Shown: piece after piece, positions 1-64,000 of the stretch
Layout of the letters: each line of letters starts with the position of its first letter
Position numbering within the stretch: position 1 is the first letter of the stretch
Notes under the pieces: model-generated
Database searches by the model: none
Seen by the model: only the letters and a program-made list of their open reading frames with translations
Told to the model about the DNA's origin: nothing
Made by a program: the position numbers and the translations under genes
IMG/VR virus record: IMGVR_UViG_3300017991_000002
Location: 141,368 to 205,367 of that record
Length of the DNA: 64,000 nucleotides
Source of the DNA: a virus
Strand: one strand, 5' to 3'

Positions 1-2071
1 AAGGACCTGTCGGAGCCTCTACCAACTCCACAGTATCGGACTTCCCTTCTACTCGAGTAACACCACCTTCCTGATCCAGGATCAATATATCTCTCCTGGC
101 AAGATACCAATCGTAATCTACCTGTGGCTGAGCTGTTATACCCAGGGGATTCGCAGGAATGGGTTGATCACCGTTCCCTACTCCCGATCTATTTCCCGGC
201 CTGAAGCTTGGACTGAAGTCAACATAATAAGTCCCGCCGAGTTTTAAGAATTGCCAGTCGCCCGAACCTGATCCAGGGTTCCCTTCATCAGTAAAGGTCT
301 TGATGTAGGCATACATTACCTTGTAAGTTGATGAAGCTGGCGGGCCAAATCCTGAACCCTTCCAAACGATGTCGTTTCCGGACACATCAAAGTCAACACC
401 TTCGTACCATTGAGTAGCCGATGGCTGATAATATCCCGGCCATCCGTTCGTGGAGTCAGTATTTTTAGTGTCTTCAACCCATGTCCACGATCCTGTATTA
501 TCGACCACAGCAATAACACGGCTCACTGGGTTTGGTGTTAATGTCTGAGTATTTCCCACTCTAACCAATGATGATTCAATCATCGTAGTGCCGGCAACGC
601 CCTCACCACCGCCAGTATAGACTTCTTTGACCGGCTGCTCAAAGAACTCATGAAGAATTCCACCCTCGAGCGGCGATCCTCCTACTGCAAAGACTGTAAA
701 ATTATCAGCATTCGTCCATAGTCCGCAATAAGGATCATCATCTTCATGCCCGGTGTCTGAGTCCGTATAGAACTCAATTACTGTCGGTCCTGGGTTGGCC
801 ACGGGTAACGCACTGTTATAGCTACTAACTGCTTTAATCTGCCGCCCACTTGAGGTGTTGTAATTATACACCCAAGCATCAATCGGCGAAGCAGCATATT
901 GGTCCGACCAAAATCCTATATCCTCATTGTCGTCGGTAGTACTCACTCGAACACTACTGGTCGAGGTACAAGTAGGCGATCGAAGGATAAGAATATCTGA
1001 TGGAGACAGAGCAAAACAGACATCAAAAGATGTTCCAGAGGCTGTATAATATGCTGAGTTTATTGCACCGGCTACTGTGGCTGAGTCAACCGATCCAGAC
1101 AGTCCAGAGACAGCCACCTCAACCCCGTCGATATAGATGGTTAATGTGTCGTCCGCTACAGCAATTGTCCCTCCTCCAAAGGACACTGACCCATACACCA
1201 AGGGATTAAAACCGTACGTATCGTTAATAGCTGTACAGGTTATTGAGTCTGTGCTGCTCGGTGAATCTTCAACCGTTCCACTCCTTGGTCGAGGCCAGTA
1301 ATATGAGAAAGGTTCATTCAACGATCTGCTCGTCTCGAGGGATCGGGGTACTTCCAACCACGTCGCCACTGGCTTCGTAACTTCATAACCTCTGACGATG
1401 GCCTTTCCGGGATCAACCGAGACATCGATCATATCGGGGTCTGTGCTTGACTGTCCGTGATCTTCGACCTTCAATCCCTTAACCGCATAATGACCACACT
1501 CGTCATATGTCCTACGGGCCATAATGTCTATTAAATCGGAATACTGTCCCCTTGTTGGGACACTGATTGGAATACCGTCCTCTAACCTGAAGATAGTAAT
1601 CTCTATTTCCGATTGATTAATTGTCCACTCGGGTGTAGACTGCAGTCTATGACAACCCGGCTGATTGAAGTTATCATAACCAAGTGCGGGATCCTTGAGG
1701 GTATTGTCTTCCACTTCAGTTACAATAACCTCGTTGAATTTAAGACCGATGACCTTCTCTCCTGTCATAATGGAAGTTATGTCTGTCGGTCCCCACTCAT
1801 CCAACTCCCAAATATCTCCCCTGGCATATAAACTTCCTGCACTAATCCGAGCATTTGTTCCAGAGATCGTTAGGACAATACCTTCAACGATGTCACCGTC
1901 ATCGAAGATAGCATTGGCAACTCTCTTCTGGCGTTCTCTTATAATTGTTTGGAGCTGGGTGGCCTCACGGGCCTGAAAAACTCTCCCCGGGATAGCCAGA
2001 AATTCTATGTAATTCTCGGCTATCGCATGCTCCCAATCATTGTAATAAGGTGATCCGCTTGTATCTACCAT
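1..2071 (-). CDS. DUF4815-type virion structural protein (C-terminus cut by window edge)
   Basis: An open frame of 690 codons runs from ATG at 2071-2069 to the left edge without a stop, so the C-terminus is missing. Residues about 20-60 read NYIEFLAIPGRVFQAREATQ then LQTIIRERQKRVANAIFDDG. This is the start typical of DUF4815 proteins, large baseplate- or tail-associated structural proteins of big myoviruses. A short beta-module (TIYIDGVEVAVSGL, then an alanine/serine-rich stretch and DDNEDIGFWSD) resembles modules in the next gene upstream and in the sheath. It is the last gene of the baseplate run and follows the gene at 2084-3310 closely. The molecular role (wedge or fibre attachment) is inference. 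Confidence 0.85.
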   Translation of the reverse strand, partial: MVDTSGSPYYNDWEHAIAENYIEFLAIPGRVFQAREATQLQTIIRERQKRVANAIFDDGDIVEGIVLTISGTNARISAGSLYARGDIWELDEWGPTDITSIMTGEKVIGLKFNEVIVTEVEDNTLKDPALGYDNFNQPGCHRLQSTPEWTINQSEIEITIFRLEDGIPISVPTRGQYSDLIDIMARRTYDECGHYAVKGLKVEDHGQSSTDPDMIDVSVDPGKAIVRGYEVTKPVATWLEVPRSLETSRSLNEPFSYYWPRPRSGTVEDSPSSTDSITCTAINDTYGFNPLVYGSVSFGGGTIAVADDTLTIYIDGVEVAVSGLSGSVDSATVAGAINSAYYTASGTSFDVCFALSPSDILILRSPTCTSTSSVRVSTTDDNEDIGFWSDQYAASPIDAWVYNYNTSSGRQIKAVSSYNSALPVANPGPTVIEFYTDSDTGHEDDDPYCGLWTNADNFTVFAVGGSPLEGGILHEFFEQPVKEVYTGGGEGVAGTTMIESSLVRVGNTQTLTPNPVSRVIAVVDNTGSWTWVEDTKNTDSTNGWPGYYQPSATQWYEGVDFDVSGNDIVWKGSGFGPPASSTYKVMYAYIKTFTDEGNPGSGSGDWQFLKLGGTYYVDFSPSFRPGNRSGVGNGDQPIPANPLGITAQPQVDYDWYLARRDILILDQEGGVTRVEGKSDTVELVEAPTGP

Positions 2072-2083
2072 CTTTCTTCTCCA

Positions 2084-3310
2084 TTAAAATTCGATGACGA
2101 TTTTTATTACTTCGTATTCATCAGATGCCCTGTTAACAACTCTCCGGTTATCCACTACTTCCAGGATACCGGTCGTTGTGTCCCTTCCTTCTACTTCCAA
2201 CGGATCGTGACCGACATAGGCCGGTAAAGCATCAAGATCACTATACCATCCAAACTGTCTGACATCTTCCAATGGAAAATCATCATAATTCAGATTAGCT
2301 TCAAGATAAACCCAACGAGCTCCTTCATCATAAGCATTTACTGACGATACTATTCTCCATTGGGTATCACGATATGTAATCGATCCTCCAGCATGACCTG
2401 TCGAAGATGACAATGCAGTGAACCCTAAAGCGGTACTACCATCCGCTCCTACCTCCACCTTGCTCGTTCCTCCAGGATTAGGGCTGGTTAACTTCACATA
2501 ATGATCCAGTCCGTCCAAGAAATCCGAGGCAACAGTATCAGCAGTGGCATATCCCTTCACGGCAAGAAACTGTGCCTGGTATGCCCCGTTGATATCATTA
2601 ATAATCGTTGCTATAGGGACTGTTGCCCCCGGGGTAAGATTTACCACGAAAGAGCCCAGATCGTCAACCTCTAAATCAAAGGTATAATCAGTTGGTGGGC
2701 CATTCGTATCAAAACCGGCCCCTTCCGCAACGGTCCCAGTCAATTCTGCTGCAGTATCAGCGTCGGGTACTACCAGCTCGTTAACATCATATCTCTTATA
2801 TCCTACAATCTCCTCAACTTCCTCTGTCGAAGGGGCTGAGGGAGGGGGATCAAGATCATATCCATATTGAACAGTGTCGGCAGCAAATCCGATATCCGCA
2901 TTGTCATCGACACTGTCCACCATAACCATAGCATACTGTCCAGTTGTCGGTGTTTTAATCTTGATGAAAGTATCACTGCCCACTACCTCACTGTAAGCCA
3001 ACGTTCCAGACCCACCGACTGCAGTCCATCGAGCATTTATCGTGCTAAGGATAGTCGATATTGTCTGGGATCCTGACGGAAGCGTTACGTCTACTGTATA
3101 CTCAGGAAGACCGGTCGATGAATTGATATCGATCAAGAAAGTGACCGAAGTATCTGTTATCGTAAAGTTTCCTGCCACAGCAGCAACGGTTCCGATCAAC
3201 TGCGCCTCGTCCCACGGAGTCGTACGACCGACGCCAAGCCATATGTCTGTCCGCGCTTGAAAAGCGACAGCCCTAAAAACATGTCCGTTTATTGTTGTCG
3301 TTGCAACCAT
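2084..3310 (-). CDS. Virion structural protein, probable baseplate component
   Basis: About 408 residues. I chose the ATG at 3310 because a strong Shine-Dalgarno (GGGAGGT) sits just upstream; the frame stays open 10 codons further, to 3340. The N-terminus contains FQARTDIWLGVGRTTPWDEA. The 'W(L)GVGRTTPWDE' pattern is one I associate with baseplate/tail structural proteins of large T4-related phages. Two internal beta modules (residues about 60-150 and 205-320) each have an 'I..I.xxIN' helix followed by 'Y/HYVKI..P' strands and end in 'ADIGF' or 'ALGF'. They resemble modules in the sheath and the DUF4815 protein. The gene lies between the Fn3-like gene and the DUF4815 gene. Exact function is not recognised. 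Confidence 0.75.
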   Translation of the reverse strand: MVATTTINGHVFRAVAFQARTDIWLGVGRTTPWDEAQLIGTVAAVAGNFTITDTSVTFLIDINSSTGLPEYTVDVTLPSGSQTISTILSTINARWTAVGGSGTLAYSEVVGSDTFIKIKTPTTGQYAMVMVDSVDDNADIGFAADTVQYGYDLDPPPSAPSTEEVEEIVGYKRYDVNELVVPDADTAAELTGTVAEGAGFDTNGPPTDYTFDLEVDDLGSFVVNLTPGATVPIATIINDINGAYQAQFLAVKGYATADTVASDFLDGLDHYVKLTSPNPGGTSKVEVGADGSTALGFTALSSSTGHAGGSITYRDTQWRIVSSVNAYDEGARWVYLEANLNYDDFPLEDVRQFGWYSDLDALPAYVGHDPLEVEGRDTTTGILEVVDNRRVVNRASDEYEVIKIVIEF

Positions 3311-3356
3311 GCTACCTCCCGTGTATGTAAAATGTGTCATTTACTTATCCTTTAAG

Positions 3357-3686
3357 CTAAGTAACAGCACTCCAATTCGTTATGTCCGAATTTGTATCTG
3401 TAAATCTCATCCTGACATAATATATTTCATAAGGAGTCATTTCATAACCATTATACTGTATTTCTTCGCTCCTGTCACCATCTGGTACATTATTTATTGG
3501 AACCCAATCGGAGTCCCACATCATTCTTCCAGAGAATCCAGAGTCAGTATTGACCTGTATCTGGCACTCAACCGCTTCATGACCTGCAGTATCATTAAAT
3601 TGAGCACTGAATGTTATCGGATTTGGTACTTCAAAACCTGTACCATTTCCGCTTACTTCAACTTCTGTCGGTGCAAGAGATGTCAT
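3357..3686 (-). CDS. Small Ig/fibronectin-III-like virion protein
   Basis: 109 residues, all beta in character. It starts MTSLAPTEVEVSGNG and contains FSAQFNDTAGHEAVECQIQV and YEIYYVRMRFTDTNSDIT. Alternating strands with a YYVR(M)R(F)TD pattern near the C-terminus are typical of fibronectin type III-like domains, which phages often use as accessory domains on tail or baseplate proteins. It sits 3 bases downstream of the tail protein I homologue and just before another baseplate gene. A decoration or carbohydrate-contact role is inference. Confidence 0.6.
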   Translation of the reverse strand: MTSLAPTEVEVSGNGTGFEVPNPITFSAQFNDTAGHEAVECQIQVNTDSGFSGRMMWDSDWVPINNVPDGDRSEEIQYNGYEMTPYEIYYVRMRFTDTNSDITNWSAVT

Positions 3687-3689
3687 TTT

Positions 3690-6053
3690 TTATCCTTTCA
3701 AAGTATAAGCCATATCATATGTCGTGGCCGTTACCGGTTCGCTCCCTCCAGGGCTCCAGTCAATATAGAATTTGTGCGGGTACACTGTATCATCAATAAC
3801 CAACTCCCAATCGGTATGTTCCAGGTAAGAAGTCCCGCCGGTAAACGTATGAGTTGTCTTATTCCACGTACCACCTTGATTCACTTCAAGAACTGCAGTC
3901 ACCAGCTTGTCCTGATGAGGCACAAATTCGTCCTGACCCCCTGCAGCTCCTTTCGTTATTGAGGGGTTCGTAGAACTTCCAGATACCGTAAATATTAAGA
4001 GGTTTATATCATCCGGACCTTGAGCATCAAGATAAGGAGGTTCACTGTCATAACGATACCCATCGGTCACCCAACAGTCAGTATAGGGATCAGGACTATC
4101 ACTCCCGCACAAGTATCCGATTGTTCCATTAAGGTCCGGGTACTGAAGAGTAGCCGACCAGCCTGGTGTTCTTCTCATCAAAGCTGGCAAACCTTCGATG
4201 CTCCCCATGTCGATATAAATTCCTATCTCCTCAAGAACCTCAATACATCCAGATAAGGTAGCACCACTCCCGGAGAGAGGAGGTCCAACGCTTGGGACTA
4301 TCCCGCATAGTTGATACTTAACCTCAGGCTCTACAACAATACCGAGCTCAGCAGCAGGGATATGACCAAAATAAGCCTTGCAGTCTATGTAAATAATGGT
4401 GTATTCTTCCCCTAATGAAGGTGCAGAACCTCCAACAGACCAATCAATGTAATACCTCATCGTCGGGAAGGATGAGTCGTCGGCAACAAACTCCCAATCG
4501 GTGCCTCTTACATATTCAGTTCCGCCTTCAAACGACAACGTTTCGACATTCCATACTCCTCCGACATTAATAGAGAGGGCCGTTTTGATTTTTCTGAAAT
4601 AGGGTTCCGTTATCTCATCCTGATCACCCGATCCTCGTTCCACTGTCGTTGCACTCAGCATCCAATCGTCCCAAACAATGTCATCGACATCCACGTCGTC
4701 CTCGCACAAAAATGAAGTAAGCAAGAATGCAAAATATACTCGAGTACCGGCCGGGTGGACATTATCAAGAAGCTCGTCCTTGAACTCCGATGGATTGAGT
4801 GTTGTTCTGACTTCATAAACTCCATGGTGCCAGTACTTCCAATCAGTAAAATGGTGACTCTCCGGCTCCGGGACGTAAAGAAAATATCTTATATTGGTTA
4901 TATCCGTTTTGCCTCTGTGAACTGGATCGTTCCATACAAGGGAGGCTTGGGGTATTTCTACGTGATTATTATCAATAACTTTTGCGATCTTAAAGCCCTT
5001 TCTGCTTCCTCCTTCATCCGGCATGAGTATTACGTGACCCTCCTTAGCCGTTGAGAATATAGGACTGCTCAAATCTTCTAGGATAGTCGGGTCGGTCGAG
5101 TGAAGAGTTCCTGAGGAGGAGAAGGTTCTATTTCCTGGATTCGAAAATACTTCGGTTCCGGACAATGCAGAATGTGAATACTTGGCTATATGAACATATG
5201 GCTCGTAGACTTCATCCAAAGTCTCACCTGTCGTTATCCCAAGCTCTCTTCTTTTCTGCTTTAATGTTCTAAGGATGGAAGGTATTGTTGTTTTTATTTT
5301 TAAGACATCTACCCGTTTCTTAAACTCATCCACCTGCTCCTCAATATCTTTTGCGGGATTTATAAGACTTCTCAGGAAGTGAAACAGATAAGGTAAAACT
5401 TTTTCCGGTGCAATAGAGAGGTTGATCATCTCCCCAAGCTGACGAATCTTATTTCTCATTTCATCAAGAGTATATGACTTATCAAGCATTTCAGGATCGT
5501 AATAAGCAGATGTCTGCTCTGGGGGATAAATCGTGTCGTAGTCGGGGTCTGTTCCATCATCGATATAAGTGGCCGGAATACTCGTTACAATATACCGCAG
5601 AGGGGTCTCGATGTCTCCATAAGGGGTAGGAAGATCTCCTACAGGAGGTGTCGGCACCGGATCGCTCCTGTAGATCTTAAACCCCGTAGCCCTTGTACTG
5701 ATGTAGTTCTGAATTGTCCACTCTACTGAGGATGAAGGATTACTTACCTCCACGACCACATAGTCCCCAGAGATACTCTCCCCAGTCAGAGACCCATCAT
5801 CATACTCTGTTGCTGCCGTAAACCGATAAACATATGTTCCAGCTGACAGGGATCCCGTTCCGGATGACACAGAATACTGCACTATAGAGGGTGCGGGGCA
5901 TATAGGTCGGCCGGTAAACACCTGAATGAAGCTTCTTAAATCCTCAGCAGTCAGAGGATTGATAGTTTCAGGGGTTATAGATTTGACACCTATCTTAAGA
6001 GTCTCGGGGAGAAGTTCCCATATTACGTCTTCCAGATTCCACTTTTGTTCCAT
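3690..6053 (-). CDS. Tail protein I-like baseplate wedge protein, enlarged
   Basis: 787 residues. The N-terminus (MEQKWNLEDVIWELLPETLK) and the segment around residues 205-260 (LPYLFHFLRSLINPAKDIEE, followed by KTTIPSILRTLKQKRRELG) resemble phage tail protein I. That P2-type wedge protein follows W and J in the P2 order, which matches the order here (7582-8154 W-like, 6066-7568 J-like). A segment near residue 405 (HHGVYEVRTTLNPSEFKDEL, then HPAGTRVYFAF) is also typical of protein I C-termini ('P.G.r'). Two inserted beta modules, TEYVRGTDWEFVADDSSFPT and TSYLEHTDWELVIDDTVYPH, are copies of each other. The family assignment is good; the roles of the insertions are unknown. Confidence 0.75.
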   Translation of the reverse strand: MEQKWNLEDVIWELLPETLKIGVKSITPETINPLTAEDLRSFIQVFTGRPICPAPSIVQYSVSSGTGSLSAGTYVYRFTAATEYDDGSLTGESISGDYVVVEVSNPSSSVEWTIQNYISTRATGFKIYRSDPVPTPPVGDLPTPYGDIETPLRYIVTSIPATYIDDGTDPDYDTIYPPEQTSAYYDPEMLDKSYTLDEMRNKIRQLGEMINLSIAPEKVLPYLFHFLRSLINPAKDIEEQVDEFKKRVDVLKIKTTIPSILRTLKQKRRELGITTGETLDEVYEPYVHIAKYSHSALSGTEVFSNPGNRTFSSSGTLHSTDPTILEDLSSPIFSTAKEGHVILMPDEGGSRKGFKIAKVIDNNHVEIPQASLVWNDPVHRGKTDITNIRYFLYVPEPESHHFTDWKYWHHGVYEVRTTLNPSEFKDELLDNVHPAGTRVYFAFLLTSFLCEDDVDVDDIVWDDWMLSATTVERGSGDQDEITEPYFRKIKTALSINVGGVWNVETLSFEGGTEYVRGTDWEFVADDSSFPTMRYYIDWSVGGSAPSLGEEYTIIYIDCKAYFGHIPAAELGIVVEPEVKYQLCGIVPSVGPPLSGSGATLSGCIEVLEEIGIYIDMGSIEGLPALMRRTPGWSATLQYPDLNGTIGYLCGSDSPDPYTDCWVTDGYRYDSEPPYLDAQGPDDINLLIFTVSGSSTNPSITKGAAGGQDEFVPHQDKLVTAVLEVNQGGTWNKTTHTFTGGTSYLEHTDWELVIDDTVYPHKFYIDWSPGGSEPVTATTYDMAYTLKG

Positions 6054-6065
6054 TATATATTTCCT

Positions 6066-7568
6066 TTATACTTCGCCCGTTACCGTAATAAGGACATTAC
6101 CGATGAGCGCTATTTCGGTATCTTCGATCGGCACATCAGATACGGTTTGTCCTGTTCCATAATCTATGCCATTTGCAGTCATAACAAGTGAATCCAAAGT
6201 ACTAACTTGAGACAAGTTTACCAGAGCGGCAACAAGCTGCTCGAATTCTATATCTTGACCAAAGACAAGCCCATCAACTGAACCCGTTAACCTTTCTTCC
6301 TCGGCCGGCGACTCAGCGACCCTAAAAAACTCCTGGATAGCTTCAGTGACTGATTGGATAACTTCATAGTCCTCATAATCCCGGTATTTTACACAATTAA
6401 CAGTTATATCTGTAACCACATACTCTGGATCCAGTATCTCCAGATCGGCCGTTACATACTTCTTTTGATTAACAAGATAATTGTAAACTGCTTCTTTTAG
6501 AGCCTGACCTGGGTATCCTTCATTGTCTGGAATAACAGCAATTCTTATTTCATAATAACTTATCTCGAAAGAATACAGAGGATAGTCGTTAATATCAAGG
6601 ACCTTACATTGCTTAATTCCAGGGTATCCCTCAACCAGGGCCCGTATATCGAGTCTTGTTATTGCCCTACTATTTGCCTGCACCTCTGCGGGTATTTGTT
6701 TTTTGGCGTGGTACAACGATTCTCTATAATTACCTCCAGCCAACTCAGATGGATTGGTAACCGATATATTTACTGTCTCTCCCGAGGAGTCGAATATCGT
6801 ATCAAGAATAGACGTGACTGTCCCTGCTCCTCTATTTCCATCAGGGCCATCGGTTAGGATGTATATTATTTCTACTGTCCCGTCCGGTTCTTTTCCTTCA
6901 AACCCGTCTCCAAAGAATACGGTAGTCGTATCATCAGGATTTAATTGTGTTGTGTAAATTTCCGACTCGCTGCTGTAATTGATGAAGTTATCAACATTCA
7001 CCCAATTCCTCCCATTTACTTTAACTACGATGGATCCTTCAGCAATTTCAGTATCTGATAAAACGTAAGGAGGAGGGTCGATACCTGTATTAAAAGTCAG
7101 AGAAGGATCAATTACCGATCCTTGCCATGCCTCTATATCAACAGATAACTGACCGGCCGGAATGATAGCATCCTCGACAGTCACCAGTGGGATAGGTGAT
7201 ACCGCCGGGGATGAACATCTCGTATACTTCGGGATGATAACATTGGCCGTTATCGTCCTGGGGATAGAAAACCTGAGCATTGTTCTTGCTGCTACCCTTG
7301 AATTGAATTTGTATCCGACTGACTCGGCAAAATAAATACCATGTTTTCTCTCTCGCATCGTCGGTAGATACACTTCATTCAGTCTCCTATCCAACATATA
7401 ATTCAACATAGCTCCGACGCCACAGAAAGTTTCCAGAAGGGCAATACCAATATCCGACTCATTAAAGTCTGTCCACCGATCAGTGATTAGGGGGATCTTG
7501 GCAATAAGAGCGTCTCTGAGCTCTTCATAGTCTGTATTTGTGTATGCAACCTTGGCCTTCAGAGCCAT
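6066..7568 (-). CDS. Baseplate J-like protein (T4 gp6 / P2 J family)
   Basis: 500 residues with a Shine-Dalgarno (AAAGGAGA) before ATG 7568. The N-terminus has the J-like pattern: ITDRWTDFNESDIGIALLET, then MLNYMLDRRLNEVYLPTMRE. The middle has STVFFGDGFEGKEPDGTVEI-like strands (TTVFFGDGFEGKEPDG) and GPDGNRGAGTVTSI, typical of baseplate J proteins. The C-terminus has the helical EAIQEFFR region and GQDIEFEQLVAALVN. The protein would form the inner ring of baseplate wedges. It sits between the gp25-like and protein I-like genes, as in P2. Confidence 0.9.
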   Translation of the reverse strand: MALKAKVAYTNTDYEELRDALIAKIPLITDRWTDFNESDIGIALLETFCGVGAMLNYMLDRRLNEVYLPTMRERKHGIYFAESVGYKFNSRVAARTMLRFSIPRTITANVIIPKYTRCSSPAVSPIPLVTVEDAIIPAGQLSVDIEAWQGSVIDPSLTFNTGIDPPPYVLSDTEIAEGSIVVKVNGRNWVNVDNFINYSSESEIYTTQLNPDDTTTVFFGDGFEGKEPDGTVEIIYILTDGPDGNRGAGTVTSILDTIFDSSGETVNISVTNPSELAGGNYRESLYHAKKQIPAEVQANSRAITRLDIRALVEGYPGIKQCKVLDINDYPLYSFEISYYEIRIAVIPDNEGYPGQALKEAVYNYLVNQKKYVTADLEILDPEYVVTDITVNCVKYRDYEDYEVIQSVTEAIQEFFRVAESPAEEERLTGSVDGLVFGQDIEFEQLVAALVNLSQVSTLDSLVMTANGIDYGTGQTVSDVPIEDTEIALIGNVLITVTGEV

Positions 7569-7581
7569 GACTTTGTCTCCT

Positions 7582-8154
7582 TTATGTTACAGGCTCACCA
7601 CGCATCTGATACGGGTAAACGTAATTGCTCCTTATGTTCGAATTCTTAATAACATAATCAATGCTTATTCCTATCTGTCCATTTTCCCAGAAGTTTTCAT
7701 CATCCATTATATCCACCCCGACAACTGTTATTCTTGGCTCCCATCGCTCAAGTGCCCCCCTAACCTCGAGATCAAGCTCGGTCCGTAGGGCATCGTCATA
7801 AGGTTCAAATACCAGCAATGGTAACCTGGACCCGAACGTGGGGACAAAGAATCGTTCTCCGGGCCTGGTGGATAATATCAAGAAAATCGACTGGTTGATC
7901 TTATTCTTCCCCCAAGATGCAGAGAGTCCGGAAACACCTTGGGCATCTGATGAAAATTCGAAAGGGTAGGCAATACCTTTTCCTATTAAATCAAGAAGCT
8001 CTTCATCCAACCGTTTTGGTTTCTCATAATAATCCTCCCGATTGTCGTCGATACCTCTTGTTCTGACACCGGGTCGTATCCCACCACTGAGATTAACCCT
8101 TCCAATCGTTCTTGTAGGGGGAACTCTTGTGCCTCTTGTGATCCTTTTTGTCAT
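7582..8154 (-). CDS. gp25/W-like baseplate wedge protein
   Basis: 190 residues. The C-terminal two thirds carries the GPW/gp25 fold pattern: GKGIAYPFEFSSDAQGVSGL, INQSIFLILSTRPGERFFVP, TFGSRLPLLVFEPYDDALR, then ALERWEPRITVVGVDI. This matches T4 gp25 and P2 W, the small wedge protein that nucleates sheath assembly on the baseplate. The 60-residue N-terminal extension is basic (MTKRITRGTRVPPTRTIGRV). The start has AAGGAAT upstream. The J-like gene follows 13 bases downstream. Confidence 0.9.
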   Translation of the reverse strand: MTKRITRGTRVPPTRTIGRVNLSGGIRPGVRTRGIDDNREDYYEKPKRLDEELLDLIGKGIAYPFEFSSDAQGVSGLSASWGKNKINQSIFLILSTRPGERFFVPTFGSRLPLLVFEPYDDALRTELDLEVRGALERWEPRITVVGVDIMDDENFWENGQIGISIDYVIKNSNIRSNYVYPYQMRGEPVT

Positions 8155-8166
8155 TTTTATTCCTTA

Positions 8167-8664
8167 TTAGGGAGGAGGTGTCCAACTGTCACAAATAAAA
8201 TCATCCTCAGCTATCTTTAAACCGTCGGGTAATCCTGGGATGTAGTCACTCCACTCAACGAGTTTCAACAGGACCTCTATAAGCTTGCTAATGTTCAAGC
8301 AACCTGCATCTACGTTAATGGATACTGTCCCCCCCAAGATCATTATACCGATGTCCCCGATCAGGATCGATATTGCATTTGACGGAATGCTGATGATAAT
8401 TCTCAACGCTCCAGCCTCGATTCTTATTTGATTGCCTGAAATATTAACACATATCTTGAGACTTCCATCCTCACTCTGCATACAAATGGTGTTACCCAGG
8501 CCATCTATCAGCATTGCCGCAATACCGGCTGATGCTGCAAATTGGGCTCCCACTCCTTCGATGTTCAGCTCCACATCTCCTGACGATGCGGATATTGTCT
8601 GATTATCCTCGTTAACCGAGAACTGTGCTGCTGCACTGCCCTCGAATACTTTATGTGTTCCCAT
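8167..8664 (-). CDS. Beta-rich baseplate-associated protein of unknown function
   Basis: 165 residues preceded by AGGAGT. The sequence alternates hydrophobic and polar residues over most of its length, for example LRIIISIPSNAISILIGDIG then IMILGGTVSINVDAGC. This suggests a beta-helix or beta-prism rather than membrane helices. Four or more cysteines lie in the middle and end (ICMQ, KICVNI, GCLNI, FICDSW). It lies between the giant beta-helix spike-like protein and gp25, so a role at the tip of the spike or hub is a reasonable guess. I do not recognise the family; there is no clear PAAR signature. Confidence 0.6.
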   Translation of the reverse strand: MGTHKVFEGSAAAQFSVNEDNQTISASSGDVELNIEGVGAQFAASAGIAAMLIDGLGNTICMQSEDGSLKICVNISGNQIRIEAGALRIIISIPSNAISILIGDIGIMILGGTVSINVDAGCLNISKLIEVLLKLVEWSDYIPGLPDGLKIAEDDFICDSWTPPP

Positions 8665-8674
8665 ATGCTAACTC

Positions 8675-11600
8675 CTAAGGTACTGGCTCCTCTGGTGCAT
8701 CAGGACTATCCGGTGTATCCGGTGCCGTTGGAACTGGCGGGGATGTCCCACTGGTCTGACTGTATGAAGGGGCCAGGTCAGTTATCGCCAACGCCGATCT
8801 CGTCTGTGCTATTGTAGCCAGCAAAGAAATACTCAAGAAAATGTTTGCGGTCAAGCTTCCTATCATACTGGAAATAGAGATATCAAAGTTTGTCTCCAAG
8901 GCAAAGTCCTGTAAGGTGTTAAGTGTCATGGTGCTGCCCGAGAAAATATCCATCGCTCCGCCAGTATGAAGTTCCATGTCATCACTTGATATTAAGGAAG
9001 CATCTTTACCGACGTCGAGTTCGTACTTTCCGGAAATCCTTTGATAGCTGTCCTCTTCAACATTGACCTTTTTGCTCTTCGTTATTCTCTCCTCAAGATT
9101 CTCGTCGAACCACCGTTTCACATTTTTGTCAAATACTTCATACAGCTTATCGGTCCCCACACGAGCAACCATCCCCGGTACACAAGCAGGCAGGGTTTTA
9201 TGACCAACCGTGATAGCGCCTGAACTCATACTGATAAGCTCAAGGGCCCCGCTGCCGGAGACAGATCCACACGTTCCACCTTTACCGGTGAACGCAGCGC
9301 TTGAAAGGGTAACTGACCCAGCAGTTCCTCCTTGCTGTATAAGACCACTACTTGTCAGACTGACCGTAGCCACGGTTCCTCCCAAGAGAGCAAACCCTCC
9401 ATTGGTGATATCGACTGCAGCGGCTGTTCCCCCTTGGTTAATATATCCACCATTGGTTACGGACACTGTCCCGAGAATACCACCATACTGAGAAACACTT
9501 CCAGTTGTCATAATGACAGCACCGGCTGTTGCTGCATGGTGCTCGTATGTACTTGTTGACCCGGTCACGGCACCGGCCGTTCCTGACCGCTGAAATAAAG
9601 AACTATTTGTAAGCGTTACGGATCCGGTCTCGCCACCCTTCATCTCTCCAGAAGAGTCGTTTAGCGTTATGTCAGCAGATATAGTCGATAATTGTTTGTA
9701 TGCTGATCCTGACTTCCCGTCAATACTGGCCACTTGAGAGGCTCCATAAGTAACTTGTGAGGAGGTGAAGTCAGTGATCTCCCCCACGGTCGTATTTTCG
9801 CCTATCAAAGTGCAACTACTCAGCTTTATCTGCCCTGATATATTTGAGCCTTTCAACTTTGTGGTACAATTAGTGTGATCAATGCTCCCTGACAGTGTAT
9901 AATCGGAGAAGTGATTCTCTGAGTCCTGATCTTCAAAACTACCGCCGACCTCTGCCTTCTCCACCTTACCAGTGCATCGTAGGCATTCATGTTTTCCGAT
10001 TACTTCCACTTCCTTCCACCTATAAATGGTATCCGTAAAGTCTATCCTATCCATTATTTTAACCCGAAGCCACTCATGTTTGCAATCATTTAATGACTCA
10101 AATTTTCCATCAATAGTAACATTCTCCAGGTAAGTCTCACAATCCTCCGCTGTTTTCGCATCTTTTATCTTAAAATGAACGTCTTTGGCGAATAGCCTGG
10201 ATGAGTTATTCATGAATAAAGATAGCGGGTTGGCCCCTGCGATGTCAGATCTGAACACTCTGATGTCCGATTGATTAACCTCATAAAGACCGTAGCTGGC
10301 TCCATATCCATCAGGGACAGTCTCCACGGTTCCCACACAGGTCTCGAGGTAAAGACATTTGTCCCCATCTCCATGAAGAACATCGACAAAATAAACATCG
10401 ACATTGCAGTGATCGGCATGTATACCGTCTCTTCCTTCCCCTCTAATCTCTTGGGTTCTCTGGACATTAATCAGCTTGCCGTCCTCCATGTAGATACCAT
10501 CCCTACCTTCTCCAAGAATTTTCTCTCCTCGTTTTGATGTGGCTTCGCATGAATCCTCCCCATGGATTCCGTCCCGTCCCATCCCTCTAATAAGAGTGTC
10601 ATTAATAGATATACTTCTGCATGAATTCTCCATTGAGATACCATCCCTGGCCTCTCCTACAATCTCCTCACAATACCGTGATTGGCACCTGCAGTCATTT
10701 TTCATATAGATACCGTCTTTTCCGACTCCTCTTACCTTGGCTATTTGATAAAGAACTGCTTGGCAACTGTCCTCCATATGAATTCCGTCAGTTGCAAGAC
10801 CGACAACCTCTTCTGTATAATTTTTAATTACTATCTGGCAGTTGTCCTTCGCTTCAACACCGTTGTCTCCTTTCCCCATAATATATTCGCCATTAACAGC
10901 AATGAGACGACTGTGGTCTTCAAGATAAACACCATCCTCACCATCCCCGATACATGCAACAACACCGTCCAATTTGGCGTTAGAGTACACAGTAGCTAGG
11001 ATGCCATAATCGACCAACCCTTCCATCTTGTCCGTAATGTTAACCCCTATGAAGTCGCAATATTGAGACATATCAACGGCATCACCAACAGGTGCATAAA
11101 TAAGAGGAACATCATACACCTCAACCCTGGAATGATCCCTTATCCAGATAGCATCGACAGCATCCGATTGAATTTTATCGGTCAGCCCGAATATCCTTAC
11201 TTTACTGTGATCGTCACAATAAATGGCCTCTTTTGTTGCACAGGTGACATGAAGATAATTGGTGACTGATACGGATGACTCCCTCGACGATCGAATACAG
11301 GGCTCATCGCCCCCCTCCAATCGAACAGCACTGTTCCCTATAGCCTCAACAACAGAATTCTCATCGGCCCATATTCCATAGTCGCTCCAATTTCCGGGAG
11401 ACCCAACAATATGTGAATCTTTCACCCGAACATAACTCCCATTAGAAGCCTTGACTACCCACTGCCCGGAAAATAATCCCTTATCAGCCGGACAATATCC
11501 ATCACCTTGAGTAATTATTCCCACCGAATTATCAGCAACAGTAACTGCCGGGCAGTCAAAGTATCCTTCGATGTGACTGTCGGTTATCTGGAGATATGAA

Positions 11601-12628
11601 TGATCTTCCACTTTTACCGCGTAACCTGTCTGTTGCTCAAAATGTGCTCCTGAAATAATAAGGTTCGTTTGCTTTCCGTGAATACCGGCCTTTGGAACAG
11701 TAGCAGTCGGACGGAGCATCTTTACCGATGAGCATGCCGAATTCATAACCTTGTTGGGATCAATGTGAACAGTATCAATCAGTTCTATATTTGACTGTTC
11801 ATAGACATTAATCGGTTCTTGAAATTCAGTGTCTTTGATGGTTCCGTCACTTCCCCATATTTCCGATTTTATAATAAAATCTGGACCTTCTATCCAGAAA
11901 TCGCACCCGGTCCCTATATAGAGCTGGTCAATACTTCCCCCTTTTATAAAGAAAGAATTATCTCCCCCAAATTCAATCGACCCAAGGATGCAGTCGTAAA
12001 ATTGGACATTTACTCCCGGAGGAACATAAGCATCCCCGGACATGCCTTCCATTTTAATAACGGACATAGGCAGGGTCTCATTAGTAAGTCTGCCATCAAT
12101 GAAATCCTGAATAGGTCCGGATGGTCTTGTTGTAGGGTCAGCCCCTCCCCCACCGCCGCTGGGGCTATCACCAAACCCAAGCCATAAGCCATCAATAATA
12201 GGTCGACTATCAGGAGAAGAGGGGGCAAATTGAAAACATATCTTCTGCAAAGACTGGGTCAATGTAATCTGCTGCTTATAAGCTTTACAGAGTTTACTTA
12301 GGGGATCTTCGTCAATAATAACCTGTCCATTGTCATCATTGACCCTGACAGTTAGCAGCACCTCCTCATTACTGTGCTTCCGGGATTGAAAACCGATCGT
12401 GAAAGTCGTCCCGGCCGGAATAGATGCCTTTCCTTCCAGCTCTACAGTATAGCTACACATAACACTGCTGTTCGTGGTCATTTCAATTGACCATCTCCCT
12501 TCACACCCAGCAGGTATAGAATTTACTGCTCCCGGGCCGGTGAGTATACTCCACCCTCGAATGGAATTGGACTCACTGCCATACTGTGTATGTGTTGCTG
12601 CATTGAAGTTTGGAATTACACTTGTCAT
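8675..12628 (-). CDS. Giant beta-helix (parallel beta-solenoid) tail spike-like protein
   Basis: 1317 residues. The start codon overlaps the stop of the gp5-like gene (ATGA), so translation is coupled. Residues about 1-160 form a beta-sandwich with an internal GGGGG linker. Residues about 180-860 consist of short repeats of the kind GRDGIHMEDSC / GKDGIYMKNDC / GRDGIYMEDGK spaced 21-23 residues apart, a right-handed beta-helix signature. Residues about 960-1130 are a second repeat series (GGTAGSVTLSS, GGTAAAVDITN, GGTVATVSLTS). The C-terminus is hydrophobic and then proline-rich (PPVPTAPDTPDSPDAPEEPV). Its place between spike and gp25 suggests a baseplate spike extension or side spike. Beta-helix spikes often bind or cut polysaccharide, but I see no catalytic signature. 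Confidence 0.8.
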   Translation of the reverse strand: MTSVIPNFNAATHTQYGSESNSIRGWSILTGPGAVNSIPAGCEGRWSIEMTTNSSVMCSYTVELEGKASIPAGTTFTIGFQSRKHSNEEVLLTVRVNDDNGQVIIDEDPLSKLCKAYKQQITLTQSLQKICFQFAPSSPDSRPIIDGLWLGFGDSPSGGGGGADPTTRPSGPIQDFIDGRLTNETLPMSVIKMEGMSGDAYVPPGVNVQFYDCILGSIEFGGDNSFFIKGGSIDQLYIGTGCDFWIEGPDFIIKSEIWGSDGTIKDTEFQEPINVYEQSNIELIDTVHIDPNKVMNSACSSVKMLRPTATVPKAGIHGKQTNLIISGAHFEQQTGYAVKVEDHSYLQITDSHIEGYFDCPAVTVADNSVGIITQGDGYCPADKGLFSGQWVVKASNGSYVRVKDSHIVGSPGNWSDYGIWADENSVVEAIGNSAVRLEGGDEPCIRSSRESSVSVTNYLHVTCATKEAIYCDDHSKVRIFGLTDKIQSDAVDAIWIRDHSRVEVYDVPLIYAPVGDAVDMSQYCDFIGVNITDKMEGLVDYGILATVYSNAKLDGVVACIGDGEDGVYLEDHSRLIAVNGEYIMGKGDNGVEAKDNCQIVIKNYTEEVVGLATDGIHMEDSCQAVLYQIAKVRGVGKDGIYMKNDCRCQSRYCEEIVGEARDGISMENSCRSISINDTLIRGMGRDGIHGEDSCEATSKRGEKILGEGRDGIYMEDGKLINVQRTQEIRGEGRDGIHADHCNVDVYFVDVLHGDGDKCLYLETCVGTVETVPDGYGASYGLYEVNQSDIRVFRSDIAGANPLSLFMNNSSRLFAKDVHFKIKDAKTAEDCETYLENVTIDGKFESLNDCKHEWLRVKIMDRIDFTDTIYRWKEVEVIGKHECLRCTGKVEKAEVGGSFEDQDSENHFSDYTLSGSIDHTNCTTKLKGSNISGQIKLSSCTLIGENTTVGEITDFTSSQVTYGASQVASIDGKSGSAYKQLSTISADITLNDSSGEMKGGETGSVTLTNSSLFQRSGTAGAVTGSTSTYEHHAATAGAVIMTTGSVSQYGGILGTVSVTNGGYINQGGTAAAVDITNGGFALLGGTVATVSLTSSGLIQQGGTAGSVTLSSAAFTGKGGTCGSVSGSGALELISMSSGAITVGHKTLPACVPGMVARVGTDKLYEVFDKNVKRWFDENLEERITKSKKVNVEEDSYQRISGKYELDVGKDASLISSDDMELHTGGAMDIFSGSTMTLNTLQDFALETNFDISISSMIGSLTANIFLSISLLATIAQTRSALAITDLAPSYSQTSGTSPPVPTAPDTPDSPDAPEEPVP

Positions 12629-13806
12629 CTGTAGTTTTCCGATCCTTCTTCGATAAGTTCACCCTCTACTATATTCCCTGTAACGAGCAAATTTCCGTCT
12701 ATCATAACATCACCATTGAATTGCATATCTCCCTCCATTACGATGGTGTTTGCTCCGACTGTAAACCTGTTCCCGTTAACAACAATAGTAGACCCCTCCC
12801 CGGTGGCCTCAATCTCGATAATTGGTCTGTTTGTATCATATCTTGCTTTTATTTTTACTTCGCCTTCTCGTAATCCTTCATAGGCAGTTATTCCGTGACC
12901 GGCATTGAGTTCAAAAGTCTGTCTTTCATCCCCAACATCAAAAACTCTTATCTCTTTCTTTGCACATTCATCATGCTCGAACGAGGGCTGCTTTGACTGC
13001 AATCTTACCCTCTCTTCCCCTCGTTTTCCTTTTATCCTCAAACCCTGGGAAGTAGCATCCTGGATCCGAACCGTTGTATCAGCATCCTGCATTGTATCAT
13101 TATAAGTAGCCTGATTACCAGAAAAAGTCGTCCTCCGTCCTCGCTGCTCGGCATTTCCTTCGCTCTTTTCTCCTAGGACTCTTCCCTTGATAATCATTCC
13201 CTGTCCGGCGCGGTCAACAACGGAGAGGCTTTCCGTCTCTTTCCCCTCATCAATAATCATGGACGCGCCTTTCGGTGTTTTGAAGATAACTCTCCGGCCT
13301 GGTTCAGATTCCCTCATCATCTGAGACTCTTTTGGTGTCTCCGGCCGGTTCTTGCCCCACCACTCTCCCATGGCACTATTACCGTCTAAGGGAACTCCCC
13401 TCTCGTTTTCCGCATTTGGCGAGACACCATACTGCGTTGTATCCTGCCTCGAGTCGTTGTCTGAGGCTTCCTCAGTGGATGGAACCCCTTGATATGTCCC
13501 AAGAACAATGGGATGGTCCCGTTGCCCCATATGGAATATTAGGACGACATCGGTTCCTATAATTGGAGGGTTAAATGAACCACAATCCCATCCGGAAGCC
13601 CCACCATATACAACAAATGCCCATGGCAAGGTCTCGGTCGGTATTCCTTCCTCTTTAGATTCCCCGTGTATTACTGGTATTCTTACTTGGACTCTCCCTA
13701 TCTGAAGAGGGTCGCAGTCGTTTTCTACCTTCCCTAAATAATATCCATACAGGATATCTCTCATTGAATAATCACGACGAAATCTTTTTTCGCTTAAGTC
13801 TTGCAT
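12625..13806 (-). CDS. gp5/VgrG/gpV-like baseplate central spike protein, no lysozyme domain
   Basis: About 393 residues from ATG 13806, which lies one base after the stop of the hub gene (TAG-T-ATG) with GGGG upstream; an in-frame ATG also exists at 13842. The N-terminal OB-fold domain reads RDILYGYYLGKVENDCDPLQ, then IGRVQVRIPVIHGE, then IIGTDVVLIFHMGQRDHPIV, the gp5/Vgr OB-fold pattern. The C-terminus (INGDGNLLV-like: MQFNGDVMIDGNLLVTGNIV) is a triple-stranded beta-helix stem pattern. T4 gp5 carries a lysozyme domain between these parts; here the middle has only beta-strand sequence (GRRVIFKTPKGASMIIDEG). It follows the hub gene, as in P2 D/V. Confidence 0.85.
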   Translation of the reverse strand: MQDLSEKRFRRDYSMRDILYGYYLGKVENDCDPLQIGRVQVRIPVIHGESKEEGIPTETLPWAFVVYGGASGWDCGSFNPPIIGTDVVLIFHMGQRDHPIVLGTYQGVPSTEEASDNDSRQDTTQYGVSPNAENERGVPLDGNSAMGEWWGKNRPETPKESQMMRESEPGRRVIFKTPKGASMIIDEGKETESLSVVDRAGQGMIIKGRVLGEKSEGNAEQRGRRTTFSGNQATYNDTMQDADTTVRIQDATSQGLRIKGKRGEERVRLQSKQPSFEHDECAKKEIRVFDVGDERQTFELNAGHGITAYEGLREGEVKIKARYDTNRPIIEIEATGEGSTIVVNGNRFTVGANTIVMEGDMQFNGDVMIDGNLLVTGNIVEGELIEEGSENYR

Positions 13807-13807
13807 A

Positions 13808-15163
13808 CTAACCCCAATTCGCTTGATCCCCTGTGGCTTCATAGCCCTTTGCTGACGTTCCCCTTAGTAGCTTCAGAGTCGTTATCCATGCTCCTGGAGA
13901 TATTTTGTGAACAACTTCTGATACCAGATAACCTCCAGAAGTGTAATGCATACGACCGTCAGGAAGAATAAGGAACACTCTAACCATTTGCATGGGCTTT
14001 ATCCTCGGATCCCCTACAATCTCTAGGGTAGCCTGATAGTTCCTTATCCACTCACTATAAAACCATCCTTGGGCCAAATTCTCGGCCTCTTTAAAGTTCC
14101 TTGATGGTCGATGTAATACTTTTGCTGATTGCCCTGGTTTCGTATTAATGTGGTCATGAGACTTCGGGTTGTAAAGGGTCTTCTCTGGCGTATTATCGTC
14201 ATCGACAGAGATTCTTTTCACTCTCTTTGTTGACATTTCATGAGCGACAATAGCAACTTCATTACTTCCTTTCATGGAAGCATACGGTTCCGCAATAATG
14301 TCGGGCGAAAAAGAAATGACTTCTGTATTTTTATCATCCCTGATATATCTGAACGTTCTTATTCCTTCCGACCCCTCCTGCCGGTGGGCCTCCCCAGGAC
14401 CTACATTCTCTACCTGGTAGTGAACCCTCGTCTTCCCTTTTCCAATAGGCTCCATATAAAGAACATATCCGGATTTTCCAGATACAGCAGAAGTTGACCT
14501 TGGGATTAATTTTTCTTTTATGAATTGAAGGTGATCCATCTCTTCATTGTTGAAGTAGACCTGGTCCTCCCTGCTTAAGGCAAAGCTTGAGGTATCAAGA
14601 ATCTCTTTTGTCGGCTCAACGTACCCCGTTTCCCAGTCATCTCGTATGCTAATAATCCAATGTATTATTTCATGTATCTTTTTTCCCTTTAAATAATCCA
14701 ATGTTTCATATGACTCTGTCTTCTTCCTTGAACGAGCGTTCATCCAGTTTTCAAAACCCTCAATGGTCAAGCTAACCCCATGTGCTGTAAATGTAGGCGA
14801 ACATCTTTGAATAATACCGCTGTACCGTATAGATCGAAGACCTTTCCTTGATCCAGGATCAGCTCCTCCGCCGCCAAGGTAATAATACTGAAACTCTATC
14901 ATTTTATCCTCATCACCTTCGCTTGTCCTGCCCACGGCATCGAAAACTTTCTCTTCAATTTCTAGCCAGTCACGATCGAATAAATCTATTCTCCATTCGG
15001 ACGCACCGCCACCTGCTGCTCCTGCAGTCCGTATAGTGTGCTCAAAAGACAGTAATCTGGCAGGCTTTCCTTGAACCTTTGTCAATGAGTCGCCACCCTG
15101 AATCCAAAAATCTACCCACGCCACGTATGGCTGGGATACATATCCATCTTCACCTAAACTCAT
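13808..15163 (-). CDS. Baseplate hub protein, gp27/gpD-like
   Basis: 451 residues. The start overlaps the stop of the small LysM-like gene (ATGA). The N-terminal part has hub-type strands (VDFWIQGGDSLTKVQGKPAR, LTIEGFENWMNARSR). It is followed by an KKIHEIIHWIISIRDDWE helix, FIKEKLIPRSTSAVSGKSGY, and a C-terminal strand region ATLEIVGDPRIKPMQMVRV and GGYLVSEVVHKISPGAWITT. This order is typical of late control D / gp27 hub proteins, which form the trimer that joins tail tube and spike. Its place right before the gp5-like spike gene supports this. Confidence 0.8.
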   Translation of the reverse strand: MSLGEDGYVSQPYVAWVDFWIQGGDSLTKVQGKPARLLSFEHTIRTAGAAGGGASEWRIDLFDRDWLEIEEKVFDAVGRTSEGDEDKMIEFQYYYLGGGGADPGSRKGLRSIRYSGIIQRCSPTFTAHGVSLTIEGFENWMNARSRKKTESYETLDYLKGKKIHEIIHWIISIRDDWETGYVEPTKEILDTSSFALSREDQVYFNNEEMDHLQFIKEKLIPRSTSAVSGKSGYVLYMEPIGKGKTRVHYQVENVGPGEAHRQEGSEGIRTFRYIRDDKNTEVISFSPDIIAEPYASMKGSNEVAIVAHEMSTKRVKRISVDDDNTPEKTLYNPKSHDHINTKPGQSAKVLHRPSRNFKEAENLAQGWFYSEWIRNYQATLEIVGDPRIKPMQMVRVFLILPDGRMHYTSGGYLVSEVVHKISPGAWITTLKLLRGTSAKGYEATGDQANWG

Positions 15164-15519
15164 ACGTCAATAGCATTCCCGTAAATGCTCGCCTTCGCCG
15201 GTATTTTAATAACACGGCCTAACGGCATCTCAAAAGGATCCGATATATCGTTGGACTCCAAAAATATCCACCACAACTTCACTGTTCGATAAAATCGGAA
15301 AGAAAGACTTTCCAATCTCCCATATAAGTTTTCCATATTAAGGGCCCTGACCTGATCCTCGGGTGAGGTTGGGAGGGAGACAGGATCCCGTGAACCATAG
15401 AAAACTTCTCCGTCTGTCTCTTGGAGAATATCCTGCCGCTTATTGTAAGATAGCTGATCCCTCGAAAGCTCTATATCCAAGGGCTCCAGTTCTTTATACT
15501 CATCAAAGTTTACTGTCAT
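15160..15519 (-). CDS. LysM/gp53-like baseplate protein
   Basis: 119 residues. The C-terminal half reads FRFYRTVKLWWIFLESNDIS then DPFEMPLGRVIKIPAKASIY. This follows the LysM-like pattern of gp53/gpX-type baseplate proteins ('W..i...N.i.dpf.lp.G..l.IP'). The N-terminal half is acidic and polar. It is translationally coupled to the hub gene (4-base overlap). In contractile systems such proteins sit between tube/hub and wedge. Family assignment rests on the C-terminal motif only. Confidence 0.65.
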   Translation of the reverse strand: MTVNFDEYKELEPLDIELSRDQLSYNKRQDILQETDGEVFYGSRDPVSLPTSPEDQVRALNMENLYGRLESLSFRFYRTVKLWWIFLESNDISDPFEMPLGRVIKIPAKASIYGNAIDV

Positions 15520-15528
15520 CTTATTTTC

Positions 15529-16026
15529 CTAAATACTCACCTGTTGATCGAGACCCTTCCACACATCCATATATGACCAGGGAGTCTCATTCGTCTCTGA
15601 AAACGTTACCGATATTTCAACATACATTGGTTTTTTCTCTTTCACATCCCAGGGATGCTTATGGGTAATCTCGCATTGCATGAGAACACCCTTTATTCTT
15701 ACCTCACCTACTTGAACCAAGCATACCGGGGGCGGGCCGGTATCCCCTCCTTGATAATTTGCATACTCCAATGATCTTATCTTATTGGCCACTTCATACG
15801 GATCAAATGTGTCTGTTCTATAAAACTGGAGGGAAAATGAGAGCTGCCTCGCAGAAGAGCTGGCATACCCCATTAGCGGCATGGATCTGGACAATATTTC
15901 TGTTTCATTATAATTTGCTGCTTTGCTGTCGGAGATATCTTCCGGAAGAAATTGAAAACGAATTGTCTCCCCACCAAGTGGTTTAATAAAGCCCCAATTA
16001 TAAGCTAATGGACAATGATCTGGCAT
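15529..16026 (-). CDS. Baseplate/tube-initiator region structural protein
   Basis: 165 residues with AAGGGAG upstream of ATG 16026. Its order (IRFQFLPEDISDSKAANYNE, RSMPLMGYASSSARQLSFSL, QFYRTD, VCLVQVGEVRIKGVLMQCEI, YVEISVTFSETN) resembles the tube-initiator or LysM-carrier proteins of contractile tails: 'lP..I.......n..........p....' strands followed by 'R.lsfsl.f'. It lies between tape measure and the LysM/gp53-like gene, where T4 gp48/gp54-type or XkdP-type functions are usually coded. I cannot fix the exact family. Confidence 0.55.
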   Translation of the reverse strand: MPDHCPLAYNWGFIKPLGGETIRFQFLPEDISDSKAANYNETEILSRSMPLMGYASSSARQLSFSLQFYRTDTFDPYEVANKIRSLEYANYQGGDTGPPPVCLVQVGEVRIKGVLMQCEITHKHPWDVKEKKPMYVEISVTFSETNETPWSYMDVWKGLDQQVSI

Positions 16027-16037
16027 TCTTTACTCCC

Positions 16038-19000
16038 TTACCCTTCGAAGGCTCCGATAATCTTTGTTAGGCTGCTCAAGGCATTCGGTGCTCCTGTAAG
16101 CGGGACTGCAAGCCTTAATAATGTCTCCTGAAGCTTACTGTTCGTCTCAGGATTTCCTCCATCTCCTCGATCCTTCAGAACTGCCAATATCTCCTTGAGA
16201 ACAGCAATAATTTCATCCTGTCCCGACTCCAGACCTTCAAGGCCGGGAAGGGGACCCTCACCTGGCTTACTCGGCAGTCGTGCGTTAGAGGGTTTCACAT
16301 TTGATGCTCCGCCAGCCGCCACAACTTCAACACGGTCACCGGAAAATAACCTGGTTATTGCCTTCAGCGGGGCAGTTATTAATTTCCATGGTCCCTTGAA
16401 CAGGTCAACAATCATACCGACAAAAGATTTGAATAACTCGTAAACAGTACTTATCCAACCTTTAAAGTCCCAAACGGTATTACCGAACAAGAACTTCCAT
16501 GCCCATGTAAACATATCTATGAGATACCGTATAGGGGCAAGAAGATACTTCTTGAACATCTTAAAGGGCCATATAAGCGCATCCAAAAACGCACTCCCGA
16601 ATCCTTTCATCCCTGCTAATATCTTTCCTCCCGCCCATCCCCATAGTTTCGGTAGTAGCTTTAAAATAGCCCATACGGCTCTCAAAGTAATCTTCACCAA
16701 CAGTACGATCAGACCTCCTAAAAGTTTTACCTGGGCTATAAAAATGGCTCTGCCAAGCTTAGGTAATTGGAAAATCAATATCTTCCAATATGTTTTCATT
16801 ACCTTCATCAACATCCATGCTATTGCTGGACCTTTTTGTTGAAGTATGGTGGGTATCCTCTTTATAAGATCAATAAGTTTGTCCCCAGCTTGTTCCATAA
16901 AGACAAATACTTTATCCGGTAATTTCGTCATATAGTCAATAGCATCGTCAAGGCGGGAGGAGAAGTTCTCCATCCACAATAGAACCTTCTGCAATATCTG
17001 TGGACCATATTTGAATGCCACCCACACAGCAGCAATAGCAGCGGCAACAGCTAAGACTGGCCACAGAAAAGACCACACTGCAACAACAGCTGCCCAGATT
17101 GCTGAGGTAAATCCCATAGCCCCGATAGTGGCTATAGACTCCCCGGTAGCATACATGACAAGATACTTCCATCCGTCAACGATCGCAATCTTATAAGCCT
17201 TCTGAGCGAACGTCTTGGCCCATGTAGATTTAACAGAAAGCCAGTCCCAAGCAGCACTCATCTTTGTAGCAGCAATATTTCTCTTATCCGCCATAGTGGC
17301 TGCATTCGTGACCGCGGTTTCGACTTTCTGAACTTTGATCAGTGACTTTAATCTACCGATGGAGGCTGCATATATTTTATTTCCGAAGGCTCTTACCCCA
17401 TTGTATATTTTTTCCAGGATAGTTGATCTTTTTATCACCTTACCAAAGAGGGTTTGGAGCCCTACCATTACCTTCGTGAGAGCTATCCTCTTCAACTGAA
17501 ATATAATCAAACCTCCCCACAGTGTCATGAGAAGCATAAGAATTGATATAACTGCTCTGATGGGAGCCGGGAGCGCCAGAAATCCTTTAGCCAAGGCATT
17601 AAGAGCCCACAGGAAGGGCCAAACAGTGACTTTCAACAGGATGAGAATCGGTGCCCCTAGGGTCATTAAGACTGATTTAAAGACCTTTCCAACATTCATG
17701 AACATGTCAACAAATGTCTTATGCATCATTTTCCACGTTTCCATGAGTTCTTTGCTTCTCTTCGACTTTTCCATTGCCTCCTTTGTCATCTTCCCGATAT
17801 CTTTGATGTTTTCATCAGACATTCTTCTGATCTTCAATATCATATCAACCGGCATGCCAAGAACATCGGCAAAGAATTGACGATATTCAGCCACCATCGG
17901 CGCAGGCATTTCTCTAATGGATTGTATTACCCCTTGAAATACGTCTTCTACTGTCCCTGGTCCCCCTACATGAAGAATTTGACGCTGTAACTCTGGACCA
18001 GTCTTTCCTAGGGAAGTTGCTACAATATTCAACAATCTCATTCCTTGTTCGTCAGCAATATTGGTCATGGCTGAAAAGGACTTCATGATCGGGGCAGGAT
18101 CTATCCAGAAGCTTTCCATGGCCCCCGACCATGCTGCCATCATGGGTATGGTGTCTTCCATAACATTCTGGGGCATAAGAAGGAGAGCCTCCTCAGCTTC
18201 GTTAACATGAGCGAGTAATCGATCCATGGAAGCAGCACTATTATCGGCCACATACTTCATCGCTCCTGCTACCTCAAAGATTTTATCTGTTTTTATTTTA
18301 TACAAACCTTCCAGCTTGAATACGAATTCTGACATCTCACCGACTGCGACACCTGTTGCTTCCGATAATTTAATAGTAGTTGAAACGAATTTCTCCAATC
18401 CCCTTCGTGCCCTATAGCCCCAGTTAATTGCATCTTGCATAACCTCGGAAACTTTATCAAAAGACGCATACGTCTGCCCGGCGATCAGGCCTAATGAATC
18501 CATGTATTTATACACCTCGGTTGTGCTCATATTCACATGACGCATCATCTCTGTTACCCTGTCCTCCACTTTTGCAGCTATGAGCACGCCGACGCCAATA
18601 GTGACTCTGGAAATCCACTCTTCCCAGTTGTTGGCCACATGCTCTATCCCCCTGGCCACAATATTTTTCAGCGTGTTACCGAGATGTGTCATTTTGTAGG
18701 ATAAGGTAGACGTATCCTTTATTGCCTGCCCAGTAGCCCTTGCATAGACACCCCGAAGCAGACCAACATACTGAACCATAGGATCGAAGGGAAGAGACTT
18801 ACCAACCAGCCGTGCTGCAGACGACATTTGGTGCATTGTTCCAGTCACTTTATTGAGGAGGGAGTCTTGATCAAGTAGCTGATGATTAAGACCCTCAGCT
18901 GCAGATGATGCAATACCAGAGGCAACAGCTGCCGCCTGGGGTGCCGCCTGCTGGGCAAGTCCCATAGCTACGCCCCCTAGCTGCGGGGCTGCTGCTCCCC

Positions 19001-19337
19001 ATAAGCCTTTGTCGTCCTTGACGCCCAGGGTTCTCCTTTCGACTCTTATCTTCTTTATTCCCTTCTCAATATCATCTAGAGTATCCTTACTCTTTTTCCC
19101 AAAAATCCTCCAACCTTTGTTCATCTCCTTCATACGATCATTGCCCAGTTTTATCTTATCCCATACGCCTTTAAGAGAGTGATTGACTTTGGACATGGAG
19201 GGAGGAACCAGGGCCTTCGTTGCCTTGGCTACTTTCTGAAGACCGAGAAGTCCACCCTTTGCTTTATCAAGCGCACTTGTCTCCGTCTTAAAACTTAAAT
19301 TAAAATTAAGAGCTTGGAAGGAGGGAGATTCAGGCAT
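16038..19337 (-). CDS. Tail tape measure protein
   Basis: 1099 residues with GGAGGAAAG before ATG 19337. The N-terminal 150 residues are basic and alpha-helical. Residues about 230-560 hold the tape-measure core, for example SEVMQDAINWGYRARRGLEK, ATGVAVGEMSEFVFKLEGLY and MPVDMILKIRRMSDENIKDI. Several long hydrophobic stretches follow (LNALAKGFLALPAPIRAVIS, IWAAVVAVWSFLWPVLAVAA), with more tryptophan-rich amphipathic segments up to residue 1000. The C-terminal 100 residues are helical and polar. At the usual 0.15 nm per residue this would set a tail of about 165 nm (inference). Its position downstream of tube and chaperone fits. Confidence 0.9.
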   Translation of the reverse strand: MPESPSFQALNFNLSFKTETSALDKAKGGLLGLQKVAKATKALVPPSMSKVNHSLKGVWDKIKLGNDRMKEMNKGWRIFGKKSKDTLDDIEKGIKKIRVERRTLGVKDDKGLWGAAAPQLGGVAMGLAQQAAPQAAAVASGIASSAAEGLNHQLLDQDSLLNKVTGTMHQMSSAARLVGKSLPFDPMVQYVGLLRGVYARATGQAIKDTSTLSYKMTHLGNTLKNIVARGIEHVANNWEEWISRVTIGVGVLIAAKVEDRVTEMMRHVNMSTTEVYKYMDSLGLIAGQTYASFDKVSEVMQDAINWGYRARRGLEKFVSTTIKLSEATGVAVGEMSEFVFKLEGLYKIKTDKIFEVAGAMKYVADNSAASMDRLLAHVNEAEEALLLMPQNVMEDTIPMMAAWSGAMESFWIDPAPIMKSFSAMTNIADEQGMRLLNIVATSLGKTGPELQRQILHVGGPGTVEDVFQGVIQSIREMPAPMVAEYRQFFADVLGMPVDMILKIRRMSDENIKDIGKMTKEAMEKSKRSKELMETWKMMHKTFVDMFMNVGKVFKSVLMTLGAPILILLKVTVWPFLWALNALAKGFLALPAPIRAVISILMLLMTLWGGLIIFQLKRIALTKVMVGLQTLFGKVIKRSTILEKIYNGVRAFGNKIYAASIGRLKSLIKVQKVETAVTNAATMADKRNIAATKMSAAWDWLSVKSTWAKTFAQKAYKIAIVDGWKYLVMYATGESIATIGAMGFTSAIWAAVVAVWSFLWPVLAVAAAIAAVWVAFKYGPQILQKVLLWMENFSSRLDDAIDYMTKLPDKVFVFMEQAGDKLIDLIKRIPTILQQKGPAIAWMLMKVMKTYWKILIFQLPKLGRAIFIAQVKLLGGLIVLLVKITLRAVWAILKLLPKLWGWAGGKILAGMKGFGSAFLDALIWPFKMFKKYLLAPIRYLIDMFTWAWKFLFGNTVWDFKGWISTVYELFKSFVGMIVDLFKGPWKLITAPLKAITRLFSGDRVEVVAAGGASNVKPSNARLPSKPGEGPLPGLEGLESGQDEIIAVLKEILAVLKDRGDGGNPETNSKLQETLLRLAVPLTGAPNALSSLTKIIGAFEG

Positions 19338-19396
19338 TCACTTTCCTCCAAGAACGTTAAGGTCCAAAATAAAAAGAGATTACAGTAGCGTGTTCG

Positions 19397-20233
19397 TTAC
19401 CTTTTCGGAGCGTCGTGTATATGACGTTTCCAATACGCAACGTCCGATGCCGAGACCGGTTCACCTACATTCTTTCTTTCTACTGCTCCTCGTTCATTGT
19501 AAATGTATTCTCCCGGTCGTGCCCAATAAATATTCGGATCTTTTTTCTCGCCTGCTCTCGGTCTTCCCCGGCCTCTCGATAGCATCACCCAGTCAGGGTT
19601 TGCCGGGTGGGGTTGAAACTTTGGAGGATCGGTTCTTTGCTCCTCTGGATGCTTCCGTCTTTCTGCCGCCTCGAGCTCCCTATTCTTCATTTGATAATAA
19701 CCTGACAAGGGCACTCTTTTCCTTATTATCGGTTTCGATGTAAGAGTTGATCCGGTAAATGTCCTGTCCCTTACATCTACATCGCCCGTTTTCAGAAACA
19801 TAGGGGGCATTTTCATCCCAAGGATATTGTAATCAGGAGTCTTAAAACCGACATGAAAAGCATCGCCAGCTATCTCATACTCAACCTCACTGGCCCGAGG
19901 AGCTTGGGTAGCAAACTTCTGCTCTATTGACCATCTAACGCTCCCGTCTCGAAGTGTCTTTATAGTCAGCTCCATCTGAAATCTAATATCTCGAAACGGG
20001 CCAAATGGCGGACGATAAACAAAATAAGTCTTAAATTGTCCACGCTTCCCACCCATAACAGTTCTCAGGATCTTCGTCGGGACAATACCCATCTTTTTTA
20101 ATTTCCTGATGAGATGGAGACCAGTGCTCCCCACCGTTTCCGGATTACCATGTCCCTGATTCTCGGCATATTTTAATACATTCTTATAGAACTGATTTTC
20201 GAGCTGTCCATGCGGAGGTACTTGTCTTGTCAT
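19397..20233 (-). CDS. Unrecognised tail-cluster protein
   Basis: 278 residues. The start overlaps the stop of the 62-residue gene (ATGA). It is basic, with a beta-rich middle (MELTIKTLRDGSVRWSIEQK, EVEYEIAGDAFHVGFKTPDY) and a proline/arginine-rich C-terminus (HPANPDWVMLSRGRGRPRAG). I do not recognise a family. Its place between the gp26-like chaperone genes and the tape measure suggests a tail assembly or hub role. Confidence 0.6.
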   Translation of the reverse strand: MTRQVPPHGQLENQFYKNVLKYAENQGHGNPETVGSTGLHLIRKLKKMGIVPTKILRTVMGGKRGQFKTYFVYRPPFGPFRDIRFQMELTIKTLRDGSVRWSIEQKFATQAPRASEVEYEIAGDAFHVGFKTPDYNILGMKMPPMFLKTGDVDVRDRTFTGSTLTSKPIIRKRVPLSGYYQMKNRELEAAERRKHPEEQRTDPPKFQPHPANPDWVMLSRGRGRPRAGEKKDPNIYWARPGEYIYNERGAVERKNVGEPVSASDVAYWKRHIHDAPKR

Positions 20234-20418
20234 CGTTTAAAACTCCCAGCATTTGGCCTTTTGAAGGACCGTTTGCTTTTGTTTGCTTCCCTTTCCTCTT
20301 CTTTCTTTGTCTCAACCAATTGGCGATACAAATAATTCCTCTCTTCCGAGGGCATAAACTCCGTCGCAGAGTAATCTATTCCAGCATGGTATGCCAGCTG
20401 GAATTGCTGTTTCAGCAC
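20230..20418 (-). CDS. Small tail assembly protein after gp26-like gene
   Basis: 62 residues starting at GTG 20418, one base after the stop of the gp26-like gene, with GGGGCGAG upstream. It reads LAYHAGIDYSATEFMPSEER then NYLYRQLVETKKEEEREANK, and has a basic tail. The 'PxxERxxLxxxL..tKkeee' pattern is like the short helical proteins that follow gp26-type chaperone genes in T4-like phages (gp51-type position). The close junction would also allow a frameshift fusion, as in other tail assembly chaperones, but I see no clear slippery site. Confidence 0.55.
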   Translation of the reverse strand: MLKQQFQLAYHAGIDYSATEFMPSEERNYLYRQLVETKKEEEREANKSKRSFKRPNAGSFKR

Positions 20419-20419
20419 A

Positions 20420-21370
20420 TCACTCGCCCCTTCCTGGGGCAGGACGAAAAAACTCGGCTGTAAAAGGCATTATAAACTCATTGATCTTGTTACATCTCGG
20501 ACATCTTTCCAACATCTCCGTATCAATCCCGCAATCATTATCGCGTATGGCAGCTTGCAGGGCCATGGAATCCCCGCCAATTAACTTTTCAACAAACTCA
20601 ATCTTATCCTTCATCAGTTGGGTATCGGAGACATCAATATTGTCCAGTGTCTCGATCAGCAAAGCAGTCCTGTATATATACGCAGGATCTCCTTGCTTTT
20701 TAGCTACTGTCCTCTTCTTACCTCTGCCTCCAAGCATTCTCTCAGAATACTTGGCAATCATGACCTCATCGCTTCCTCGAGGCAGTCTAAAGCCTACTTT
20801 CTTCCCACTCATAGGAAGAACAACTTCAAATGGTTCCTGTACGTCATCCTCTAGATATATGGTTTCAAAATCGTCTGGAATATTAACCGTTTTAGTGAAA
20901 TCAAATCCACAGGCATCACAGGTAACCGAAAATGTGTAGTCCTGACCATAAGAGGTAGCTCTTAACATCAAGAGGGTATAAAACCTATCACTCGACAGAA
21001 ACATCGAGGGTTTGAGGTCTGGACCCATAACTACACACCTCTGGAAAATGGTATCGATAACCTCCGTCAGATCACCAGAGGCCCCAGCCAACAATTTTTC
21101 CTCTCTCGCCGTCATCGGTATTACATTAAGCTTACCATCCGGTAACAGCCCATCATATAACAAACCCCTCGAAGGGAGTCTAATAAACTGTACCGGAGCC
21201 TCCTTATAGGAAAAGGCAGCAGCCAGATCTGACGAGACATTGGATCTCTTTATCCTTCGCTGCTCCATTGGTGGAGGCTTTGACACTTCCGATGACGTCT
21301 CAATATTTTTCTCTACATCTTTTGGCAGTTCATGCTTACCTTCAGGAAAACCTTTTGTTTCCTCTGACAT
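20420..21370 (-). CDS. gp26-like baseplate/tail assembly chaperone with C4 zinc ribbon
   Basis: 316 residues with AAGGAGGATAAT before ATG 21370. After a polar 55-residue leader it has VQFIRLPSRGLLYDGLLPDG and MTAREEKLLAGASGDL, the opening pattern of T4 gp26-family proteins. Two CxxC pairs (CDACGF near residue 172 and CPRCNK near 296) can form one zinc site. The helical middle has FYTLLMLRATSYGQDYTFSV. In T4, gp26 is needed for baseplate hub assembly, and in related phages it acts before the tape measure, which matches the order here. Confidence 0.8.
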   Translation of the reverse strand: MSEETKGFPEGKHELPKDVEKNIETSSEVSKPPPMEQRRIKRSNVSSDLAAAFSYKEAPVQFIRLPSRGLLYDGLLPDGKLNVIPMTAREEKLLAGASGDLTEVIDTIFQRCVVMGPDLKPSMFLSSDRFYTLLMLRATSYGQDYTFSVTCDACGFDFTKTVNIPDDFETIYLEDDVQEPFEVVLPMSGKKVGFRLPRGSDEVMIAKYSERMLGGRGKKRTVAKKQGDPAYIYRTALLIETLDNIDVSDTQLMKDKIEFVEKLIGGDSMALQAAIRDNDCGIDTEMLERCPRCNKINEFIMPFTAEFFRPAPGRGE

Positions 21371-21440
21371 ATTATCCTCCTTGGATATTGCTTACGAAAA
21401 TAACCACAAAACGCTAACTTTTGTTACTCTATTTTTTATT

Positions 21441-21992
21441 TTACAGGCCACCTGTTCCGCCGGCTCCGCCTTTCCACTCAACATGCTCATAACGCAAAGT
21501 CACTTCGATCTTCACGATATCGTTGGCAGTATAGTCAAGGGTTCCGAAGTTAACAGCAGTTGGCCACACTCCTGCTAAAAACCAATGACCGGCTTCGTCT
21601 CCCCCATCGTGTCCGACAGAGTACGCAATAACATCGGCCGTGGCTTTATAGTCAGACTGTCTTCCAATCGTTCCACCGGAAGCTCCACCAAACGACCCGG
21701 CATCATATACTTTCTGATACCAATTCCAGATTGTTGCAGCAGTTCCAGCATCCACAAAATCACGTAGTGTTAATGTTCCAGTTTCATAGGAAGCCTTACC
21801 GGCGACCCAAATCCTTGAATTCCAATATGGAAGTTCTATCTCTTCATTGGTAACATTCGGCAAGAAAGCAGACTCCACAGAGATCTTAATACTTTCACCG
21901 CCTGGAGATCCTCCGGGCAGCGCTATATCGATCTCAAAGTCAAACTGCCGAACCGGCTCATAACTCTGAAGTCTGGTTGCAAGTTCTACCAT
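21441..21992 (-). CDS. Tail tube protein (T4 gp19-like)
   Basis: 183 residues with AGGAGAGGG before ATG 21992. The sequence has the gp19-type strands: SYEPVRQFDFEIDIALPGGS, SAFLPNVTNEEIELPYWNSR, ETGTLTLRDFVDAGTAATIW, NWYQKVYDAG, and a C-terminal IVKIEVTLRYEHVEW. It directly follows the sheath gene. Length is close to the 163 residues of T4 gp19. It would polymerise as the inner tube of the contractile tail. Confidence 0.9.
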   Translation of the reverse strand: MVELATRLQSYEPVRQFDFEIDIALPGGSPGGESIKISVESAFLPNVTNEEIELPYWNSRIWVAGKASYETGTLTLRDFVDAGTAATIWNWYQKVYDAGSFGGASGGTIGRQSDYKATADVIAYSVGHDGGDEAGHWFLAGVWPTAVNFGTLDYTANDIVKIEVTLRYEHVEWKGGAGGTGGL

Positions 21993-22015
21993 TAGCCCTC
22001 TCCTGTTTTAAAGAG

Positions 22016-22037
22016 GGCGGGGACGTGAATCCCCGCC
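22016..22037 (-). terminator. Hairpin between sheath and tube genes
   Basis: A perfect 8-bp stem (GGCGGGGA / TCCCCGCC) with a 6-base loop lies 6 bases after the sheath stop codon and before the tube ribosome binding site. On the transcript strand it is followed by CTCTTTAAAA, a weak U-run. It may attenuate transcription between sheath and tube or protect the 3' end of the sheath mRNA. Confidence 0.55.
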
Positions 22038-22043
22038 GCTTCA

Positions 22044-25000
22044 TTAATATTCTAATTCCTCAAACGAGGCACCGGTTGACAGGATGACAAAATCAACGGT
22101 AATAATTTCCGCAGCCTTCGTGGGCTTCAGATAAATACGACCATTCATCTCATTTCTGTCAATCTGGTCCGGAGGATTGGTTGATTCATCACAAATAACT
22201 CGAAACTCGTAAACACCCCGACGGTTCTGGATATTGGTAAAGATCGGGGTAACGAGATTCACAAACCGTCTCCACGTAACCGGATCATTCGGTTCAAACA
22301 CCAAGTATTTCACCACAGTAGCAACGATTTTCCGTGCATACAGCAGTAAACGTCTGACGTTCACTCGATCCAGTGCAGTAGGTGCCCGCTGTGCAGTTCT
22401 CTGGCCCCAAATCGTAATACCGTCCGGATAGAAGTTGACAATCGGGTTCACAACATTTGGATAGCCATACATTAAATCCCGATCGCCTTGGTTTGGAGAC
22501 ATCTCGAGATCTATAGCAGCAATGATGTGTGCTCTATTGTATCCAGCGGGTGCATACCATGGTTCAGACACATAGTCAGTATATGCATACACTGCAGCTA
22601 CATGCCCGCTCGGGGGCGTCCACACTTCAACCGCATTGTACGAATCATATACCTTGACCCACGGCCAATAGATGGCTGCATAGGACGAGTTGATTGCCTG
22701 CCCGGGTGAATAAGATCCTTGACGATTGGACCAATCAACCACCGACTGAGGACCCGTAAGACCGAACGGGGGATCCAGAATGCACATACAATCAGCCCTG
22801 TTCTCACACATCGAAATCATATACGTATGAACTGCCGTTGCCGAAACTCCAGGAACGATAACAAGGTTCACATCCAAGGTTTCAGCATTAGCATAGATAT
22901 GGAGACCCGTAGGATCACCGGAAGGATCAGCTGCGACACCGATGTAATCGGCCTCAGAAAGAGCTCCAGTTCCATTTGACCCCTGCAGGGCAACCGTAGC
23001 ACCGAATGCATAGGTTCCATAGGCCGGAGGCAACCCAATGCCACCATCCTCAGCAACCATATATTTCGATGGATTATAATCTGACGCTTCTGTCCCAAGC
23101 TGTGTTTCGATGAAACTATCAGCATCAGTATCGTTGACAGTCAAGTTGTCAAAAGACGCAACTCGTGTCCCGCTGTAATACAGATCGATCTTGAAAGCAT
23201 CACGAAACTCGTAGTAGGGAGAATCCTCCACTGGTTCAGCTGGGTTGTCAGTCACCCATTGATCATGCTGTGTCTTCTGGTAACCCTCATCGACAATAGC
23301 GGACAAGTTATTACCGTCCGTTCCGGGGGTCTGGGCGATCAACGTAAACGTCGCCTGCTCAGTTCCCGTTCCCCAGTGAACTGAATTATCAAGCCCGAGA
23401 GGGGTGTCTGCAGTACTTGCTGCATCCACAAGCAGAGAAGCCGCCGGGCCTTCAAGAGTCGTTGTGATCCTAACATAATTCTTGTAATTCGAAGCTGTTG
23501 CTCCAGTCAGCCCGCTAAGATCGGCAATGACTGCATCAGTCGTAACCGTTCCGGACGTCAGAGTAAACGATTGAGAGGCAGACCCGGCTACAGCACCTGG
23601 CCCCGCTTCAACGTAACCGGCCTGGAAGACATTCGTCCCAACCGTTCCTGCAGCAACTGCAATCGTCGAAGAGGTTCCTAACGTCGGTGTCGTTTCATCA
23701 TTACTGATGAAATAAAAATAACCGTTGCTCCACTCAACTTTGATGTTCTGGTTTCCGGGCCATGCGAGTCCATTAATTGCGGACTCCATTACTTGTGCCA
23801 CGTCAGACATATCAGCAGCAGACGTAAAGTCCATACTGGAAGCTTCCAGGGCCCCAGCACCATCCAAATTGACCTGAATCGAACCATTCGAGATTGCTTG
23901 AAAGTTCGAAAGGTTGGCAGTGCTGTCACCAGATCTATAGTAACCAAAAGGGTTAACCCATACGGTTAATGCAACATCCCCATCAGTGCCTACCTCAGAT
24001 GCAGGTATTGATATACCAGAACCAAAGACATCCGTATATCCTTCAATCGTAGAGGGGACCGTCTTGAACTCTATCTCCCCCGAAGACCCGATCGTATTGG
24101 TTCTGACGTAGACATAGGTATTAGCGCCGATCGTTTCCGGCCAAGCGGTAATACCAGTCGTCCCCGCATTTATATCATCACACATGTGCTGGGCAGTAGT
24201 ATTGGTATCCCTGAACCTGACTTCTTGGTCGGCTCCTCCATCGACAGCGAGGATGATAACATCATTTCCATCCGAACCTGCTGTAGGAGTTACCGTAGCC
24301 ATTACCATATAGCTGGCACCATGAACGTCCGTCCCCGTCCCACCCGGAACAGAGGTGAATGTGGCATTGACATTACTTCCAGTCTCATTGACGTCTGACT
24401 CGAAGGAGAAATGATTTCCTCCGACATAGGTGAAATTCTCATTCCTGCTCGTAGCCGCCCGAATACCAGCCTGGATTGTGGCAGCAACATCATTCAGATC
24501 AAGATCGGATGTAAAATCAAGACCGGTTATATCGATGTTCGATGAAGATCCAGCCCTGTCAGTGTAAACCATCCTGAACTCACCGTCAGAAACCAACTGG
24601 AAAGCAGCCAGGTTTCCGGAAGAAGTTCCACCAATACACTTGAACGTCGTTGATTCAGTAATGGAATACGTTTGGGCCTCTTCACCTTCAATTGTTCCAT
24701 AGGTTGCGGCGCTTAAGGTAAAGGAACCTTCATTAGCGCCGGTAATAAGTGCCGGTCCTTCCTCGGCCGGAATTTCGGCCTTTGCCTTCGTTTCTGATCC
24801 ATCAGTAATTCTAACAAAGTAACTCTGGTTACCTTTGGACATAAACTGAAGGTGGGCCAACGTAGCAAGGTGATCACTGCTCGGGTTACCAAACTCACGG
24901 ATGAATTGGGTATGACTCGAGATATAAATCGCCTCGTTGACCGGTCCCTTTGTTGCAGTCCCCAAATTACCAAGAATACTGGTCGATATCTGGGGAGCAT

Positions 25001-25055
25001 ACAACGAAAGGTCTATTTCTCTTATGTATACTCCTGGAGATACATAAACTGGCAT
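22044..25055 (-). CDS. Contractile tail sheath protein, enlarged
   Basis: 1003 residues, much longer than the 659 of T4 gp18. The start has AAGGGAGGTATGCT upstream. Residues 1-95 (VYVSPGVYIREIDLSLYAPQ, SHTQFIREFGNPSSDHLATL, FVRITDG) and residues about 690-1003 (VPGVSATAVHTYMISMCENR, RRLLLYARKIVATVVKYLVF, VTIPFT-like LVTPIFTNIQNRRGVYEFRV, GRIYLKPTKAAEIITVDFVI) are the conserved sheath domains. Between them are at least three beta modules (for example IDITGLDFTSDLDLNDVAAT and EASSMDFTSAADMSDVAQVM). These would form surface protrusions on the sheath. Confidence 0.93.
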   Translation of the reverse strand: MPVYVSPGVYIREIDLSLYAPQISTSILGNLGTATKGPVNEAIYISSHTQFIREFGNPSSDHLATLAHLQFMSKGNQSYFVRITDGSETKAKAEIPAEEGPALITGANEGSFTLSAATYGTIEGEEAQTYSITESTTFKCIGGTSSGNLAAFQLVSDGEFRMVYTDRAGSSSNIDITGLDFTSDLDLNDVAATIQAGIRAATSRNENFTYVGGNHFSFESDVNETGSNVNATFTSVPGGTGTDVHGASYMVMATVTPTAGSDGNDVIILAVDGGADQEVRFRDTNTTAQHMCDDINAGTTGITAWPETIGANTYVYVRTNTIGSSGEIEFKTVPSTIEGYTDVFGSGISIPASEVGTDGDVALTVWVNPFGYYRSGDSTANLSNFQAISNGSIQVNLDGAGALEASSMDFTSAADMSDVAQVMESAINGLAWPGNQNIKVEWSNGYFYFISNDETTPTLGTSSTIAVAAGTVGTNVFQAGYVEAGPGAVAGSASQSFTLTSGTVTTDAVIADLSGLTGATASNYKNYVRITTTLEGPAASLLVDAASTADTPLGLDNSVHWGTGTEQATFTLIAQTPGTDGNNLSAIVDEGYQKTQHDQWVTDNPAEPVEDSPYYEFRDAFKIDLYYSGTRVASFDNLTVNDTDADSFIETQLGTEASDYNPSKYMVAEDGGIGLPPAYGTYAFGATVALQGSNGTGALSEADYIGVAADPSGDPTGLHIYANAETLDVNLVIVPGVSATAVHTYMISMCENRADCMCILDPPFGLTGPQSVVDWSNRQGSYSPGQAINSSYAAIYWPWVKVYDSYNAVEVWTPPSGHVAAVYAYTDYVSEPWYAPAGYNRAHIIAAIDLEMSPNQGDRDLMYGYPNVVNPIVNFYPDGITIWGQRTAQRAPTALDRVNVRRLLLYARKIVATVVKYLVFEPNDPVTWRRFVNLVTPIFTNIQNRRGVYEFRVICDESTNPPDQIDRNEMNGRIYLKPTKAAEIITVDFVILSTGASFEELEY

Positions 25056-25067
25056 AGCATACCTCCC

Positions 25068-25385
25068 TTATTTACCCTTCTTCCGGGTCTTTTTTCGTTT
25101 TGTCGATGACCTTCTATTCCGAGACGTGTTCTTTTCAACCTTCGGGCTCTCTGGGACAGGAATCTCTTCCTTCTTTATACCAGATTTTACCTCTTTTGGC
25201 CACTCAATATCGACACGATCACGCTCGTAAAGATCCTGACAATGACCGCTCAGCTCCTCTTCCTTTATCAACGCAAAACCTTTCTTCTTAATCCATATCT
25301 GCCGGAGATTCTTCGGATCTGACGGATTTTTAAGAAGGACTGGAAGGGCCTGTGCCATTCGATTGATTAATTTTACTTTACTCAT
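25068..25385 (-). CDS. Small protein with lysine/arginine-rich tail, next to sheath
   Basis: 105 residues from ATG 25385, chosen because GTGGAGGTT lies just upstream; the frame is open to 25400. The N-terminus (MSKVKLINRMAQALPVLLKN) is followed by KGFALIKEEELSGHCQDLYE. The last 35 residues are almost all K, R, S and T. It lies between the gp15-like gene and the sheath. Function not recognised; the basic tail could bind nucleic acid or an acidic partner. Confidence 0.6.
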   Translation of the reverse strand: MSKVKLINRMAQALPVLLKNPSDPKNLRQIWIKKKGFALIKEEELSGHCQDLYERDRVDIEWPKEVKSGIKKEEIPVPESPKVEKNTSRNRRSSTKRKKTRKKGK

Positions 25386-25403
25386 GCTTAACCTCCACAA
25401 AGT

Positions 25404-26081
25404 TTATTCCGAATACTCAAGACTTTCCAAAGTCTGAATTGTTCCATCTGCTCTTTCTTCTATAAAACAAACAATTTCCTTCCTTACCGTTGGGACATTA
25501 AATGTATCTTCAAAAGCCCATCCTTCTATCAACATCTGTATCTGATGCTTCAACATCCTATCAGCATCCTCACCTGGTTCAAGATCAGACAAATCATCAG
25601 TCGTTACAATAGATGCATGACAGGGGACTGAGTGATAAGGAGGGCCATAATTAACATCTATTTTATACATAGGCCAATACCTGCTTAAATAATTTTCAGC
25701 CACCTCTTGGAGGCTGTATCTTTTTTTGTCCCAAACTGTTATCTGGTAATTAACATTAAAAGGAGTAGCTCTTCGCAGCTGGCTTACAGCATTTCTATCA
25801 TCGGAGTATTCAACTTTCCGATGAAAGACTCTGGCATACCTCATTTGATCAAGCTCCGGGATCAACCGCTGAACACTGACATACGGGAGTGGAATATTGG
25901 CATGGTTTTTAATTTTTAATACTTTCATAAGAACAGACAATGCTCTTCTTGGCGTTGACAAAACTGTTGGAACATACTTACCCTCATACTTCAGAGTGGC
26001 CACGTCATTAGCTACGGCCACATCAATCGGCCGAAATAGATTAGACCTTTCGGGATACTGCATCGTTCTGGTTGTTGTCAT
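25404..26081 (-). CDS. Tail terminator/sheath stabiliser-like protein (T4 gp15-like)
   Basis: 225 residues; the start overlaps the upstream stop (ATGA). The middle has RRATPFNVNYQITVWDKKRY then SLQEVAENYLSRYWPMYKID. This resembles the gp15-type pattern 'R..P...nY.l.vw.k...d..qI.eqil.yF.P...i'. It is followed by a receptor-like CHASIVTTDDLSDLEPGEDA and a C-terminal FNVPTVRKEIVCFIEE. It sits directly before the sheath gene, where the tail completion/sheath stabiliser gene lies in related phages. Confidence 0.6.
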   Translation of the reverse strand: MTTTRTMQYPERSNLFRPIDVAVANDVATLKYEGKYVPTVLSTPRRALSVLMKVLKIKNHANIPLPYVSVQRLIPELDQMRYARVFHRKVEYSDDRNAVSQLRRATPFNVNYQITVWDKKRYSLQEVAENYLSRYWPMYKIDVNYGPPYHSVPCHASIVTTDDLSDLEPGEDADRMLKHQIQMLIEGWAFEDTFNVPTVRKEIVCFIEERADGTIQTLESLEYSE

Positions 26082-26506
26082 TCAAGCGCCTCTTTGAATA
26101 ATTCCAAATGTTCTTTTAGTATTTTCTGTCCTATTTCCTGCTTCCTATTCCGTAGCTTATCTACAGCTTCTTTAATATGAGGTGACCTTCTTTCCCTTTC
26201 TCCGGCAACCACCTGATATGTCCTTCCGGTTTCCGTATGCCTCCCTTTTCTGAACTTGACAACTGCCCCATCCTCTGTCGGCTCAACAACTATCGAGTCA
26301 GCGAGATCAGAGGACGCTTTAGCTTTATCGACCTTATTACCCCACGGGGTGTCGTCACGTCGTATGGCTTTTTTCACCTCTTCCCCGACAACCTGGGCCT
26401 CTTTCAGGAGGACACGTCTCGAATTATTGAATCCTTTACTTTTCATGATCTGGGTCATGGTATCAAAAAATGAGGGATTCAGCGATGTAATCTTAACCTC
26501 AGTCAT
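26078..26506 (-). CDS. Putative neck/tail completion protein
   Basis: About 142 residues from ATG 26506, which lies one base after the stop of the upstream gene with GGAAAAT before it; an in-frame ATG at 26533 also exists. It is helical at the start (LNPSFFDTMTQIMKSKGFNN, SRRVLLKEAQVVGEEVKKAI) and end. A short strand region (DSIVVEPTEDGAVVKFRKG) and then GRTYQVVAGERERRSPHIKE follow. The layout recalls HK97 gp10-type tail completion proteins, but the match is loose. Confidence 0.5.
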   Translation of the reverse strand: MTEVKITSLNPSFFDTMTQIMKSKGFNNSRRVLLKEAQVVGEEVKKAIRRDDTPWGNKVDKAKASSDLADSIVVEPTEDGAVVKFRKGRHTETGRTYQVVAGERERRSPHIKEAVDKLRNRKQEIGQKILKEHLELFKEALE

Positions 26507-26507
26507 A

Positions 26508-27044
26508 TCAATTTTCCGGATAAAGGGGATCATACCTCATCGGCTCTTCCCCTAACTCACCTTCCTGATCATCGGGCTTGTTAACATAAGGATCAACTCG
26601 ATCGTCAACAATCGAAGACCCTCTTCTCATCTTCGTTGAATAACCTCTCTCCAGATACAGGTTCTCATTCATTATATGGGACTCAAGGCTTTCGTCCATA
26701 ACCTCAAATTCCTTATCATCGACGATAAAGACATCTCCTGACTTTATTATCACATCCTCACCCGTCATGACTTCTGTAGAACACCAGATAATCAGATCCC
26801 TCTCTTCATCCTTTCCAAATAACGTCAATAACCGTGATCGTTCGACATTATAATCAACAAACGCCGGGAGCTCCACCGGTCTTACATCAAAGACCGCATC
26901 TTTTGATTCCCCATAAAGCAAATCAGTTTCTTCGTCGTCAATCATCCTGGGGTAATATTTAATCTCAGGAAAAAACAGTCGATGCGTCTCCTCATTAACT
27001 CCTTTGAGGAAAGTAATATCCTTCGGTCCTGGGAGTAGTACCAC
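26508..27044 (-). CDS. Putative head-tail connector/neck protein
   Basis: About 178 residues from GTG 27044, which has GGGGAT upstream and lies 4 bases after the preceding gene's stop; the frame is open to GTG 27083. Key parts are TLFGKDEERDLIIWCSTEVM and IIKSGDVFIVDDKEFEVMDE. The 'GD.fivd...yeV' strand pair is common in head-closure and tail-joining proteins. Its neighbours (neck protein upstream, completion protein downstream) agree. The assignment is inference from pattern and place. Confidence 0.5.
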   Translation of the reverse strand: MVLLPGPKDITFLKGVNEETHRLFFPEIKYYPRMIDDEETDLLYGESKDAVFDVRPVELPAFVDYNVERSRLLTLFGKDEERDLIIWCSTEVMTGEDVIIKSGDVFIVDDKEFEVMDESLESHIMNENLYLERGYSTKMRRGSSIVDDRVDPYVNKPDDQEGELGEEPMRYDPLYPEN

Positions 27045-27048
27045 AATA

Positions 27049-27750
27049 TTATCCCCATGTTGGCGGTAAGTCTCCTCGACCACCTTCTAATTCAACCATT
27101 AACCGCTCTTTTTCGGCAGTAGCCTCACCTTTCAGCTGTGCACCATTGAGTTGGACCCCTCCGCCAGCGGTAGGAACATTACCGAACTTCTCCCTAACTT
27201 CCCCAAGCGTTTCTCTTGCCTCCGCCAGGGCCCACCTCTTTACCCATTCCTGCCACGTTACCGGAACAGTCATCAATTTATGGTCAATGTTATACATGTA
27301 GAAGATGTGGGTTGCTGTAGACGGAACATTGGTTACATGAAGGTACGGAGGATCAAATCTCCAATCAAAAGCGGCGGAGTAGATATTATTAGCCGTCTCC
27401 TGCCACATAAGATATGCTTCATACTTCTCCATCTCCAGACCCGGAATTCTGTACTCATAAGGAATAGGGAATCCAAAACCGTGCGAAAGGTCAAGAACAT
27501 TCCTGGATCCAACACTCACTGCATAAATACCTCGGCTACCAAAGTCACATAACTGATAGCGTTCCCTTTCCGGAACAACCGGTATAGCATTCATCATCTT
27601 CAACGGTTTGAATTTGCTGAAAATAGACAAAGCAGACTGCAGGGCATCAGTAAAGTCCTCAGTAGTAATCTCTATATCTATCGAAGACCCACCAAGCTTC
27701 CTTCTTGTCCAAGCAACAATTTCTTCTTCTGTAAATTCCTTCAGCGCCAT
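27049..27750 (-). CDS. Neck/virion structural protein of large myoviruses
   Basis: 233 residues; TAATG couples it to the gene upstream. The N-terminus (FTEEEIVAWTRRKLGGSSID, IEITTEDFTDALQSALSIFS) and C-terminus (WVKRWALAEARETLGEVREK, FGNVPTAGGGVQLNGAQLKG) form a helical-beta-helical pattern I associate with conserved neck structural proteins downstream of the capsid gene in large T4-related phages. Exact ring (adaptor or stopper) not determined. Confidence 0.65.
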   Translation of the reverse strand: MALKEFTEEEIVAWTRRKLGGSSIDIEITTEDFTDALQSALSIFSKFKPLKMMNAIPVVPERERYQLCDFGSRGIYAVSVGSRNVLDLSHGFGFPIPYEYRIPGLEMEKYEAYLMWQETANNIYSAAFDWRFDPPYLHVTNVPSTATHIFYMYNIDHKLMTVPVTWQEWVKRWALAEARETLGEVREKFGNVPTAGGGVQLNGAQLKGEATAEKERLMVELEGGRGDLPPTWG

Positions 27751-28217
27751 TAAACTTTCTCGAGAATGAAGTCAATGATTTCCGACTTCTTTGCATCAGC
27801 CGGGACATCTCCTAAATCATGCTCCTCAATCATACGCCTCAGTTCACGTACCGTATGACCTTCCAAGTCTTCCCGAGTCAGTGTTCCATCCTCTTCTGCC
27901 TCGGCAGATTCTTCAACAGGCTCGGCAACCTCTACAGGGGCCTCTTCCACTACTTCTTTCACGGGCTCCTCAGCAACCTCTTTCTTCTTCGGTGCTGCCG
28001 TCTTGTAGCCTATGCTCTTCAGGTACACTCCTCGATAGTACTCGACTTTCTCATCAGTCCATTCAGCCAAGAGTCCTCTCTCGACCAGAGGTAGATAGTA
28101 GTCACCGCTCACAGTCTCCGGTTTCTTCCCAGGAACCACAGGATTAAGAGCCATCCTACCACCGTTCTCGGACGTGAAAAAAATCTTAAAAGGTTTTGCA
28201 TTGTAATACTCGGCCAT
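27750..28217 (-). CDS. Small protein with C-terminal SAP/HeH-like helix-extended-loop-helix domain
   Basis: 155 residues with GAAGGAGAT upstream. The N-terminal 70 residues (KPFKIFFTSENGGRMALNPV, DEKVEYYRGVYLKSIGYKTA) are followed by an acidic, alanine/valine/glutamate-rich linker of about 40 residues. A C-terminal domain TLTREDLEGHTVRELRRMIE then DVPADAKKSEIIDFILEKV fits the SAP/HeH/Rho-N-like fold. That domain binds DNA or proteins in other phages. The gene follows the capsid gene and a hairpin. Confidence 0.65.
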   Translation of the reverse strand: MAEYYNAKPFKIFFTSENGGRMALNPVVPGKKPETVSGDYYLPLVERGLLAEWTDEKVEYYRGVYLKSIGYKTAAPKKKEVAEEPVKEVVEEAPVEVAEPVEESAEAEEDGTLTREDLEGHTVRELRRMIEEHDLGDVPADAKKSEIIDFILEKV

Positions 28218-28243
28218 AACTTAAATCTCCTTCTCAGGTTAAG

Positions 28244-28279
28244 GGAAGTGGGCCGCCAAAAGCGGCCCACACAGCTTCC
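28244..28279 (-). terminator. Strong hairpin after the major capsid gene
   Basis: A 9-bp GC-rich stem (GTGGGCCGC / GCGGCCCAC, positions 28248-28256 and 28262-28270) with a 5-base loop lies about 10 bases after the capsid stop. Outer GGAAG/CTTCC pairing can extend it. No long U-run follows (TTCCCTTAACC), so it may be an mRNA-stabilising or partial terminator hairpin that raises capsid mRNA relative to downstream genes. Confidence 0.55.
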
Positions 28280-31020
28280 TTACGGTGAAGTAAACACGTT
28301 ACCGCTGCAGTAGAACTTGTCCCAAACGACTTTCTTGCCGTACTGAGTCCCCAACGCTTTACGAACGACGAAATCGTCGAGGGTAATGGTCGGAGTTTCA
28401 TACAGCGGGATATACGGTGCATAAATGTAACCGGTTTCCAGGAATGAAACACCCTTATACCCGACGAGGAAATCCGTCGCCGTCATATAAGGATCTTTGT
28501 AACAATCCCATTTCCCTTGAAGAGTCCCAATCTTCATGACACCCATACCGCCGGTAGCACCAGACGGAACAAAACCAGGCAGAGTTTCGATGATGTTACA
28601 AACCTCAACACCAGCGACAACCCAGTTGCCCGTTGCACGTCTGGTCTGCTGAAAGATCAGGTTAGAGGCTTCAACAAGGGTATCGAGGAATGCCTGTTTG
28701 TGCTCTGTCCAGGAAACACCCGTCGGGAGCTTCCGGTCAAAAGACACGGTACCTGCAGCAGCGATATTGGTCAAATCGCGGATTATTTCGCGGTCAATTT
28801 CAAATTTGCACTTTTGTTACTACCATCATTTGATGGCGGGCAGGTCATCTCTGCCTGCCTCTCTACGTCACCGTAGAGGTCTGACTATATCTTCACCCAC
28901 CGCTTCCTGAAGCGGGGAGGGGGCTGCCGTAGCCTCTGCAGTTTCCCACAGAGACGTAGTCGATGAACTAGAGAAAAGGAAATCTTCAGTCAAAACCAGA
29001 AAGTAAGCACTGTTTTTGGAGCACCAAGCTCGAGCGGCCTCAAACTTCTCCTCACAATAGCTCAAGAAACTTTCAGGTTTGATCTCAACCAGGAACTTTC
29101 GCCCGTCAACGAGAGTTACCAGGTAGTCCGGCACATAGTGCTGAAACGATCCATAAGGTATTACTACCTCTTCGTACTGAATATTTGCCACGATCAGGTC
29201 GGTATCGATCAATTCCAGGAACTTCAATTCATACGAAGACCTGTAATAAAATCTTCCCAATCTGCCGCTAAGGTAACCAGTTTTATACTGATTATTATTT
29301 CGCCTGCCCTCTGCAATCATCTTGGCCATACCCAACGAGACCTTCTTCCGATTTTCAGGATCCTTATACCTCTCCACCTGAGCCTCAGAAATCTTCTTTC
29401 TCCATTCCGGGGTTATGACCTTACCAAGAGCACCCTGACTCATACTTTCCCTAGCCTCTTCTGAGGTATCAGTTCCAAGACGATTTCTTGTCCGTCTTGC
29501 AGCATCAGCACATTTCGGATTGTCTTTATTGGCCTTGGATATACTATCTCGATGAGACTGACTCAATTTAACTCCTTTATGAGACAGGCTCATTTGCTTT
29601 TTAGCATATCTTGAGACTATGGCATGATCTTTCTTATATACGTCAAGATCGATCTCCGGATGTGCATGCCTCAAATGACTAAGCAAATTATGAGCTTTAT
29701 ACTCTTTGCAGATTTGGCAAGTTATTTTTTCCATCTTTTCTCCAGCTGCTGATTGTCTCACAGCTCGTGAGAGGTTCCAGCAATTAAGCAGCTTGTAACG
29801 CCCAGCATCTCTGCTGAGGGAGCCCAGTTTCGTTAAGCTCTTCCGCGAGGACCGCAACCAATTCTGCCTCTGCTTCAATCCCGTGAACATTCCGCAGGTT
29901 AGCAGCAGCTTCCATTGACCATCGGCTTCTCAGCTTACGGGTCCGTGCGATGACGGGCGAGCTGGTAAGCACCAAGTCAACCTCAGGCAGATTCGGGTTT
30001 CCTTCCATGTTGTAATCATACGTGGAAGTGACCAGGGTTGTATTATCAATAGTGTTACTAAAAGTCACACTGACTGAACCAGACGAGTAGTCAATGGTTC
30101 CTGTTCCATCACCGGTAAATCCCCCTGCTCCATCATCCGTAACGGTCAGATCAGAGGCAGCGGCAGTACTGTAACCGGTGACTGTAATCGTACCAGGACG
30201 GATTGGGATAAAAGACAGAGAGCCGGTATAAGGACCAGTAGTACCATTGGCCGTAGCAACCGTCTCAGACTCGACCTTCTCTGAGCTGTAGTAATCAGCC
30301 GCAGCAGTGTAGCCCTGAGTATCTTCAATTACCTGGCCTTTGCTGATGGCGCCTTTATTGGTACCATAAACAAACTGCAGATAGAAGACGATACTGGCAG
30401 GTCCCAGCATAGGCTGAACACTGACCAGATCAGTAGCGATCAGGTTCGGGAATATAGCTCGAATCAACGGGACTTAATTCTGCTATATTTGTTATTTACA
30501 GGGCTCTTTATCCCTGTGCTCCGATTTCTCGGAGGATCGGATCATATCATCTTCCTGGGTACTATCTTTCAGGAAGCCAGGCGCTCGTGCCTCTGTTACT
30601 GCTTTCGCTCGAGAGGTGATCTCTGAACCTTCTTCAGCCCTGGAGATATTCATCGTTACGTCTGAAGCTTGGCTGCTGATTGTCTTAGATGTAAATATGT
30701 CTGACATATGAAGATTTCCAGCAATTCACCTGGTTATTCGACAGCCATTACTGACTGAAGGCGCTCCCATTTAATCCATAAGTTTTACAGAGTGGCAACG
30801 CGAATTTTTCGAAGTTTGCTATTCCCGGAGAAGTCGTAGTCGTTGTTTCATACAGAGGATCTTTATTGGCGAAAAATCGATGCTGGCTTTCCAGCAAGAA
30901 AGCTGTCACCGTTCGCTTATAATCGTCCTCAATAGATTCGCAAAGAGGTGACCATTTTGGGGAATTAGCAAGGCTCTCCCCTTTCTGGGTCATCTCTTCA
31001 ACTAACATTTGCCGTTCCAT
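28280..31020 (-). CDS. Major capsid protein, T4 gp23-like, three exons split by two group I introns
   Basis: The exons are 31020-30798, 30472-29836 and 28808-28280. Their 1389 joined bases code for 462 residues. Exon 1 starts at ATG 31020 after TTAGGAGGAAAT and ends inside a codon (GCG T). Joining to TC CCG TTG gives FEKFAFPLIRAIFPNLIATD. Exon 2 ends GAG CT; joining to C AAA TTT gives AVLAEELKFEIDREIIRDL. Both junctions line up without gaps with T4 gp23 (NFGPALISMVRRAVPNLIA; LATEIMLEINREV), which fixes the splice sites. Further gp23 signatures are DLVSVQPMLGPASIVFYL, SMEAAANLRNVHGIEAEAEL, ATGNWVVAG and YMTATDFLVGYKGVSFLETG then YIYAPYIPLYE. A beta insert lies in exon 2 (TGPYTGSLSFIPIRPGTITV). 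A FLLE site near residue 44 could be cut by the prohead protease. Confidence 0.92.
28809..29835 (-). ncRNA. Group I intron 2 of the major capsid gene, endonuclease-bearing
   Basis: 1027 bases. P1 pairs exon GAGCU (29840-29836) with GGCUC (29824-29820), with the U-G pair at the splice site. P2 is CAGCA/UGCUG. Core elements: P AATTGCTGGAACC (29785-29773), P5 CUCAC/GUGAG, Q AATCAGCAGC (29754-29745), R CTGCAGAGGCTA (28941-28930), S AAGATATAGTC (28893-28883). P7 pairs GGCUA with UAGUC. P8 is CCGCUUC/GAAGCGG (28915-28900). P9 is a 7-bp stem with a GUGA loop (28878-28861). The last intron base is G 28809. The endonuclease gene is placed in the P6 loop. Confidence 0.9.
28868..29734 (-). CDS. Intron-encoded homing endonuclease (zinc finger, NUMOD3, PD-(D/E)XK-like)
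   Basis: 288 residues from ATG 29734, which has GGAG five bases upstream; the frame is open to 29890, but that part overlaps exon 2 and the 5' ribozyme core. Order: C2H2-like finger (CQICKEYKAHNLLSHLRHAH), two NUMOD3-like DNA-binding repeats (LSHKGVKLSQSHRDSISKA; TPEWRKKISEAQVERYKDPE), then a nuclease domain. The domain has YRSSYELKFLELID, HYVPDYLVTL and FLVEIKPES, giving the E...D...E-x-K set of PD-(D/E)XK folds. The last 25 codons run through R, P7, P8 and S, and the stop codon lies in the P9 loop, so the protein end is dictated by RNA structure. It would cut intronless capsid alleles to spread the intron. Confidence 0.85.
   Translation of the reverse strand: MEKITCQICKEYKAHNLLSHLRHAHPEIDLDVYKKDHAIVSRYAKKQMSLSHKGVKLSQSHRDSISKANKDNPKCADAARRTRNRLGTDTSEEARESMSQGALGKVITPEWRKKISEAQVERYKDPENRKKVSLGMAKMIAEGRRNNNQYKTGYLSGRLGRFYYRSSYELKFLELIDTDLIVANIQYEEVVIPYGSFQHYVPDYLVTLVDGRKFLVEIKPESFLSYCEEKFEAARAWCSKNSAYFLVLTEDFLFSSSSTTSLWETAEATAAPSPLQEAVGEDIVRPLR
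30473..30797 (-). ncRNA. Group I intron 1 of the major capsid gene, no endonuclease
   Basis: 325 bases. P1 pairs exon GCGU (30801-30798) with GCGC (30764-30761), U-G at the splice site, and extends into the intron (U-A, C-G, C-G, A-U with one mismatch). P10 pairs exon 2 UCCC (30472-30469) with the adjacent GGGA (30768-30765). Core: P AATTGCTGGAAA (30726-30715), Q AATCAGCAGCC (30681-30671), R GTTCAGAGATCA (30628-30617), S AAGATGATATGATCC (30553-30539). P7 pairs GAUCA with UGAUC exactly. Extra stems CCUCU/AGAGG and CUUCCUG/CAGGAAG lie between R and S. The last intron base is G 30473. A 71-codon frame inside it overlaps the core and is not considered a gene. Confidence 0.92.
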
Positions 31021-31048
31021 TATTTCCTCCTAAAAGTAGAGTTAATTC

Positions 31049-31825
31049 TTATCTCCAACCGTGTTTCTTGATAACTTTTCTTGCCAGGACCGCTGAAGAA
31101 TTGTCCTGGACATCCTCCATGAGCCAACTTTCATCATCCTCGTTAAAGTCCAAGGAATCCCCATCACCTTCTTGTCCTTCATACAAGTATCGAGATCCGC
31201 CTGTCGGCAGGGGCTCCAAGTCCATTCCTCTCCCGGAAACTACTGGTGATCCCAATGCTTCCCGGTAACCTTCCAACAAGTTAAGTGTCTGCACCATCTC
31301 CTCTTGGCTCTGGCACTGCTCCAGGATAGGTTTCAGAAACTCGGCATGCGGGTGGTCTTCGAGGATCCCCTCAAGATACGATGTGATCTGGGCCTCGTTC
31401 CCTTTTTCGAGCACGGATTCTAAGACATCTACAGATGCATTGTACTTCTCGGTTATGTCTTCGAGAGCTCCTTCCAACTGCTCTGCATACTCTGACAAAG
31501 ACTCGATCTGCTTTTCTTGTTCTTCCAATCCTTCTGCCACTTCAGCAGAGCCCTCTTCGACTCTCTCTTCAAGCCTAGTCGTCAGCTCTTCGATGATTGC
31601 TTCAGATGCACCCAATTCCTCTTCCAAGGCGTTATATGATTCAGCCATTTCACGGAATCGGTTCTTCATTTCATCGATGACGGCGACAGAGGCATTATAC
31701 TTCCCCTGGATCTCGTTGAGAGTGCTTTTATCTTCTACGATAGCAGCCATCTGCTCTTGAAGAAGTTCAACATTCTCATTGATTACTTTATTATCCAGAG
31801 TACCATTTTCTTTCTCTTTCGGCAT
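31049..31825 (-). CDS. Nested in-frame scaffolding protein
   Basis: ATG 31825 is in frame with the protease-scaffold gene (codon 272) and is preceded by an excellent Shine-Dalgarno, AAGGAGG, seven bases upstream. The product of 258 residues (MPKEKENGTLDNKVINENVE onward) would be the coiled-coil scaffold alone, ending with the same C-terminus (AVLARKVIKKHGWR). This is the arrangement of lambda C/Nu3 and related phages: one full-length protease-scaffold and many copies of free scaffold. The basic C-terminus is typical of scaffold regions that bind capsid protein. Confidence 0.75.
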   Translation of the reverse strand: MPKEKENGTLDNKVINENVELLQEQMAAIVEDKSTLNEIQGKYNASVAVIDEMKNRFREMAESYNALEEELGASEAIIEELTTRLEERVEEGSAEVAEGLEEQEKQIESLSEYAEQLEGALEDITEKYNASVDVLESVLEKGNEAQITSYLEGILEDHPHAEFLKPILEQCQSQEEMVQTLNLLEGYREALGSPVVSGRGMDLEPLPTGGSRYLYEGQEGDGDSLDFNEDDESWLMEDVQDNSSAVLARKVIKKHGWR

Positions 31826-32638
31826 GGTATTTCCTCCTTCGGATATATTTTTACACTCTTCAGTCCCGTATGGTATCTTGGGTTGAATCAGTTCGTTTGC
31901 TTGTGATATCTCCTCTCGCAAAATGGAAACGACGTCCTTCGTGCCTTCGGCATCCAGTCCATCGGTGTTCTCTATACTCATAAGGGCACATCTGTGCTCC
32001 TCTAATTTCAACGACATCTCAACCAGCTCGGCAGTTTCCTTTTCTTCCAAATCCTCGAGGTCAAGCCCTTTAAGATAATTGCTTATCTCCTCGAGCTTTG
32101 ACACTGCCTCTACCGGGGAGAACTCAATACTTTCTGACAAAACTGCTGGAAAGGCGCCGGCAGTTGAAGGGTTGGCCACGAAGTCCCACGTCTCCAATTT
32201 ATAATCGTCTTGAACGATCGGTTTGTCCCTCCCAAGGCTGCCAGTTCCTCGTGAAGAGATACCGACTCGAGTTCCGCCTTTAAACAGTTCTTGGAGTATT
32301 TTCCCGTTCGGGGTATCGAGAATTTCTGCCTCCCCGATTATAGTTCCATCGTCCTGAATATCGACTCCGGTAATTATGTGGGAGACCCTTTGAAGAGATG
32401 TTTTACCAGAACTCGGATGGTCCAACTCCCCGAACATCCCTCGATTATCAAGCCTATCCCTAACTTTTTGCTCTTTGAGCTTTTTTCCGAACAGACCGTT
32501 CGGATAGATCCTACCGTTCTCGTTCTGAACACCTTCACGTTGGAAGACGCCTTTGACCTTCATCCGCTTCGATCCGTCGCCTTCCTCCAATATCTGGTAT
32601 TGGAACGGTATCACATCAATAAGTAGTTGCTCTGTCAT
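31049..32638 (-). CDS. Prohead core protease (T4 gp21-like) fused to scaffolding domain
   Basis: 529 residues. Residues 1-170 are the protease: NGRIYPNGLFGKKLKEQKV, GMFGELDHPSSGKTSLQRVS (H74, H87), EAEILDTPNGKILQELF, and TRVGISSRGTGSLG (S128/S129). This is the H...S arrangement of T4-type prohead proteases. Residues about 270-460 are predicted coiled coil (VAVIDEMKNRFREMAESYN, EAIIEELTTRLEERVEEGS), as in scaffolds. Self-cleavage-like sites are ILEE-G at residues 16-20 and VLSE-S near 170. The gene lies immediately upstream of the capsid gene, as in T4 (21-22-23). A nested start inside it is listed separately. Confidence 0.9.
   Translation of the reverse strand: MTEQLLIDVIPFQYQILEEGDGSKRMKVKGVFQREGVQNENGRIYPNGLFGKKLKEQKVRDRLDNRGMFGELDHPSSGKTSLQRVSHIITGVDIQDDGTIIGEAEILDTPNGKILQELFKGGTRVGISSRGTGSLGRDKPIVQDDYKLETWDFVANPSTAGAFPAVLSESIEFSPVEAVSKLEEISNYLKGLDLEDLEEKETAELVEMSLKLEEHRCALMSIENTDGLDAEGTKDVVSILREEISQANELIQPKIPYGTEECKNISEGGNTMPKEKENGTLDNKVINENVELLQEQMAAIVEDKSTLNEIQGKYNASVAVIDEMKNRFREMAESYNALEEELGASEAIIEELTTRLEERVEEGSAEVAEGLEEQEKQIESLSEYAEQLEGALEDITEKYNASVDVLESVLEKGNEAQITSYLEGILEDHPHAEFLKPILEQCQSQEEMVQTLNLLEGYREALGSPVVSGRGMDLEPLPTGGSRYLYEGQEGDGDSLDFNEDDESWLMEDVQDNSSAVLARKVIKKHGWR
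31833..31839 (-). promoter_or_regulatory. Internal ribosome binding site for nested scaffold
   Basis: AAGGAGG on the coding strand, seven bases before the in-frame ATG at 31825, inside the protease-scaffold gene. It encodes part of the residues before M272 and is as strong as the ribosome binding site of the capsid gene. Confidence 0.75.
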
Positions 32639-32649
32639 CGCGTCTCCTT

Positions 32650-32901
32650 CTACTGGATATCTATCTTTCCTTCCGGGAATCCCGGATACTCAGGATAGAA
32701 ATGAATCTCATTAAAGTTATACAGTGCATCCCAGGCCAATTCTGGTATTTTTAATTTATGTATAGCGGTGAATACATCCTTTTTCTCCCACTCCACTTCA
32801 AAAAGCCTTCCACTCCGTAGAACGACCGTAATCGTCTCCATATCAAACGGCTCTCTTTTCAGTGTTATGTATGGCTTTTGTATCGGCTGAAAGCCTGTCA
32901 T
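32650..32901 (-). CDS. Small protein of unknown function
   Basis: 83 residues; the start overlaps the stop of the upstream gene (ATGA). Contains ITVVLRSGRLFEVEWEKKDV and ELAWDALYNFNEIHFYPEYP. No family recognised. It lies between a zinc-ribbon gene and the prohead protease, so a head-related role is possible. Confidence 0.6.
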   Translation of the reverse strand: MTGFQPIQKPYITLKREPFDMETITVVLRSGRLFEVEWEKKDVFTAIHKLKIPELAWDALYNFNEIHFYPEYPGFPEGKIDIQ

Positions 32902-33899
32902 AGCTCAAACTTCTCCTTAACTATCCTGAATTCCTCGTCGGTTTTGATATACCCCTGTTTAAGAAGATTTGACTTCCTCCCCCACACTCTCGGATCCAGC
33001 CTTATTAACACTTCCACTATCTCTGGTTCATAACCGCGGGGCTTACTTACTGCCATCTTCGAGTACCTATTAAATGCTGGCCTATTCTTATCCTCCAACA
33101 CTTCGAACGCCTCGACCAAAGAATCGCACTCTTGTCTGAAGTCGCCAAATGCGACCACATACGTATTATCTTCCTCGGATATATAGGACTCAGTCGTTTT
33201 ATCCTTCTGAATAAGCTGCAGGCTAGATCCTGACGTCCACTCCTTCTCATTAGGATTACTCAGATACCTTACCTCATATCCCATATCTTTGGATCCTATA
33301 ACTATCCCTTCTTTATTTGTTCCCCTATTCCTGACACGATCACCCGGAATAAACTTTCTATTTGGGTCTGGTGACTCTTCATTAAGCATTTTTATGGGGC
33401 ATAGAAGACCTTTACATAAAGGGACAGTTATCGCCTTATTGAACTCATCAGTGAATGTGACGAAGCCTCTCCTCGCTGGGATTATGGTATACTTTATACC
33501 TTTCTTTGACCCCTCTGGGAGAGTTCCAAGAAAGACAAATTGATCCCCAGGCCTGAGGTACGACAATGTATAATGGGGAATTGGGTTAGAGGAGCTCTTA
33601 GCTACCTCCTCGTATGACGCTGTCTGGACAACCGGGTTGTCAGAATCTGGATGACCATAAGCAGTCATTGACGCCCCTATAATGGTGGATCCACATTTTG
33701 GACAAGTGGAAAACCCTCCTTCAGGATCTTCTCCCTTCATCTCAAACCCACATTCAGCGTTTGTACACCGAACAACCTTTTCAGCTACTACCTTATCACC
33801 ATCCCGCTTCTTAACGAACCTCTCTACGGCGGCGCTGGCCTCTAACTCTCCCTTCGCTACCTTGTCAATCATCGATCGTATTTTGGTCTTATTAGACAT
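32898..33899 (-). CDS. Zinc-ribbon protein with SH3/KOW-like middle, unknown function
   Basis: 333 residues. After a helical start (IRSMIDKVAKGELEASAAVE) there is a zinc ribbon at about residues 43-70: VRCTNAECGFEMKGEDPEGG followed by CPKCG. A beta-barrel-like pattern KFIPGDRVRNRGTNKEGIVI and YEVRYLSNPNEKEW resembles KOW/Tudor-type folds. A C-terminal DLRD-like helical part has IVEVLIRLDPRVWGRKSNLL. Function unknown; one of several zinc-ribbon proteins in this window. Confidence 0.65.
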   Translation of the reverse strand: MSNKTKIRSMIDKVAKGELEASAAVERFVKKRDGDKVVAEKVVRCTNAECGFEMKGEDPEGGFSTCPKCGSTIIGASMTAYGHPDSDNPVVQTASYEEVAKSSSNPIPHYTLSYLRPGDQFVFLGTLPEGSKKGIKYTIIPARRGFVTFTDEFNKAITVPLCKGLLCPIKMLNEESPDPNRKFIPGDRVRNRGTNKEGIVIGSKDMGYEVRYLSNPNEKEWTSGSSLQLIQKDKTTESYISEEDNTYVVAFGDFRQECDSLVEAFEVLEDKNRPAFNRYSKMAVSKPRGYEPEIVEVLIRLDPRVWGRKSNLLKQGYIKTDEEFRIVKEKFEL

Positions 33900-33901
33900 G
33901 A

Positions 33902-34246
33902 CTAATTTTCCAAAAGACGAGAAGCAATCTCCTTCGGAGTAGCCTTACCGTCACGAATCTCCTGTATCGACTCATGCAGTAATTTCTTCAGGTCCTTTTT
34001 ATCTCCCCCTCCACCTGTAATAGGGGACTTCGGGGAGGAAATGATACGTCCCTTCTTTCTTTGGGATTTATTCTTGCTCATTCTATACAAAGGACTACTC
34101 TCCAAAAAACTCTTTGCCTCTTCTTTTTTACCCTTCGGTGCCTGTACTGCCCCCAAGGAAGATCCCTCCCCTTTTTTGGCAGTAGACTCACTATAACCTT
34201 GTAGAAGGCCGCCGAATTCATTTTCATCTATATTATGAACTGTCAT
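33902..34246 (-). CDS. Small basic protein, unknown
   Basis: 114 residues, start overlapping the upstream stop. Lysine-, glycine- and serine-rich (KKGEGSSLGAVQAPKGKKEE, MSKNKSQRKKGRIISSPKSP), ending in a helix with KKLLHESIQEIRDGKATPKE. No family recognised. The basic, low-complexity nature fits an internal head protein, but this is inference. Confidence 0.55.
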   Translation of the reverse strand: MTVHNIDENEFGGLLQGYSESTAKKGEGSSLGAVQAPKGKKEEAKSFLESSPLYRMSKNKSQRKKGRIISSPKSPITGGGGDKKDLKKLLHESIQEIRDGKATPKEIASRLLEN

Positions 34247-34548
34247 ACTAACCCTCTCCTAAAATGCTTACTTACTGTTGTTAAAGATACAGAACCTGCC
34301 CCGGGAGAAGCTTTGTCGGAAATTGTGGACCATTTGGATTTACTATCGTCCTCCCCAGGCCTTATTCCATGAATCTTCACATACTCAGCTAACAATTGTG
34401 GACTCCCATTCACAATACTGTAAAATATTCCTGCGATTTTTCCATACGGAGTCCCCTCTTTTTTATCTCGGCCTTTACCGGCCAGTAAATGTGACCGACG
34501 CCATGCTTTCCGTAACAACTTACTTCCTTTTGTGTACGTATTCTCCAT
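34243..34548 (-). CDS. Small basic protein, unknown
   Basis: About 101 residues from ATG 34548. An earlier in-frame GTG at 34569 lies inside a terminator stem and is unlikely. Contains KLLRKAWRRSHLLAGKGRDK and IAGIFYSIVNGSPQLLAEYV. No good Shine-Dalgarno is visible before 34548, so expression may depend on read-through. No family recognised. Confidence 0.5.
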   Translation of the reverse strand: MENTYTKGSKLLRKAWRRSHLLAGKGRDKKEGTPYGKIAGIFYSIVNGSPQLLAEYVKIHGIRPGEDDSKSKWSTISDKASPGAGSVSLTTVSKHFRRGLV

Positions 34549-34553
34549 TGCGG

Positions 34554-34579
34554 AAAAATGGGGGCCCACAAGGGCCCCC
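34554..34579 (-). terminator. Rho-independent terminator after 34587-34856
   Basis: On the transcript strand, GGGGGCCC, loop TTGT, GGGCCCCC, then ATTTTT. The stem is 8 bp and all G-C, followed by a U-run. It begins 7 bases after the stop of the 89-residue gene. This is the clearest intrinsic terminator in the window. Confidence 0.85.
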
Positions 34580-34586
34580 TTCCTTA

Positions 34587-34856
34587 TTACGCTGTTGGAC
34601 TCTTCAATAATGCCACCAGGGCATTAACTTTCTCGACCGCTGTGTCCAGAGCAGTTTCCAGCTCACCTTTCAATGTATTGAAGGTAGAAACGTCAGCCGA
34701 AGCAACCGTCTCCGGCGTGGGCCATTCATTGGTCACCAGGTCTGCTTTGAACTCGTTGAGATACTTCATACCATTAACATAAATGTTGGCATAAATGTCC
34801 CTGATCCCAACATGATCAACGTCTCGAGGTGCTTGGTTCGGATTTGTAAAAGGCAT
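34587..34856 (-). CDS. Small protein, probably highly expressed; candidate structural/decoration protein
   Basis: 89 residues with CAAGGAGGATTAAG before ATG 34856, followed by a strong terminator. It reads PNQAPRDVDHVGIRDIYANI, YVNGMKYLNEFKADLVTNEW and a C-terminal amphipathic helix (LETALDTAVEKVNALVALLK). A strong ribosome binding site plus own terminator suggests high, independent expression. No family recognised. Confidence 0.65.
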   Translation of the reverse strand: MPFTNPNQAPRDVDHVGIRDIYANIYVNGMKYLNEFKADLVTNEWPTPETVASADVSTFNTLKGELETALDTAVEKVNALVALLKSPTA

Positions 34857-34906
34857 CTTAATCCTCCTTGTTTTCGTTGGCAGGAATACTTACAGTGTTA
34901 AAATTC

Positions 34907-35602
34907 CTACTCGAGCATTTTTTTAATACTTTGAATGTGGATTTCATATCTTGGGTCCTTAAAGCGACGAAGAGTGTACATAAGGTCCTCTAAACGATCG
35001 CCAAATAGCTTCAAGTTCGAAAATGGATCAGATTGGGAAATCGAAGCAACCAATCGATACAGAGCCGGCCTATGATCTGGATGAGCATCCATCAATAAAC
35101 GATGCATGCTTGTTTTCAGGGCCCTTTTAAACCTTGACTTGTCTATGGCACTTCCTATAGTCTGAAATATCCCAAGGGTACCGAGGACAGTGGCTGCCCC
35201 TTCCGCCGCAAGAGCCGGCACCAGCAGCTTCTTTCTTTTTATCTGCGATTTCATCGTCCTATCCATTTTGGACATGTAATCTAGCCTTTTCTTGTTTGCC
35301 TCGGGGTCAGAGGAAGTAAAAAGATCATACCCTCCTTTTTGCCGTTCAAGCTCGGGTGCCATACGGAGTCTTTCAACTTCCAGACCCCTGACATCCTGCA
35401 TCGTCTTGATTATCTGCGTTGCCACAGCCGCCATTGCACCGCCAATCTTAACGATCTCGTCAAGTTTACGGCCGATTCTGGTCCATTTCGTTATCCCGCT
35501 TCTCTCATAGAGATCGAACACATACCTCGGTGATCGATCCTCATAGAGAATCATATCAACATATGTAGAAACATCAGTCACGTCAAAACCTTTTACGGGC
35601 AT
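34907..35602 (-). CDS. Helical protein with possible capsid-targeting N-terminus
   Basis: 231 residues; the start overlaps the upstream gene. The N-terminus ends in VDMILYE-D (residues 16-22), matching a prohead-protease-like site ('I-L-x-E'). The rest is helical and basic (MDRTMKSQIKRKKLLVPALA), with one hydrophobic stretch AAEGAATVLGTLGIFQTIGS. The C-terminus has MHRLLMDAHPDHRPALYRLV. Function unknown; internal virion protein is a hypothesis. Confidence 0.6.
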   Translation of the reverse strand: MPVKGFDVTDVSTYVDMILYEDRSPRYVFDLYERSGITKWTRIGRKLDEIVKIGGAMAAVATQIIKTMQDVRGLEVERLRMAPELERQKGGYDLFTSSDPEANKKRLDYMSKMDRTMKSQIKRKKLLVPALAAEGAATVLGTLGIFQTIGSAIDKSRFKRALKTSMHRLLMDAHPDHRPALYRLVASISQSDPFSNLKLFGDRLEDLMYTLRRFKDPRYEIHIQSIKKMLE

Positions 35603-35967
35603 GGCTCACCGCTTGGTAACGGCTCCCCTCCGATAAAAATAGTTACTGTCGCCTGGTTTCCACTACTATTAGAAAGCAATAGCTGATCAATGTCCGTACC
35701 CATCACTATAAAACAAACAGAGAAGGCAATACTCGATCCCGCAAGTGATGTCTTTAGGCTGATATCCTGATCAGTAAAGATAGCAACGAACTGGGCATCA
35801 TCAAACGGAATACCTACATCAAAATCTGTCGTCCCCGTGTCTATGGGAAATATGTAGGTAGCTTCCTCCGGAGTACCGATGGCGCGGGTAAAGTCATACA
35901 GCGATCGCTTTCGTTCTGTGTCTGTGGTTTTCCACAAAGTTCCTTCTAATGTCCACGTAATTGACAT
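35593..35967 (-). CDS. Beta-rich small protein, unknown
   Basis: 124 residues with AAGAGGATATTAAT upstream. Strand-rich: SITWTLEGTLWKTTDTERKR, TTDFDVGIPFDDAQFVAIFT, IAFSVCFIVMGTDIDQLLLS, then NQATVTIFIGGEPLPSGEPC. It looks like a beta-sandwich structural protein. No family recognised. Confidence 0.55.
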   Translation of the reverse strand: MSITWTLEGTLWKTTDTERKRSLYDFTRAIGTPEEATYIFPIDTGTTDFDVGIPFDDAQFVAIFTDQDISLKTSLAGSSIAFSVCFIVMGTDIDQLLLSNSSGNQATVTIFIGGEPLPSGEPCP

Positions 35968-35979
35968 ATTAATATCCTC

Positions 35980-36519
35980 TTATTTACGGGATTGCCTTAC
36001 AAAGCTGAGAAAGTCTACAGCAAGATCCTGAAACTTTTTAGGCATTTGATAAAACAAATCTTCAGCCTCGTTCTCATCTTTGGCTTTCCTAAAAATAGCC
36101 TCCAGCCACTTCATCATTAAAGCTATATCTTTATTCTTGGCCCGAGCGTAATCAGGATCATATTTCTTCATGTACTCACGATGAGCAATAGCTCCTGCAC
36201 CAGCGGTAGCAGCAAGCAAAGGAATAATCCAACTATTTTTCTTTAACCAATTCTTGGCCCGGTTCCACAGGCTTGGCTTATACCCGTAGTAAGGGTCTGG
36301 ATGGTGTCCTCCATAACGTGGCTCATAGGCCGAAAATGGATCATGCCCTACTCTTGCTTCCCATAAGACAAATTCAAACTGATTATCTTCGTGTAAATCC
36401 TCAAAAGACTCCCAGACCTGCCGACGTGGATTGAAGAATTGAAGAGAAAGCATGCCAGCAGTCTTACCGCTTAAATGCTTTCCATACATGACTTGTTCCA
36501 TTAACTCGGCAGCAATCAT
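35980..36519 (-). CDS. Membrane-segment protein with FFNP motif, paralogue-like to next upstream gene
   Basis: 179 residues. It carries LSLQFFNPRRQVWESFEDLH, which matches FFNPYERVWQTVDEIDEE in the 36521-36829 gene. One membrane-like stretch SWIIPLLAATAGAGAIAHRE lies at about residues 94-113. The C-terminus is helical (MKWLEAIFRKAKDENEAEDL). Function unknown. Confidence 0.6.
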   Translation of the reverse strand: MIAAELMEQVMYGKHLSGKTAGMLSLQFFNPRRQVWESFEDLHEDNQFEFVLWEARVGHDPFSAYEPRYGGHHPDPYYGYKPSLWNRAKNWLKKNSWIIPLLAATAGAGAIAHREYMKKYDPDYARAKNKDIALMMKWLEAIFRKAKDENEAEDLFYQMPKKFQDLAVDFLSFVRQSRK

Positions 36520-36520
36520 C

Positions 36521-36829
36521 TTACTTTCCCTTCTTTAGCTTCCGCATATAGGCCTTGATTTTCTTAAGGTTGATCACGGAATACTCTAGCAGCTGGGCCT
36601 TTTCAACGAACTCATCTTCTTCGAGATTGGACTCCCTGAAATCCCAGTTTTCAACATCATCAAAATATTCCTCATCAATCTCATCAACTGTCTGCCAGAC
36701 CCTTTCGTAAGGGTTGAAGAACTCGACATCAAGAGCCTCCATGACCATACTTTCCGGGTCAACAAAGTCAGCAGCATCGGCCGCACTGCCTTCAGTTAAT
36801 ACTATATTAATAAGCTCTCTTGCATTCAT
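36521..36829 (-). CDS. Acidic small protein with capsid-targeting-like N-terminus and FFNP motif
   Basis: About 102 residues from ATG 36829 (AAGGAGCAGGTG upstream). The N-terminus MNARELINIVLTE-G has a prohead-protease-like site after residue 13. VEFFNPYERVWQTVDEIDEE is shared with the downstream gene. The middle is very acidic and the end basic (KKIKAYMRKLKKGK). Function unknown. Confidence 0.6.
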   Translation of the reverse strand: MNARELINIVLTEGSAADAADFVDPESMVMEALDVEFFNPYERVWQTVDEIDEEYFDDVENWDFRESNLEEDEFVEKAQLLEYSVINLKKIKAYMRKLKKGK

Positions 36830-36839
36830 CACCTGCTCC

Positions 36840-37223
36840 TTATGCAGTTTTGCCGCCTATCTTGACAAGGTAATCAACAACTTTGTCGGCAGCCTTTGAA
36901 GACCCGGATACCTTGGAATCTCTCCTGACAACGATCAGCTTCTTTCTCGACTCGGGCACAACCTCTACCATTTTCCTTTTGGATATACTCAATGCCCTTC
37001 TGACAGCTTTTTGTGCCGCCCCTGTTACTGTATTCCCTTTGATACCCTTGGCATCTACAATGGCATGGTTAACAAACTTGCTCCCAATCCTAATCCCCAA
37101 TGCTGCAAGAAGCCAGCGAACAACATCCCACACATCTTCGTCCATCTCAGACCGCTCCACAGCATGCTCAATCAACTTAAGTTCACGTTTACTTGTATTG
37201 AGGATGTACGGGTTGTTACTCAC
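36840..37223 (-). CDS. Small helical basic protein, unknown
   Basis: 127 residues from GTG 37223, overlapping the upstream stop (GTGA). Contains DEDVWDVVRWLLAALGIRIG, GAAQKAVRRALSISKRKMVE and KAADKVVDYLVKIGGKTA. One mildly hydrophobic segment. No family recognised. Confidence 0.55.
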   Translation of the reverse strand: MSNNPYILNTSKRELKLIEHAVERSEMDEDVWDVVRWLLAALGIRIGSKFVNHAIVDAKGIKGNTVTGAAQKAVRRALSISKRKMVEVVPESRKKLIVVRRDSKVSGSSKAADKVVDYLVKIGGKTA

Positions 37224-37683
37224 TTCCCTGGCCTACTCCGCCCCAAGAAATATCATCGAGAGCAAATCTTATTTTTACTGCGCCATCGTCGCCATTATCG
37301 TCCGCCTTGACAGCAAGTCGAATTGCATCCTCTCTCGGCAACGAGGGCATAAGTATTCTATACTTACCAGTTGCCGTGAACCTCCACGGCATAGCTCGAA
37401 CACCAACATAGGTAGCAACGCCTGCAGCCATATTCCCTTCAGCCGGCCAAAAGCCGTCAGCGGAGAGAGCAAACCAGTTCTCCTCCTCCAACTGTTCCCG
37501 ATTCGAGTTATCGAAATAGAGCTGAAGTTCAATATAGTCCTCAGTGCCCTTGGTGTAGTCCACAAATATAGATAGCCAGCCGTTCCTGACTCCATAGGCT
37601 TCAATATGATTGTCATCGAAATCGTCGGTCAGCTCACCGCTTGCAACCACCCATTCAATCTCGTCGTTACTCCATCTCGCCAT
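37216..37683 (-). CDS. Beta-rich protein of unknown function
   Basis: 155 residues with GGAGACATTTA before ATG 37683. Strand-rich sequence: WLSIFVDYTKGTEDYIELQL, AAGVATYVGVRAMPWRFTAT, AVKIRFALDDISWG. Pattern resembles a jelly-roll-like beta-sandwich. A structural or decoration role is possible; no family recognised. Confidence 0.55.
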   Translation of the reverse strand: MARWSNDEIEWVVASGELTDDFDDNHIEAYGVRNGWLSIFVDYTKGTEDYIELQLYFDNSNREQLEEENWFALSADGFWPAEGNMAAGVATYVGVRAMPWRFTATGKYRILMPSLPREDAIRLAVKADDNGDDGAVKIRFALDDISWGGVGQGSE

Positions 37684-37714
37684 TAAATGTCTCCAAGGTA
37701 CGGGTTATAGTTTT

Positions 37715-37744
37715 TAGATACCCTGAAATATATGGAAATGTCAA
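37715..37744 (-). promoter_or_regulatory. Possible sigma70-like promoter
   Basis: On the minus strand, TTGACA (37744-37739), an 18-base spacer, then TATCTA (37720-37715), upstream of the 37216-37683 gene in a rare gap of about 66 bases between genes. The -35 box is perfect and the -10 box weak. Confidence 0.3.
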
Positions 37745-37749
37745 CCCTT

Positions 37750-38154
37750 TTATCCATACATCAGGGACTTTATCACTTCATAATTCACATCACTCCCAAA
37801 CTTACCAATAACATTACCGAGATCCTCCATCACAATAAGCAAATCCCTCGGCTTAACTTTCAGATCCTCGTTGAGGTACCCTTTAATAAAGTCGATAGAT
37901 TTCCCTTCATCCCAATAAAGTCTGATTGATTCATCAAGAGCTCTTCGTCTTAAATCACGTCTCCCGACAGCTTTTGATACTTCTTCCCTTATCTCCGCTT
38001 CCGGGGGATCTTCTACCAAGTCCTCAAAAGGAATGACAGACTCACACAGAGGACAGACCAAGAAATCCTCACCGTTATCATCTTCGAAGAAAAATGATTT
38101 TTCAGCATCAAAGCTATCGTCACAAAATGGACAATTAACTACAGTTTCACTCAT
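37750..38154 (-). CDS. Zinc-ribbon plus helical-repeat protein, paralogue of 38167-38373
   Basis: 134 residues with AAGGGGATAAAAT upstream. N-terminal zinc ribbon: VVNCPFCDDSFDAEKSFFFE then DFLVCPLCESVIPFEDLV. C-terminal half SIRLYWDEGKSIDFIKGYLN and GNVIGKFGSDVNYEVI matches the next gene (LRLYWDEGCDLELIDDYLFE, GEAIARFGSDVGSDYI), so these are tandem duplicates. Function unknown. Confidence 0.65.
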   Translation of the reverse strand: MSETVVNCPFCDDSFDAEKSFFFEDDNGEDFLVCPLCESVIPFEDLVEDPPEAEIREEVSKAVGRRDLRRRALDESIRLYWDEGKSIDFIKGYLNEDLKVKPRDLLIVMEDLGNVIGKFGSDVNYEVIKSLMYG

Positions 38155-38166
38155 AATTTTATCCCC

Positions 38167-38373
38167 TTAAGTTGAGATCCTTCTATCAATATAATCAGAT
38201 CCAACATCGCTTCCAAATCGAGCAATCGCCTCACCGAGATACTGCATTATTTTTTTGATACTGGAAATTGATTGACCGCACTCCTCAAACAGATAATCGT
38301 CGATGAGCTCTAGATCACATCCTTCATCCCAATAAAGCCTAAGTGCCTCCCGTAATGCCTCTCTCTCAGTCAT
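38167..38373 (-). CDS. Small paralogue of the 37750-38154 C-terminal domain
   Basis: About 68 residues from ATG 38373, which has AAGGAAAATGCT upstream and lies just after the preceding stop; an earlier in-frame start would overlap the upstream gene. It is the helical 'LYWDEG...FGSDV' domain alone, without a zinc ribbon. Function unknown. Confidence 0.6.
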   Translation of the reverse strand: MTEREALREALRLYWDEGCDLELIDDYLFEECGQSISSIKKIMQYLGEAIARFGSDVGSDYIDRRIST

Positions 38374-38383
38374 AGCATTTTCC

Positions 38384-39280
38384 TTAATACAGACCCATCC
38401 GTGCTCCACGCTTTCTGGACTTGACAGCTTTACGCCTCGAGGACGATTTTATTCGGGATCGAGCCTTCTTTAAAGCGGCCCGCATCGCAGGACTTGACCG
38501 AAACCTTTTGGAAGCCATCTTGCTGGCCTGTTTTGTTGGTGCATATTGAACTCGTCCGCCCCGGACTCTCTTCTTCCGCTCGACAAGATCCTGGATGAAG
38601 CCAACCTCTTCATCGGTTAACTCTTCAATAAACTCATCCAACTCATCTTCATCAAGAGAATCGATGTAATCCATAAACGAGTCCTCGTTAAAATCATCCT
38701 CTTCCTGATATTCGTCCTCTTCAGAAAACCTCCGAAGAATTTTCAGCGATTTAGCTCTTCCTTTTTTGGCTTTCGTGCTCCACGCTTTTCTGCGAGCTTT
38801 CTTCAAAGCAGCCTTCTGTTTCGATGTTCTCCGTTTTCTCTTTTTCTTCTTTTTCCGCATAAGTTTCCCTTTGCGGACCATCCAAGCCTCCTCAATATTA
38901 TCTTCCTCATCAGCAGCCTCTTCTTCCAGTCTCATCTGCCGAAGAATATTGATAATATTGGTCTGAGGATCTGCGCCTTCTTCAATGTTATAGACATCAT
39001 ATTCCTCATCGACCTGACTCTCTTTGGAGCCGACCAGCTCCTCCGGAAGGTAAAACAGTTCTCCACATGCTGAACACTCAGAAAACAGATCCCCTTCTTC
39101 ATCCTCTGCAATAACCAGACTATCTGTTGTCAGCATAGCCTCACACGAAGGGCACACAAGATCTCCTTCCTGCGGCTCCGTCGGTTCCACAGTAGGAGAC
39201 TCCTCTTCAAAGAGCTGCTCCCTATGAGTAATAAGTTCAAGACTTTCGCAGAAATCTTTTTTTACTTTACTCACTGTCAT
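38384..39280 (-). CDS. Zinc-ribbon protein with highly basic C-terminus
   Basis: 298 residues with AGAGGAGAACTATT upstream. Zinc ribbon at residues about 43-75: LVCPSCEAMLTTDSLVIAED then FSECSACGELFYLPEEL. A basic block (RKKKKKRKRRTSKQKAALKK) is followed by an acidic block (EEDEYQEEDDFNEDSFMDYI), then a second basic tail (ARSRIKSSSRRKAVKSRKRG). Alternating charge blocks like these fit a nucleic-acid-binding internal head protein, but no family is recognised. Confidence 0.65.
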   Translation of the reverse strand: MTVSKVKKDFCESLELITHREQLFEEESPTVEPTEPQEGDLVCPSCEAMLTTDSLVIAEDEEGDLFSECSACGELFYLPEELVGSKESQVDEEYDVYNIEEGADPQTNIINILRQMRLEEEAADEEDNIEEAWMVRKGKLMRKKKKKRKRRTSKQKAALKKARRKAWSTKAKKGRAKSLKILRRFSEEDEYQEEDDFNEDSFMDYIDSLDEDELDEFIEELTDEEVGFIQDLVERKKRVRGGRVQYAPTKQASKMASKRFRSSPAMRAALKKARSRIKSSSRRKAVKSRKRGARMGLY

Positions 39281-39303
39281 AATAGTTCTCCTCTTTCTAT
39301 CGG

Positions 39304-39843
39304 TTAAAACTCAGACATTCCAGACTGTGTCATTCTCCTAATAACTTCTTTCACATAAACCTCTTTCTTCTCCTCCAAAGCCTCCCGAACCGCCTCATGA
39401 ACATCCCCTCTGATCTCCGATCCAAGCTCCTTAAATATCTTTGGAAGATGACGATCTATCACTCTATTTATTTTATTCCTTTCCTTGTGCATCATCTCTT
39501 CTACACTGACTACCCTTCCCGTCACTCCGGCAGTGAGTAATTTTGCAAAACTCGGCTTTAACTCATTCATTACCTCGCTCACCATTTTCGGGTAGGCATC
39601 CTCTATCACCTTATACTGACTATTCTTATTTCTCATAGAGGATAATTTACTGACTATGATCCCCACTAAGGACATAAAGGCCGTAGCAAGCACCACGACA
39701 ATAGCACTACTGACAGCTCTTGACGTCTCCTTCTTCAGTTCCTTAGCAGTGCCTTTAATAAACTTGGTCAGCCCCTCGTTTAGGGATTCTTCAGCACTTT
39801 TCTGCTCAAACAAAATATTATCAACTACTTTTTTTATATCCAT
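39304..39843 (-). CDS. Membrane-segment helical protein with capsid-targeting-like N-terminus
   Basis: 179 residues; TAATG couples it to the upstream gene. The N-terminus MDIKKVVDNILFE-Q has a prohead-protease-like site at residue 13. A membrane-like stretch AIVVVLATAFMSLVGIIVSK lies at about residues 47-66. The C-terminal helix RVIDRHLPKIFKELGSEIRG resembles RVIDQELSKIVPKIREHILS of the upstream gene, suggesting paralogy. Function unknown. Confidence 0.6.
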   Translation of the reverse strand: MDIKKVVDNILFEQKSAEESLNEGLTKFIKGTAKELKKETSRAVSSAIVVVLATAFMSLVGIIVSKLSSMRNKNSQYKVIEDAYPKMVSEVMNELKPSFAKLLTAGVTGRVVSVEEMMHKERNKINRVIDRHLPKIFKELGSEIRGDVHEAVREALEEKKEVYVKEVIRRMTQSGMSEF

Positions 39844-40319
39844 TATCGTATAATCCCCTCGCTGAATAAGAAGACGATAAACTCATCCCTCAAGTCGGAC
39901 AAAATATGCTCCCTGATTTTCGGAACAATTTTAGACAGTTCCTGATCGATAACCCTTGATGATTCCCTGAACTTCTTATTTATTAATGACTCTATGAATT
40001 TTTCGATCTGGGCATCAGACATGTTATCAAAAGATCCGGACGAGTGGGCCCTTTGTAGCTCATTGACCAAAGGTCGTATCTCTGGTCCAAGCACAATGCT
40101 TATATCAATAAGAGCATCGCTCATGATCCTGGCAATAGCATCCCTGTTATCGGTCTTGCGCAGATAGACAGCAAAAAACCTGGATATCAACTTCTTTAGC
40201 TTATTCCACAACAGAAGTGACCCAGCAACAGTCGCCGCTGCCATATACCACACATGGGCCGGTCGTTTCTCCCATCCTTTAGGAACAATTCTTCCGGGAA
40301 TATCCTTTATTTTTGCCAA
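39843..40319 (-). CDS. Membrane-segment helical protein, paralogue-like to 39304-39843
   Basis: 158 residues from TTG 40319, with GAGGGGAAATAA upstream and directly abutting the preceding stop. An N-terminal hydrophobic segment VWYMAAATVAGSLLLWNKLK is followed by a helical C-terminal domain. Function unknown; probably a membrane or virion protein. Confidence 0.55.
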   Translation of the reverse strand: MAKIKDIPGRIVPKGWEKRPAHVWYMAAATVAGSLLLWNKLKKLISRFFAVYLRKTDNRDAIARIMSDALIDISIVLGPEIRPLVNELQRAHSSGSFDNMSDAQIEKFIESLINKKFRESSRVIDQELSKIVPKIREHILSDLRDEFIVFLFSEGIIR

Positions 40320-40571
40320 TTATTTCCCCTCTTGGTCACTTGGATCAAGCAATGATCCACACTCTGGACATTTCTTCGGATACCTCCCAGGGTATTTTGG
40401 GATCGGGAAGCCACACCAGGGGCACGTATACTTCGGGGAAATTGTTCTGCAGATAACATTCCTCATTCCTGGAGATAACTGTTCCGCTATTATATCATCA
40501 ACAATATCCCCCACGGATAACCCCTCCGAAATATTCTTTGATATTACTGCATCCGTGCTATCGAATTTCAT
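40320..40571 (-). CDS. Small zinc-ribbon protein with two capsid-targeting-like sites
   Basis: 83 residues; the start overlaps the upstream stop (ATGA). The N-terminus has NISE-G (residues 13-17) and DIIAE-Q (residues 26-31), prohead-protease-like sites. The C-terminus is a zinc ribbon: YTCPWCGFPIPKYPGRYPKK then CPECGSLLDP. Function unknown. Confidence 0.65.
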   Translation of the reverse strand: MKFDSTDAVISKNISEGLSVGDIVDDIIAEQLSPGMRNVICRTISPKYTCPWCGFPIPKYPGRYPKKCPECGSLLDPSDQEGK

Positions 40572-41068
40572 TTCCGTCTTTTCCTTTTTGATGTAATTGG
40601 GTCTATGTATGAAACATGGGTACGTGACATACCGATCGATGGGGTAGCAATATTTGTACTCATGGTAGATTCATTCTCCACAAGACCAAGATCCCTCAGA
40701 GTATTGGACACGAGGGCATCAGGAAGAACACCCAAATATCTTAAAATAAGTTTTCTTATGTGAACATCAGTCCATGTATCCAGTGTCCCCAAATACACTG
40801 TCCTGCCAGCTTGGGATACCCAGGCCTCTTTTGTGGTCGGGTTGATTTGAAGCCTACGTCCACGGTTCCTTACCGTAACAGACTCTGATGCTATACCGTC
40901 AGTAAAAGATTTATTAACGGAAAACTTCCTACCCATGGGTATGATACCCATCACCCCGGCATCGAAGTCATCTTTCACAAATGGAGCAAGGACACGACTC
41001 ATTGAAGGCGATATTGATAGAGTTGTTACCGTCTCATCTATTCCTATGTCTTCTTTTCTTCGTCTCAT
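40568..41068 (-). CDS. Unrecognised protein
   Basis: 166 residues with GTAAGGAGATTAAAT upstream. Contains TTLSISPSMSRVLAPFVKDD, RGRRLQINPTTKEAWVSQAG and WTDVHIRKLILRYLGVLPDA, ending in a basic RKRRK. No family recognised. Confidence 0.55.
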   Translation of the reverse strand: MRRRKEDIGIDETVTTLSISPSMSRVLAPFVKDDFDAGVMGIIPMGRKFSVNKSFTDGIASESVTVRNRGRRLQINPTTKEAWVSQAGRTVYLGTLDTWTDVHIRKLILRYLGVLPDALVSNTLRDLGLVENESTMSTNIATPSIGMSRTHVSYIDPITSKRKRRK

Positions 41069-41120
41069 ATTTAATCTCCTTACGATCTAATGATACCGTA
41101 AATTTCAATTATTAGCAAGC

Positions 41121-44100
41121 TTAAACATACACACCAGTGCGTCCCATACTATATGAAAAATCCCTTGACCTTCTTTTTGGATCCATAAAAATACCTTTAA
41201 AGAGCTTATAAAATATAAATGGGAGAGTTATTAAGTGGGCAATTGTATGAACAATCATCCTAATATTTTTCTTGCTTTTAATAAAATCAGGATCGTCCTT
41301 CAACATTAATTTGATGGAATCGATCTTAAGTCTGGCCGCTGGGGTCTCAAGTCTTTTCTCCACTTCCCTTACTATCATTGCCTGCTGCTGGGAGGTCAAC
41401 ATATTAACATTAATACCTGACTGTGCCAATGAATCAATTATCTGACGCTGAATCATATTTCCGACCTCCCTCTTAGCTCTTTGGTCAAGAGATACACCCT
41501 CGGCTATTTTTGTTACTGCGACTGCAGCTATCTTAGACACCATAAACTTAATGGACCCGCCGAGGAGTATTTTTCGTGCCTCTGGGGATGAAATCGGCCT
41601 ATACTTCGTCTTCTCTTCCTCGGTCATCTTCTTCTTAAAGGACCGCTTAATAGGATGATGGAGCAGGGTGTAAATAGCACTACCGATAAGAATCCCGAAC
41701 AATGCTCCAGCAACTCTGGCAGGATTATGCTCTATTCTGTACCTCAACTTATCGGCCAATGCTTTATCATGACGTAACTTGTCCCATATTTCAATGGCCA
41801 GAAGTTCCTTTGCCTCCTCCTGGCTGACATTCCGGGCCTTCATTATCTCCGGTATCCTGTGCATGTAACGTTTCCTAAGCTCCAAATAGGCCTTTCTTAA
41901 TTCTTGGCGGGTTACATAGTCAGTGGCAAGCCCTACCCCCAAATCAATTCCGCTCCCCGGACTGATTATCAGCTCCCACAAATGGTCAAAGGGATCATCC
42001 CTTTTATTCCCCATGGGAGTCAATGATTCTTGCATCATTTCCCTTTCAAGAGGGTAATTAATTTTATCAAAAAACGCCTCCGCAGACGCCTTATCTTTGA
42101 AATCATCAGGAATTTCATTGCTCTCCCTTGCTTGTTCTACTGAAGCTATAAATTCCTTAGGTGGCTCTTTACCGAACGCGGCAAGAAACAGACGTCCTAT
42201 GTCCTCATTATTGTACCCAGCAACCTCCATCTCCGCCCGGGCAATCCTTCTACCGGAACTTCCTTCTTCCGACTCAGGATCAGCATAATACTCCCATGAT
42301 GATCCAGCAGCCTTTGGTCCTCCTATAATCACTGGATGACTTATGGCATATTCATGAACCATACCATCAAGGATAGCATTTCTTACGGTCTCGGTATAAA
42401 CTTTCTCCAACTCATTGTCACTAATTTTTGGATCTATCTTCTTTTTATTCCTCATAAAATCGGTTTTCTTGTTGGAGATAACCCAATAGTCCGCCATAAC
42501 CCCCTTCATTGGATCAACAGACTTAATGGACTGATAAATAGCCTGATCAACCGGTTCCTCTTCCCCCTCCCCGGGAACTCTGTAATTATGCCAGGCATCA
42601 GACAGCAGACCGACAACTTCAGGAGGAGGCTTCGTCCCTGCTGCCAATCTATATGCACTTGTAACTGATTTCAAAGCATTCTTCAGGCCATCTTTACCTC
42701 CGAACTCTTCTCTGAATCTCCTTGCCAACATTTTCAGTAATGTTCCATTGGTGAGACTTTCTATGACCACATGACAGTAATAATCGGCAAACCTCTCCCG
42801 TAAGTCATCTTCCATATCTCCCCACTTTGATTCAACAACGTCATCCATATCTTTGTCGTATTGAATAAGCCTTTGAGCAAACTCCTCATCAGTCTCATAA
42901 GGATCTCTGGTAGGCTTCGGATATTTATTACGGAATTGGCGCTCCAAGAGCCTCTTCACAGACGCTCTAGCATTCTCCATCTGATCGTCGACATATTCCT
43001 CTGCCGTCATGCTCAACAACTGCCGGAGTCTCTTCTCTTTTCCAACACCTTCTGGAGGAGGGACAACTCTTTCAAGCTCATGGGGTACCAATTTCCAGCC
43101 AAAGTCTGGCCGGCCTACGTGCCGTCCTTCGTTATCCAGGAGGATAGGAAGACCTTCCTTATCCATACCTACAACGGCTCTTTGTCTTTCTATAATGGTC
43201 TTCCCTCGAGCAGCTTCTTTCGTTTGTATCCTCTCCATGACATCTCCGACCTCCATCCTGAAACCCTCTCCATGGCGGCCGTCCATGATATATCTCTTAT
43301 ATGCATTTTTAGCCTCTGCAGCCTTCTTCTCATTTTTCCCTTTAAATTCATTAAATCTTCTCAAGGCAAGTTCAGCTTTTATTGCTTTTTTCTCTTCCTT
43401 CTCACCCGGGGACAAATTGCTCTCGAGCCCCTTTGTCAGCTCCTTCTGTTTTTCCTTTCCAGCTTCTGTCCCAGCTTCCTTTTCCGATACCTTCTGATCT
43501 GTATAGGAATAAAAAATACTATATATTCTCTTCAACTCGCTATCTGGCACCAATTTCAATGCCCCCAGATCATCAAAATGAATACCGGGGCTGGCATCAA
43601 TTCTAAACTCCCGAGATTTCCGATACTTCTGTCTATCCTTATAATACTTATCTTCTTTAACGAGATCGAAGGCCTTAGCGAGCTTCGCATTGTTTCCAAT
43701 AAAACCTTTATAGTTCCTGACACCTTCAAATTCAGGAGAGTTTATGACTATATTCATCCCGCCAGAATGTCCCGGTCTTGTGTTGGCATAGTTAATGAAT
43801 TCCCCAGCCGAACTTAATGGTGCCATCTCTTTTCTCAACTGGACCAGCTCCCTGTTGCCGGGATTCATTAAGAGGGATATTCTTCTATCGTCCTCCTGCT
43901 TTTTGGTCAGTTCAGCGGTTCCGAAATGGGACTCTGCTGCTCGAGACAGTTTCCTCAGCTTCGTAAGTGCGGGAAGAGCAGCACCTTTAACAAAACTTCC
44001 ACCATCAAGAGCATCGTAAGTGATATCTCGGATACGTTCTCCTGATATCACAAGTGGGACTACCTTGAATTGCTCTGGATAAGGACCTGAAGAAGATATC

Positions 44101-45338
44101 ATTTCAACATTTCGCCTGTAATCCTTCAGCACCTTCCTTGCCTCGTCTCTGATACCGGTAGCATACTCTATGGAGTTATTTATTATTGCGTCTCTTGCTG
44201 ACGAAGAAAGCTTCCTCTTGGAGATGGCCTCTTTGGATTTCTTTTCCTCCTTAGCTACAAGCATCATTATACGTTCGAATAATTTCCCTATCCTCTCATT
44301 CCATTCATTTTTTATTTCATTTATCTTTGCCAAATGCTCGCCCGACACAGACACTCTTCTCTTTTCTGCAGGGGTAAGAACCTTATATTCACGTCGAAGT
44401 TTGCCCATAGTCTTCTTCATGTAGTCACTAACACCTTCAGACTCCACTTCACTCTTTACCCCTAAACGGTCAATCTCACTGGCAGATATTTCTCCCTCTA
44501 GGGAACGATTCACCAGATCAGATAACGCAAAGACCAAAGCACCTGATTTCTCAGCCTTATTCACCCTTGCCGTAATACTCTTGGCAGGACCTGATAACGA
44601 CCGGCTTATTTTCTCTATTTTTTCGTATGCCTTCTGTATATCCTGAATAACCGGATATAACTGCCTGTAGTCTGCTCTTTCCAGCTCACCTCTCATACTT
44701 TCAAAGTCATTGATAACTTTTTCCTTGACCTCACGAGCAGCCTTCTCAAGAGAAGATATCTTATCCCTCGCATCCAATAATTCACTCCTATGCTCCACGG
44801 GATCACGGAGACGTACCCCTCTGAATGCCAGGGTTTCATCTTCCCTCTCTTCCACCTCAATATTTTTAAGGTCACCAATATGAGTCCTGATCTGAAACAT
44901 GAGAATAATTGTATGGGCTAATGCACGAAGAGACCGTTCAATTGATCTGACATCTCCTTCAAATCGTCCTTCCATTTTGGCTGCACTTATCTGGGCCTTG
45001 ATGGCCGTTTTTACTTTCGGGTCGCGGAGTCTTTTCCGAGCAAAATGACCAATTTTCAAGAGGAATTCTTCCTCGGTCATTCCATAGGACCTGGCATACT
45101 TTCTGGCGTTGAATGCCAACTCCATTTCCATCTGCCGCCGGAACATTTTCTTGATTCTAGAATTAACTATAAATTTCCGAATGACAGGACCGAGGACAAA
45201 AGGCCCCAATATAAACGTTGCCGCCTGCAGGGCAACAAGGTGCATTTCCTTTGTAAGGCTTACCCTTTTAAAGAAGGATGCTGCCCTCCTGGCCACTCCC
45301 ATTCCTTTTTGAATCGATTTTTGTTTTTGTTCCACCAT
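41121..45338 (-). CDS. Giant (1405-residue) helical, membrane-segment virion-type protein of unknown function
   Basis: AAAGGCAGCC precedes ATG 45338. The first hydrophobic stretch is LVALQAATFILGPFVLGPVI near residue 34. The last is a pair near the C-terminus (RVAGALFGILIGSAIYTLLH; MIVHTIAHLITLPFIFYKLF). In between, the protein is highly charged and helical, with long coiled-coil stretches (LDARDKISSLEKAAREVKEK). No polymerase, protease or lysin motif is seen. Size, charge and terminal membrane segments recall ejected or internal virion proteins of large phages (inference). Its start overlaps the 45260-45637 gene. Confidence 0.65.
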   Translation of the reverse strand: MVEQKQKSIQKGMGVARRAASFFKRVSLTKEMHLVALQAATFILGPFVLGPVIRKFIVNSRIKKMFRRQMEMELAFNARKYARSYGMTEEEFLLKIGHFARKRLRDPKVKTAIKAQISAAKMEGRFEGDVRSIERSLRALAHTIILMFQIRTHIGDLKNIEVEEREDETLAFRGVRLRDPVEHRSELLDARDKISSLEKAAREVKEKVINDFESMRGELERADYRQLYPVIQDIQKAYEKIEKISRSLSGPAKSITARVNKAEKSGALVFALSDLVNRSLEGEISASEIDRLGVKSEVESEGVSDYMKKTMGKLRREYKVLTPAEKRRVSVSGEHLAKINEIKNEWNERIGKLFERIMMLVAKEEKKSKEAISKRKLSSSARDAIINNSIEYATGIRDEARKVLKDYRRNVEMISSSGPYPEQFKVVPLVISGERIRDITYDALDGGSFVKGAALPALTKLRKLSRAAESHFGTAELTKKQEDDRRISLLMNPGNRELVQLRKEMAPLSSAGEFINYANTRPGHSGGMNIVINSPEFEGVRNYKGFIGNNAKLAKAFDLVKEDKYYKDRQKYRKSREFRIDASPGIHFDDLGALKLVPDSELKRIYSIFYSYTDQKVSEKEAGTEAGKEKQKELTKGLESNLSPGEKEEKKAIKAELALRRFNEFKGKNEKKAAEAKNAYKRYIMDGRHGEGFRMEVGDVMERIQTKEAARGKTIIERQRAVVGMDKEGLPILLDNEGRHVGRPDFGWKLVPHELERVVPPPEGVGKEKRLRQLLSMTAEEYVDDQMENARASVKRLLERQFRNKYPKPTRDPYETDEEFAQRLIQYDKDMDDVVESKWGDMEDDLRERFADYYCHVVIESLTNGTLLKMLARRFREEFGGKDGLKNALKSVTSAYRLAAGTKPPPEVVGLLSDAWHNYRVPGEGEEEPVDQAIYQSIKSVDPMKGVMADYWVISNKKTDFMRNKKKIDPKISDNELEKVYTETVRNAILDGMVHEYAISHPVIIGGPKAAGSSWEYYADPESEEGSSGRRIARAEMEVAGYNNEDIGRLFLAAFGKEPPKEFIASVEQARESNEIPDDFKDKASAEAFFDKINYPLEREMMQESLTPMGNKRDDPFDHLWELIISPGSGIDLGVGLATDYVTRQELRKAYLELRKRYMHRIPEIMKARNVSQEEAKELLAIEIWDKLRHDKALADKLRYRIEHNPARVAGALFGILIGSAIYTLLHHPIKRSFKKKMTEEEKTKYRPISSPEARKILLGGSIKFMVSKIAAVAVTKIAEGVSLDQRAKREVGNMIQRQIIDSLAQSGINVNMLTSQQQAMIVREVEKRLETPAARLKIDSIKLMLKDDPDFIKSKKNIRMIVHTIAHLITLPFIFYKLFKGIFMDPKRRSRDFSYSMGRTGVYV

Positions 45339-45637
45339 AAGGCTGCCTTTCGCTCGTCAATGATTCTTTTATCAAACCTGATTGCTTGTACTTCCCATTT
45401 CTTCCGACCAGCATTATACCCGACAAGATATGAAACACCAGGAGTCCTCTTGGATTTAATCCTCGTAAACTTCCCAGCAAACTGAGATGGATCCTTCAGC
45501 CTCCACCGACCTTCGTTCCTGGTTGAGTTTGGGTCGAACTTAAAGTCACCAGAGTAGTGGCCGGCACCCTCGAATCTCTTCGAGGATGCCATTTCCACTT
45601 CATGCAAAACAACCTTTCTGTAAACTGTCTCAACCAT
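45260..45637 (-). CDS. Small basic protein, unknown
   Basis: 125 residues from ATG 45637; an in-frame ATG 45592 (MASSKRFEGAGHYSG) is possible and has a weak GTGGAA upstream, while the first has no clear Shine-Dalgarno. Rich in K, R and aromatics: YLVGYNAGRKKWEVQAIRFD, KAALWWNKNKNRFKKEWEWP. It overlaps the start of the giant gene by 79 bases. No family recognised. Confidence 0.5.
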   Translation of the reverse strand: MVETVYRKVVLHEVEMASSKRFEGAGHYSGDFKFDPNSTRNEGRWRLKDPSQFAGKFTRIKSKRTPGVSYLVGYNAGRKKWEVQAIRFDKRIIDERKAALWWNKNKNRFKKEWEWPGGQHPSLKG

Positions 45638-45761
45638 AGAAAATAAGAGGTTGCAGTCCCTAGGAGACTGCTTGTTGCCTCAGGGAATGCGCGCACCCTT
45701 TGGCAATCCGGCTAACCCCAGGTAGCCTGCCCATACGGATAAGTCCGTATGGGGAGTCTTG
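45638..45761 (-). other. Structured intergenic region with two hairpins
   Basis: This 124-base gap separates the fibre island from the downstream block. A perfect 10-bp stem CCCATACGGA/TCCGTATGGG with a 4-base loop lies at 45730-45753, right after the 45762-46286 gene. A second stem GCAGTC/GACTGC lies at 45653-45671, followed on the transcript by AACCTCTTATTTT. The first lacks a U-run; the second has a poor one. They may form a terminator/processing element at the end of the fibre operon. Confidence 0.5.
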
Positions 45762-46286
45762 TTAATCTGACAATACGTATTCAACAAAAAGATTGAACTT
45801 ACCGGCAGTAAGATCCTGAACAGCGATCGTAGCGGTCAGTTCACGAGCCGCAGTTGTTTTCACCGCATTGGCAACGGTCCCGTCCTCAATACCCTCATGA
45901 AGACCGGCATCCCAAGGATTGGTTCCATCGTTAATTGCGATCGCAGCAACGATATCATCAGCACCTTCGGCATGAAGGGCAATGGTTGCTGTATCAGCGG
46001 CAGATTCACATGTGGTAAGCACATCGACATACGCCCGCATGATGATAGCATTGTCGGGAATTGTAACTCCCAATCCAATCGCCCCGATAGTACCACCAAG
46101 CTCAGCGAAGTCATACTGCGCTTTGACCGTAAATGGCATTTTGGTGTACAGGAACTGAGTTTTGTCCAGCAGCTCCTGAGCAATAATATCTACCTTATCC
46201 AAGGTAAGATCAGACCCATCATCCTGAGCCAGCTCACGGAGGGTCTCATCCCATTCATAGGCAGTATTTGCAGTTAATTCAGACAT
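45762..46286 (-). CDS. Fibre-associated structural protein with shared N-terminal cassette
   Basis: 174 residues. The N-terminus (NTAYEWDETLRELAQDDGSD, LTLDKVDIIAQELLDKTQF) matches the opening of the proteins at 46644-48320 and 56080-56523. The C-terminal domain (MPFTVKAQYDFAELGGTIGA, IGLGVTIPDNAIIMRAYVDV, ATIALHAEGADDIVAAIAIN) has the strand order of a small phage structural domain. The shared start is likely an attachment domain. Confidence 0.7.
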   Translation of the reverse strand: MSELTANTAYEWDETLRELAQDDGSDLTLDKVDIIAQELLDKTQFLYTKMPFTVKAQYDFAELGGTIGAIGLGVTIPDNAIIMRAYVDVLTTCESAADTATIALHAEGADDIVAAIAINDGTNPWDAGLHEGIEDGTVANAVKTTAARELTATIAVQDLTAGKFNLFVEYVLSD

Positions 46287-46317
46287 TTTATTTCCTCCTT
46301 ATATAAGGAATAGGTTA

Positions 46318-46617
46318 CTAGACGTCCAATGCTCCGTCAAAATCGTCTAATGTTTTCAGGTATTCATATCCCTGTGTAAGCAGATTATCATCCGCCACAG
46401 TTTCCGTCGATTCGATATCATATACAAACTGATAACTCCTCGACATAAGTGGCGGTTTTCCATCCGTTCTAGATGCTGCATCGAAATACGTCAATACATT
46501 ACAGCCAGCTACAAATGAGCCGTCAGGCTTTTTCCTTGTCCTAACATTACCTATCCTATGATAGGCATTCGGGCACGAGACACCATGAACTGTTGTATAT
46601 GCCTTCTCTAATGCCAC
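46318..46617 (-). CDS. Small fibre-island protein, unknown
   Basis: 99 residues from GTG 46617 with AGGAGGTAAAAGGTC upstream. Reads GVSCPNAYHRIGNVRTRKKP, FVAGCNVLTYFDAASRTDGK, MSRSYQFVYDIESTETVADD and ends in an acidic helix. The beta-rich look suits a small structural or assembly protein. No family recognised. Confidence 0.55.
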   Translation of the reverse strand: MALEKAYTTVHGVSCPNAYHRIGNVRTRKKPDGSFVAGCNVLTYFDAASRTDGKPPLMSRSYQFVYDIESTETVADDNLLTQGYEYLKTLDDFDGALDV

Positions 46618-46643
46618 GACCTTTTACCTCCTGTTGATTGTTT

Positions 46644-48320
46644 CTATGAAAGACTAATGGCCCCAGATTTTACAGTACCGTCAGAATACTTCACTTTAAA
46701 TTCCAATTCGTTGTTGGATTCATCCAACCATAGATTAACATTTCCCCAATTATTACCAGCATCATTCTTCAAACTTGCGTCGGCCTCGGCAGAATTCTTT
46801 GCGCCCAGGATGGTACCACCAACAGTATGCAATTGCGTCTTCGGGTCATTATGCCCAAGACCAAAACCACCACTGGCACTAACAAGAAACTGACCGGCCG
46901 CTGTCGATGACAGGCCACCACCTGCAACGTCCGAAAATACAAAACACCCGTCATGGGCAACGTTCGCAGCATAACCGGCGGCCACCGAGTAGGAACCCCC
47001 GACGGCATTACCAGCCCCACCGAGAATGGTTGAACAGGCAGACCCGGCTTGTATGTCATTGCTATACCCGCCGCTGACGGCATTGTAATAACCGGAGGAG
47101 ATGCTATTCGACATCCCACCACTGATCGCCGCCCCGAGACTCGAACCGATCACATTTGCGTACCCGCCCGAAATATTGGAGAACAAATCACTGTCAACAT
47201 CATTGTTATATCCACCGGAGACGGATGAGTAAACACTCCCTGTAATAGTATTGCCTATCCCACCACCAATCATAGATCCCTCGGATCCGGTAATTTCGTT
47301 CTCCCTTCCACCGCCAATAAAGCACATCTGTGCACCCGATCCGACAGATGCAACAATCTGGTTGTAGTAACCACCGCCGATAACAGACCACGATGCCATC
47401 CTAACGCCTGAACCGGAGATCTCATTATACGCCCCGCCACCAATAAAACAACGGTCTGAACTGCCACCAATCAGATTTTCCTCGCCACCCCCAATAAGTG
47501 ATCGTGTTGCCACATTTGATATCCGGTTCTGGTAGCCGCCGAGGATAGCCGAGTACGAACTGGTGGACCCAATGTTATTACCATACCCGCCGACGATAGC
47601 AGATCCATTCGAGACAAGAATCTCATTGTCTATACCTCCGCCGATGAAGCAGCCGCCTCCAGCATTGGTCCGATTATCAGACCCTCCCGCAATACAACAA
47701 AACGGAGCGGTTATCTGGCCGGAATTATAGTAACCTCCCAGGACTGCAGATGCCAAACCGCCTGTATTGTTGTGATATCCTCCCCCAACAAACGCATAGC
47801 GGCCTGTTATCTTGTTGCTGAAACCACCGCAGATGGCCGAGTAATGTGCTTCAACCGCTGGAAATGCATTCGGCCAAATAAGGTTGTATGCCCCGGCACC
47901 AATAAACGCGGATTCCGCAAATATCTGATTCTTATACCCGCCAACAATCGCAGAGTACTTGGAGTCGGTGGGGATAGTAGGGTGTAATACCGGGCTGATC
48001 TTGTTTGTTGACCCGCCACCAATAAATGACTGAGGGGCGAGTGCTTCATTGAGCTGTCCGGCTACAGCAGCACTGTACCCTGCATTCGCCTCATTATTAA
48101 CACCCGTCCGTATCGTTGACGAGTCTCCGCCTCCCCCTACAGTAAAGAGCATTTTGTCCCCTGTCTCCACAGCTTTGTTGTACACTGAAACCGCTATGTT
48201 CAAAAGCTCTTCTGTTGCGTGATCCACTAAATCAAGAATCACGTCACTCCCGTCATCAGGAGCAAGCTTCCTGACGTAATTTTTAAACGTCGGATTAGTT
48301 TCCGCAGTAATTACCGCCAT
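46644..48320 (-). CDS. YadA-head-like beta-roll fibre/adhesin
   Basis: 558 residues with AAAGGAGATATTTGAC upstream. The N-terminal cassette NPTFKNYVRKLAPDDGSDVI, LDLVDHATEELLN is shared with 56080-56523. About 20 repeats of the kind SAIVGGYGNNI / CFIGGGAYNEI / SVIGGGYYNQI span residues about 85-450, the YadA-head (left-handed parallel beta-roll) signature. The C-terminal part has GQFLVSASGGFGLGHNDPKT and LWLDESNNELEFKVKYSDGT. Probably a trimeric receptor-binding fibre. Confidence 0.8.
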   Translation of the reverse strand: MAVITAETNPTFKNYVRKLAPDDGSDVILDLVDHATEELLNIAVSVYNKAVETGDKMLFTVGGGGDSSTIRTGVNNEANAGYSAAVAGQLNEALAPQSFIGGGSTNKISPVLHPTIPTDSKYSAIVGGYKNQIFAESAFIGAGAYNLIWPNAFPAVEAHYSAICGGFSNKITGRYAFVGGGYHNNTGGLASAVLGGYYNSGQITAPFCCIAGGSDNRTNAGGGCFIGGGIDNEILVSNGSAIVGGYGNNIGSTSSYSAILGGYQNRISNVATRSLIGGGEENLIGGSSDRCFIGGGAYNEISGSGVRMASWSVIGGGYYNQIVASVGSGAQMCFIGGGRENEITGSEGSMIGGGIGNTITGSVYSSVSGGYNNDVDSDLFSNISGGYANVIGSSLGAAISGGMSNSISSGYYNAVSGGYSNDIQAGSACSTILGGAGNAVGGSYSVAAGYAANVAHDGCFVFSDVAGGGLSSTAAGQFLVSASGGFGLGHNDPKTQLHTVGGTILGAKNSAEADASLKNDAGNNWGNVNLWLDESNNELEFKVKYSDGTVKSGAISLS

Positions 48321-48334
48321 GTCAAATATCTCCT

Positions 48335-48901
48335 TTACGGGGAAGCAACCCCGCTTCCTTTAATTATCTGTATAATTGCATAAGCGCCGGAAATTAAGGC
48401 ACTAATTCCAGCCACTATTGCTGGCCATATCCCGTACTTCCATTTCAGGACAAATCTGTGCGTTTCTTTTACCTGAGGGGCCATAATTGTAACTTCCTTA
48501 GATATTTGGCCCACGGCATTGTGAGTATCCTGAGACTGCTTCGAAACTGATGACATCTCACCCTTCAACCGCTCATGATCCAACCCGGCATTTTCCAAAC
48601 GTATATCTATTTTATTAATGAGGTTTATTGTCTCCCCCTGAATCGCCGTAACTTTATTCAATGGCTCGGCAAGGCCATTAAACCGTTGAATGATCGTATC
48701 AATTTTCACTCCCCATGATCGAGGGAAATACATCATAGGGATTGCATCATCATCAGTCCGCATAATCGACTCTTTCATAAAGGATAAATCCCTTGCTATG
48801 TCATTAAAGTCGCGCCCTAGATCAGAAAGCACCTTATTGATAGAGACAACGGCAGTCTTCACTTCTATGCTTGCATTTACCAGTTCCTGTATTTCATTCA
48901 T
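48335..48901 (-). CDS. Coiled-coil protein with C-terminal membrane helix (holin- or anchor-like)
   Basis: About 188 residues from ATG 48901; an upstream TTG at 48931 is in frame but overlaps the previous gene. Most of the protein is a long coiled coil (NKVTAIQGETINLINKIDIR, EMSSVSKQSQDTHNAVGQIS). It ends in a membrane helix GIWPAIVAGISALISGAYAI plus a short tail. This resembles XhlA-type and hemolysin-like phage membrane proteins, but a role in lysis or as a membrane-anchored sensor cannot be told apart. Confidence 0.6.
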   Translation of the reverse strand: MNEIQELVNASIEVKTAVVSINKVLSDLGRDFNDIARDLSFMKESIMRTDDDAIPMMYFPRSWGVKIDTIIQRFNGLAEPLNKVTAIQGETINLINKIDIRLENAGLDHERLKGEMSSVSKQSQDTHNAVGQISKEVTIMAPQVKETHRFVLKWKYGIWPAIVAGISALISGAYAIIQIIKGSGVASP

Positions 48902-48912
48902 CTCCAAAACAA

Positions 48913-49371
48913 CTAACCTTCCGTTAGGCAAACCCCCAAAGCCGCTTCGAGGGAATTCGCATTGAGCATTTCATCCAGATAATGAGCTGGAGGAATTACT
49001 ATAAGGATGAACTCTGAGCCTTCTGTCCTCGGGTTCAATTTAAAGCCATTACCTGGCTTGATCGTAAGTGTATCCGTGGCCTTTAGAGTGGACTCATGGC
49101 CCTCAACCTCGAGAATACTTTGACCTTCTATCTGCACCACACAGACACTGGATTCATTGTGGCGACATATAGAAGCCCTCGCCTCCGTCGTAACCGCAAT
49201 CCCTCTTAGAACATTGCATTTATCGGACAGAGAATGTTTGAATATCTGCCAGCTGCCCCATTTAGCGATCCATCCTCCAACTCTGAAGGCACCGCTAATT
49301 TCACTGATCTTTCTCATATTATTGGCAACGTTGCCGTTAATACTCGAGAGTATTTCATCGAAGTTGGCCAC
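48913..49371 (-). CDS. Cupin-like small protein
   Basis: 152 residues from GTG 49371 with GGAGGTGAGGAG upstream. A cupin-like double-stranded beta-helix pattern follows a short N-terminal helix: ASICRHNESSVCVVQIEGQS, ILEVEGHESTLKATDTLTIK, PGNGFKLNP, FILIVIPPAH. No full metal-binding motif is evident (only one H in the first motif). It sits between the receiver and coiled-coil/membrane genes. A ligand-sensing role is only a guess. Confidence 0.5.
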   Translation of the reverse strand: MANFDEILSSINGNVANNMRKISEISGAFRVGGWIAKWGSWQIFKHSLSDKCNVLRGIAVTTEARASICRHNESSVCVVQIEGQSILEVEGHESTLKATDTLTIKPGNGFKLNPRTEGSEFILIVIPPAHYLDEMLNANSLEAALGVCLTEG

Positions 49372-49384
49372 CTCTCCTCACCTC

Positions 49385-49771
49385 CTAAAGCCGCTTATCA
49401 AGAATCTCTCGAATGACCTTTACGAGTTCTGATACTTTGAACGGTTTTTGTATGAAGAAATCAATATTCCTTTTCGCCGCCTCTATAATTGCCTTTTCTG
49501 AAGGAAAAGCAGACAGAATCATCACATCGTACTCTGCTGTATCCCTATCATACCCGAGATCTTCCAACATATCAAGGCCAGTCATTTGTGGCATCATAAG
49601 ATCAAGAATTACCAGATCCGGACAATCCTTACGTATACCCACAATAGCCGAAGCGGCGTCTGGAAAAGTCTTTACTTCAGGATGATATTGATTAAGACCC
49701 TTATCCAATTTTATCGTTGTCTCTACCGTATTCCTAATCGCTTTGTCATCATCGACAACATATATCTTCAT
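49385..49771 (-). CDS. CheY-like single-domain response regulator
   Basis: 128 residues with AAAGGAGACAACGGCTG upstream. Receiver-domain key residues are all present: acidic pocket D7-D9 (VVDDDKAIR), phosphoacceptor D57 (LVILDLMMPQMTG), S87 (ILSAF), and K109 (QKPF). There is no output domain, so it would act like CheY or Spo0F by protein contact. It lies between the sulfotransferase and cupin-like genes inside a phage fibre island. No histidine kinase is seen here, so it would use the host's. Confidence 0.88.
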   Translation of the reverse strand: MKIYVVDDDKAIRNTVETTIKLDKGLNQYHPEVKTFPDAASAIVGIRKDCPDLVILDLMMPQMTGLDMLEDLGYDRDTAEYDVMILSAFPSEKAIIEAAKRNIDFFIQKPFKVSELVKVIREILDKRL

Positions 49772-49787
49772 CAGCCGTTGTCTCCTT

Positions 49788-50579
49788 TTACCAAGGCTCT
49801 ACTGCAGTAATAACTTTCGCGGCATCCCCTAACACATCCCTCCATTGGGAAGGCTGTGGTTCCACTTTTGGTCTGATCTCATGCAGGTCCCTGAATCCGT
49901 GAACGAAGTCGTTCTCATGGGTAACCTGCTCTACATACTCAAAATTATGATCAAAGGAATCCTCCCCTAAGAACTGATAAATACTCTTCATTGTTCCTTC
50001 GGGATCTCTGGTCAATTCCTCATAACGAACAAAGTGCATTCGATCAGAGAACCCCCTCACGAGGGCATCCTGAATACGATTGAAGGCAAGACCGACTGGT
50101 TGTGATGGGTCAGACCATATCTCAATGCGCCCCTTAATCGTTTGCCACTTATAGTAGAGCTGTTTCTCGGTTTCGGTTTGGAATATGTGTGCATTTCGTC
50201 TGTATAGTTTTTCAAAGGAGGCAAGAACATCTTTAAGATCCCTTACCGGAACTAGGACTTTAGCCTTTCTACCCAACAATGCTTCCGCCAACTCCAGATG
50301 ACCCAACCATCCTCTGGACTTATCAAACACAACTGGTCGATCACCATTCCCGTGAAAACTGAAAAGAATCGATCGCATGACCCGCATCTTGGCCTCATCG
50401 TCTGGGGAGGCCCTAAACTCAATGAAGTTCTCCCACATATTACGCACGGCAAAGATTACTTCAAGTATTCCAGACGTTGCCGTGGTAAAGAATCTCGGAT
50501 TTTGCGCCAGAATGTTGCACAGCAAAGTACTGCCTGCTCTCGGCAAGCCGCTCACAAAATGAATAATTTTCTCTTCCAC
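49788..50579 (-). CDS. Sulfotransferase (PAPS-dependent) family protein
   Basis: 263 residues. The 5'-phosphosulfate-binding loop is HFVSGLPRAGSTLLCNILAQ (residues 7-26), and the 3'-phosphate site is KVLVPVRDLKDVLASFEKLY with R113 and S121. VVFDKSRGWLG (K87) and a late FVRYEELTRDPEGTMKSIYQ match the family. It would move sulfate from PAPS to a carbohydrate or protein. Between adhesin-type genes it may modify a surface glycan or virion protein; the substrate is unknown. Confidence 0.85.
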   Translation of the reverse strand: MEEKIIHFVSGLPRAGSTLLCNILAQNPRFFTTATSGILEVIFAVRNMWENFIEFRASPDDEAKMRVMRSILFSFHGNGDRPVVFDKSRGWLGHLELAEALLGRKAKVLVPVRDLKDVLASFEKLYRRNAHIFQTETEKQLYYKWQTIKGRIEIWSDPSQPVGLAFNRIQDALVRGFSDRMHFVRYEELTRDPEGTMKSIYQFLGEDSFDHNFEYVEQVTHENDFVHGFRDLHEIRPKVEPQPSQWRDVLGDAAKVITAVEPW

Positions 50580-50594
50580 AGAATTATCCTTTCT

Positions 50595-52175
50595 CTATGG
50601 TTTGTCAGATACGTGGGTTATAGTAACTTTAGATAGCCAAAATACCCTATCGACGCTGTTCCCGTCAACCTGAACCCGCAATTTCTCCAATCCTGCTGAC
50701 CCGGCAACCGTTAAACCGCACGTATACCCTGATGCAGCGTAGATAGCTGGGACAATTACAGGAAACAGTGAACTATTGTTAATTTTGAAGCTTGTTCCGT
50801 CATTAAGAAGGACGCAGTCCAGAGAGAAGGCAAAAGCCAAATCATCCAACGAAGGTCCTGGTCCGTAGTAATGGAACCTGCCAACGGTGTAAACCTGAAT
50901 AAGGTATGCCCCTTCTTGCTCAACCGGTATTTCCTCTGAACCTGTACCGGTTCCGGATAATCCTTCTATCCCTTCCCAATCCAAATACATAGGAACGGCC
51001 GATGTATCGGATGAATCGGTCACCCGCCGAAGCATATATATTGACGACTGGGCATCGAATGTGTCATCAAATCGTCCGGAGGAGAGGGAGAACTGTCCAC
51101 GACTCCGTGCCAAAATATTATCTCCATGAACCAATGCCATGGTGACACCGTCGTCTATCTCATTATCCTTTCCGTTTATGACTACGGAGTAATCACCTTT
51201 GACTGTATTATCCTTTCCGGAGATGATGGCCGCATAGCTAGTACCACCCGACGGCAAGATAGAACACCCATAACCGGACCCAATAAATCCATAAGAAGAC
51301 CTTGTAATGTTGTTATCCCGACCTCCAACAATGACACATGACCGAGGGGGCTCCAAGAGGCTACCACCAATGATGTTATCTCTTCCGCCGAGGATACTGT
51401 TATAAGGGGCAAGAATTTGTGGGCTCGGGTTGATGTAATTATTCATCCCGCCACCTATGAAGCAGTAAGGACTTTGCTTCGTGGTGTTGTAATACCCTCC
51501 AGATATACCGCTGTAATTTCCTTCTACACTGTTTCCCTTTCCTCCAGAGGTAAAGGAAAAATCACTATTGGCATCGTTACTGTATCCTCCTCCTACAAAG
51601 GACTCATTTCCACCTGCCTGATTGAGTCTTCCTCCTACCACCGATCCATAATTCCCGCTGGCCTCATTACTATAGCCGCCAAGAACGGACCCGTAGGGGG
51701 CTGTTGCACTATTGTTTCTTCCTCCCCCTACAACAGAAAAGTTCCCAGAGGCTGAGCATTGAAGTCCTCCACATATAACCGATTGATTACCGATAATAGT
51801 ATTGAATAAACCCCCTCCAATAAAGGAGTAATCCGCATTGACAGCATTAGTGTATCCACCTACCACTGAGGAGTAATCTCCGGAAACTGTACAGCTCTTC
51901 CCGGTAAGTATCCCAGAGTAGTCACCGTTCACTATATGCCCGCTTACTTTCCTCTTTACAGGTCTTGTCCCGGTATCCCCCGGTTCAAAAAATACGCCGG
52001 TTGCATGGATGGTCACATCTCCCGTTCCAGGATCGGTCCCTGATGACACGAGATTTATATCATCCCCGGCTACCAGCTTGGCGACGACGGCATAACCGGA
52101 AGAAGACGTATTGAGATTGTTTCTCATGATTGTATCATCGTCGACTTCGTAACCTGTAACTTTTGTGACTCCCAT
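50595..52175 (-). CDS. YadA-head-like beta-roll fibre/adhesin (second copy)
   Basis: 526 residues. An N-terminal anchor (VTKVTGYEVDDDTIMRNNLN) is followed by about 16 repeats such as SSVVGGYTNAV / SFIGGGLFNTI / CFIGGGMNNYI over residues about 75-370, the same signature as 46644-48320. The C-terminal domain (GAYLIQVYTVGRFHYYGPGP, SAGLEKLRVQVDGNSVDRVF) resembles a C1q/TNF-like or other fibre tip beta-sandwich. Probably receptor binding. Confidence 0.78.
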   Translation of the reverse strand: MGVTKVTGYEVDDDTIMRNNLNTSSSGYAVVAKLVAGDDINLVSSGTDPGTGDVTIHATGVFFEPGDTGTRPVKRKVSGHIVNGDYSGILTGKSCTVSGDYSSVVGGYTNAVNADYSFIGGGLFNTIIGNQSVICGGLQCSASGNFSVVGGGRNNSATAPYGSVLGGYSNEASGNYGSVVGGRLNQAGGNESFVGGGYSNDANSDFSFTSGGKGNSVEGNYSGISGGYYNTTKQSPYCFIGGGMNNYINPSPQILAPYNSILGGRDNIIGGSLLEPPRSCVIVGGRDNNITRSSYGFIGSGYGCSILPSGGTSYAAIISGKDNTVKGDYSVVINGKDNEIDDGVTMALVHGDNILARSRGQFSLSSGRFDDTFDAQSSIYMLRRVTDSSDTSAVPMYLDWEGIEGLSGTGTGSEEIPVEQEGAYLIQVYTVGRFHYYGPGPSLDDLAFAFSLDCVLLNDGTSFKINNSSLFPVIVPAIYAASGYTCGLTVAGSAGLEKLRVQVDGNSVDRVFWLSKVTITHVSDKP

Positions 52176-52204
52176 AATGTCCCCCTGCTAACTACTGATA
52201 GAAT

Positions 52205-53230
52205 CTACCAATTTGTTATTGAACTTGTTTGTGCCCCTGAGGAGAAATCGAGGAGAAGCTTACCAAATCCAACATATTTCATATAAACGTCCGAATCTGA
52301 TGCATGCACTTTAATATTGCATCTTTGGTCCGTCAGATAATTAATCCCTGAAATATCTGGCCTGGCAATAAATTTTGTTACTGCATCGGAGGCACCGTAA
52401 TATGTGTTTGCCGACCCTACTGCATCCAATTCATACATAATGGCCGATGTATAGTGGAAATTGAACAAGGTAGTTTCACTTGCGTGCCCGTCGGCAATGA
52501 TACCAACTGTGGCCAAATTAATCTTCCAATTCTGCCTTGTATCAAATGCCTTATTTCCACGGGCCACCCAATCCGTCTTACTCTCATAACCCCCTGATCC
52601 AGTGTATGCAGCAGTATTAACACAGAAACTCTCGAGCAGATACCAGTCATCTTCATTAAGGTTGGAATCATACCCATTCGGGTTCCATGTGCTATCCGGG
52701 TAAGAGGCATCACTATTATTGCCAAGGATGTGCTCTATTTTCCACGCATTAACAAAACAGAGCTTGTCGGTAGAATGGACATAATCAACCTTGTCATTAA
52801 ATGCCTGTCGTCCATTCGTGGTCGTCGAACCATAGTCATAACCGGCCTCGTCCATAAAGATACCATGGATCCCGAGGTTAGTCTCCCACTCATCCACCTT
52901 TGATTTAAAATTAGCGAACGATTGGTATACCGTGACATAGCCGAATATTTTTACATCGGGATTTAATGCCATAATCCTGGGGACGATGACGCTCGTATTT
53001 GCCCAATCGCCGTGGCTGGTTGACTGGATACCGTCACCAAAAACAAGCAGGTCATACTTGGACATCTCCTGGGCAACTTTCTCATTATTCCACCCGTGCT
53101 GGGAACTATTGAAAGAATTAAGCCAGCCGTAATAAATTAACAGGTTTTTTGGTTGAATTACGCCAGCGCAAACAGTGGTTGCGAAAAGAAAAGAAACGAT
53201 CATGGTTAAAACAAAAACAGTCTTTCTCAT
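52205..53230 (-). CDS. Secreted TIM-barrel glycosidase-like protein (spherulin-4/GH114-like)
   Basis: 341 residues with AAAGGAGAACCAACA upstream. A clear Sec signal peptide MRKTVFVLTMIVSFLFATTV then CA-G (cut after about residue 22) leads a TIM-barrel-like domain: LLIYYGWLNSFNSSQHGWNN, YDLLVFGDGIQ, NPDVKIFGYVTVYQSFANFK, LGIHGIFMDEAGYDYGSTTT, LCFVNAW. The 'hGIFMDEAGYDYG' motif and strand order resemble spherulin-4/GH114/GH135-type glycosidases, with D and E in it as candidate catalytic residues. A secreted depolymerase is unusual for a phage fibre region. Confidence 0.7.
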   Translation of the reverse strand: MRKTVFVLTMIVSFLFATTVCAGVIQPKNLLIYYGWLNSFNSSQHGWNNEKVAQEMSKYDLLVFGDGIQSTSHGDWANTSVIVPRIMALNPDVKIFGYVTVYQSFANFKSKVDEWETNLGIHGIFMDEAGYDYGSTTTNGRQAFNDKVDYVHSTDKLCFVNAWKIEHILGNNSDASYPDSTWNPNGYDSNLNEDDWYLLESFCVNTAAYTGSGGYESKTDWVARGNKAFDTRQNWKINLATVGIIADGHASETTLFNFHYTSAIMYELDAVGSANTYYGASDAVTKFIARPDISGINYLTDQRCNIKVHASDSDVYMKYVGFGKLLLDFSSGAQTSSITNW

Positions 53231-53248
53231 TGTTGGTTCTCCTTTGTT

Positions 53249-56068
53249 TTATGATCCTGCTATGGTTCCTGTAAAAATCCACCAGTTTGTCCCATCTGAA
53301 ACTACCTGGTAGAAATTTGCCCCTCCCCCATTATCGTCAATATATGCGGTAAAGCCAGCTCCGACCGTCGCCGGGGTTCCAAATACAGTGTCCAATTCAG
53401 CGTCGGTTGGCGGGTTTGAAACATCGTCGGTGTGGACGGTCTGAGATATTCCTTCCCCCGAGAGGGACCACGAATCTTCATCTTCTTTATACGTGAGTGT
53501 CCCATCATTCGTCTCGCCATTAAACGTAATCTGGTAGTCGAGGCCGGTAAGGCCAGCACCGAGCGTTAAGACATTCGCAATACTGTCCTTGACCCAAAAA
53601 TGGGGAGGATTTGTCCCCTCCTTAACCCAAAACTCTGCAGCGTCGTCGGGACCGTTGAATTGAAATGCATCGCTGCCAAATGTTAATGAGGCAGTGTTCG
53701 CTGTATTCATAAACATTCCCGCCGTATCATCAAGGTAGATATTACTATTGGTTAGGTCAACATTACCGGATATTGTTATATCATCGGACAGTGTAAAATG
53801 GTCCGTTGACCAGGATAATGTCTCACCGGAAGATAACTGTAAATCATTCCCCGCTATAACCATGTCTCCCGAGACTTCGAGCGTCCCACTCCCGTAGAGG
53901 CCCATCAGATAACCGCCGCCCGAACTCTCTGTCCAATACGTATGGTACGACAATGCCCCAACTGCCGGAATAGCGCTCAAGTGAAATACAGTCCCAGCCG
54001 TCTCGTTCCCCTTGATAGTCGCCGTATTATCGGAAACAAAATCTATCATCGTCCCGCCGACTTCAAACGTCGTCGAATTGAACTCAAATTTCTGGCCGCC
54101 GCCAATCATGACACCGATCGTGTCTGCCGCAACATCATCAAATCCGGTATCCTGATCACTGTAGAAGGCAAACCCACTCGAGTTTACTCCTCCGGATACG
54201 TTCAAATCACACGACATATCAAATGAGTCTTCATCTTCCTGCCAGGTGATGACGCCGTCGTTTGTCTCACCGTCAAAAGTAAGGGTAAAATCCCGATCAG
54301 CTTCCCCATTGCCTATAATCATATCATCAGTGAAGGCAAACGCTGACCCATTCCACTGAAACGTTTCTGAGCCAGACAACTTACCGTCCATGGTGATAGG
54401 GGTACTTGTATTCATACTGATCCCTGACCCTATCAAAAGTCCTCCAGTCTGAATGTCGACGTTCCCGGTAAATTGAGTCATCGGAGCAGTCAACCTAAGC
54501 GCATTATCAGCTCCTGTAAGATGACCTACCTTGAACGTTCCAGTTCCTCCATCGAGGATCAATTCACCCCCGTCGGCATCCAAGATAAAGTCTCCCGAGG
54601 TGTACACATCATCATTGAACTCGAACCGGTCATCAGTAACGTGGTCGTATAGTAATGTCTTCGTGTAAGCAGCCCCGTCATAAAAATAGATAGTCCCTTG
54701 TTCAAGGAAGACGTCACCGCCTCCCATGTTAAGGTCGCCGTCAACAAACATGGAGCTGGCTTCAGCATCCCCCATTGAGACTTCGCCGTCGAAATACCCG
54801 GCCCAGGCCTTTCCACTTCCAGATGCCTTGGCATAAACACCATAGGCATTTGTATCAGCATTGGCCTCGAAGTATCCCCCGTAGGCCTCATCAACAGTAC
54901 CGCCACCCGCTTCAACCTTCGAATACATCCCGTACGCATTCTTCAGGGAAAATGTTGACGGCTGGATCGTACTGAGGATGCCGTAAACGTCATCATCATT
55001 AGCGGAAATAGTAAACGTCGAACGAATACCCATAGGGTCACGTGCGGGGGTGGTAGTGTTGTCAATGACGGCATCAATGCCGACGTAATAAGTTGCATTG
55101 AGCGTCTTTGATACTTTATGCGACGCATTGAATTCGACATGGTCGTTATTGAAATACCCTTTAATTAATGGGACAGAAGAATTCGTCGGCTCAATATAGA
55201 GTAGATCTGAGCCAGACTCATTCTCACCAGCCTGTGAGCCGAGAAAGATGTTCCGATCTCCGTCATTATTTCTCCCGGCGCGGTCGCCTACGAAGACATT
55301 CCCCTGCCCTCGATCAAGGTTACCACCCGCACGGGAGCCAAAAACGGAGTTGTTAAATGCGGTCGTCATATTATCCCCGGCAGCAGCCCCAAAAATAGAA
55401 TTGTCGCTTCCCTCGCTCGCCGTTCCACCTGCGCCCGCACCGTTGTAGGTATTATAGTTCCCATCGGCATTTTGGCCACAGCGATAGCCAGTGAATGTAT
55501 TCCTCGATCCTTTATTTCCCGTCCCTGCATCCTCTCCAACACCGGTGCTCTCCGTACCGATGATCGCCAGCATCTGATCGTCTTCTATGTTGTATGTATA
55601 ATCATCGCTGGATAGATTCATGTCACCATTCAGCGTAAAGGAGGAGGTCTCAATCGAGTTGGCCACAATATCACCGAACTCCCAATCAAGGGCCATGTTG
55701 TTTGGAAAGTGTTGCCAGGCAAGGGTGATGTTCTGGATCGTTGTCACGTTTCTAATGGCAAGGAGATCCCCTTTTTTAAGCACGTATGTTGTATTCCCAG
55801 ACCAATTCGACCCGGTCCACAGTATTGTCTGCCACGTTTGTGAGTCGAGGGAGAAGGCGGATACGAGAACCCCGGTATCTTTTGTGGCCAAGAGGTCGCC
55901 AACATAGACCAGCGTCCGCTCCTCACCAACCCACCATCCGGTATTGTAAGTATCAGCACCCGTCTCCAGTTGCGTCGGTTTTCTGACCGGCACCTGTTTG
56001 ATTATCGTTGCCTCGACAGTAGTAAAGGCAAAAAGAATAATTGCCAATAATATCAAAAGTTTCCTCAT
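53249..56068 (-). CDS. Long fibre/adhesin with Sec signal peptide and YadA-like repeats
   Basis: About 939 residues from ATG 56068, chosen for the AGGAG eight bases upstream; the frame is open to 56095. A signal peptide MRKLLILLAIILFAFTTVEA opens it. Five repeats of the form NTFTGYRCGQN / NSIFGAAAGDN / NVFVGDRAGRN / NIFLGSQAGEN follow near residues 195-290. A fibre body rich in 'GDMNLSS', 'MGDAEASSMFVDGDLNMGGG' follows. The C-terminal cassette TVHTDDVSNPPTDAELDTVF and FYQVVSDGTNWWIFTGT is shared with 56533-57627. Secreted location is unusual for a tail fibre. Confidence 0.75.
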   Translation of the reverse strand: MRKLLILLAIILFAFTTVEATIIKQVPVRKPTQLETGADTYNTGWWVGEERTLVYVGDLLATKDTGVLVSAFSLDSQTWQTILWTGSNWSGNTTYVLKKGDLLAIRNVTTIQNITLAWQHFPNNMALDWEFGDIVANSIETSSFTLNGDMNLSSDDYTYNIEDDQMLAIIGTESTGVGEDAGTGNKGSRNTFTGYRCGQNADGNYNTYNGAGAGGTASEGSDNSIFGAAAGDNMTTAFNNSVFGSRAGGNLDRGQGNVFVGDRAGRNNDGDRNIFLGSQAGENESGSDLLYIEPTNSSVPLIKGYFNNDHVEFNASHKVSKTLNATYYVGIDAVIDNTTTPARDPMGIRSTFTISANDDDVYGILSTIQPSTFSLKNAYGMYSKVEAGGGTVDEAYGGYFEANADTNAYGVYAKASGSGKAWAGYFDGEVSMGDAEASSMFVDGDLNMGGGDVFLEQGTIYFYDGAAYTKTLLYDHVTDDRFEFNDDVYTSGDFILDADGGELILDGGTGTFKVGHLTGADNALRLTAPMTQFTGNVDIQTGGLLIGSGISMNTSTPITMDGKLSGSETFQWNGSAFAFTDDMIIGNGEADRDFTLTFDGETNDGVITWQEDEDSFDMSCDLNVSGGVNSSGFAFYSDQDTGFDDVAADTIGVMIGGGQKFEFNSTTFEVGGTMIDFVSDNTATIKGNETAGTVFHLSAIPAVGALSYHTYWTESSGGGYLMGLYGSGTLEVSGDMVIAGNDLQLSSGETLSWSTDHFTLSDDITISGNVDLTNSNIYLDDTAGMFMNTANTASLTFGSDAFQFNGPDDAAEFWVKEGTNPPHFWVKDSIANVLTLGAGLTGLDYQITFNGETNDGTLTYKEDEDSWSLSGEGISQTVHTDDVSNPPTDAELDTVFGTPATVGAGFTAYIDDNGGGANFYQVVSDGTNWWIFTGTIAGS

Positions 56069-56079
56069 CGCTTTCACTC

Positions 56080-56523
56080 CTATAATATCCACCAATTGCT
56101 TCCATCACTTTGAACGGTAACCCCGTCATATTGAGAGGCAAAAGAGAATGATGCCTGACCATCAATCGACTCTCCTCCTTGTGCATTCAGGGTGACTGCA
56201 TTCGTTATATCAATTGCTTTAACATTAAAAGTCTGCCCTTCATTACCCACCGCCGTGGGGAGGTTGGCATCGACCGTATTTACCGATCCATCACAGAGAA
56301 TGGTACCGTCATCGGTCGTTATATCATATGTCAGCAGGCTAACAGTCTTAATACCACCCTGGGATGACTGACCTGCCCTATTCCACGCAGCGATTGTATT
56401 GTTAAGTAATTCAGCAGAGACAGCATCCACCTTATCGAGGATGACTTCCCCGCCGTCATCTTGAGCAAGTTTCCTGACATGAGTTTGGAATGTCGGGCTT
56501 GTCTGCCCCTCGATAATAGCCAT
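56080..56523 (-). CDS. Short fibre protein with shared N-terminal and C-terminal cassettes
   Basis: 147 residues with TAGGAGTAGCAT upstream. N-terminus SPTFQTHVRKLAQDDGGEVI, LDKVDAVSAELLN is nearly the same as in 46644-48320. The C-terminus (GGESIDGQASFSFASQYDGV then TVQSDGSNWWIL) is the short knob common in phage fibres. It is a minimal anchor-plus-tip protein. Confidence 0.72.
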   Translation of the reverse strand: MAIIEGQTSPTFQTHVRKLAQDDGGEVILDKVDAVSAELLNNTIAAWNRAGQSSQGGIKTVSLLTYDITTDDGTILCDGSVNTVDANLPTAVGNEGQTFNVKAIDITNAVTLNAQGGESIDGQASFSFASQYDGVTVQSDGSNWWIL

Positions 56524-56532
56524 ATGCTACTC

Positions 56533-57627
56533 CTATGTTGCTTTGGTTGCAGTAAAAATCCACCAGTTCGTCCCGTCTGAAACAACCTGATAGAAATTGT
56601 TCCCGTCTCCATTGTCATTAATATATGCAGTAAACCCAGCCCCGACAGTACCGGGCGCACCGAAGATCGCATCCAGCTCGGCATCGGTTGGGGGATTCGA
56701 GACATTGTCCGTGTGGACGGTCAACTTGAAGCCCTCATTCTGCGTATCAACCACAAAAATGTCTCCGGTGTCACCGCTTTTTCGAATAAGGAGGGCTTCC
56801 GTCGACGTGAAGTCATTGATCATTTTTCCGCCGTCGCCATAGAATGAGGCTTCCCAGGTAGCAATTCGTCCCGAGCGTGTCCCATCAGAAGCATAGAGGG
56901 CTTCCCAATTGGAGCACATAGATGCCGTCCTTGCTGCACCATTGAAGCTGGCCGATGCTTCTGTCCCATCGCCATAGGTTGACGGGAGTGCAACATAAAT
57001 GCCGTAAACATCTGGCCCGTTCTCAAGGCTGAGTCCAGTGTAGTCAACCTTGACTCCCATCAGCGTATCATCAGCACCGGGCGTTTGAATATTGGTCACG
57101 AGTATCTGCTCTCCATCAACGGTCGTGTTCGTAATGGGGATGATCAAACTGCCGTTAGGGTCAATTCTGAGTATCGGATCGCCATTGTTCTTCTGGCACT
57201 GCAGGAGGTCGTTCGTCTGGGTAGTCCACGCCTGGACGATGTGCTGGACAATGTCGGCACCAATTTCCAGGTAGTACGTCTTCGTCTCAAAGGCTTCTTT
57301 CTTACTTGTAATGTTTTCAATATTTGTTCCGGAGCAATTCGGGCATTCGGACGGAAACTCCTTACCACGAACAACAAAGCGAGTATTGTCGTCGTAGCAC
57401 CACAATTGGTATTGATTCAGGGGTGCCCCGTCATGATCCGCCACTACCGTATCGAGTGCATCTTTTTCACCACTACTCAAATCAGATTCGAAATAAACAT
57501 CCAGCGAATCGGTCTCGTCTTCATACTTGCCACCCTGATACGCCGTCGTGATAGCTGATTCATTTTCGATCTCCGCAGCGAGTGTGGTGAGGTTGACTGT
57601 GCTCTTGGTGTAATTATACGTCGCCAT
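56533..57627 (-). CDS. Tail fibre-like protein with shared C-terminal cassette
   Basis: 364 residues; TAATG couples it to the upstream gene. Its N-terminus (YNYTKSTVNLTTLAAEIENE, LSSGEKDALDTVVADHDGAP) is common in phage fibres. A C-x2-C pair (CPNC near residue 95) is present. The C-terminus TVHTDNVSNPPTDAELDAIF, GAGFTAYINDNGDG, FYQVVSDGTNWWIFTAT matches the 53249-56068 protein, indicating module exchange or duplication. Confidence 0.7.
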   Translation of the reverse strand: MATYNYTKSTVNLTTLAAEIENESAITTAYQGGKYEDETDSLDVYFESDLSSGEKDALDTVVADHDGAPLNQYQLWCYDDNTRFVVRGKEFPSECPNCSGTNIENITSKKEAFETKTYYLEIGADIVQHIVQAWTTQTNDLLQCQKNNGDPILRIDPNGSLIIPITNTTVDGEQILVTNIQTPGADDTLMGVKVDYTGLSLENGPDVYGIYVALPSTYGDGTEASASFNGAARTASMCSNWEALYASDGTRSGRIATWEASFYGDGGKMINDFTSTEALLIRKSGDTGDIFVVDTQNEGFKLTVHTDNVSNPPTDAELDAIFGAPGTVGAGFTAYINDNGDGNNFYQVVSDGTNWWIFTATKAT

Positions 57628-58871
57628 TATGAAACCCTCCAGATAACGATTCTTCGTCGTCGTATCGAGGCCGTGCCATTATTATCATTTCTATAATTCA
57701 TGGTCACTGTATGTGTCGTCGCCGACCCAAACGTCGCAATATAGAATCCCGATATTGGCATCCAATTGCTTTCGTCGGCCACCTCCTCGTACATGGCACC
57801 GATCGTCGTCGTTCCATCAAGCTGAATATACGCATCGAAATACCCACTGGAGTTATCATCCGAGAAGGCCTCAAAATACCAGCCGATATAGTAATCACCG
57901 GCGGGAATTGTTCCGGTCGTCAATGTTTGCGTCGTTGCATACACACCTGTGTCATTGTCAGCCTGGCCATCCGTATTAACAGACTGGAAATGGGACCCGA
58001 AGATGACTATATCATTGATGTCCGAGAGGGCCGCCTTCTTTTTACTGTTCGAATCTTCACTGTCCTCGATAAGGAACTCATCTGCGCCGACCAGTGCAGT
58101 CTTCGCTGTTATGGCATTTATCTCCCCTGACGTGTCATCGTGGATCGCTGTCCCATCTGCCCCGTCATCGACCGTTGCGGTGGAAAGCGTCCCGCCTAGA
58201 TCCCCGCCGAGTGGCAATGAACCGACCGTGACATCCTTCTTGTTATTTGAGTCCTCACTGTCCTCAATCAGTAAATGGTCGGCAGAAACCGGGCTTGCTT
58301 TGTCTGCTATTGCAACGATCTCACCGGCGACGTTGTCGTGGATGGAGTCAGCATGGTTATGAAGAGAATCGGCATCACTCCCGTCCGTCAACGTTCCAAG
58401 ATCGGTCTTCTCAGCAGCGGTAACAAGTTTATAGGTCGTACCGTCAGGAATATCATCCAAGTCATCAGCCGTCTTATCAAAGACATCAGCTCCTATATCG
58501 AGCTGGAGGTCTTCATCTCCACCGTCACCGACCTCGGTCGCCATGATCTTATTCGCCGTACCTATTAACTTAGCAAGCAAATAATCTGCAGTCGTGTCAT
58601 TTGATGACACCTTGATCTTCTCGTCGGTAAAAGCACCGGATATTTGATCATAGGTGACTGCATCGCCGGATGACGTCCCATCTGCCAGGTTGGTTAGTTT
58701 GTACCCGCCAGCATCCTGATCAACCCCCCAAGCAACGGCCGAATCACTCCGCAGGAACTCCGCACCATCCTCAAGCTTTGACGTTTCAATATCAGCGGCG
58801 CTGTTTATCTCATCATTGGTGAGGGTATCATCTTTGATCTGAGTATTACCTCGTATTTTCGTTACTGCCAT
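57627..58871 (-). CDS. Tail fibre-like protein
   Basis: 414 residues. N-terminus AVTKIRGNTQIKDDTLTNDE is similar to the 50595-52175 start, and residues 90-130 (KVSSNDTTADYLLAKLIGTA, then NKIMATEVGDGGDEDLQLDI) are typical of phage fibre shafts. Two copies of an EDSEDSNNKK motif (LLIEDSEDSNNKKDVTV, FLIEDSEDSNSKKKAAL) show internal duplication. The C-terminal beta domain (YYIGWYFEAFSDDNSSGYFD) looks like a C1q-type tip. Confidence 0.7.
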   Translation of the reverse strand: MAVTKIRGNTQIKDDTLTNDEINSAADIETSKLEDGAEFLRSDSAVAWGVDQDAGGYKLTNLADGTSSGDAVTYDQISGAFTDEKIKVSSNDTTADYLLAKLIGTANKIMATEVGDGGDEDLQLDIGADVFDKTADDLDDIPDGTTYKLVTAAEKTDLGTLTDGSDADSLHNHADSIHDNVAGEIVAIADKASPVSADHLLIEDSEDSNNKKDVTVGSLPLGGDLGGTLSTATVDDGADGTAIHDDTSGEINAITAKTALVGADEFLIEDSEDSNSKKKAALSDINDIVIFGSHFQSVNTDGQADNDTGVYATTQTLTTGTIPAGDYYIGWYFEAFSDDNSSGYFDAYIQLDGTTTIGAMYEEVADESNWMPISGFYIATFGSATTHTVTMNYRNDNNGTASIRRRRIVIWRVS

Positions 58872-59143
58872 CGCCTACCTCGCTCATAAATATTTTTCTT
58901 TTCATTCCAATACTCCTTGGCCTGTTTCAAGGAAATAAAACTGCTCGTATATGGACGACACGGACATTCTTCATTTTTACACTCAACAATCCATTCCATC
59001 CTCTGTGCCACCGTATTCGTCTCAATAACTGGTTGTTCGCCGCAGGCATAACAATATCGGAGGGGCTCATCCTTCTGCCTTAAAGAGTCCTCGATGCGTT
59101 TCTTGTACGCAATCATTTCCAGATGATCTTCCCACGTGTCCAT
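58862..59143 (-). CDS. Lar-like zinc protein (restriction alleviation family?)
   Basis: 93 residues. The core RYCYACGEQPVIETNTVAQR, EWIVECKNEECPCRPYTSSF, ISLKQAKEYWNEKKNIYERG follows the Lar-family pattern: C-x2-C, then W..eC.neeC, then s...a...WN. In lambdoid phages Lar alleviates host restriction; many phages carry homologues of unproven function. Start overlap with the fibre gene means it is co-translated. Confidence 0.6.
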   Translation of the reverse strand: MDTWEDHLEMIAYKKRIEDSLRQKDEPLRYCYACGEQPVIETNTVAQRMEWIVECKNEECPCRPYTSSFISLKQAKEYWNEKKNIYERGRRWQ

Positions 59144-59148
59144 AACCC

Positions 59149-59247
59149 TTACAATTCACCGACAAAAAATGTAAATAACATAGCGGTGATGAAATGTATA
59201 ACAAAGAGAGACAGTAATGTACCAATCAACCAGTTCAAAAGCATCAT
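59149..59247 (-). CDS. 32-residue single-span membrane peptide
   Basis: A small ORF from ATG 59247 with GGGAGGATTTGAC upstream to TAA 59149. The peptide starts MMLLNWLIGTLLSLFVIHFI and is almost wholly hydrophobic, a single membrane helix with a short GEL end. It lies between the Lar-like gene and the gene at 59263. Could be a membrane-active or assembly peptide; function unknown. Confidence 0.6.
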   Translation of the reverse strand: MMLLNWLIGTLLSLFVIHFITAMLFTFFVGEL

Positions 59248-59262
59248 GTCAAATCCTCCCCC

Positions 59263-59637
59263 TTAACGCGGTCCACGATATGGATAATGAATAGGCGTCC
59301 TTGACCCTGCAATCGATCTTTTTAATCGCTCCTTCCGCAGCTCCTTTATTCTCCTTTCCTCTTCACTGCTCTTGGTAATAAACTCAAAAAATCTGTCGGA
59401 TTCCTCGGCAGTGAACATCTTCTCTCTTTCTTTCCGCAAAATTCTTTTACGAAGCTCCTGTTTCCTTCGTTCTATCTCCCCGGCCCTAGAGGTATACTCG
59501 AGAAAGTCCTTTGACTTTTTCCGTCTCTTCGAAAAAACCGGTACAACATCACATGCCTCAGCAATAACTTCCCCAGCCAAGGCAGCAGGGTGAAATCCTT
59601 CCAACGAAAGACCCAAAATGTCGTCTATCGTCCGCAT
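59263..59637 (-). CDS. Helical basic protein with capsid-targeting-like N-terminus
   Basis: 124 residues; TAATG overlap with the gene upstream. The N-terminus MRTIDDILGLSLE-G (residue 13) and GEVIAE-A (residue 27) fit prohead-protease sites. After that it is highly basic and helical (SKRRKKSKDFLEYTSRAGEI, RKQELRKRILRKEREKMFTA). Function unknown; internal head protein is a hypothesis. Confidence 0.6.
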   Translation of the reverse strand: MRTIDDILGLSLEGFHPAALAGEVIAEACDVVPVFSKRRKKSKDFLEYTSRAGEIERRKQELRKRILRKEREKMFTAEESDRFFEFITKSSEEERRIKELRKERLKRSIAGSRTPIHYPYRGPR

Positions 59638-60815
59638 TACACCAGCTCTTTCACGACCAAGAGACCGACTTCCATGCCGATCTTCTTGACTGCTTTATCC
59701 TTCTGCGTTGGTTTTGCTTCCTTGACGCCATTGGCCATATTACTGAATTTCCACCGGACACGAGGAAGCTCAGTAACAATGTTAATAGCCTGCTCAATCT
59801 GGGCCATGTCAGCTGAAAAATTCTCCGAATCAATCTTATTGATGATGTAATCAGCAGCTTCTCTCTTCACCCCGGAATACTCCTGCGGGCTAAGCATCCC
59901 TTTGATATTTGCCGCCTCCAGCATTGGTCCAAGGGCCTTGGCTATCTTCGACGCGGACACTCCATTGTTTCCTTTGTGCATTGCACCAACAGAATAATTC
60001 TTGGTAATTTTGGCACCATTGCCAGCCTTGGTCAGTTTGAAAGTTGGCGTCGGAGTGACTCCTTTGCCAGACATTGTAACCTTGCCCAAATATGACTTGC
60101 TTGCCTCTTCAAGCTGCTCTTCCGTAAAGGCAACCTCACTCTTACAGCTCGGGCAGGTAACAAATGCCCCCTCTTCATCTTCTTCCAAGAATTCAAACCC
60201 GAACGGGAATACGCTTTCGCAGTAAGGACACTCAACTTCCTCGTAAGGGATAACGTCGCTACCCTCGTTCAAGGACCCGGCATGAACCTTCATACTTGGC
60301 TGGGAGAACCACTTCGTCTCACGAATCGCTCTCTTGGGTTCGATTGATTTGTCCGCCCCGAAACGACCGGTAACATTTATTCCTGCACGACCTACAGCTT
60401 CGGCAATCATCTTCTCTATTTCATAAGGAAGAAGGTTCGCCCGCCACTTAAGATCACCGATGACCATATTGTCATCCTCAGAAATACCCATCTTTCTCCG
60501 CAGGGACCCTTTGACCTCTTCAAACGTACTCCGGAGGCCTTCCCGGTTACCAAGATTCGTGTTATGGATCCGGCCTGCTCGGAGTTTGAGGTTTCCGACC
60601 TGACCATTAATTGCCATAAACTGAGGATCACTGAAATCGGTCTCAATGATCAGATTGACCACTTTCTCATTAACTTCTCGTCTTTTCGACTGGGGAGCCG
60701 CAATCAACGGTTTCATTGGAGCCTGAATCCCGGCCCCTGATGTTAACTCATCAATCTGGCCAGGAACTCTTTTCGTCCCTTTCAGCCCCTGATGAATAAT
60801 CCCTGTATATGTCAT
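59637..60815 (-). CDS. Zinc-ribbon protein of unknown function
   Basis: 392 residues with CAAGGAGATAAACA upstream. A zinc ribbon lies at residues about 190-225: VECPYCESVFPFGFEFLEED then FVTCPSCKSEVAFTEEQLE. It closely matches ribbons at 37750 and 38384. Before it is a basic region with GRFGADKSIEPKRAIRETKW; after it, a helical C-terminus (IAKALGPMLEAANIKGMLSP). Function unknown. Confidence 0.65.
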   Translation of the reverse strand: MTYTGIIHQGLKGTKRVPGQIDELTSGAGIQAPMKPLIAAPQSKRREVNEKVVNLIIETDFSDPQFMAINGQVGNLKLRAGRIHNTNLGNREGLRSTFEEVKGSLRRKMGISEDDNMVIGDLKWRANLLPYEIEKMIAEAVGRAGINVTGRFGADKSIEPKRAIRETKWFSQPSMKVHAGSLNEGSDVIPYEEVECPYCESVFPFGFEFLEEDEEGAFVTCPSCKSEVAFTEEQLEEASKSYLGKVTMSGKGVTPTPTFKLTKAGNGAKITKNYSVGAMHKGNNGVSASKIAKALGPMLEAANIKGMLSPQEYSGVKREAADYIINKIDSENFSADMAQIEQAINIVTELPRVRWKFSNMANGVKEAKPTQKDKAVKKIGMEVGLLVVKELV

Positions 60816-60883
60816 TGTTTATCTCCTTGCTTGATCTGTTACGTATAGTTTACTCATACTTTATTGACTTGTCCACTAAAAAA

Positions 60884-62068
60884 TTAACCCGCCCAGGATC
60901 CCCCGGGGTGTTCGGTCCCTTCCTGGTCACCCCCAACCCCGCTACCAGGGATTCCTATAGAATCAGCAAACCCTGGAGGATGGATAAACCCTCGAGCCGT
61001 TGGAGGATCCGTCGGCCGGGGTGTATTAAAAACGGGCTGCACCCTTGCAACACCGGTTCGTTTCACAAATTTTATCAATTCTTTGGCAACATAATTCGAT
61101 ACATTATCAATCGCCCGAAATTGTTGCCCTACGTTCTTGCCCTGCATCAGATATATTTTAATTTTTCTTTTAATCATAGGATTGGAGGTCATCATCTTGA
61201 ACGCCTGCTTCAATGACTTCGGGGTAACCGCCAAGCCCTCCATATCAGCCATCATCATTGCCCTGTTCGTAGCCAGAATACCAATCTTCCTGATATCACG
61301 ATTTCTTACCCACTGAATACCAGAAGCAATCACCACAGAGAGGACAATGCTGGAAGTAATACCAGCATAAAGCCTGGACTTAGGGTCGTTAAACAACTGG
61401 GAAAGTTTAAAGTGACTCAGATAACCGGACGTCGTCGCCCACGCACCCTTCCGTTTTTTATTTCGTTCCACTTCTTTGTCTGTGAATGTTTTTGTCCTGT
61501 CTCCACCAGACATGGAAGCAGATGGCGACTTGCCGTCTCCCCCTGAACCGGGTTCTGATGAAATCTCTTTTGCTCCCCCGAGTCGATCCGCTTCTTTAGT
61601 GTGAACATTCCGCTGGCCGGTAAGCTTTGTTTCCTTGACGTTCTTTAGCTTCTCTTCGGCGGTGCTTTGCAGTGCATTCAGTTCTGTCTCGAGCTGTGCC
61701 AGACGATGACTGGTGAAATCGTCAATAAGGCTCCTGGCCGTTTCCCGGTCGGGATCATCAAATATTTTATTGCGGTGCTCCTTAAAGGACTCAATCTTAT
61801 CGATCAGTTCCTCAATTCCGTCCTCATCGTCGGTAGTGTCCAATTCATGCTTGATGTCATCAACTTCGTCACCGACAATTGAGACCCAATCACGGATATC
61901 CTCAAGGGCCTTCTGGATATCTCCGGACACTTCTTCTTCGTCATCGTCCCCGCCCTCTATTTCGTACTCGTCGAGGAACCGCTCGACCATAAACGTGGAC
62001 ACCTCTCTCGGATCCCTACCTTCTTCCAAGATTTCTTCTATTAGCGCCTCTATTTCTATCCGTCTCAT
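60884..62068 (-). CDS. Acidic/helical membrane-segment protein with capsid-targeting-like N-terminus
   Basis: 394 residues with AGAGGTGGATTA upstream. N-terminus MRRIEIEALIEEILEE-G (residue 16) fits a prohead-protease-like site. The first 140 residues are acidic and coiled-coil (DDIKHELDTTDDEDGIEELI). One membrane-like stretch, LYAGITSSIVLSVVIASGIQ, lies near residue 235. The C-terminus is proline/glycine-rich. Function unknown. Confidence 0.6.
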   Translation of the reverse strand: MRRIEIEALIEEILEEGRDPREVSTFMVERFLDEYEIEGGDDDEEEVSGDIQKALEDIRDWVSIVGDEVDDIKHELDTTDDEDGIEELIDKIESFKEHRNKIFDDPDRETARSLIDDFTSHRLAQLETELNALQSTAEEKLKNVKETKLTGQRNVHTKEADRLGGAKEISSEPGSGGDGKSPSASMSGGDRTKTFTDKEVERNKKRKGAWATTSGYLSHFKLSQLFNDPKSRLYAGITSSIVLSVVIASGIQWVRNRDIRKIGILATNRAMMMADMEGLAVTPKSLKQAFKMMTSNPMIKRKIKIYLMQGKNVGQQFRAIDNVSNYVAKELIKFVKRTGVARVQPVFNTPRPTDPPTARGFIHPPGFADSIGIPGSGVGGDQEGTEHPGGSWAG

Positions 62069-62078
62069 TAATCCACCT

Positions 62079-63146
62079 CTATATAAATTCCGTCAGCTGC
62101 CCTGGTATTCTTTTCCCGCTGACAAGAAGTTTTTCTTTCTTTATCATCATGGAGTCCTCCGCCATCAGATTGGCCCTTATTTTACGATCAATTTTTCTAT
62201 CATACCTATTCTTGTCTATTCCATACCGAACGATATCCGCCCATAGGTCATGATATTTATGAATGACTATCGTCAATGGGTCGTTCTTGGGCAGGTGCTC
62301 AAGTTTGTCGAGAATGTTCAACTCGGTCCTATCGAGCTTGTCTTTGTCCTTCAACAACGCTTTATTCATCTTCTCGTTCTGGGGGAGCAGTGCGTACTCC
62401 TCCTGTCTCATTCCTCCAACAAACTCCAAGCTTCTCATTAATGAACCGACCGTATCTCTTGGACCAATCTCTCCTATTGTCCGAGGAACCGTATACTTTT
62501 CACCAAGTTTCTCCAACTCAGACCACTTCCGAAGTCTAGATGTCGTCTGAGCCTTTTTGGCCTTTATAATCGACTGATATATCTTTTCAAACATATCATA
62601 TTCTTCAATCATACTGGGAAGTTCTCTCTCGGTCACAAGATCCAGGATATCGATGGCTTTATTAAGGTGTGCCTCATCCAATGAATCCAGATAAGCCTTA
62701 AAATGTGCCTCAGCGGTATCTAGGTCACCAGAAACCGACGTAATCCTCCCCAGCAGCTTCCGATATAGTGTATGGTCACGTATCTTATCAATATCTCGCT
62801 CGGCAGACTTCATAAACATCTGGGCCGACCGGAGGTTCATGTAAAACTGCCGAACATCCGCCTTATTGATCTTTTCGTCTTTTTTTCGACTCATCTTCTC
62901 CGCAGCCTCTGCAGCCTTCTCCGAACTTCTCATTGATTGGGACAGCTCTTTCTTGATCAATAAGAGGACGGTGACAGTCCCCGCCAACGAAGACAACGTC
63001 AGCAGTCCTGTCCGAAGCCAGTCCCACTTCTCCTTGGCTTCCCTTTCGGCCTCGGCCCGATACTCAGGATACTGTGCATACATACGTTGCACCTCTGGGG
63101 GAAGCGGTTCGTACCGCGGCGGATATGCTACTCTTGGATTAGTCAT
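62079..63146 (-). CDS. Helical protein with N-terminal membrane segment, unknown
   Basis: 355 residues with ATAGGAGCCAGAG upstream. N-terminus is proline-rich, then a membrane segment (LLTLSSLAGTVTVLLLIKKE) at about residues 50-69. The rest is charged and helical (YHDLWADIVRYGIDKNRYDR). Unknown function; resembles the other membrane-segment proteins of this block. Confidence 0.6.
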   Translation of the reverse strand: MTNPRVAYPPRYEPLPPEVQRMYAQYPEYRAEAEREAKEKWDWLRTGLLTLSSLAGTVTVLLLIKKELSQSMRSSEKAAEAAEKMSRKKDEKINKADVRQFYMNLRSAQMFMKSAERDIDKIRDHTLYRKLLGRITSVSGDLDTAEAHFKAYLDSLDEAHLNKAIDILDLVTERELPSMIEEYDMFEKIYQSIIKAKKAQTTSRLRKWSELEKLGEKYTVPRTIGEIGPRDTVGSLMRSLEFVGGMRQEEYALLPQNEKMNKALLKDKDKLDRTELNILDKLEHLPKNDPLTIVIHKYHDLWADIVRYGIDKNRYDRKIDRKIRANLMAEDSMMIKKEKLLVSGKRIPGQLTEFI

Positions 63147-63155
63147 CTCTGGCTC

Positions 63156-64000
63156 CTATAAAAGGACAAATCGTTCTTTTTCTTCCACATTTTCGATGAA
63201 TAATTGCATCGTCCCAACAAATTTGTTGCCAACAGATTCGTTGCGAACCGGGGGAAGCTTTCTGTACACATGTTGCTTCACCTTGGATAAATTACTGGCA
63301 TAGCGGCCAATAAGCTTTGGATTGTAGGGAACAGCATGCAGGAACTTCTCCGGGGTTAATTCCGACATCTTGATTGACTCATAGTCCAAATCAATGAGCC
63401 TTGCCAACTTCTTTGACTCCGGATCATCCCAACGATCTAATAACGTCTTCAATTGCATCATTTTTGACTTCAAGACCGGCGGTTGCATCTTCCTGATCCC
63501 TTCTTCCGTGGTTGGTACTTCTTGAATACCAGAACTGCCGAGCACCCGCTGCCTAGTACGAGCATTATTCTCTGCATCCTTCTTTACTTCGGTAAGGAAG
63601 GCATAAAAATCATCAGAATGCTTAGCCGTCAGCTCGATCTGGTCTTCCAGCTTGGCCAGGGTCATGGAAAACTCCTTCAAATCTCCTCTTCTCTTCTTTG
63701 CCTCCTCATACAGCTCCCAGATCATCTCAAAGTCCCTATAAATATGTGTCTTTTTCAGACTGGGGTGCATTTTAAACACTTTATCAGCATACTCTTTGTT
63801 CCGACTGATTATTCCCATAAATCTGGTAACATCGTGCTCTTTCGGCTGTGGTAGCTCCTCTCCCTTTGGGCACAGGTAATATGCTTTTCGACCGGGGTTA
63901 AATGAAATTTCATATCCACCGTAAAACTCCTTCAGTGCCAATCGAACATACCCGAGCTTTTCAAGGTCTCCCCTGGGGACGGCAATGAACCTCGTACCGG
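63156..64000 (-). CDS. Helical protein, unknown (N-terminus beyond window edge)
   Basis: The frame is open to the right edge (upstream residues read RFIAVPRGDLEKLGYVRLAL before the internal TTG at 63941), so the start lies outside. A short N-terminal strand region YGGYEISFNPGRKAYYLCPK is followed by helices (FMGIISRNKEYADKVFKMHP, TLAKLEDQIELTAKHSDDFY). No family recognised. It is the first gene of the visible operon. Confidence 0.6.
   Translation of the reverse strand, partial: GTRFIAVPRGDLEKLGYVRLALKEFYGGYEISFNPGRKAYYLCPKGEELPQPKEHDVTRFMGIISRNKEYADKVFKMHPSLKKTHIYRDFEMIWELYEEAKKRRGDLKEFSMTLAKLEDQIELTAKHSDDFYAFLTEVKKDAENNARTRQRVLGSSGIQEVPTTEEGIRKMQPPVLKSKMMQLKTLLDRWDDPESKKLARLIDLDYESIKMSELTPEKFLHAVPYNPKLIGRYASNLSKVKQHVYRKLPPVRNESVGNKFVGTMQLFIENVEEKERFVLL

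Follow-up and report, generated by a model that had tools for sequence, protein, structure and literature searches.

Tail fibres and fibre-borne depolymerases are usually treated as parts of the phage particle, assembled in the cytoplasm. What, then, should one make of two adjacent genes, lying among the tail-fibre genes of a T4-like phage, whose products begin with what look like Sec signal peptides? The original prediction offered two answers: either the proteins, a fibre and a glycosidase-like protein, are exported from the infected cell, or they were acquired from host genes. The window analysed here makes up the final 64 kb of a virus record of 205,367 bp. Its genes for a T4-like tail and baseplate and for a gp23-type capsid lie almost without exception on the minus strand, and both signal-peptide genes belong to a series of tail-fibre genes between about 45.7 and 58.9 kb.

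Two adjacent genes with signal peptides

The glycosidase-like gene (52205-53230, minus strand, 341 aa) and the fibre gene, which runs from an ATG at 56068 to a stop at 53249 (minus strand, 939 aa), have the same direction, with 18 nt between them. Each has an AGGAG ribosome-binding site 8 nt before its ATG, at 53239-53243 for the glycosidase and 56077-56081 for the fibre (both minus strand), and the longer TTG start available to the fibre gene, at 56095, has no AGGAG-type context. Signal peptides were called by a home-made n-h-c rule that asks for a basic n-region, a hydrophobic h-region, small residues at -3 and -1 and a true start codon. As controls, the signal peptides of Escherichia coli OmpA, PhoA, MalE and DsbA were all recovered, with scores of 24-45. 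The rule finds all of these Sec/SPI features in both proteins: in the enzyme at residues 1-22 (53165-53230, minus strand; MRKTVFVLTMIVSFLFATTVCA, predicted cleavage before GVIQP), with a score of 46.3, and in the fibre at residues 1-20 (56009-56068, minus strand; MRKLLILLAIILFAFTTVEA, before TIIKQ), with a score of 52.7 from a version of the rule that tolerates a charge at position -2. In both N-termini charge, core and cleavage motif follow each other in the correct order, ending in VEA or VCA at -3 to -1, and in the AlphaFold model of the enzyme residues 1-23 are disordered (pLDDT < 50) while the remainder is folded.

When any start codon was allowed, 11 of the 323 ORFs of the 205-kb contig passed the rule, most of them short, overlapping or without a ribosome site. 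Genuine-looking cases, with a good start site and a long protein, number three: the enzyme, the fibre and a 1039-aa protein discussed below. None of the other genes of the fibre run passes. Since only 37 of 6460 shuffled N-termini passed, a single one of them scoring at least 46, two adjacent matches of this strength are very unlikely to arise by chance. The reading frames and their AGGAG-ATG starts, taken with the scores and the shuffled control, bear out the claim that two adjacent genes carry classic n-h-c signal peptides, and confirm that the observation is real rather than fortuitous. Our searches of the open-access literature brought up no description of tail fibres with Sec signal peptides.

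A glycosidase-like fold

Past its signal peptide, the enzyme (52205-53164, minus strand) is modelled as a TIM barrel followed by a small C-terminal beta domain (AlphaFold on 14 sequences; mean pLDDT 81.5, pTM 0.83). Among solved structures, Foldseek ranks GH168 fucanases and the PelA hydrolase of GH166 closest (9nhf_A, 2e-9; 5tcb, 2e-6); the enzyme has their TIM-barrel fold, with TM-scores of about 0.5 and an identity of about 10% at the structure level. The Pfam family Spherulin4 (PF12138) is matched at 21.1 bits, under its gathering cut-off of 30.2, and 12 of the 14 aligned relatives also match it weakly (best E-value 1.2e-6); by sequence, the PDB gave no match at E <= 1. When a related protein in which the domain is fused to a fibre-like part (L020) was modelled, its structural neighbours included phage proteins annotated as Spherulation-specific family 4.

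The resemblance to the TIM barrels of Spherulin4/GH135, GH166 (PelA) and GH168 (endo-fucanase) lies in the fold and, putatively, in conserved acidic residues after barrel strands; sequence comparison gives no more than the weak Spherulin4 matches. D127 and E128 (in FMDEAGYD) and E200 (in LLES) are invariant in the 14 sequences. In the GH168 enzyme FunA, D206 and E264 are described as essential (PMC10778895), and the invariance seen here would suit a two-acid mechanism of the GH168 kind. At the level of modelled fold, then, the label "glycosidase-like" holds: the protein appears to be a TIM-barrel enzyme akin to Spherulin4, GH166 and GH168. A peptidoglycan-hydrolase identity was also considered and rejected, with Pfam giving nothing beyond the weak Spherulin4 match and NCBIfam nothing at all.

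Ancestry in viral fibres

Relatives of the enzyme, at about 47-60% identity, were found at 28 loci of viral contigs, all of them viral and some of them near-duplicates (L002/L003, L004/L005, L006/L008 and L009-L011). The matches of all 28 begin at residues 23-27 of the query, directly past the predicted cleavage site, and the upstream sequence of each locus shows a signal peptide in none of them. In 17 of the 28 the reading frame runs on from a fibre-like N-terminal part, typically of the form VTDPxTG...NRRELFND...IHGKxGWH, with the enzyme domain at the C-terminal end; in one of these fusions (L021) the upstream part is repetitive and coiled-coil-like, and the frame is broken inside the enzyme domain. 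The other 11 stand alone, starting at or close to the enzyme domain. One fusion, L006, ends in a Gp53-like tail-fibre domain above the Pfam cut-off and matches PHROG tail-fibre families as well. No relative of the enzyme was found in GenBank phages, nor in 84,980 bacterial and archaeal genomes searched with exact short patterns.

Like virion-bound fibre and tailspike depolymerases, the protein studied here has a polysaccharide-hydrolase-like domain, is encoded at a fibre locus and has relatives fused to fibre-like proteins. Unlike them, it consists of that domain alone, preceded by a Sec signal peptide and with no virion adaptor.

The second protein is also recognisable as a fibre. Behind its signal peptide come a domain of residues 21-160 (55589-56008, minus strand), beta-roll repeats of GSxAGxN type at about residues 175-285 (55214-55546, minus strand), as in cyanophage proteins without signal peptides, and a C-terminal module of residues 872-937 (53258-53455, minus strand) that recurs, at 80% identity, at the C-terminus encoded by the gene at 56533-57627. 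Residues 218-319 match the beta-roll repeats of cyanophage proteins, one of them annotated as a virion structural protein, from Prochlorococcus phage Syn1, and these proteins start without signal peptides. Repeats and C-terminal module, both shared with fibres, bear out the name that the protein had been given. What it does not have is the soluble adaptor N-terminus of a virion fibre. Its neighbours begin otherwise: the short fibre-locus protein at 56080-56523 (minus strand) has, in place of a signal peptide, an N-terminal module, QTSPTFQTHVRKLAQDDG, common to the genes at 45762-46286 and 46644-48320, and the fibre at 56533-57627 (minus strand), also without a signal peptide, has another, homologous to the N-termini of the glycosidase-carrying fibres L006, L020 and L036 (E 3e-4 to 5e-10). 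Neither module is present in the signal-peptide fibre. A further beta-roll fibre, at 50595-52175 (minus strand), lacks a signal peptide and is related to the gene at 46644-48320.

Searches that needed exact 8-residue matches found no relatives in viral contigs for the whole fibre, for residues 21-160 or for the C-terminal module; the 84,980 bacterial genomes, scanned with exact short patterns, and the PDB held none for the whole fibre. No outer-membrane anchor or autotransporter-like domain was recognised on it.

Given the shared C-terminal module and the homology between its N-terminus and those of the fusions, the gene at 56533-57627 and the two signal-peptide proteins seem to be reshuffled parts of a single set of fibres. 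Since the relatives of the enzyme are viral and in many cases fused to fibres, the C-terminal module of the fibre recurs in its neighbour, and neither gene departs in codon usage from the rest of the genome, we take both proteins, as far as their sequences tell, to be virus-fibre modules that gained signal peptides and not whole genes recently derived from a host. For the domains, the idea of acquisition from host genes is thus unsupported; a cellular origin could apply only to the signal peptides themselves.

Probable export from the infected cell and its alternatives

The other half of the original prediction fares better: Sec N-termini, ribosome sites, the missing adaptor N-terminus and a third exported-looking protein, of glycosidase type, elsewhere in the genome favour export over acquisition, and on this sequence evidence we consider it quite probable that both proteins leave the cytoplasm of the infected cell. 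Their possible role can be sketched as follows. The T4-like phage would have recycled two tail-fibre modules as exported proteins, encoded within the tail-fibre run and presumably made late. Before lysis, the signal peptides would carry fibre and glycosidase across the inner membrane and would be cleaved there. In a host with two membranes, Sec by itself would bring the proteins no further than the periplasm, from which they might reach the surface or the surroundings through host export or cell breakage. The glycosidase would then cut a polysaccharide of the host surface or of the matrix, probably of the same kind as that cut by its fibre-borne relatives, and the fibre would attach to a receptor or a glycan on the surface. 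The infected cell, the debris and the matrix would have their receptors stripped or masked, so that progeny would not be trapped and rival phages might be excluded, which would explain why a binder and a cutter lie side by side among fibres. At the sequence level the scheme draws on the signal peptides, the start sites, the viral-fibre ancestry of the enzyme and the fibre module shared with a neighbour, and also on the TIM-barrel fold with its conserved acidic residues. That exported fibre modules act in this full way on surface or matrix polysaccharide is a proposition to which we would give an even chance. On the other side, a location among fibre genes is also what one would expect of virion parts.

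One may also consider that the exported enzymes are auxiliary glycosidases that degrade environmental or matrix polysaccharide to feed or free the host, with the fibre as their carbohydrate-binding partner and no receptors involved. The 1039-aa protein of the same genome, of DUF5060/cellulase type with a signal peptide and a sorting-like tail, would fit such a role, as would the polysaccharide hydrolases, GH168 and PelA GH166, among the nearest solved folds. Among known phage glycosidases, the GH32 enzymes of Bacillus phages SP10 and phiNIT1 are thought to act on extracellular matrix polysaccharide; they are described as being without a signal peptide (PMC4595243), whereas the enzyme here has a classical one and belongs to a fibre-associated family. 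All members of that family detected here are viral, many of them as parts of fibres, and with the gene itself in a fibre run, action on the host surface fits better than nutrition; we therefore hold the auxiliary role to be unlikely. Somewhat less likely still is that the N-termini serve no release at all, being membrane or assembly anchor helices of virion parts, or recent signal peptides without function. Both genes do belong to the tail-fibre run, and virion-type proteins that lack signal peptides contain relatives of their modules. Against this stands the make-up of the two N-termini, where a charged segment, a hydrophobic core and a cleavage motif (VEA or VCA at -3 to -1) succeed one another as in a signal peptide; adjacent fibres, moreover, use a different, shared soluble module at their N-termini, and two other phages have comparable gene pairs (L018 and L012, below).

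Two further explanations are weakened by the data to the point where we regard each as very improbable. Signal-peptide endolysins are known, and the glycosidase might be a Sec-exported lysis enzyme like Lys44 of phage fOg44 (PMC6116005). The likeness consists in Sec export, here predicted, of a phage enzyme, but Lys44 cuts peptidoglycan for lysis, whereas the protein studied here has a different, polysaccharide-hydrolase-like fold and fibre-fused relatives. A separate candidate cell-wall enzyme of TIGR02594 type is encoded at contig positions 46852-47340, and a lysis role would leave the signal peptide of the fibre unexplained. The remaining explanation, recent capture of a secreted adhesin and a glycosidase from the host, gains from the existence of bacterial signal-peptide fibres of phage-like build, the MAT (mosaic adhesive trimer) proteins of Bdellovibrio bacteriovorus, which are described as having a beta-rich domain of about 130 residues behind the signal peptide (PMC10769870). 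This is the closest published layout that we found, and our fibre, with a signal peptide and then a region of similar length, resembles it by description. Unlike the MAT fibres, which are bacterial and serve predation, it is encoded by a phage and has no S74 domain (the S74 chaperone, PF13884, has no match anywhere in the contig), and its likeness to them is one of layout; a MAT subgroup without S74 also exists. Against host capture stand the absence of relatives of either protein from the 84,980 genomes scanned with exact short patterns, the many viral relatives of the enzyme, the native codon usage and the C-terminal module held in common with a neighbouring phage fibre.

Phage depolymerases and fibres are well known; what sets this case apart is that an enzyme family that is repeatedly fibre-borne elsewhere has a signal peptide only here. 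If some phages do export such modules through Sec, soluble proteins that bind receptors and cut polysaccharide would come from the infected cell itself, which would offer a testable route to the exclusion of rivals, to the release of progeny from capsule or matrix, and to effects on uninfected neighbours. It would also be a reason not to annotate all fibre-like genes of phages as coding for virion parts, and it points to candidate secreted matrix-degrading enzymes.

Signal-peptide genes in other phages and elsewhere in the genome

The same n-h-c rule, with a ribosome site required, was applied to other loci that carry the enzyme. In two of them, the phages L018 and L012, the fibre region holds a pair of signal-peptide genes. 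In L018 these are a gene at 1744-2982 (412 aa; MRFIFAFLVLFTAGQSWA, predicted cleavage before T) and an adjoining one at 2999-3844. In L012 a gene at 5677-6051 was flagged by the rule, and its neighbour at 6051-6596 was spotted by eye and scored afterwards. The 412-aa protein is a tail fibre, matching PHROG 4492 (2.7e-42) and similar to annotated tail fibres; among those homologues that we examined (HMO-2011, ACP17, MEP402 and others) none has a signal peptide. The other three proteins have no family match in PHROG or NCBIfam, and a search for close relatives of the signal-peptide proteins of both phages returned only the proteins themselves. The enzyme has a gene of its own in L018 and in L012, and carries no signal peptide there. 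Because the sample is small and was chosen by the enzyme, these cases show recurrence and not frequency. That some environmental tailed phages have a whole class of Sec-exported fibre proteins, often in adjacent pairs, in which former virion fibres and enzymes are released before lysis as soluble decoys or receptor-destroying factors, seems to us doubtful but conceivable; such a class, if it exists, would parallel in function the receptor-destroying enzymes with which other viruses free their progeny, and in build the bacterial MAT fibres.

The third exported-looking protein of the genome, at contig positions 118964-122083 (plus strand, 1039 aa), combines a signal peptide with DUF5060, a cellulase-like domain and a C-terminal tail of GCGC, a hydrophobic stretch and RR, which resembles a surface-sorting signal; NCBIfam has no match for the protein. 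Viral contigs and GenBank phages contained no relatives of it, and its matches in plasmids, from Rhizobium, are partial and confined to the DUF5060 region.

Genes within and around the fibre run

Two of the tail fibres, at window 46644-48320 and 50595-52175, are related to each other and consist mostly of GGGxxN beta-roll repeats, the latter also having a weak match to Pfam LbR_Ice_bind (2e-5, below the cut-off). Nested in the fibre run and flanked by these two genes is a group of cell-like genes (window 48335-50579). One encodes a sulfotransferase (Pfam 9e-19, PHROG 27463) and another a response-regulator receiver domain that stands alone; the remaining products are a protein with weak similarity to cupins and a coiled-coil protein that has a hydrophobic segment at its C-terminal end.

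Enzymes elsewhere in the contig and in another phage

The contig encodes a third exported-looking protein, of 1039 aa, with a signal peptide, DUF5060 and a cellulase-like domain (contig 118964-122083, plus strand; positions 1964-5083 of locus L028), for which no relatives were found in the scanned viral contigs or GenBank phages. Its C-terminal tail, Cys/Gly-rich, then hydrophobic, then RR, resembles a surface-sorting signal. A candidate cell-wall enzyme of this phage is the TIGR02594-family protein at contig 46852-47340 (minus strand; L024:7852-8340, another locus of this contig), which scores above the cut-off and in PHROG shows similarity to a baseplate hub/tail lysozyme as well.

The TIM-barrel glycosidase domain of window gene 52205-53230 occurs twice in a single 411-kb phage contig (loci L007 and L014), in one case as a stand-alone protein that lacks a signal peptide, in the other as part of a fusion with a fibre-like protein.

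The split capsid gene

A gp23-like capsid gene lies in pieces at window 28280-30798. Two Gp23 pieces are interrupted by an endonuclease ORF (28868-29890; TnsA-like N domain, above the Pfam cut-off), and the upstream piece has, close to its 5' end, a group I intron detected by Rfam (30518-30798), so this single gene probably holds two introns.
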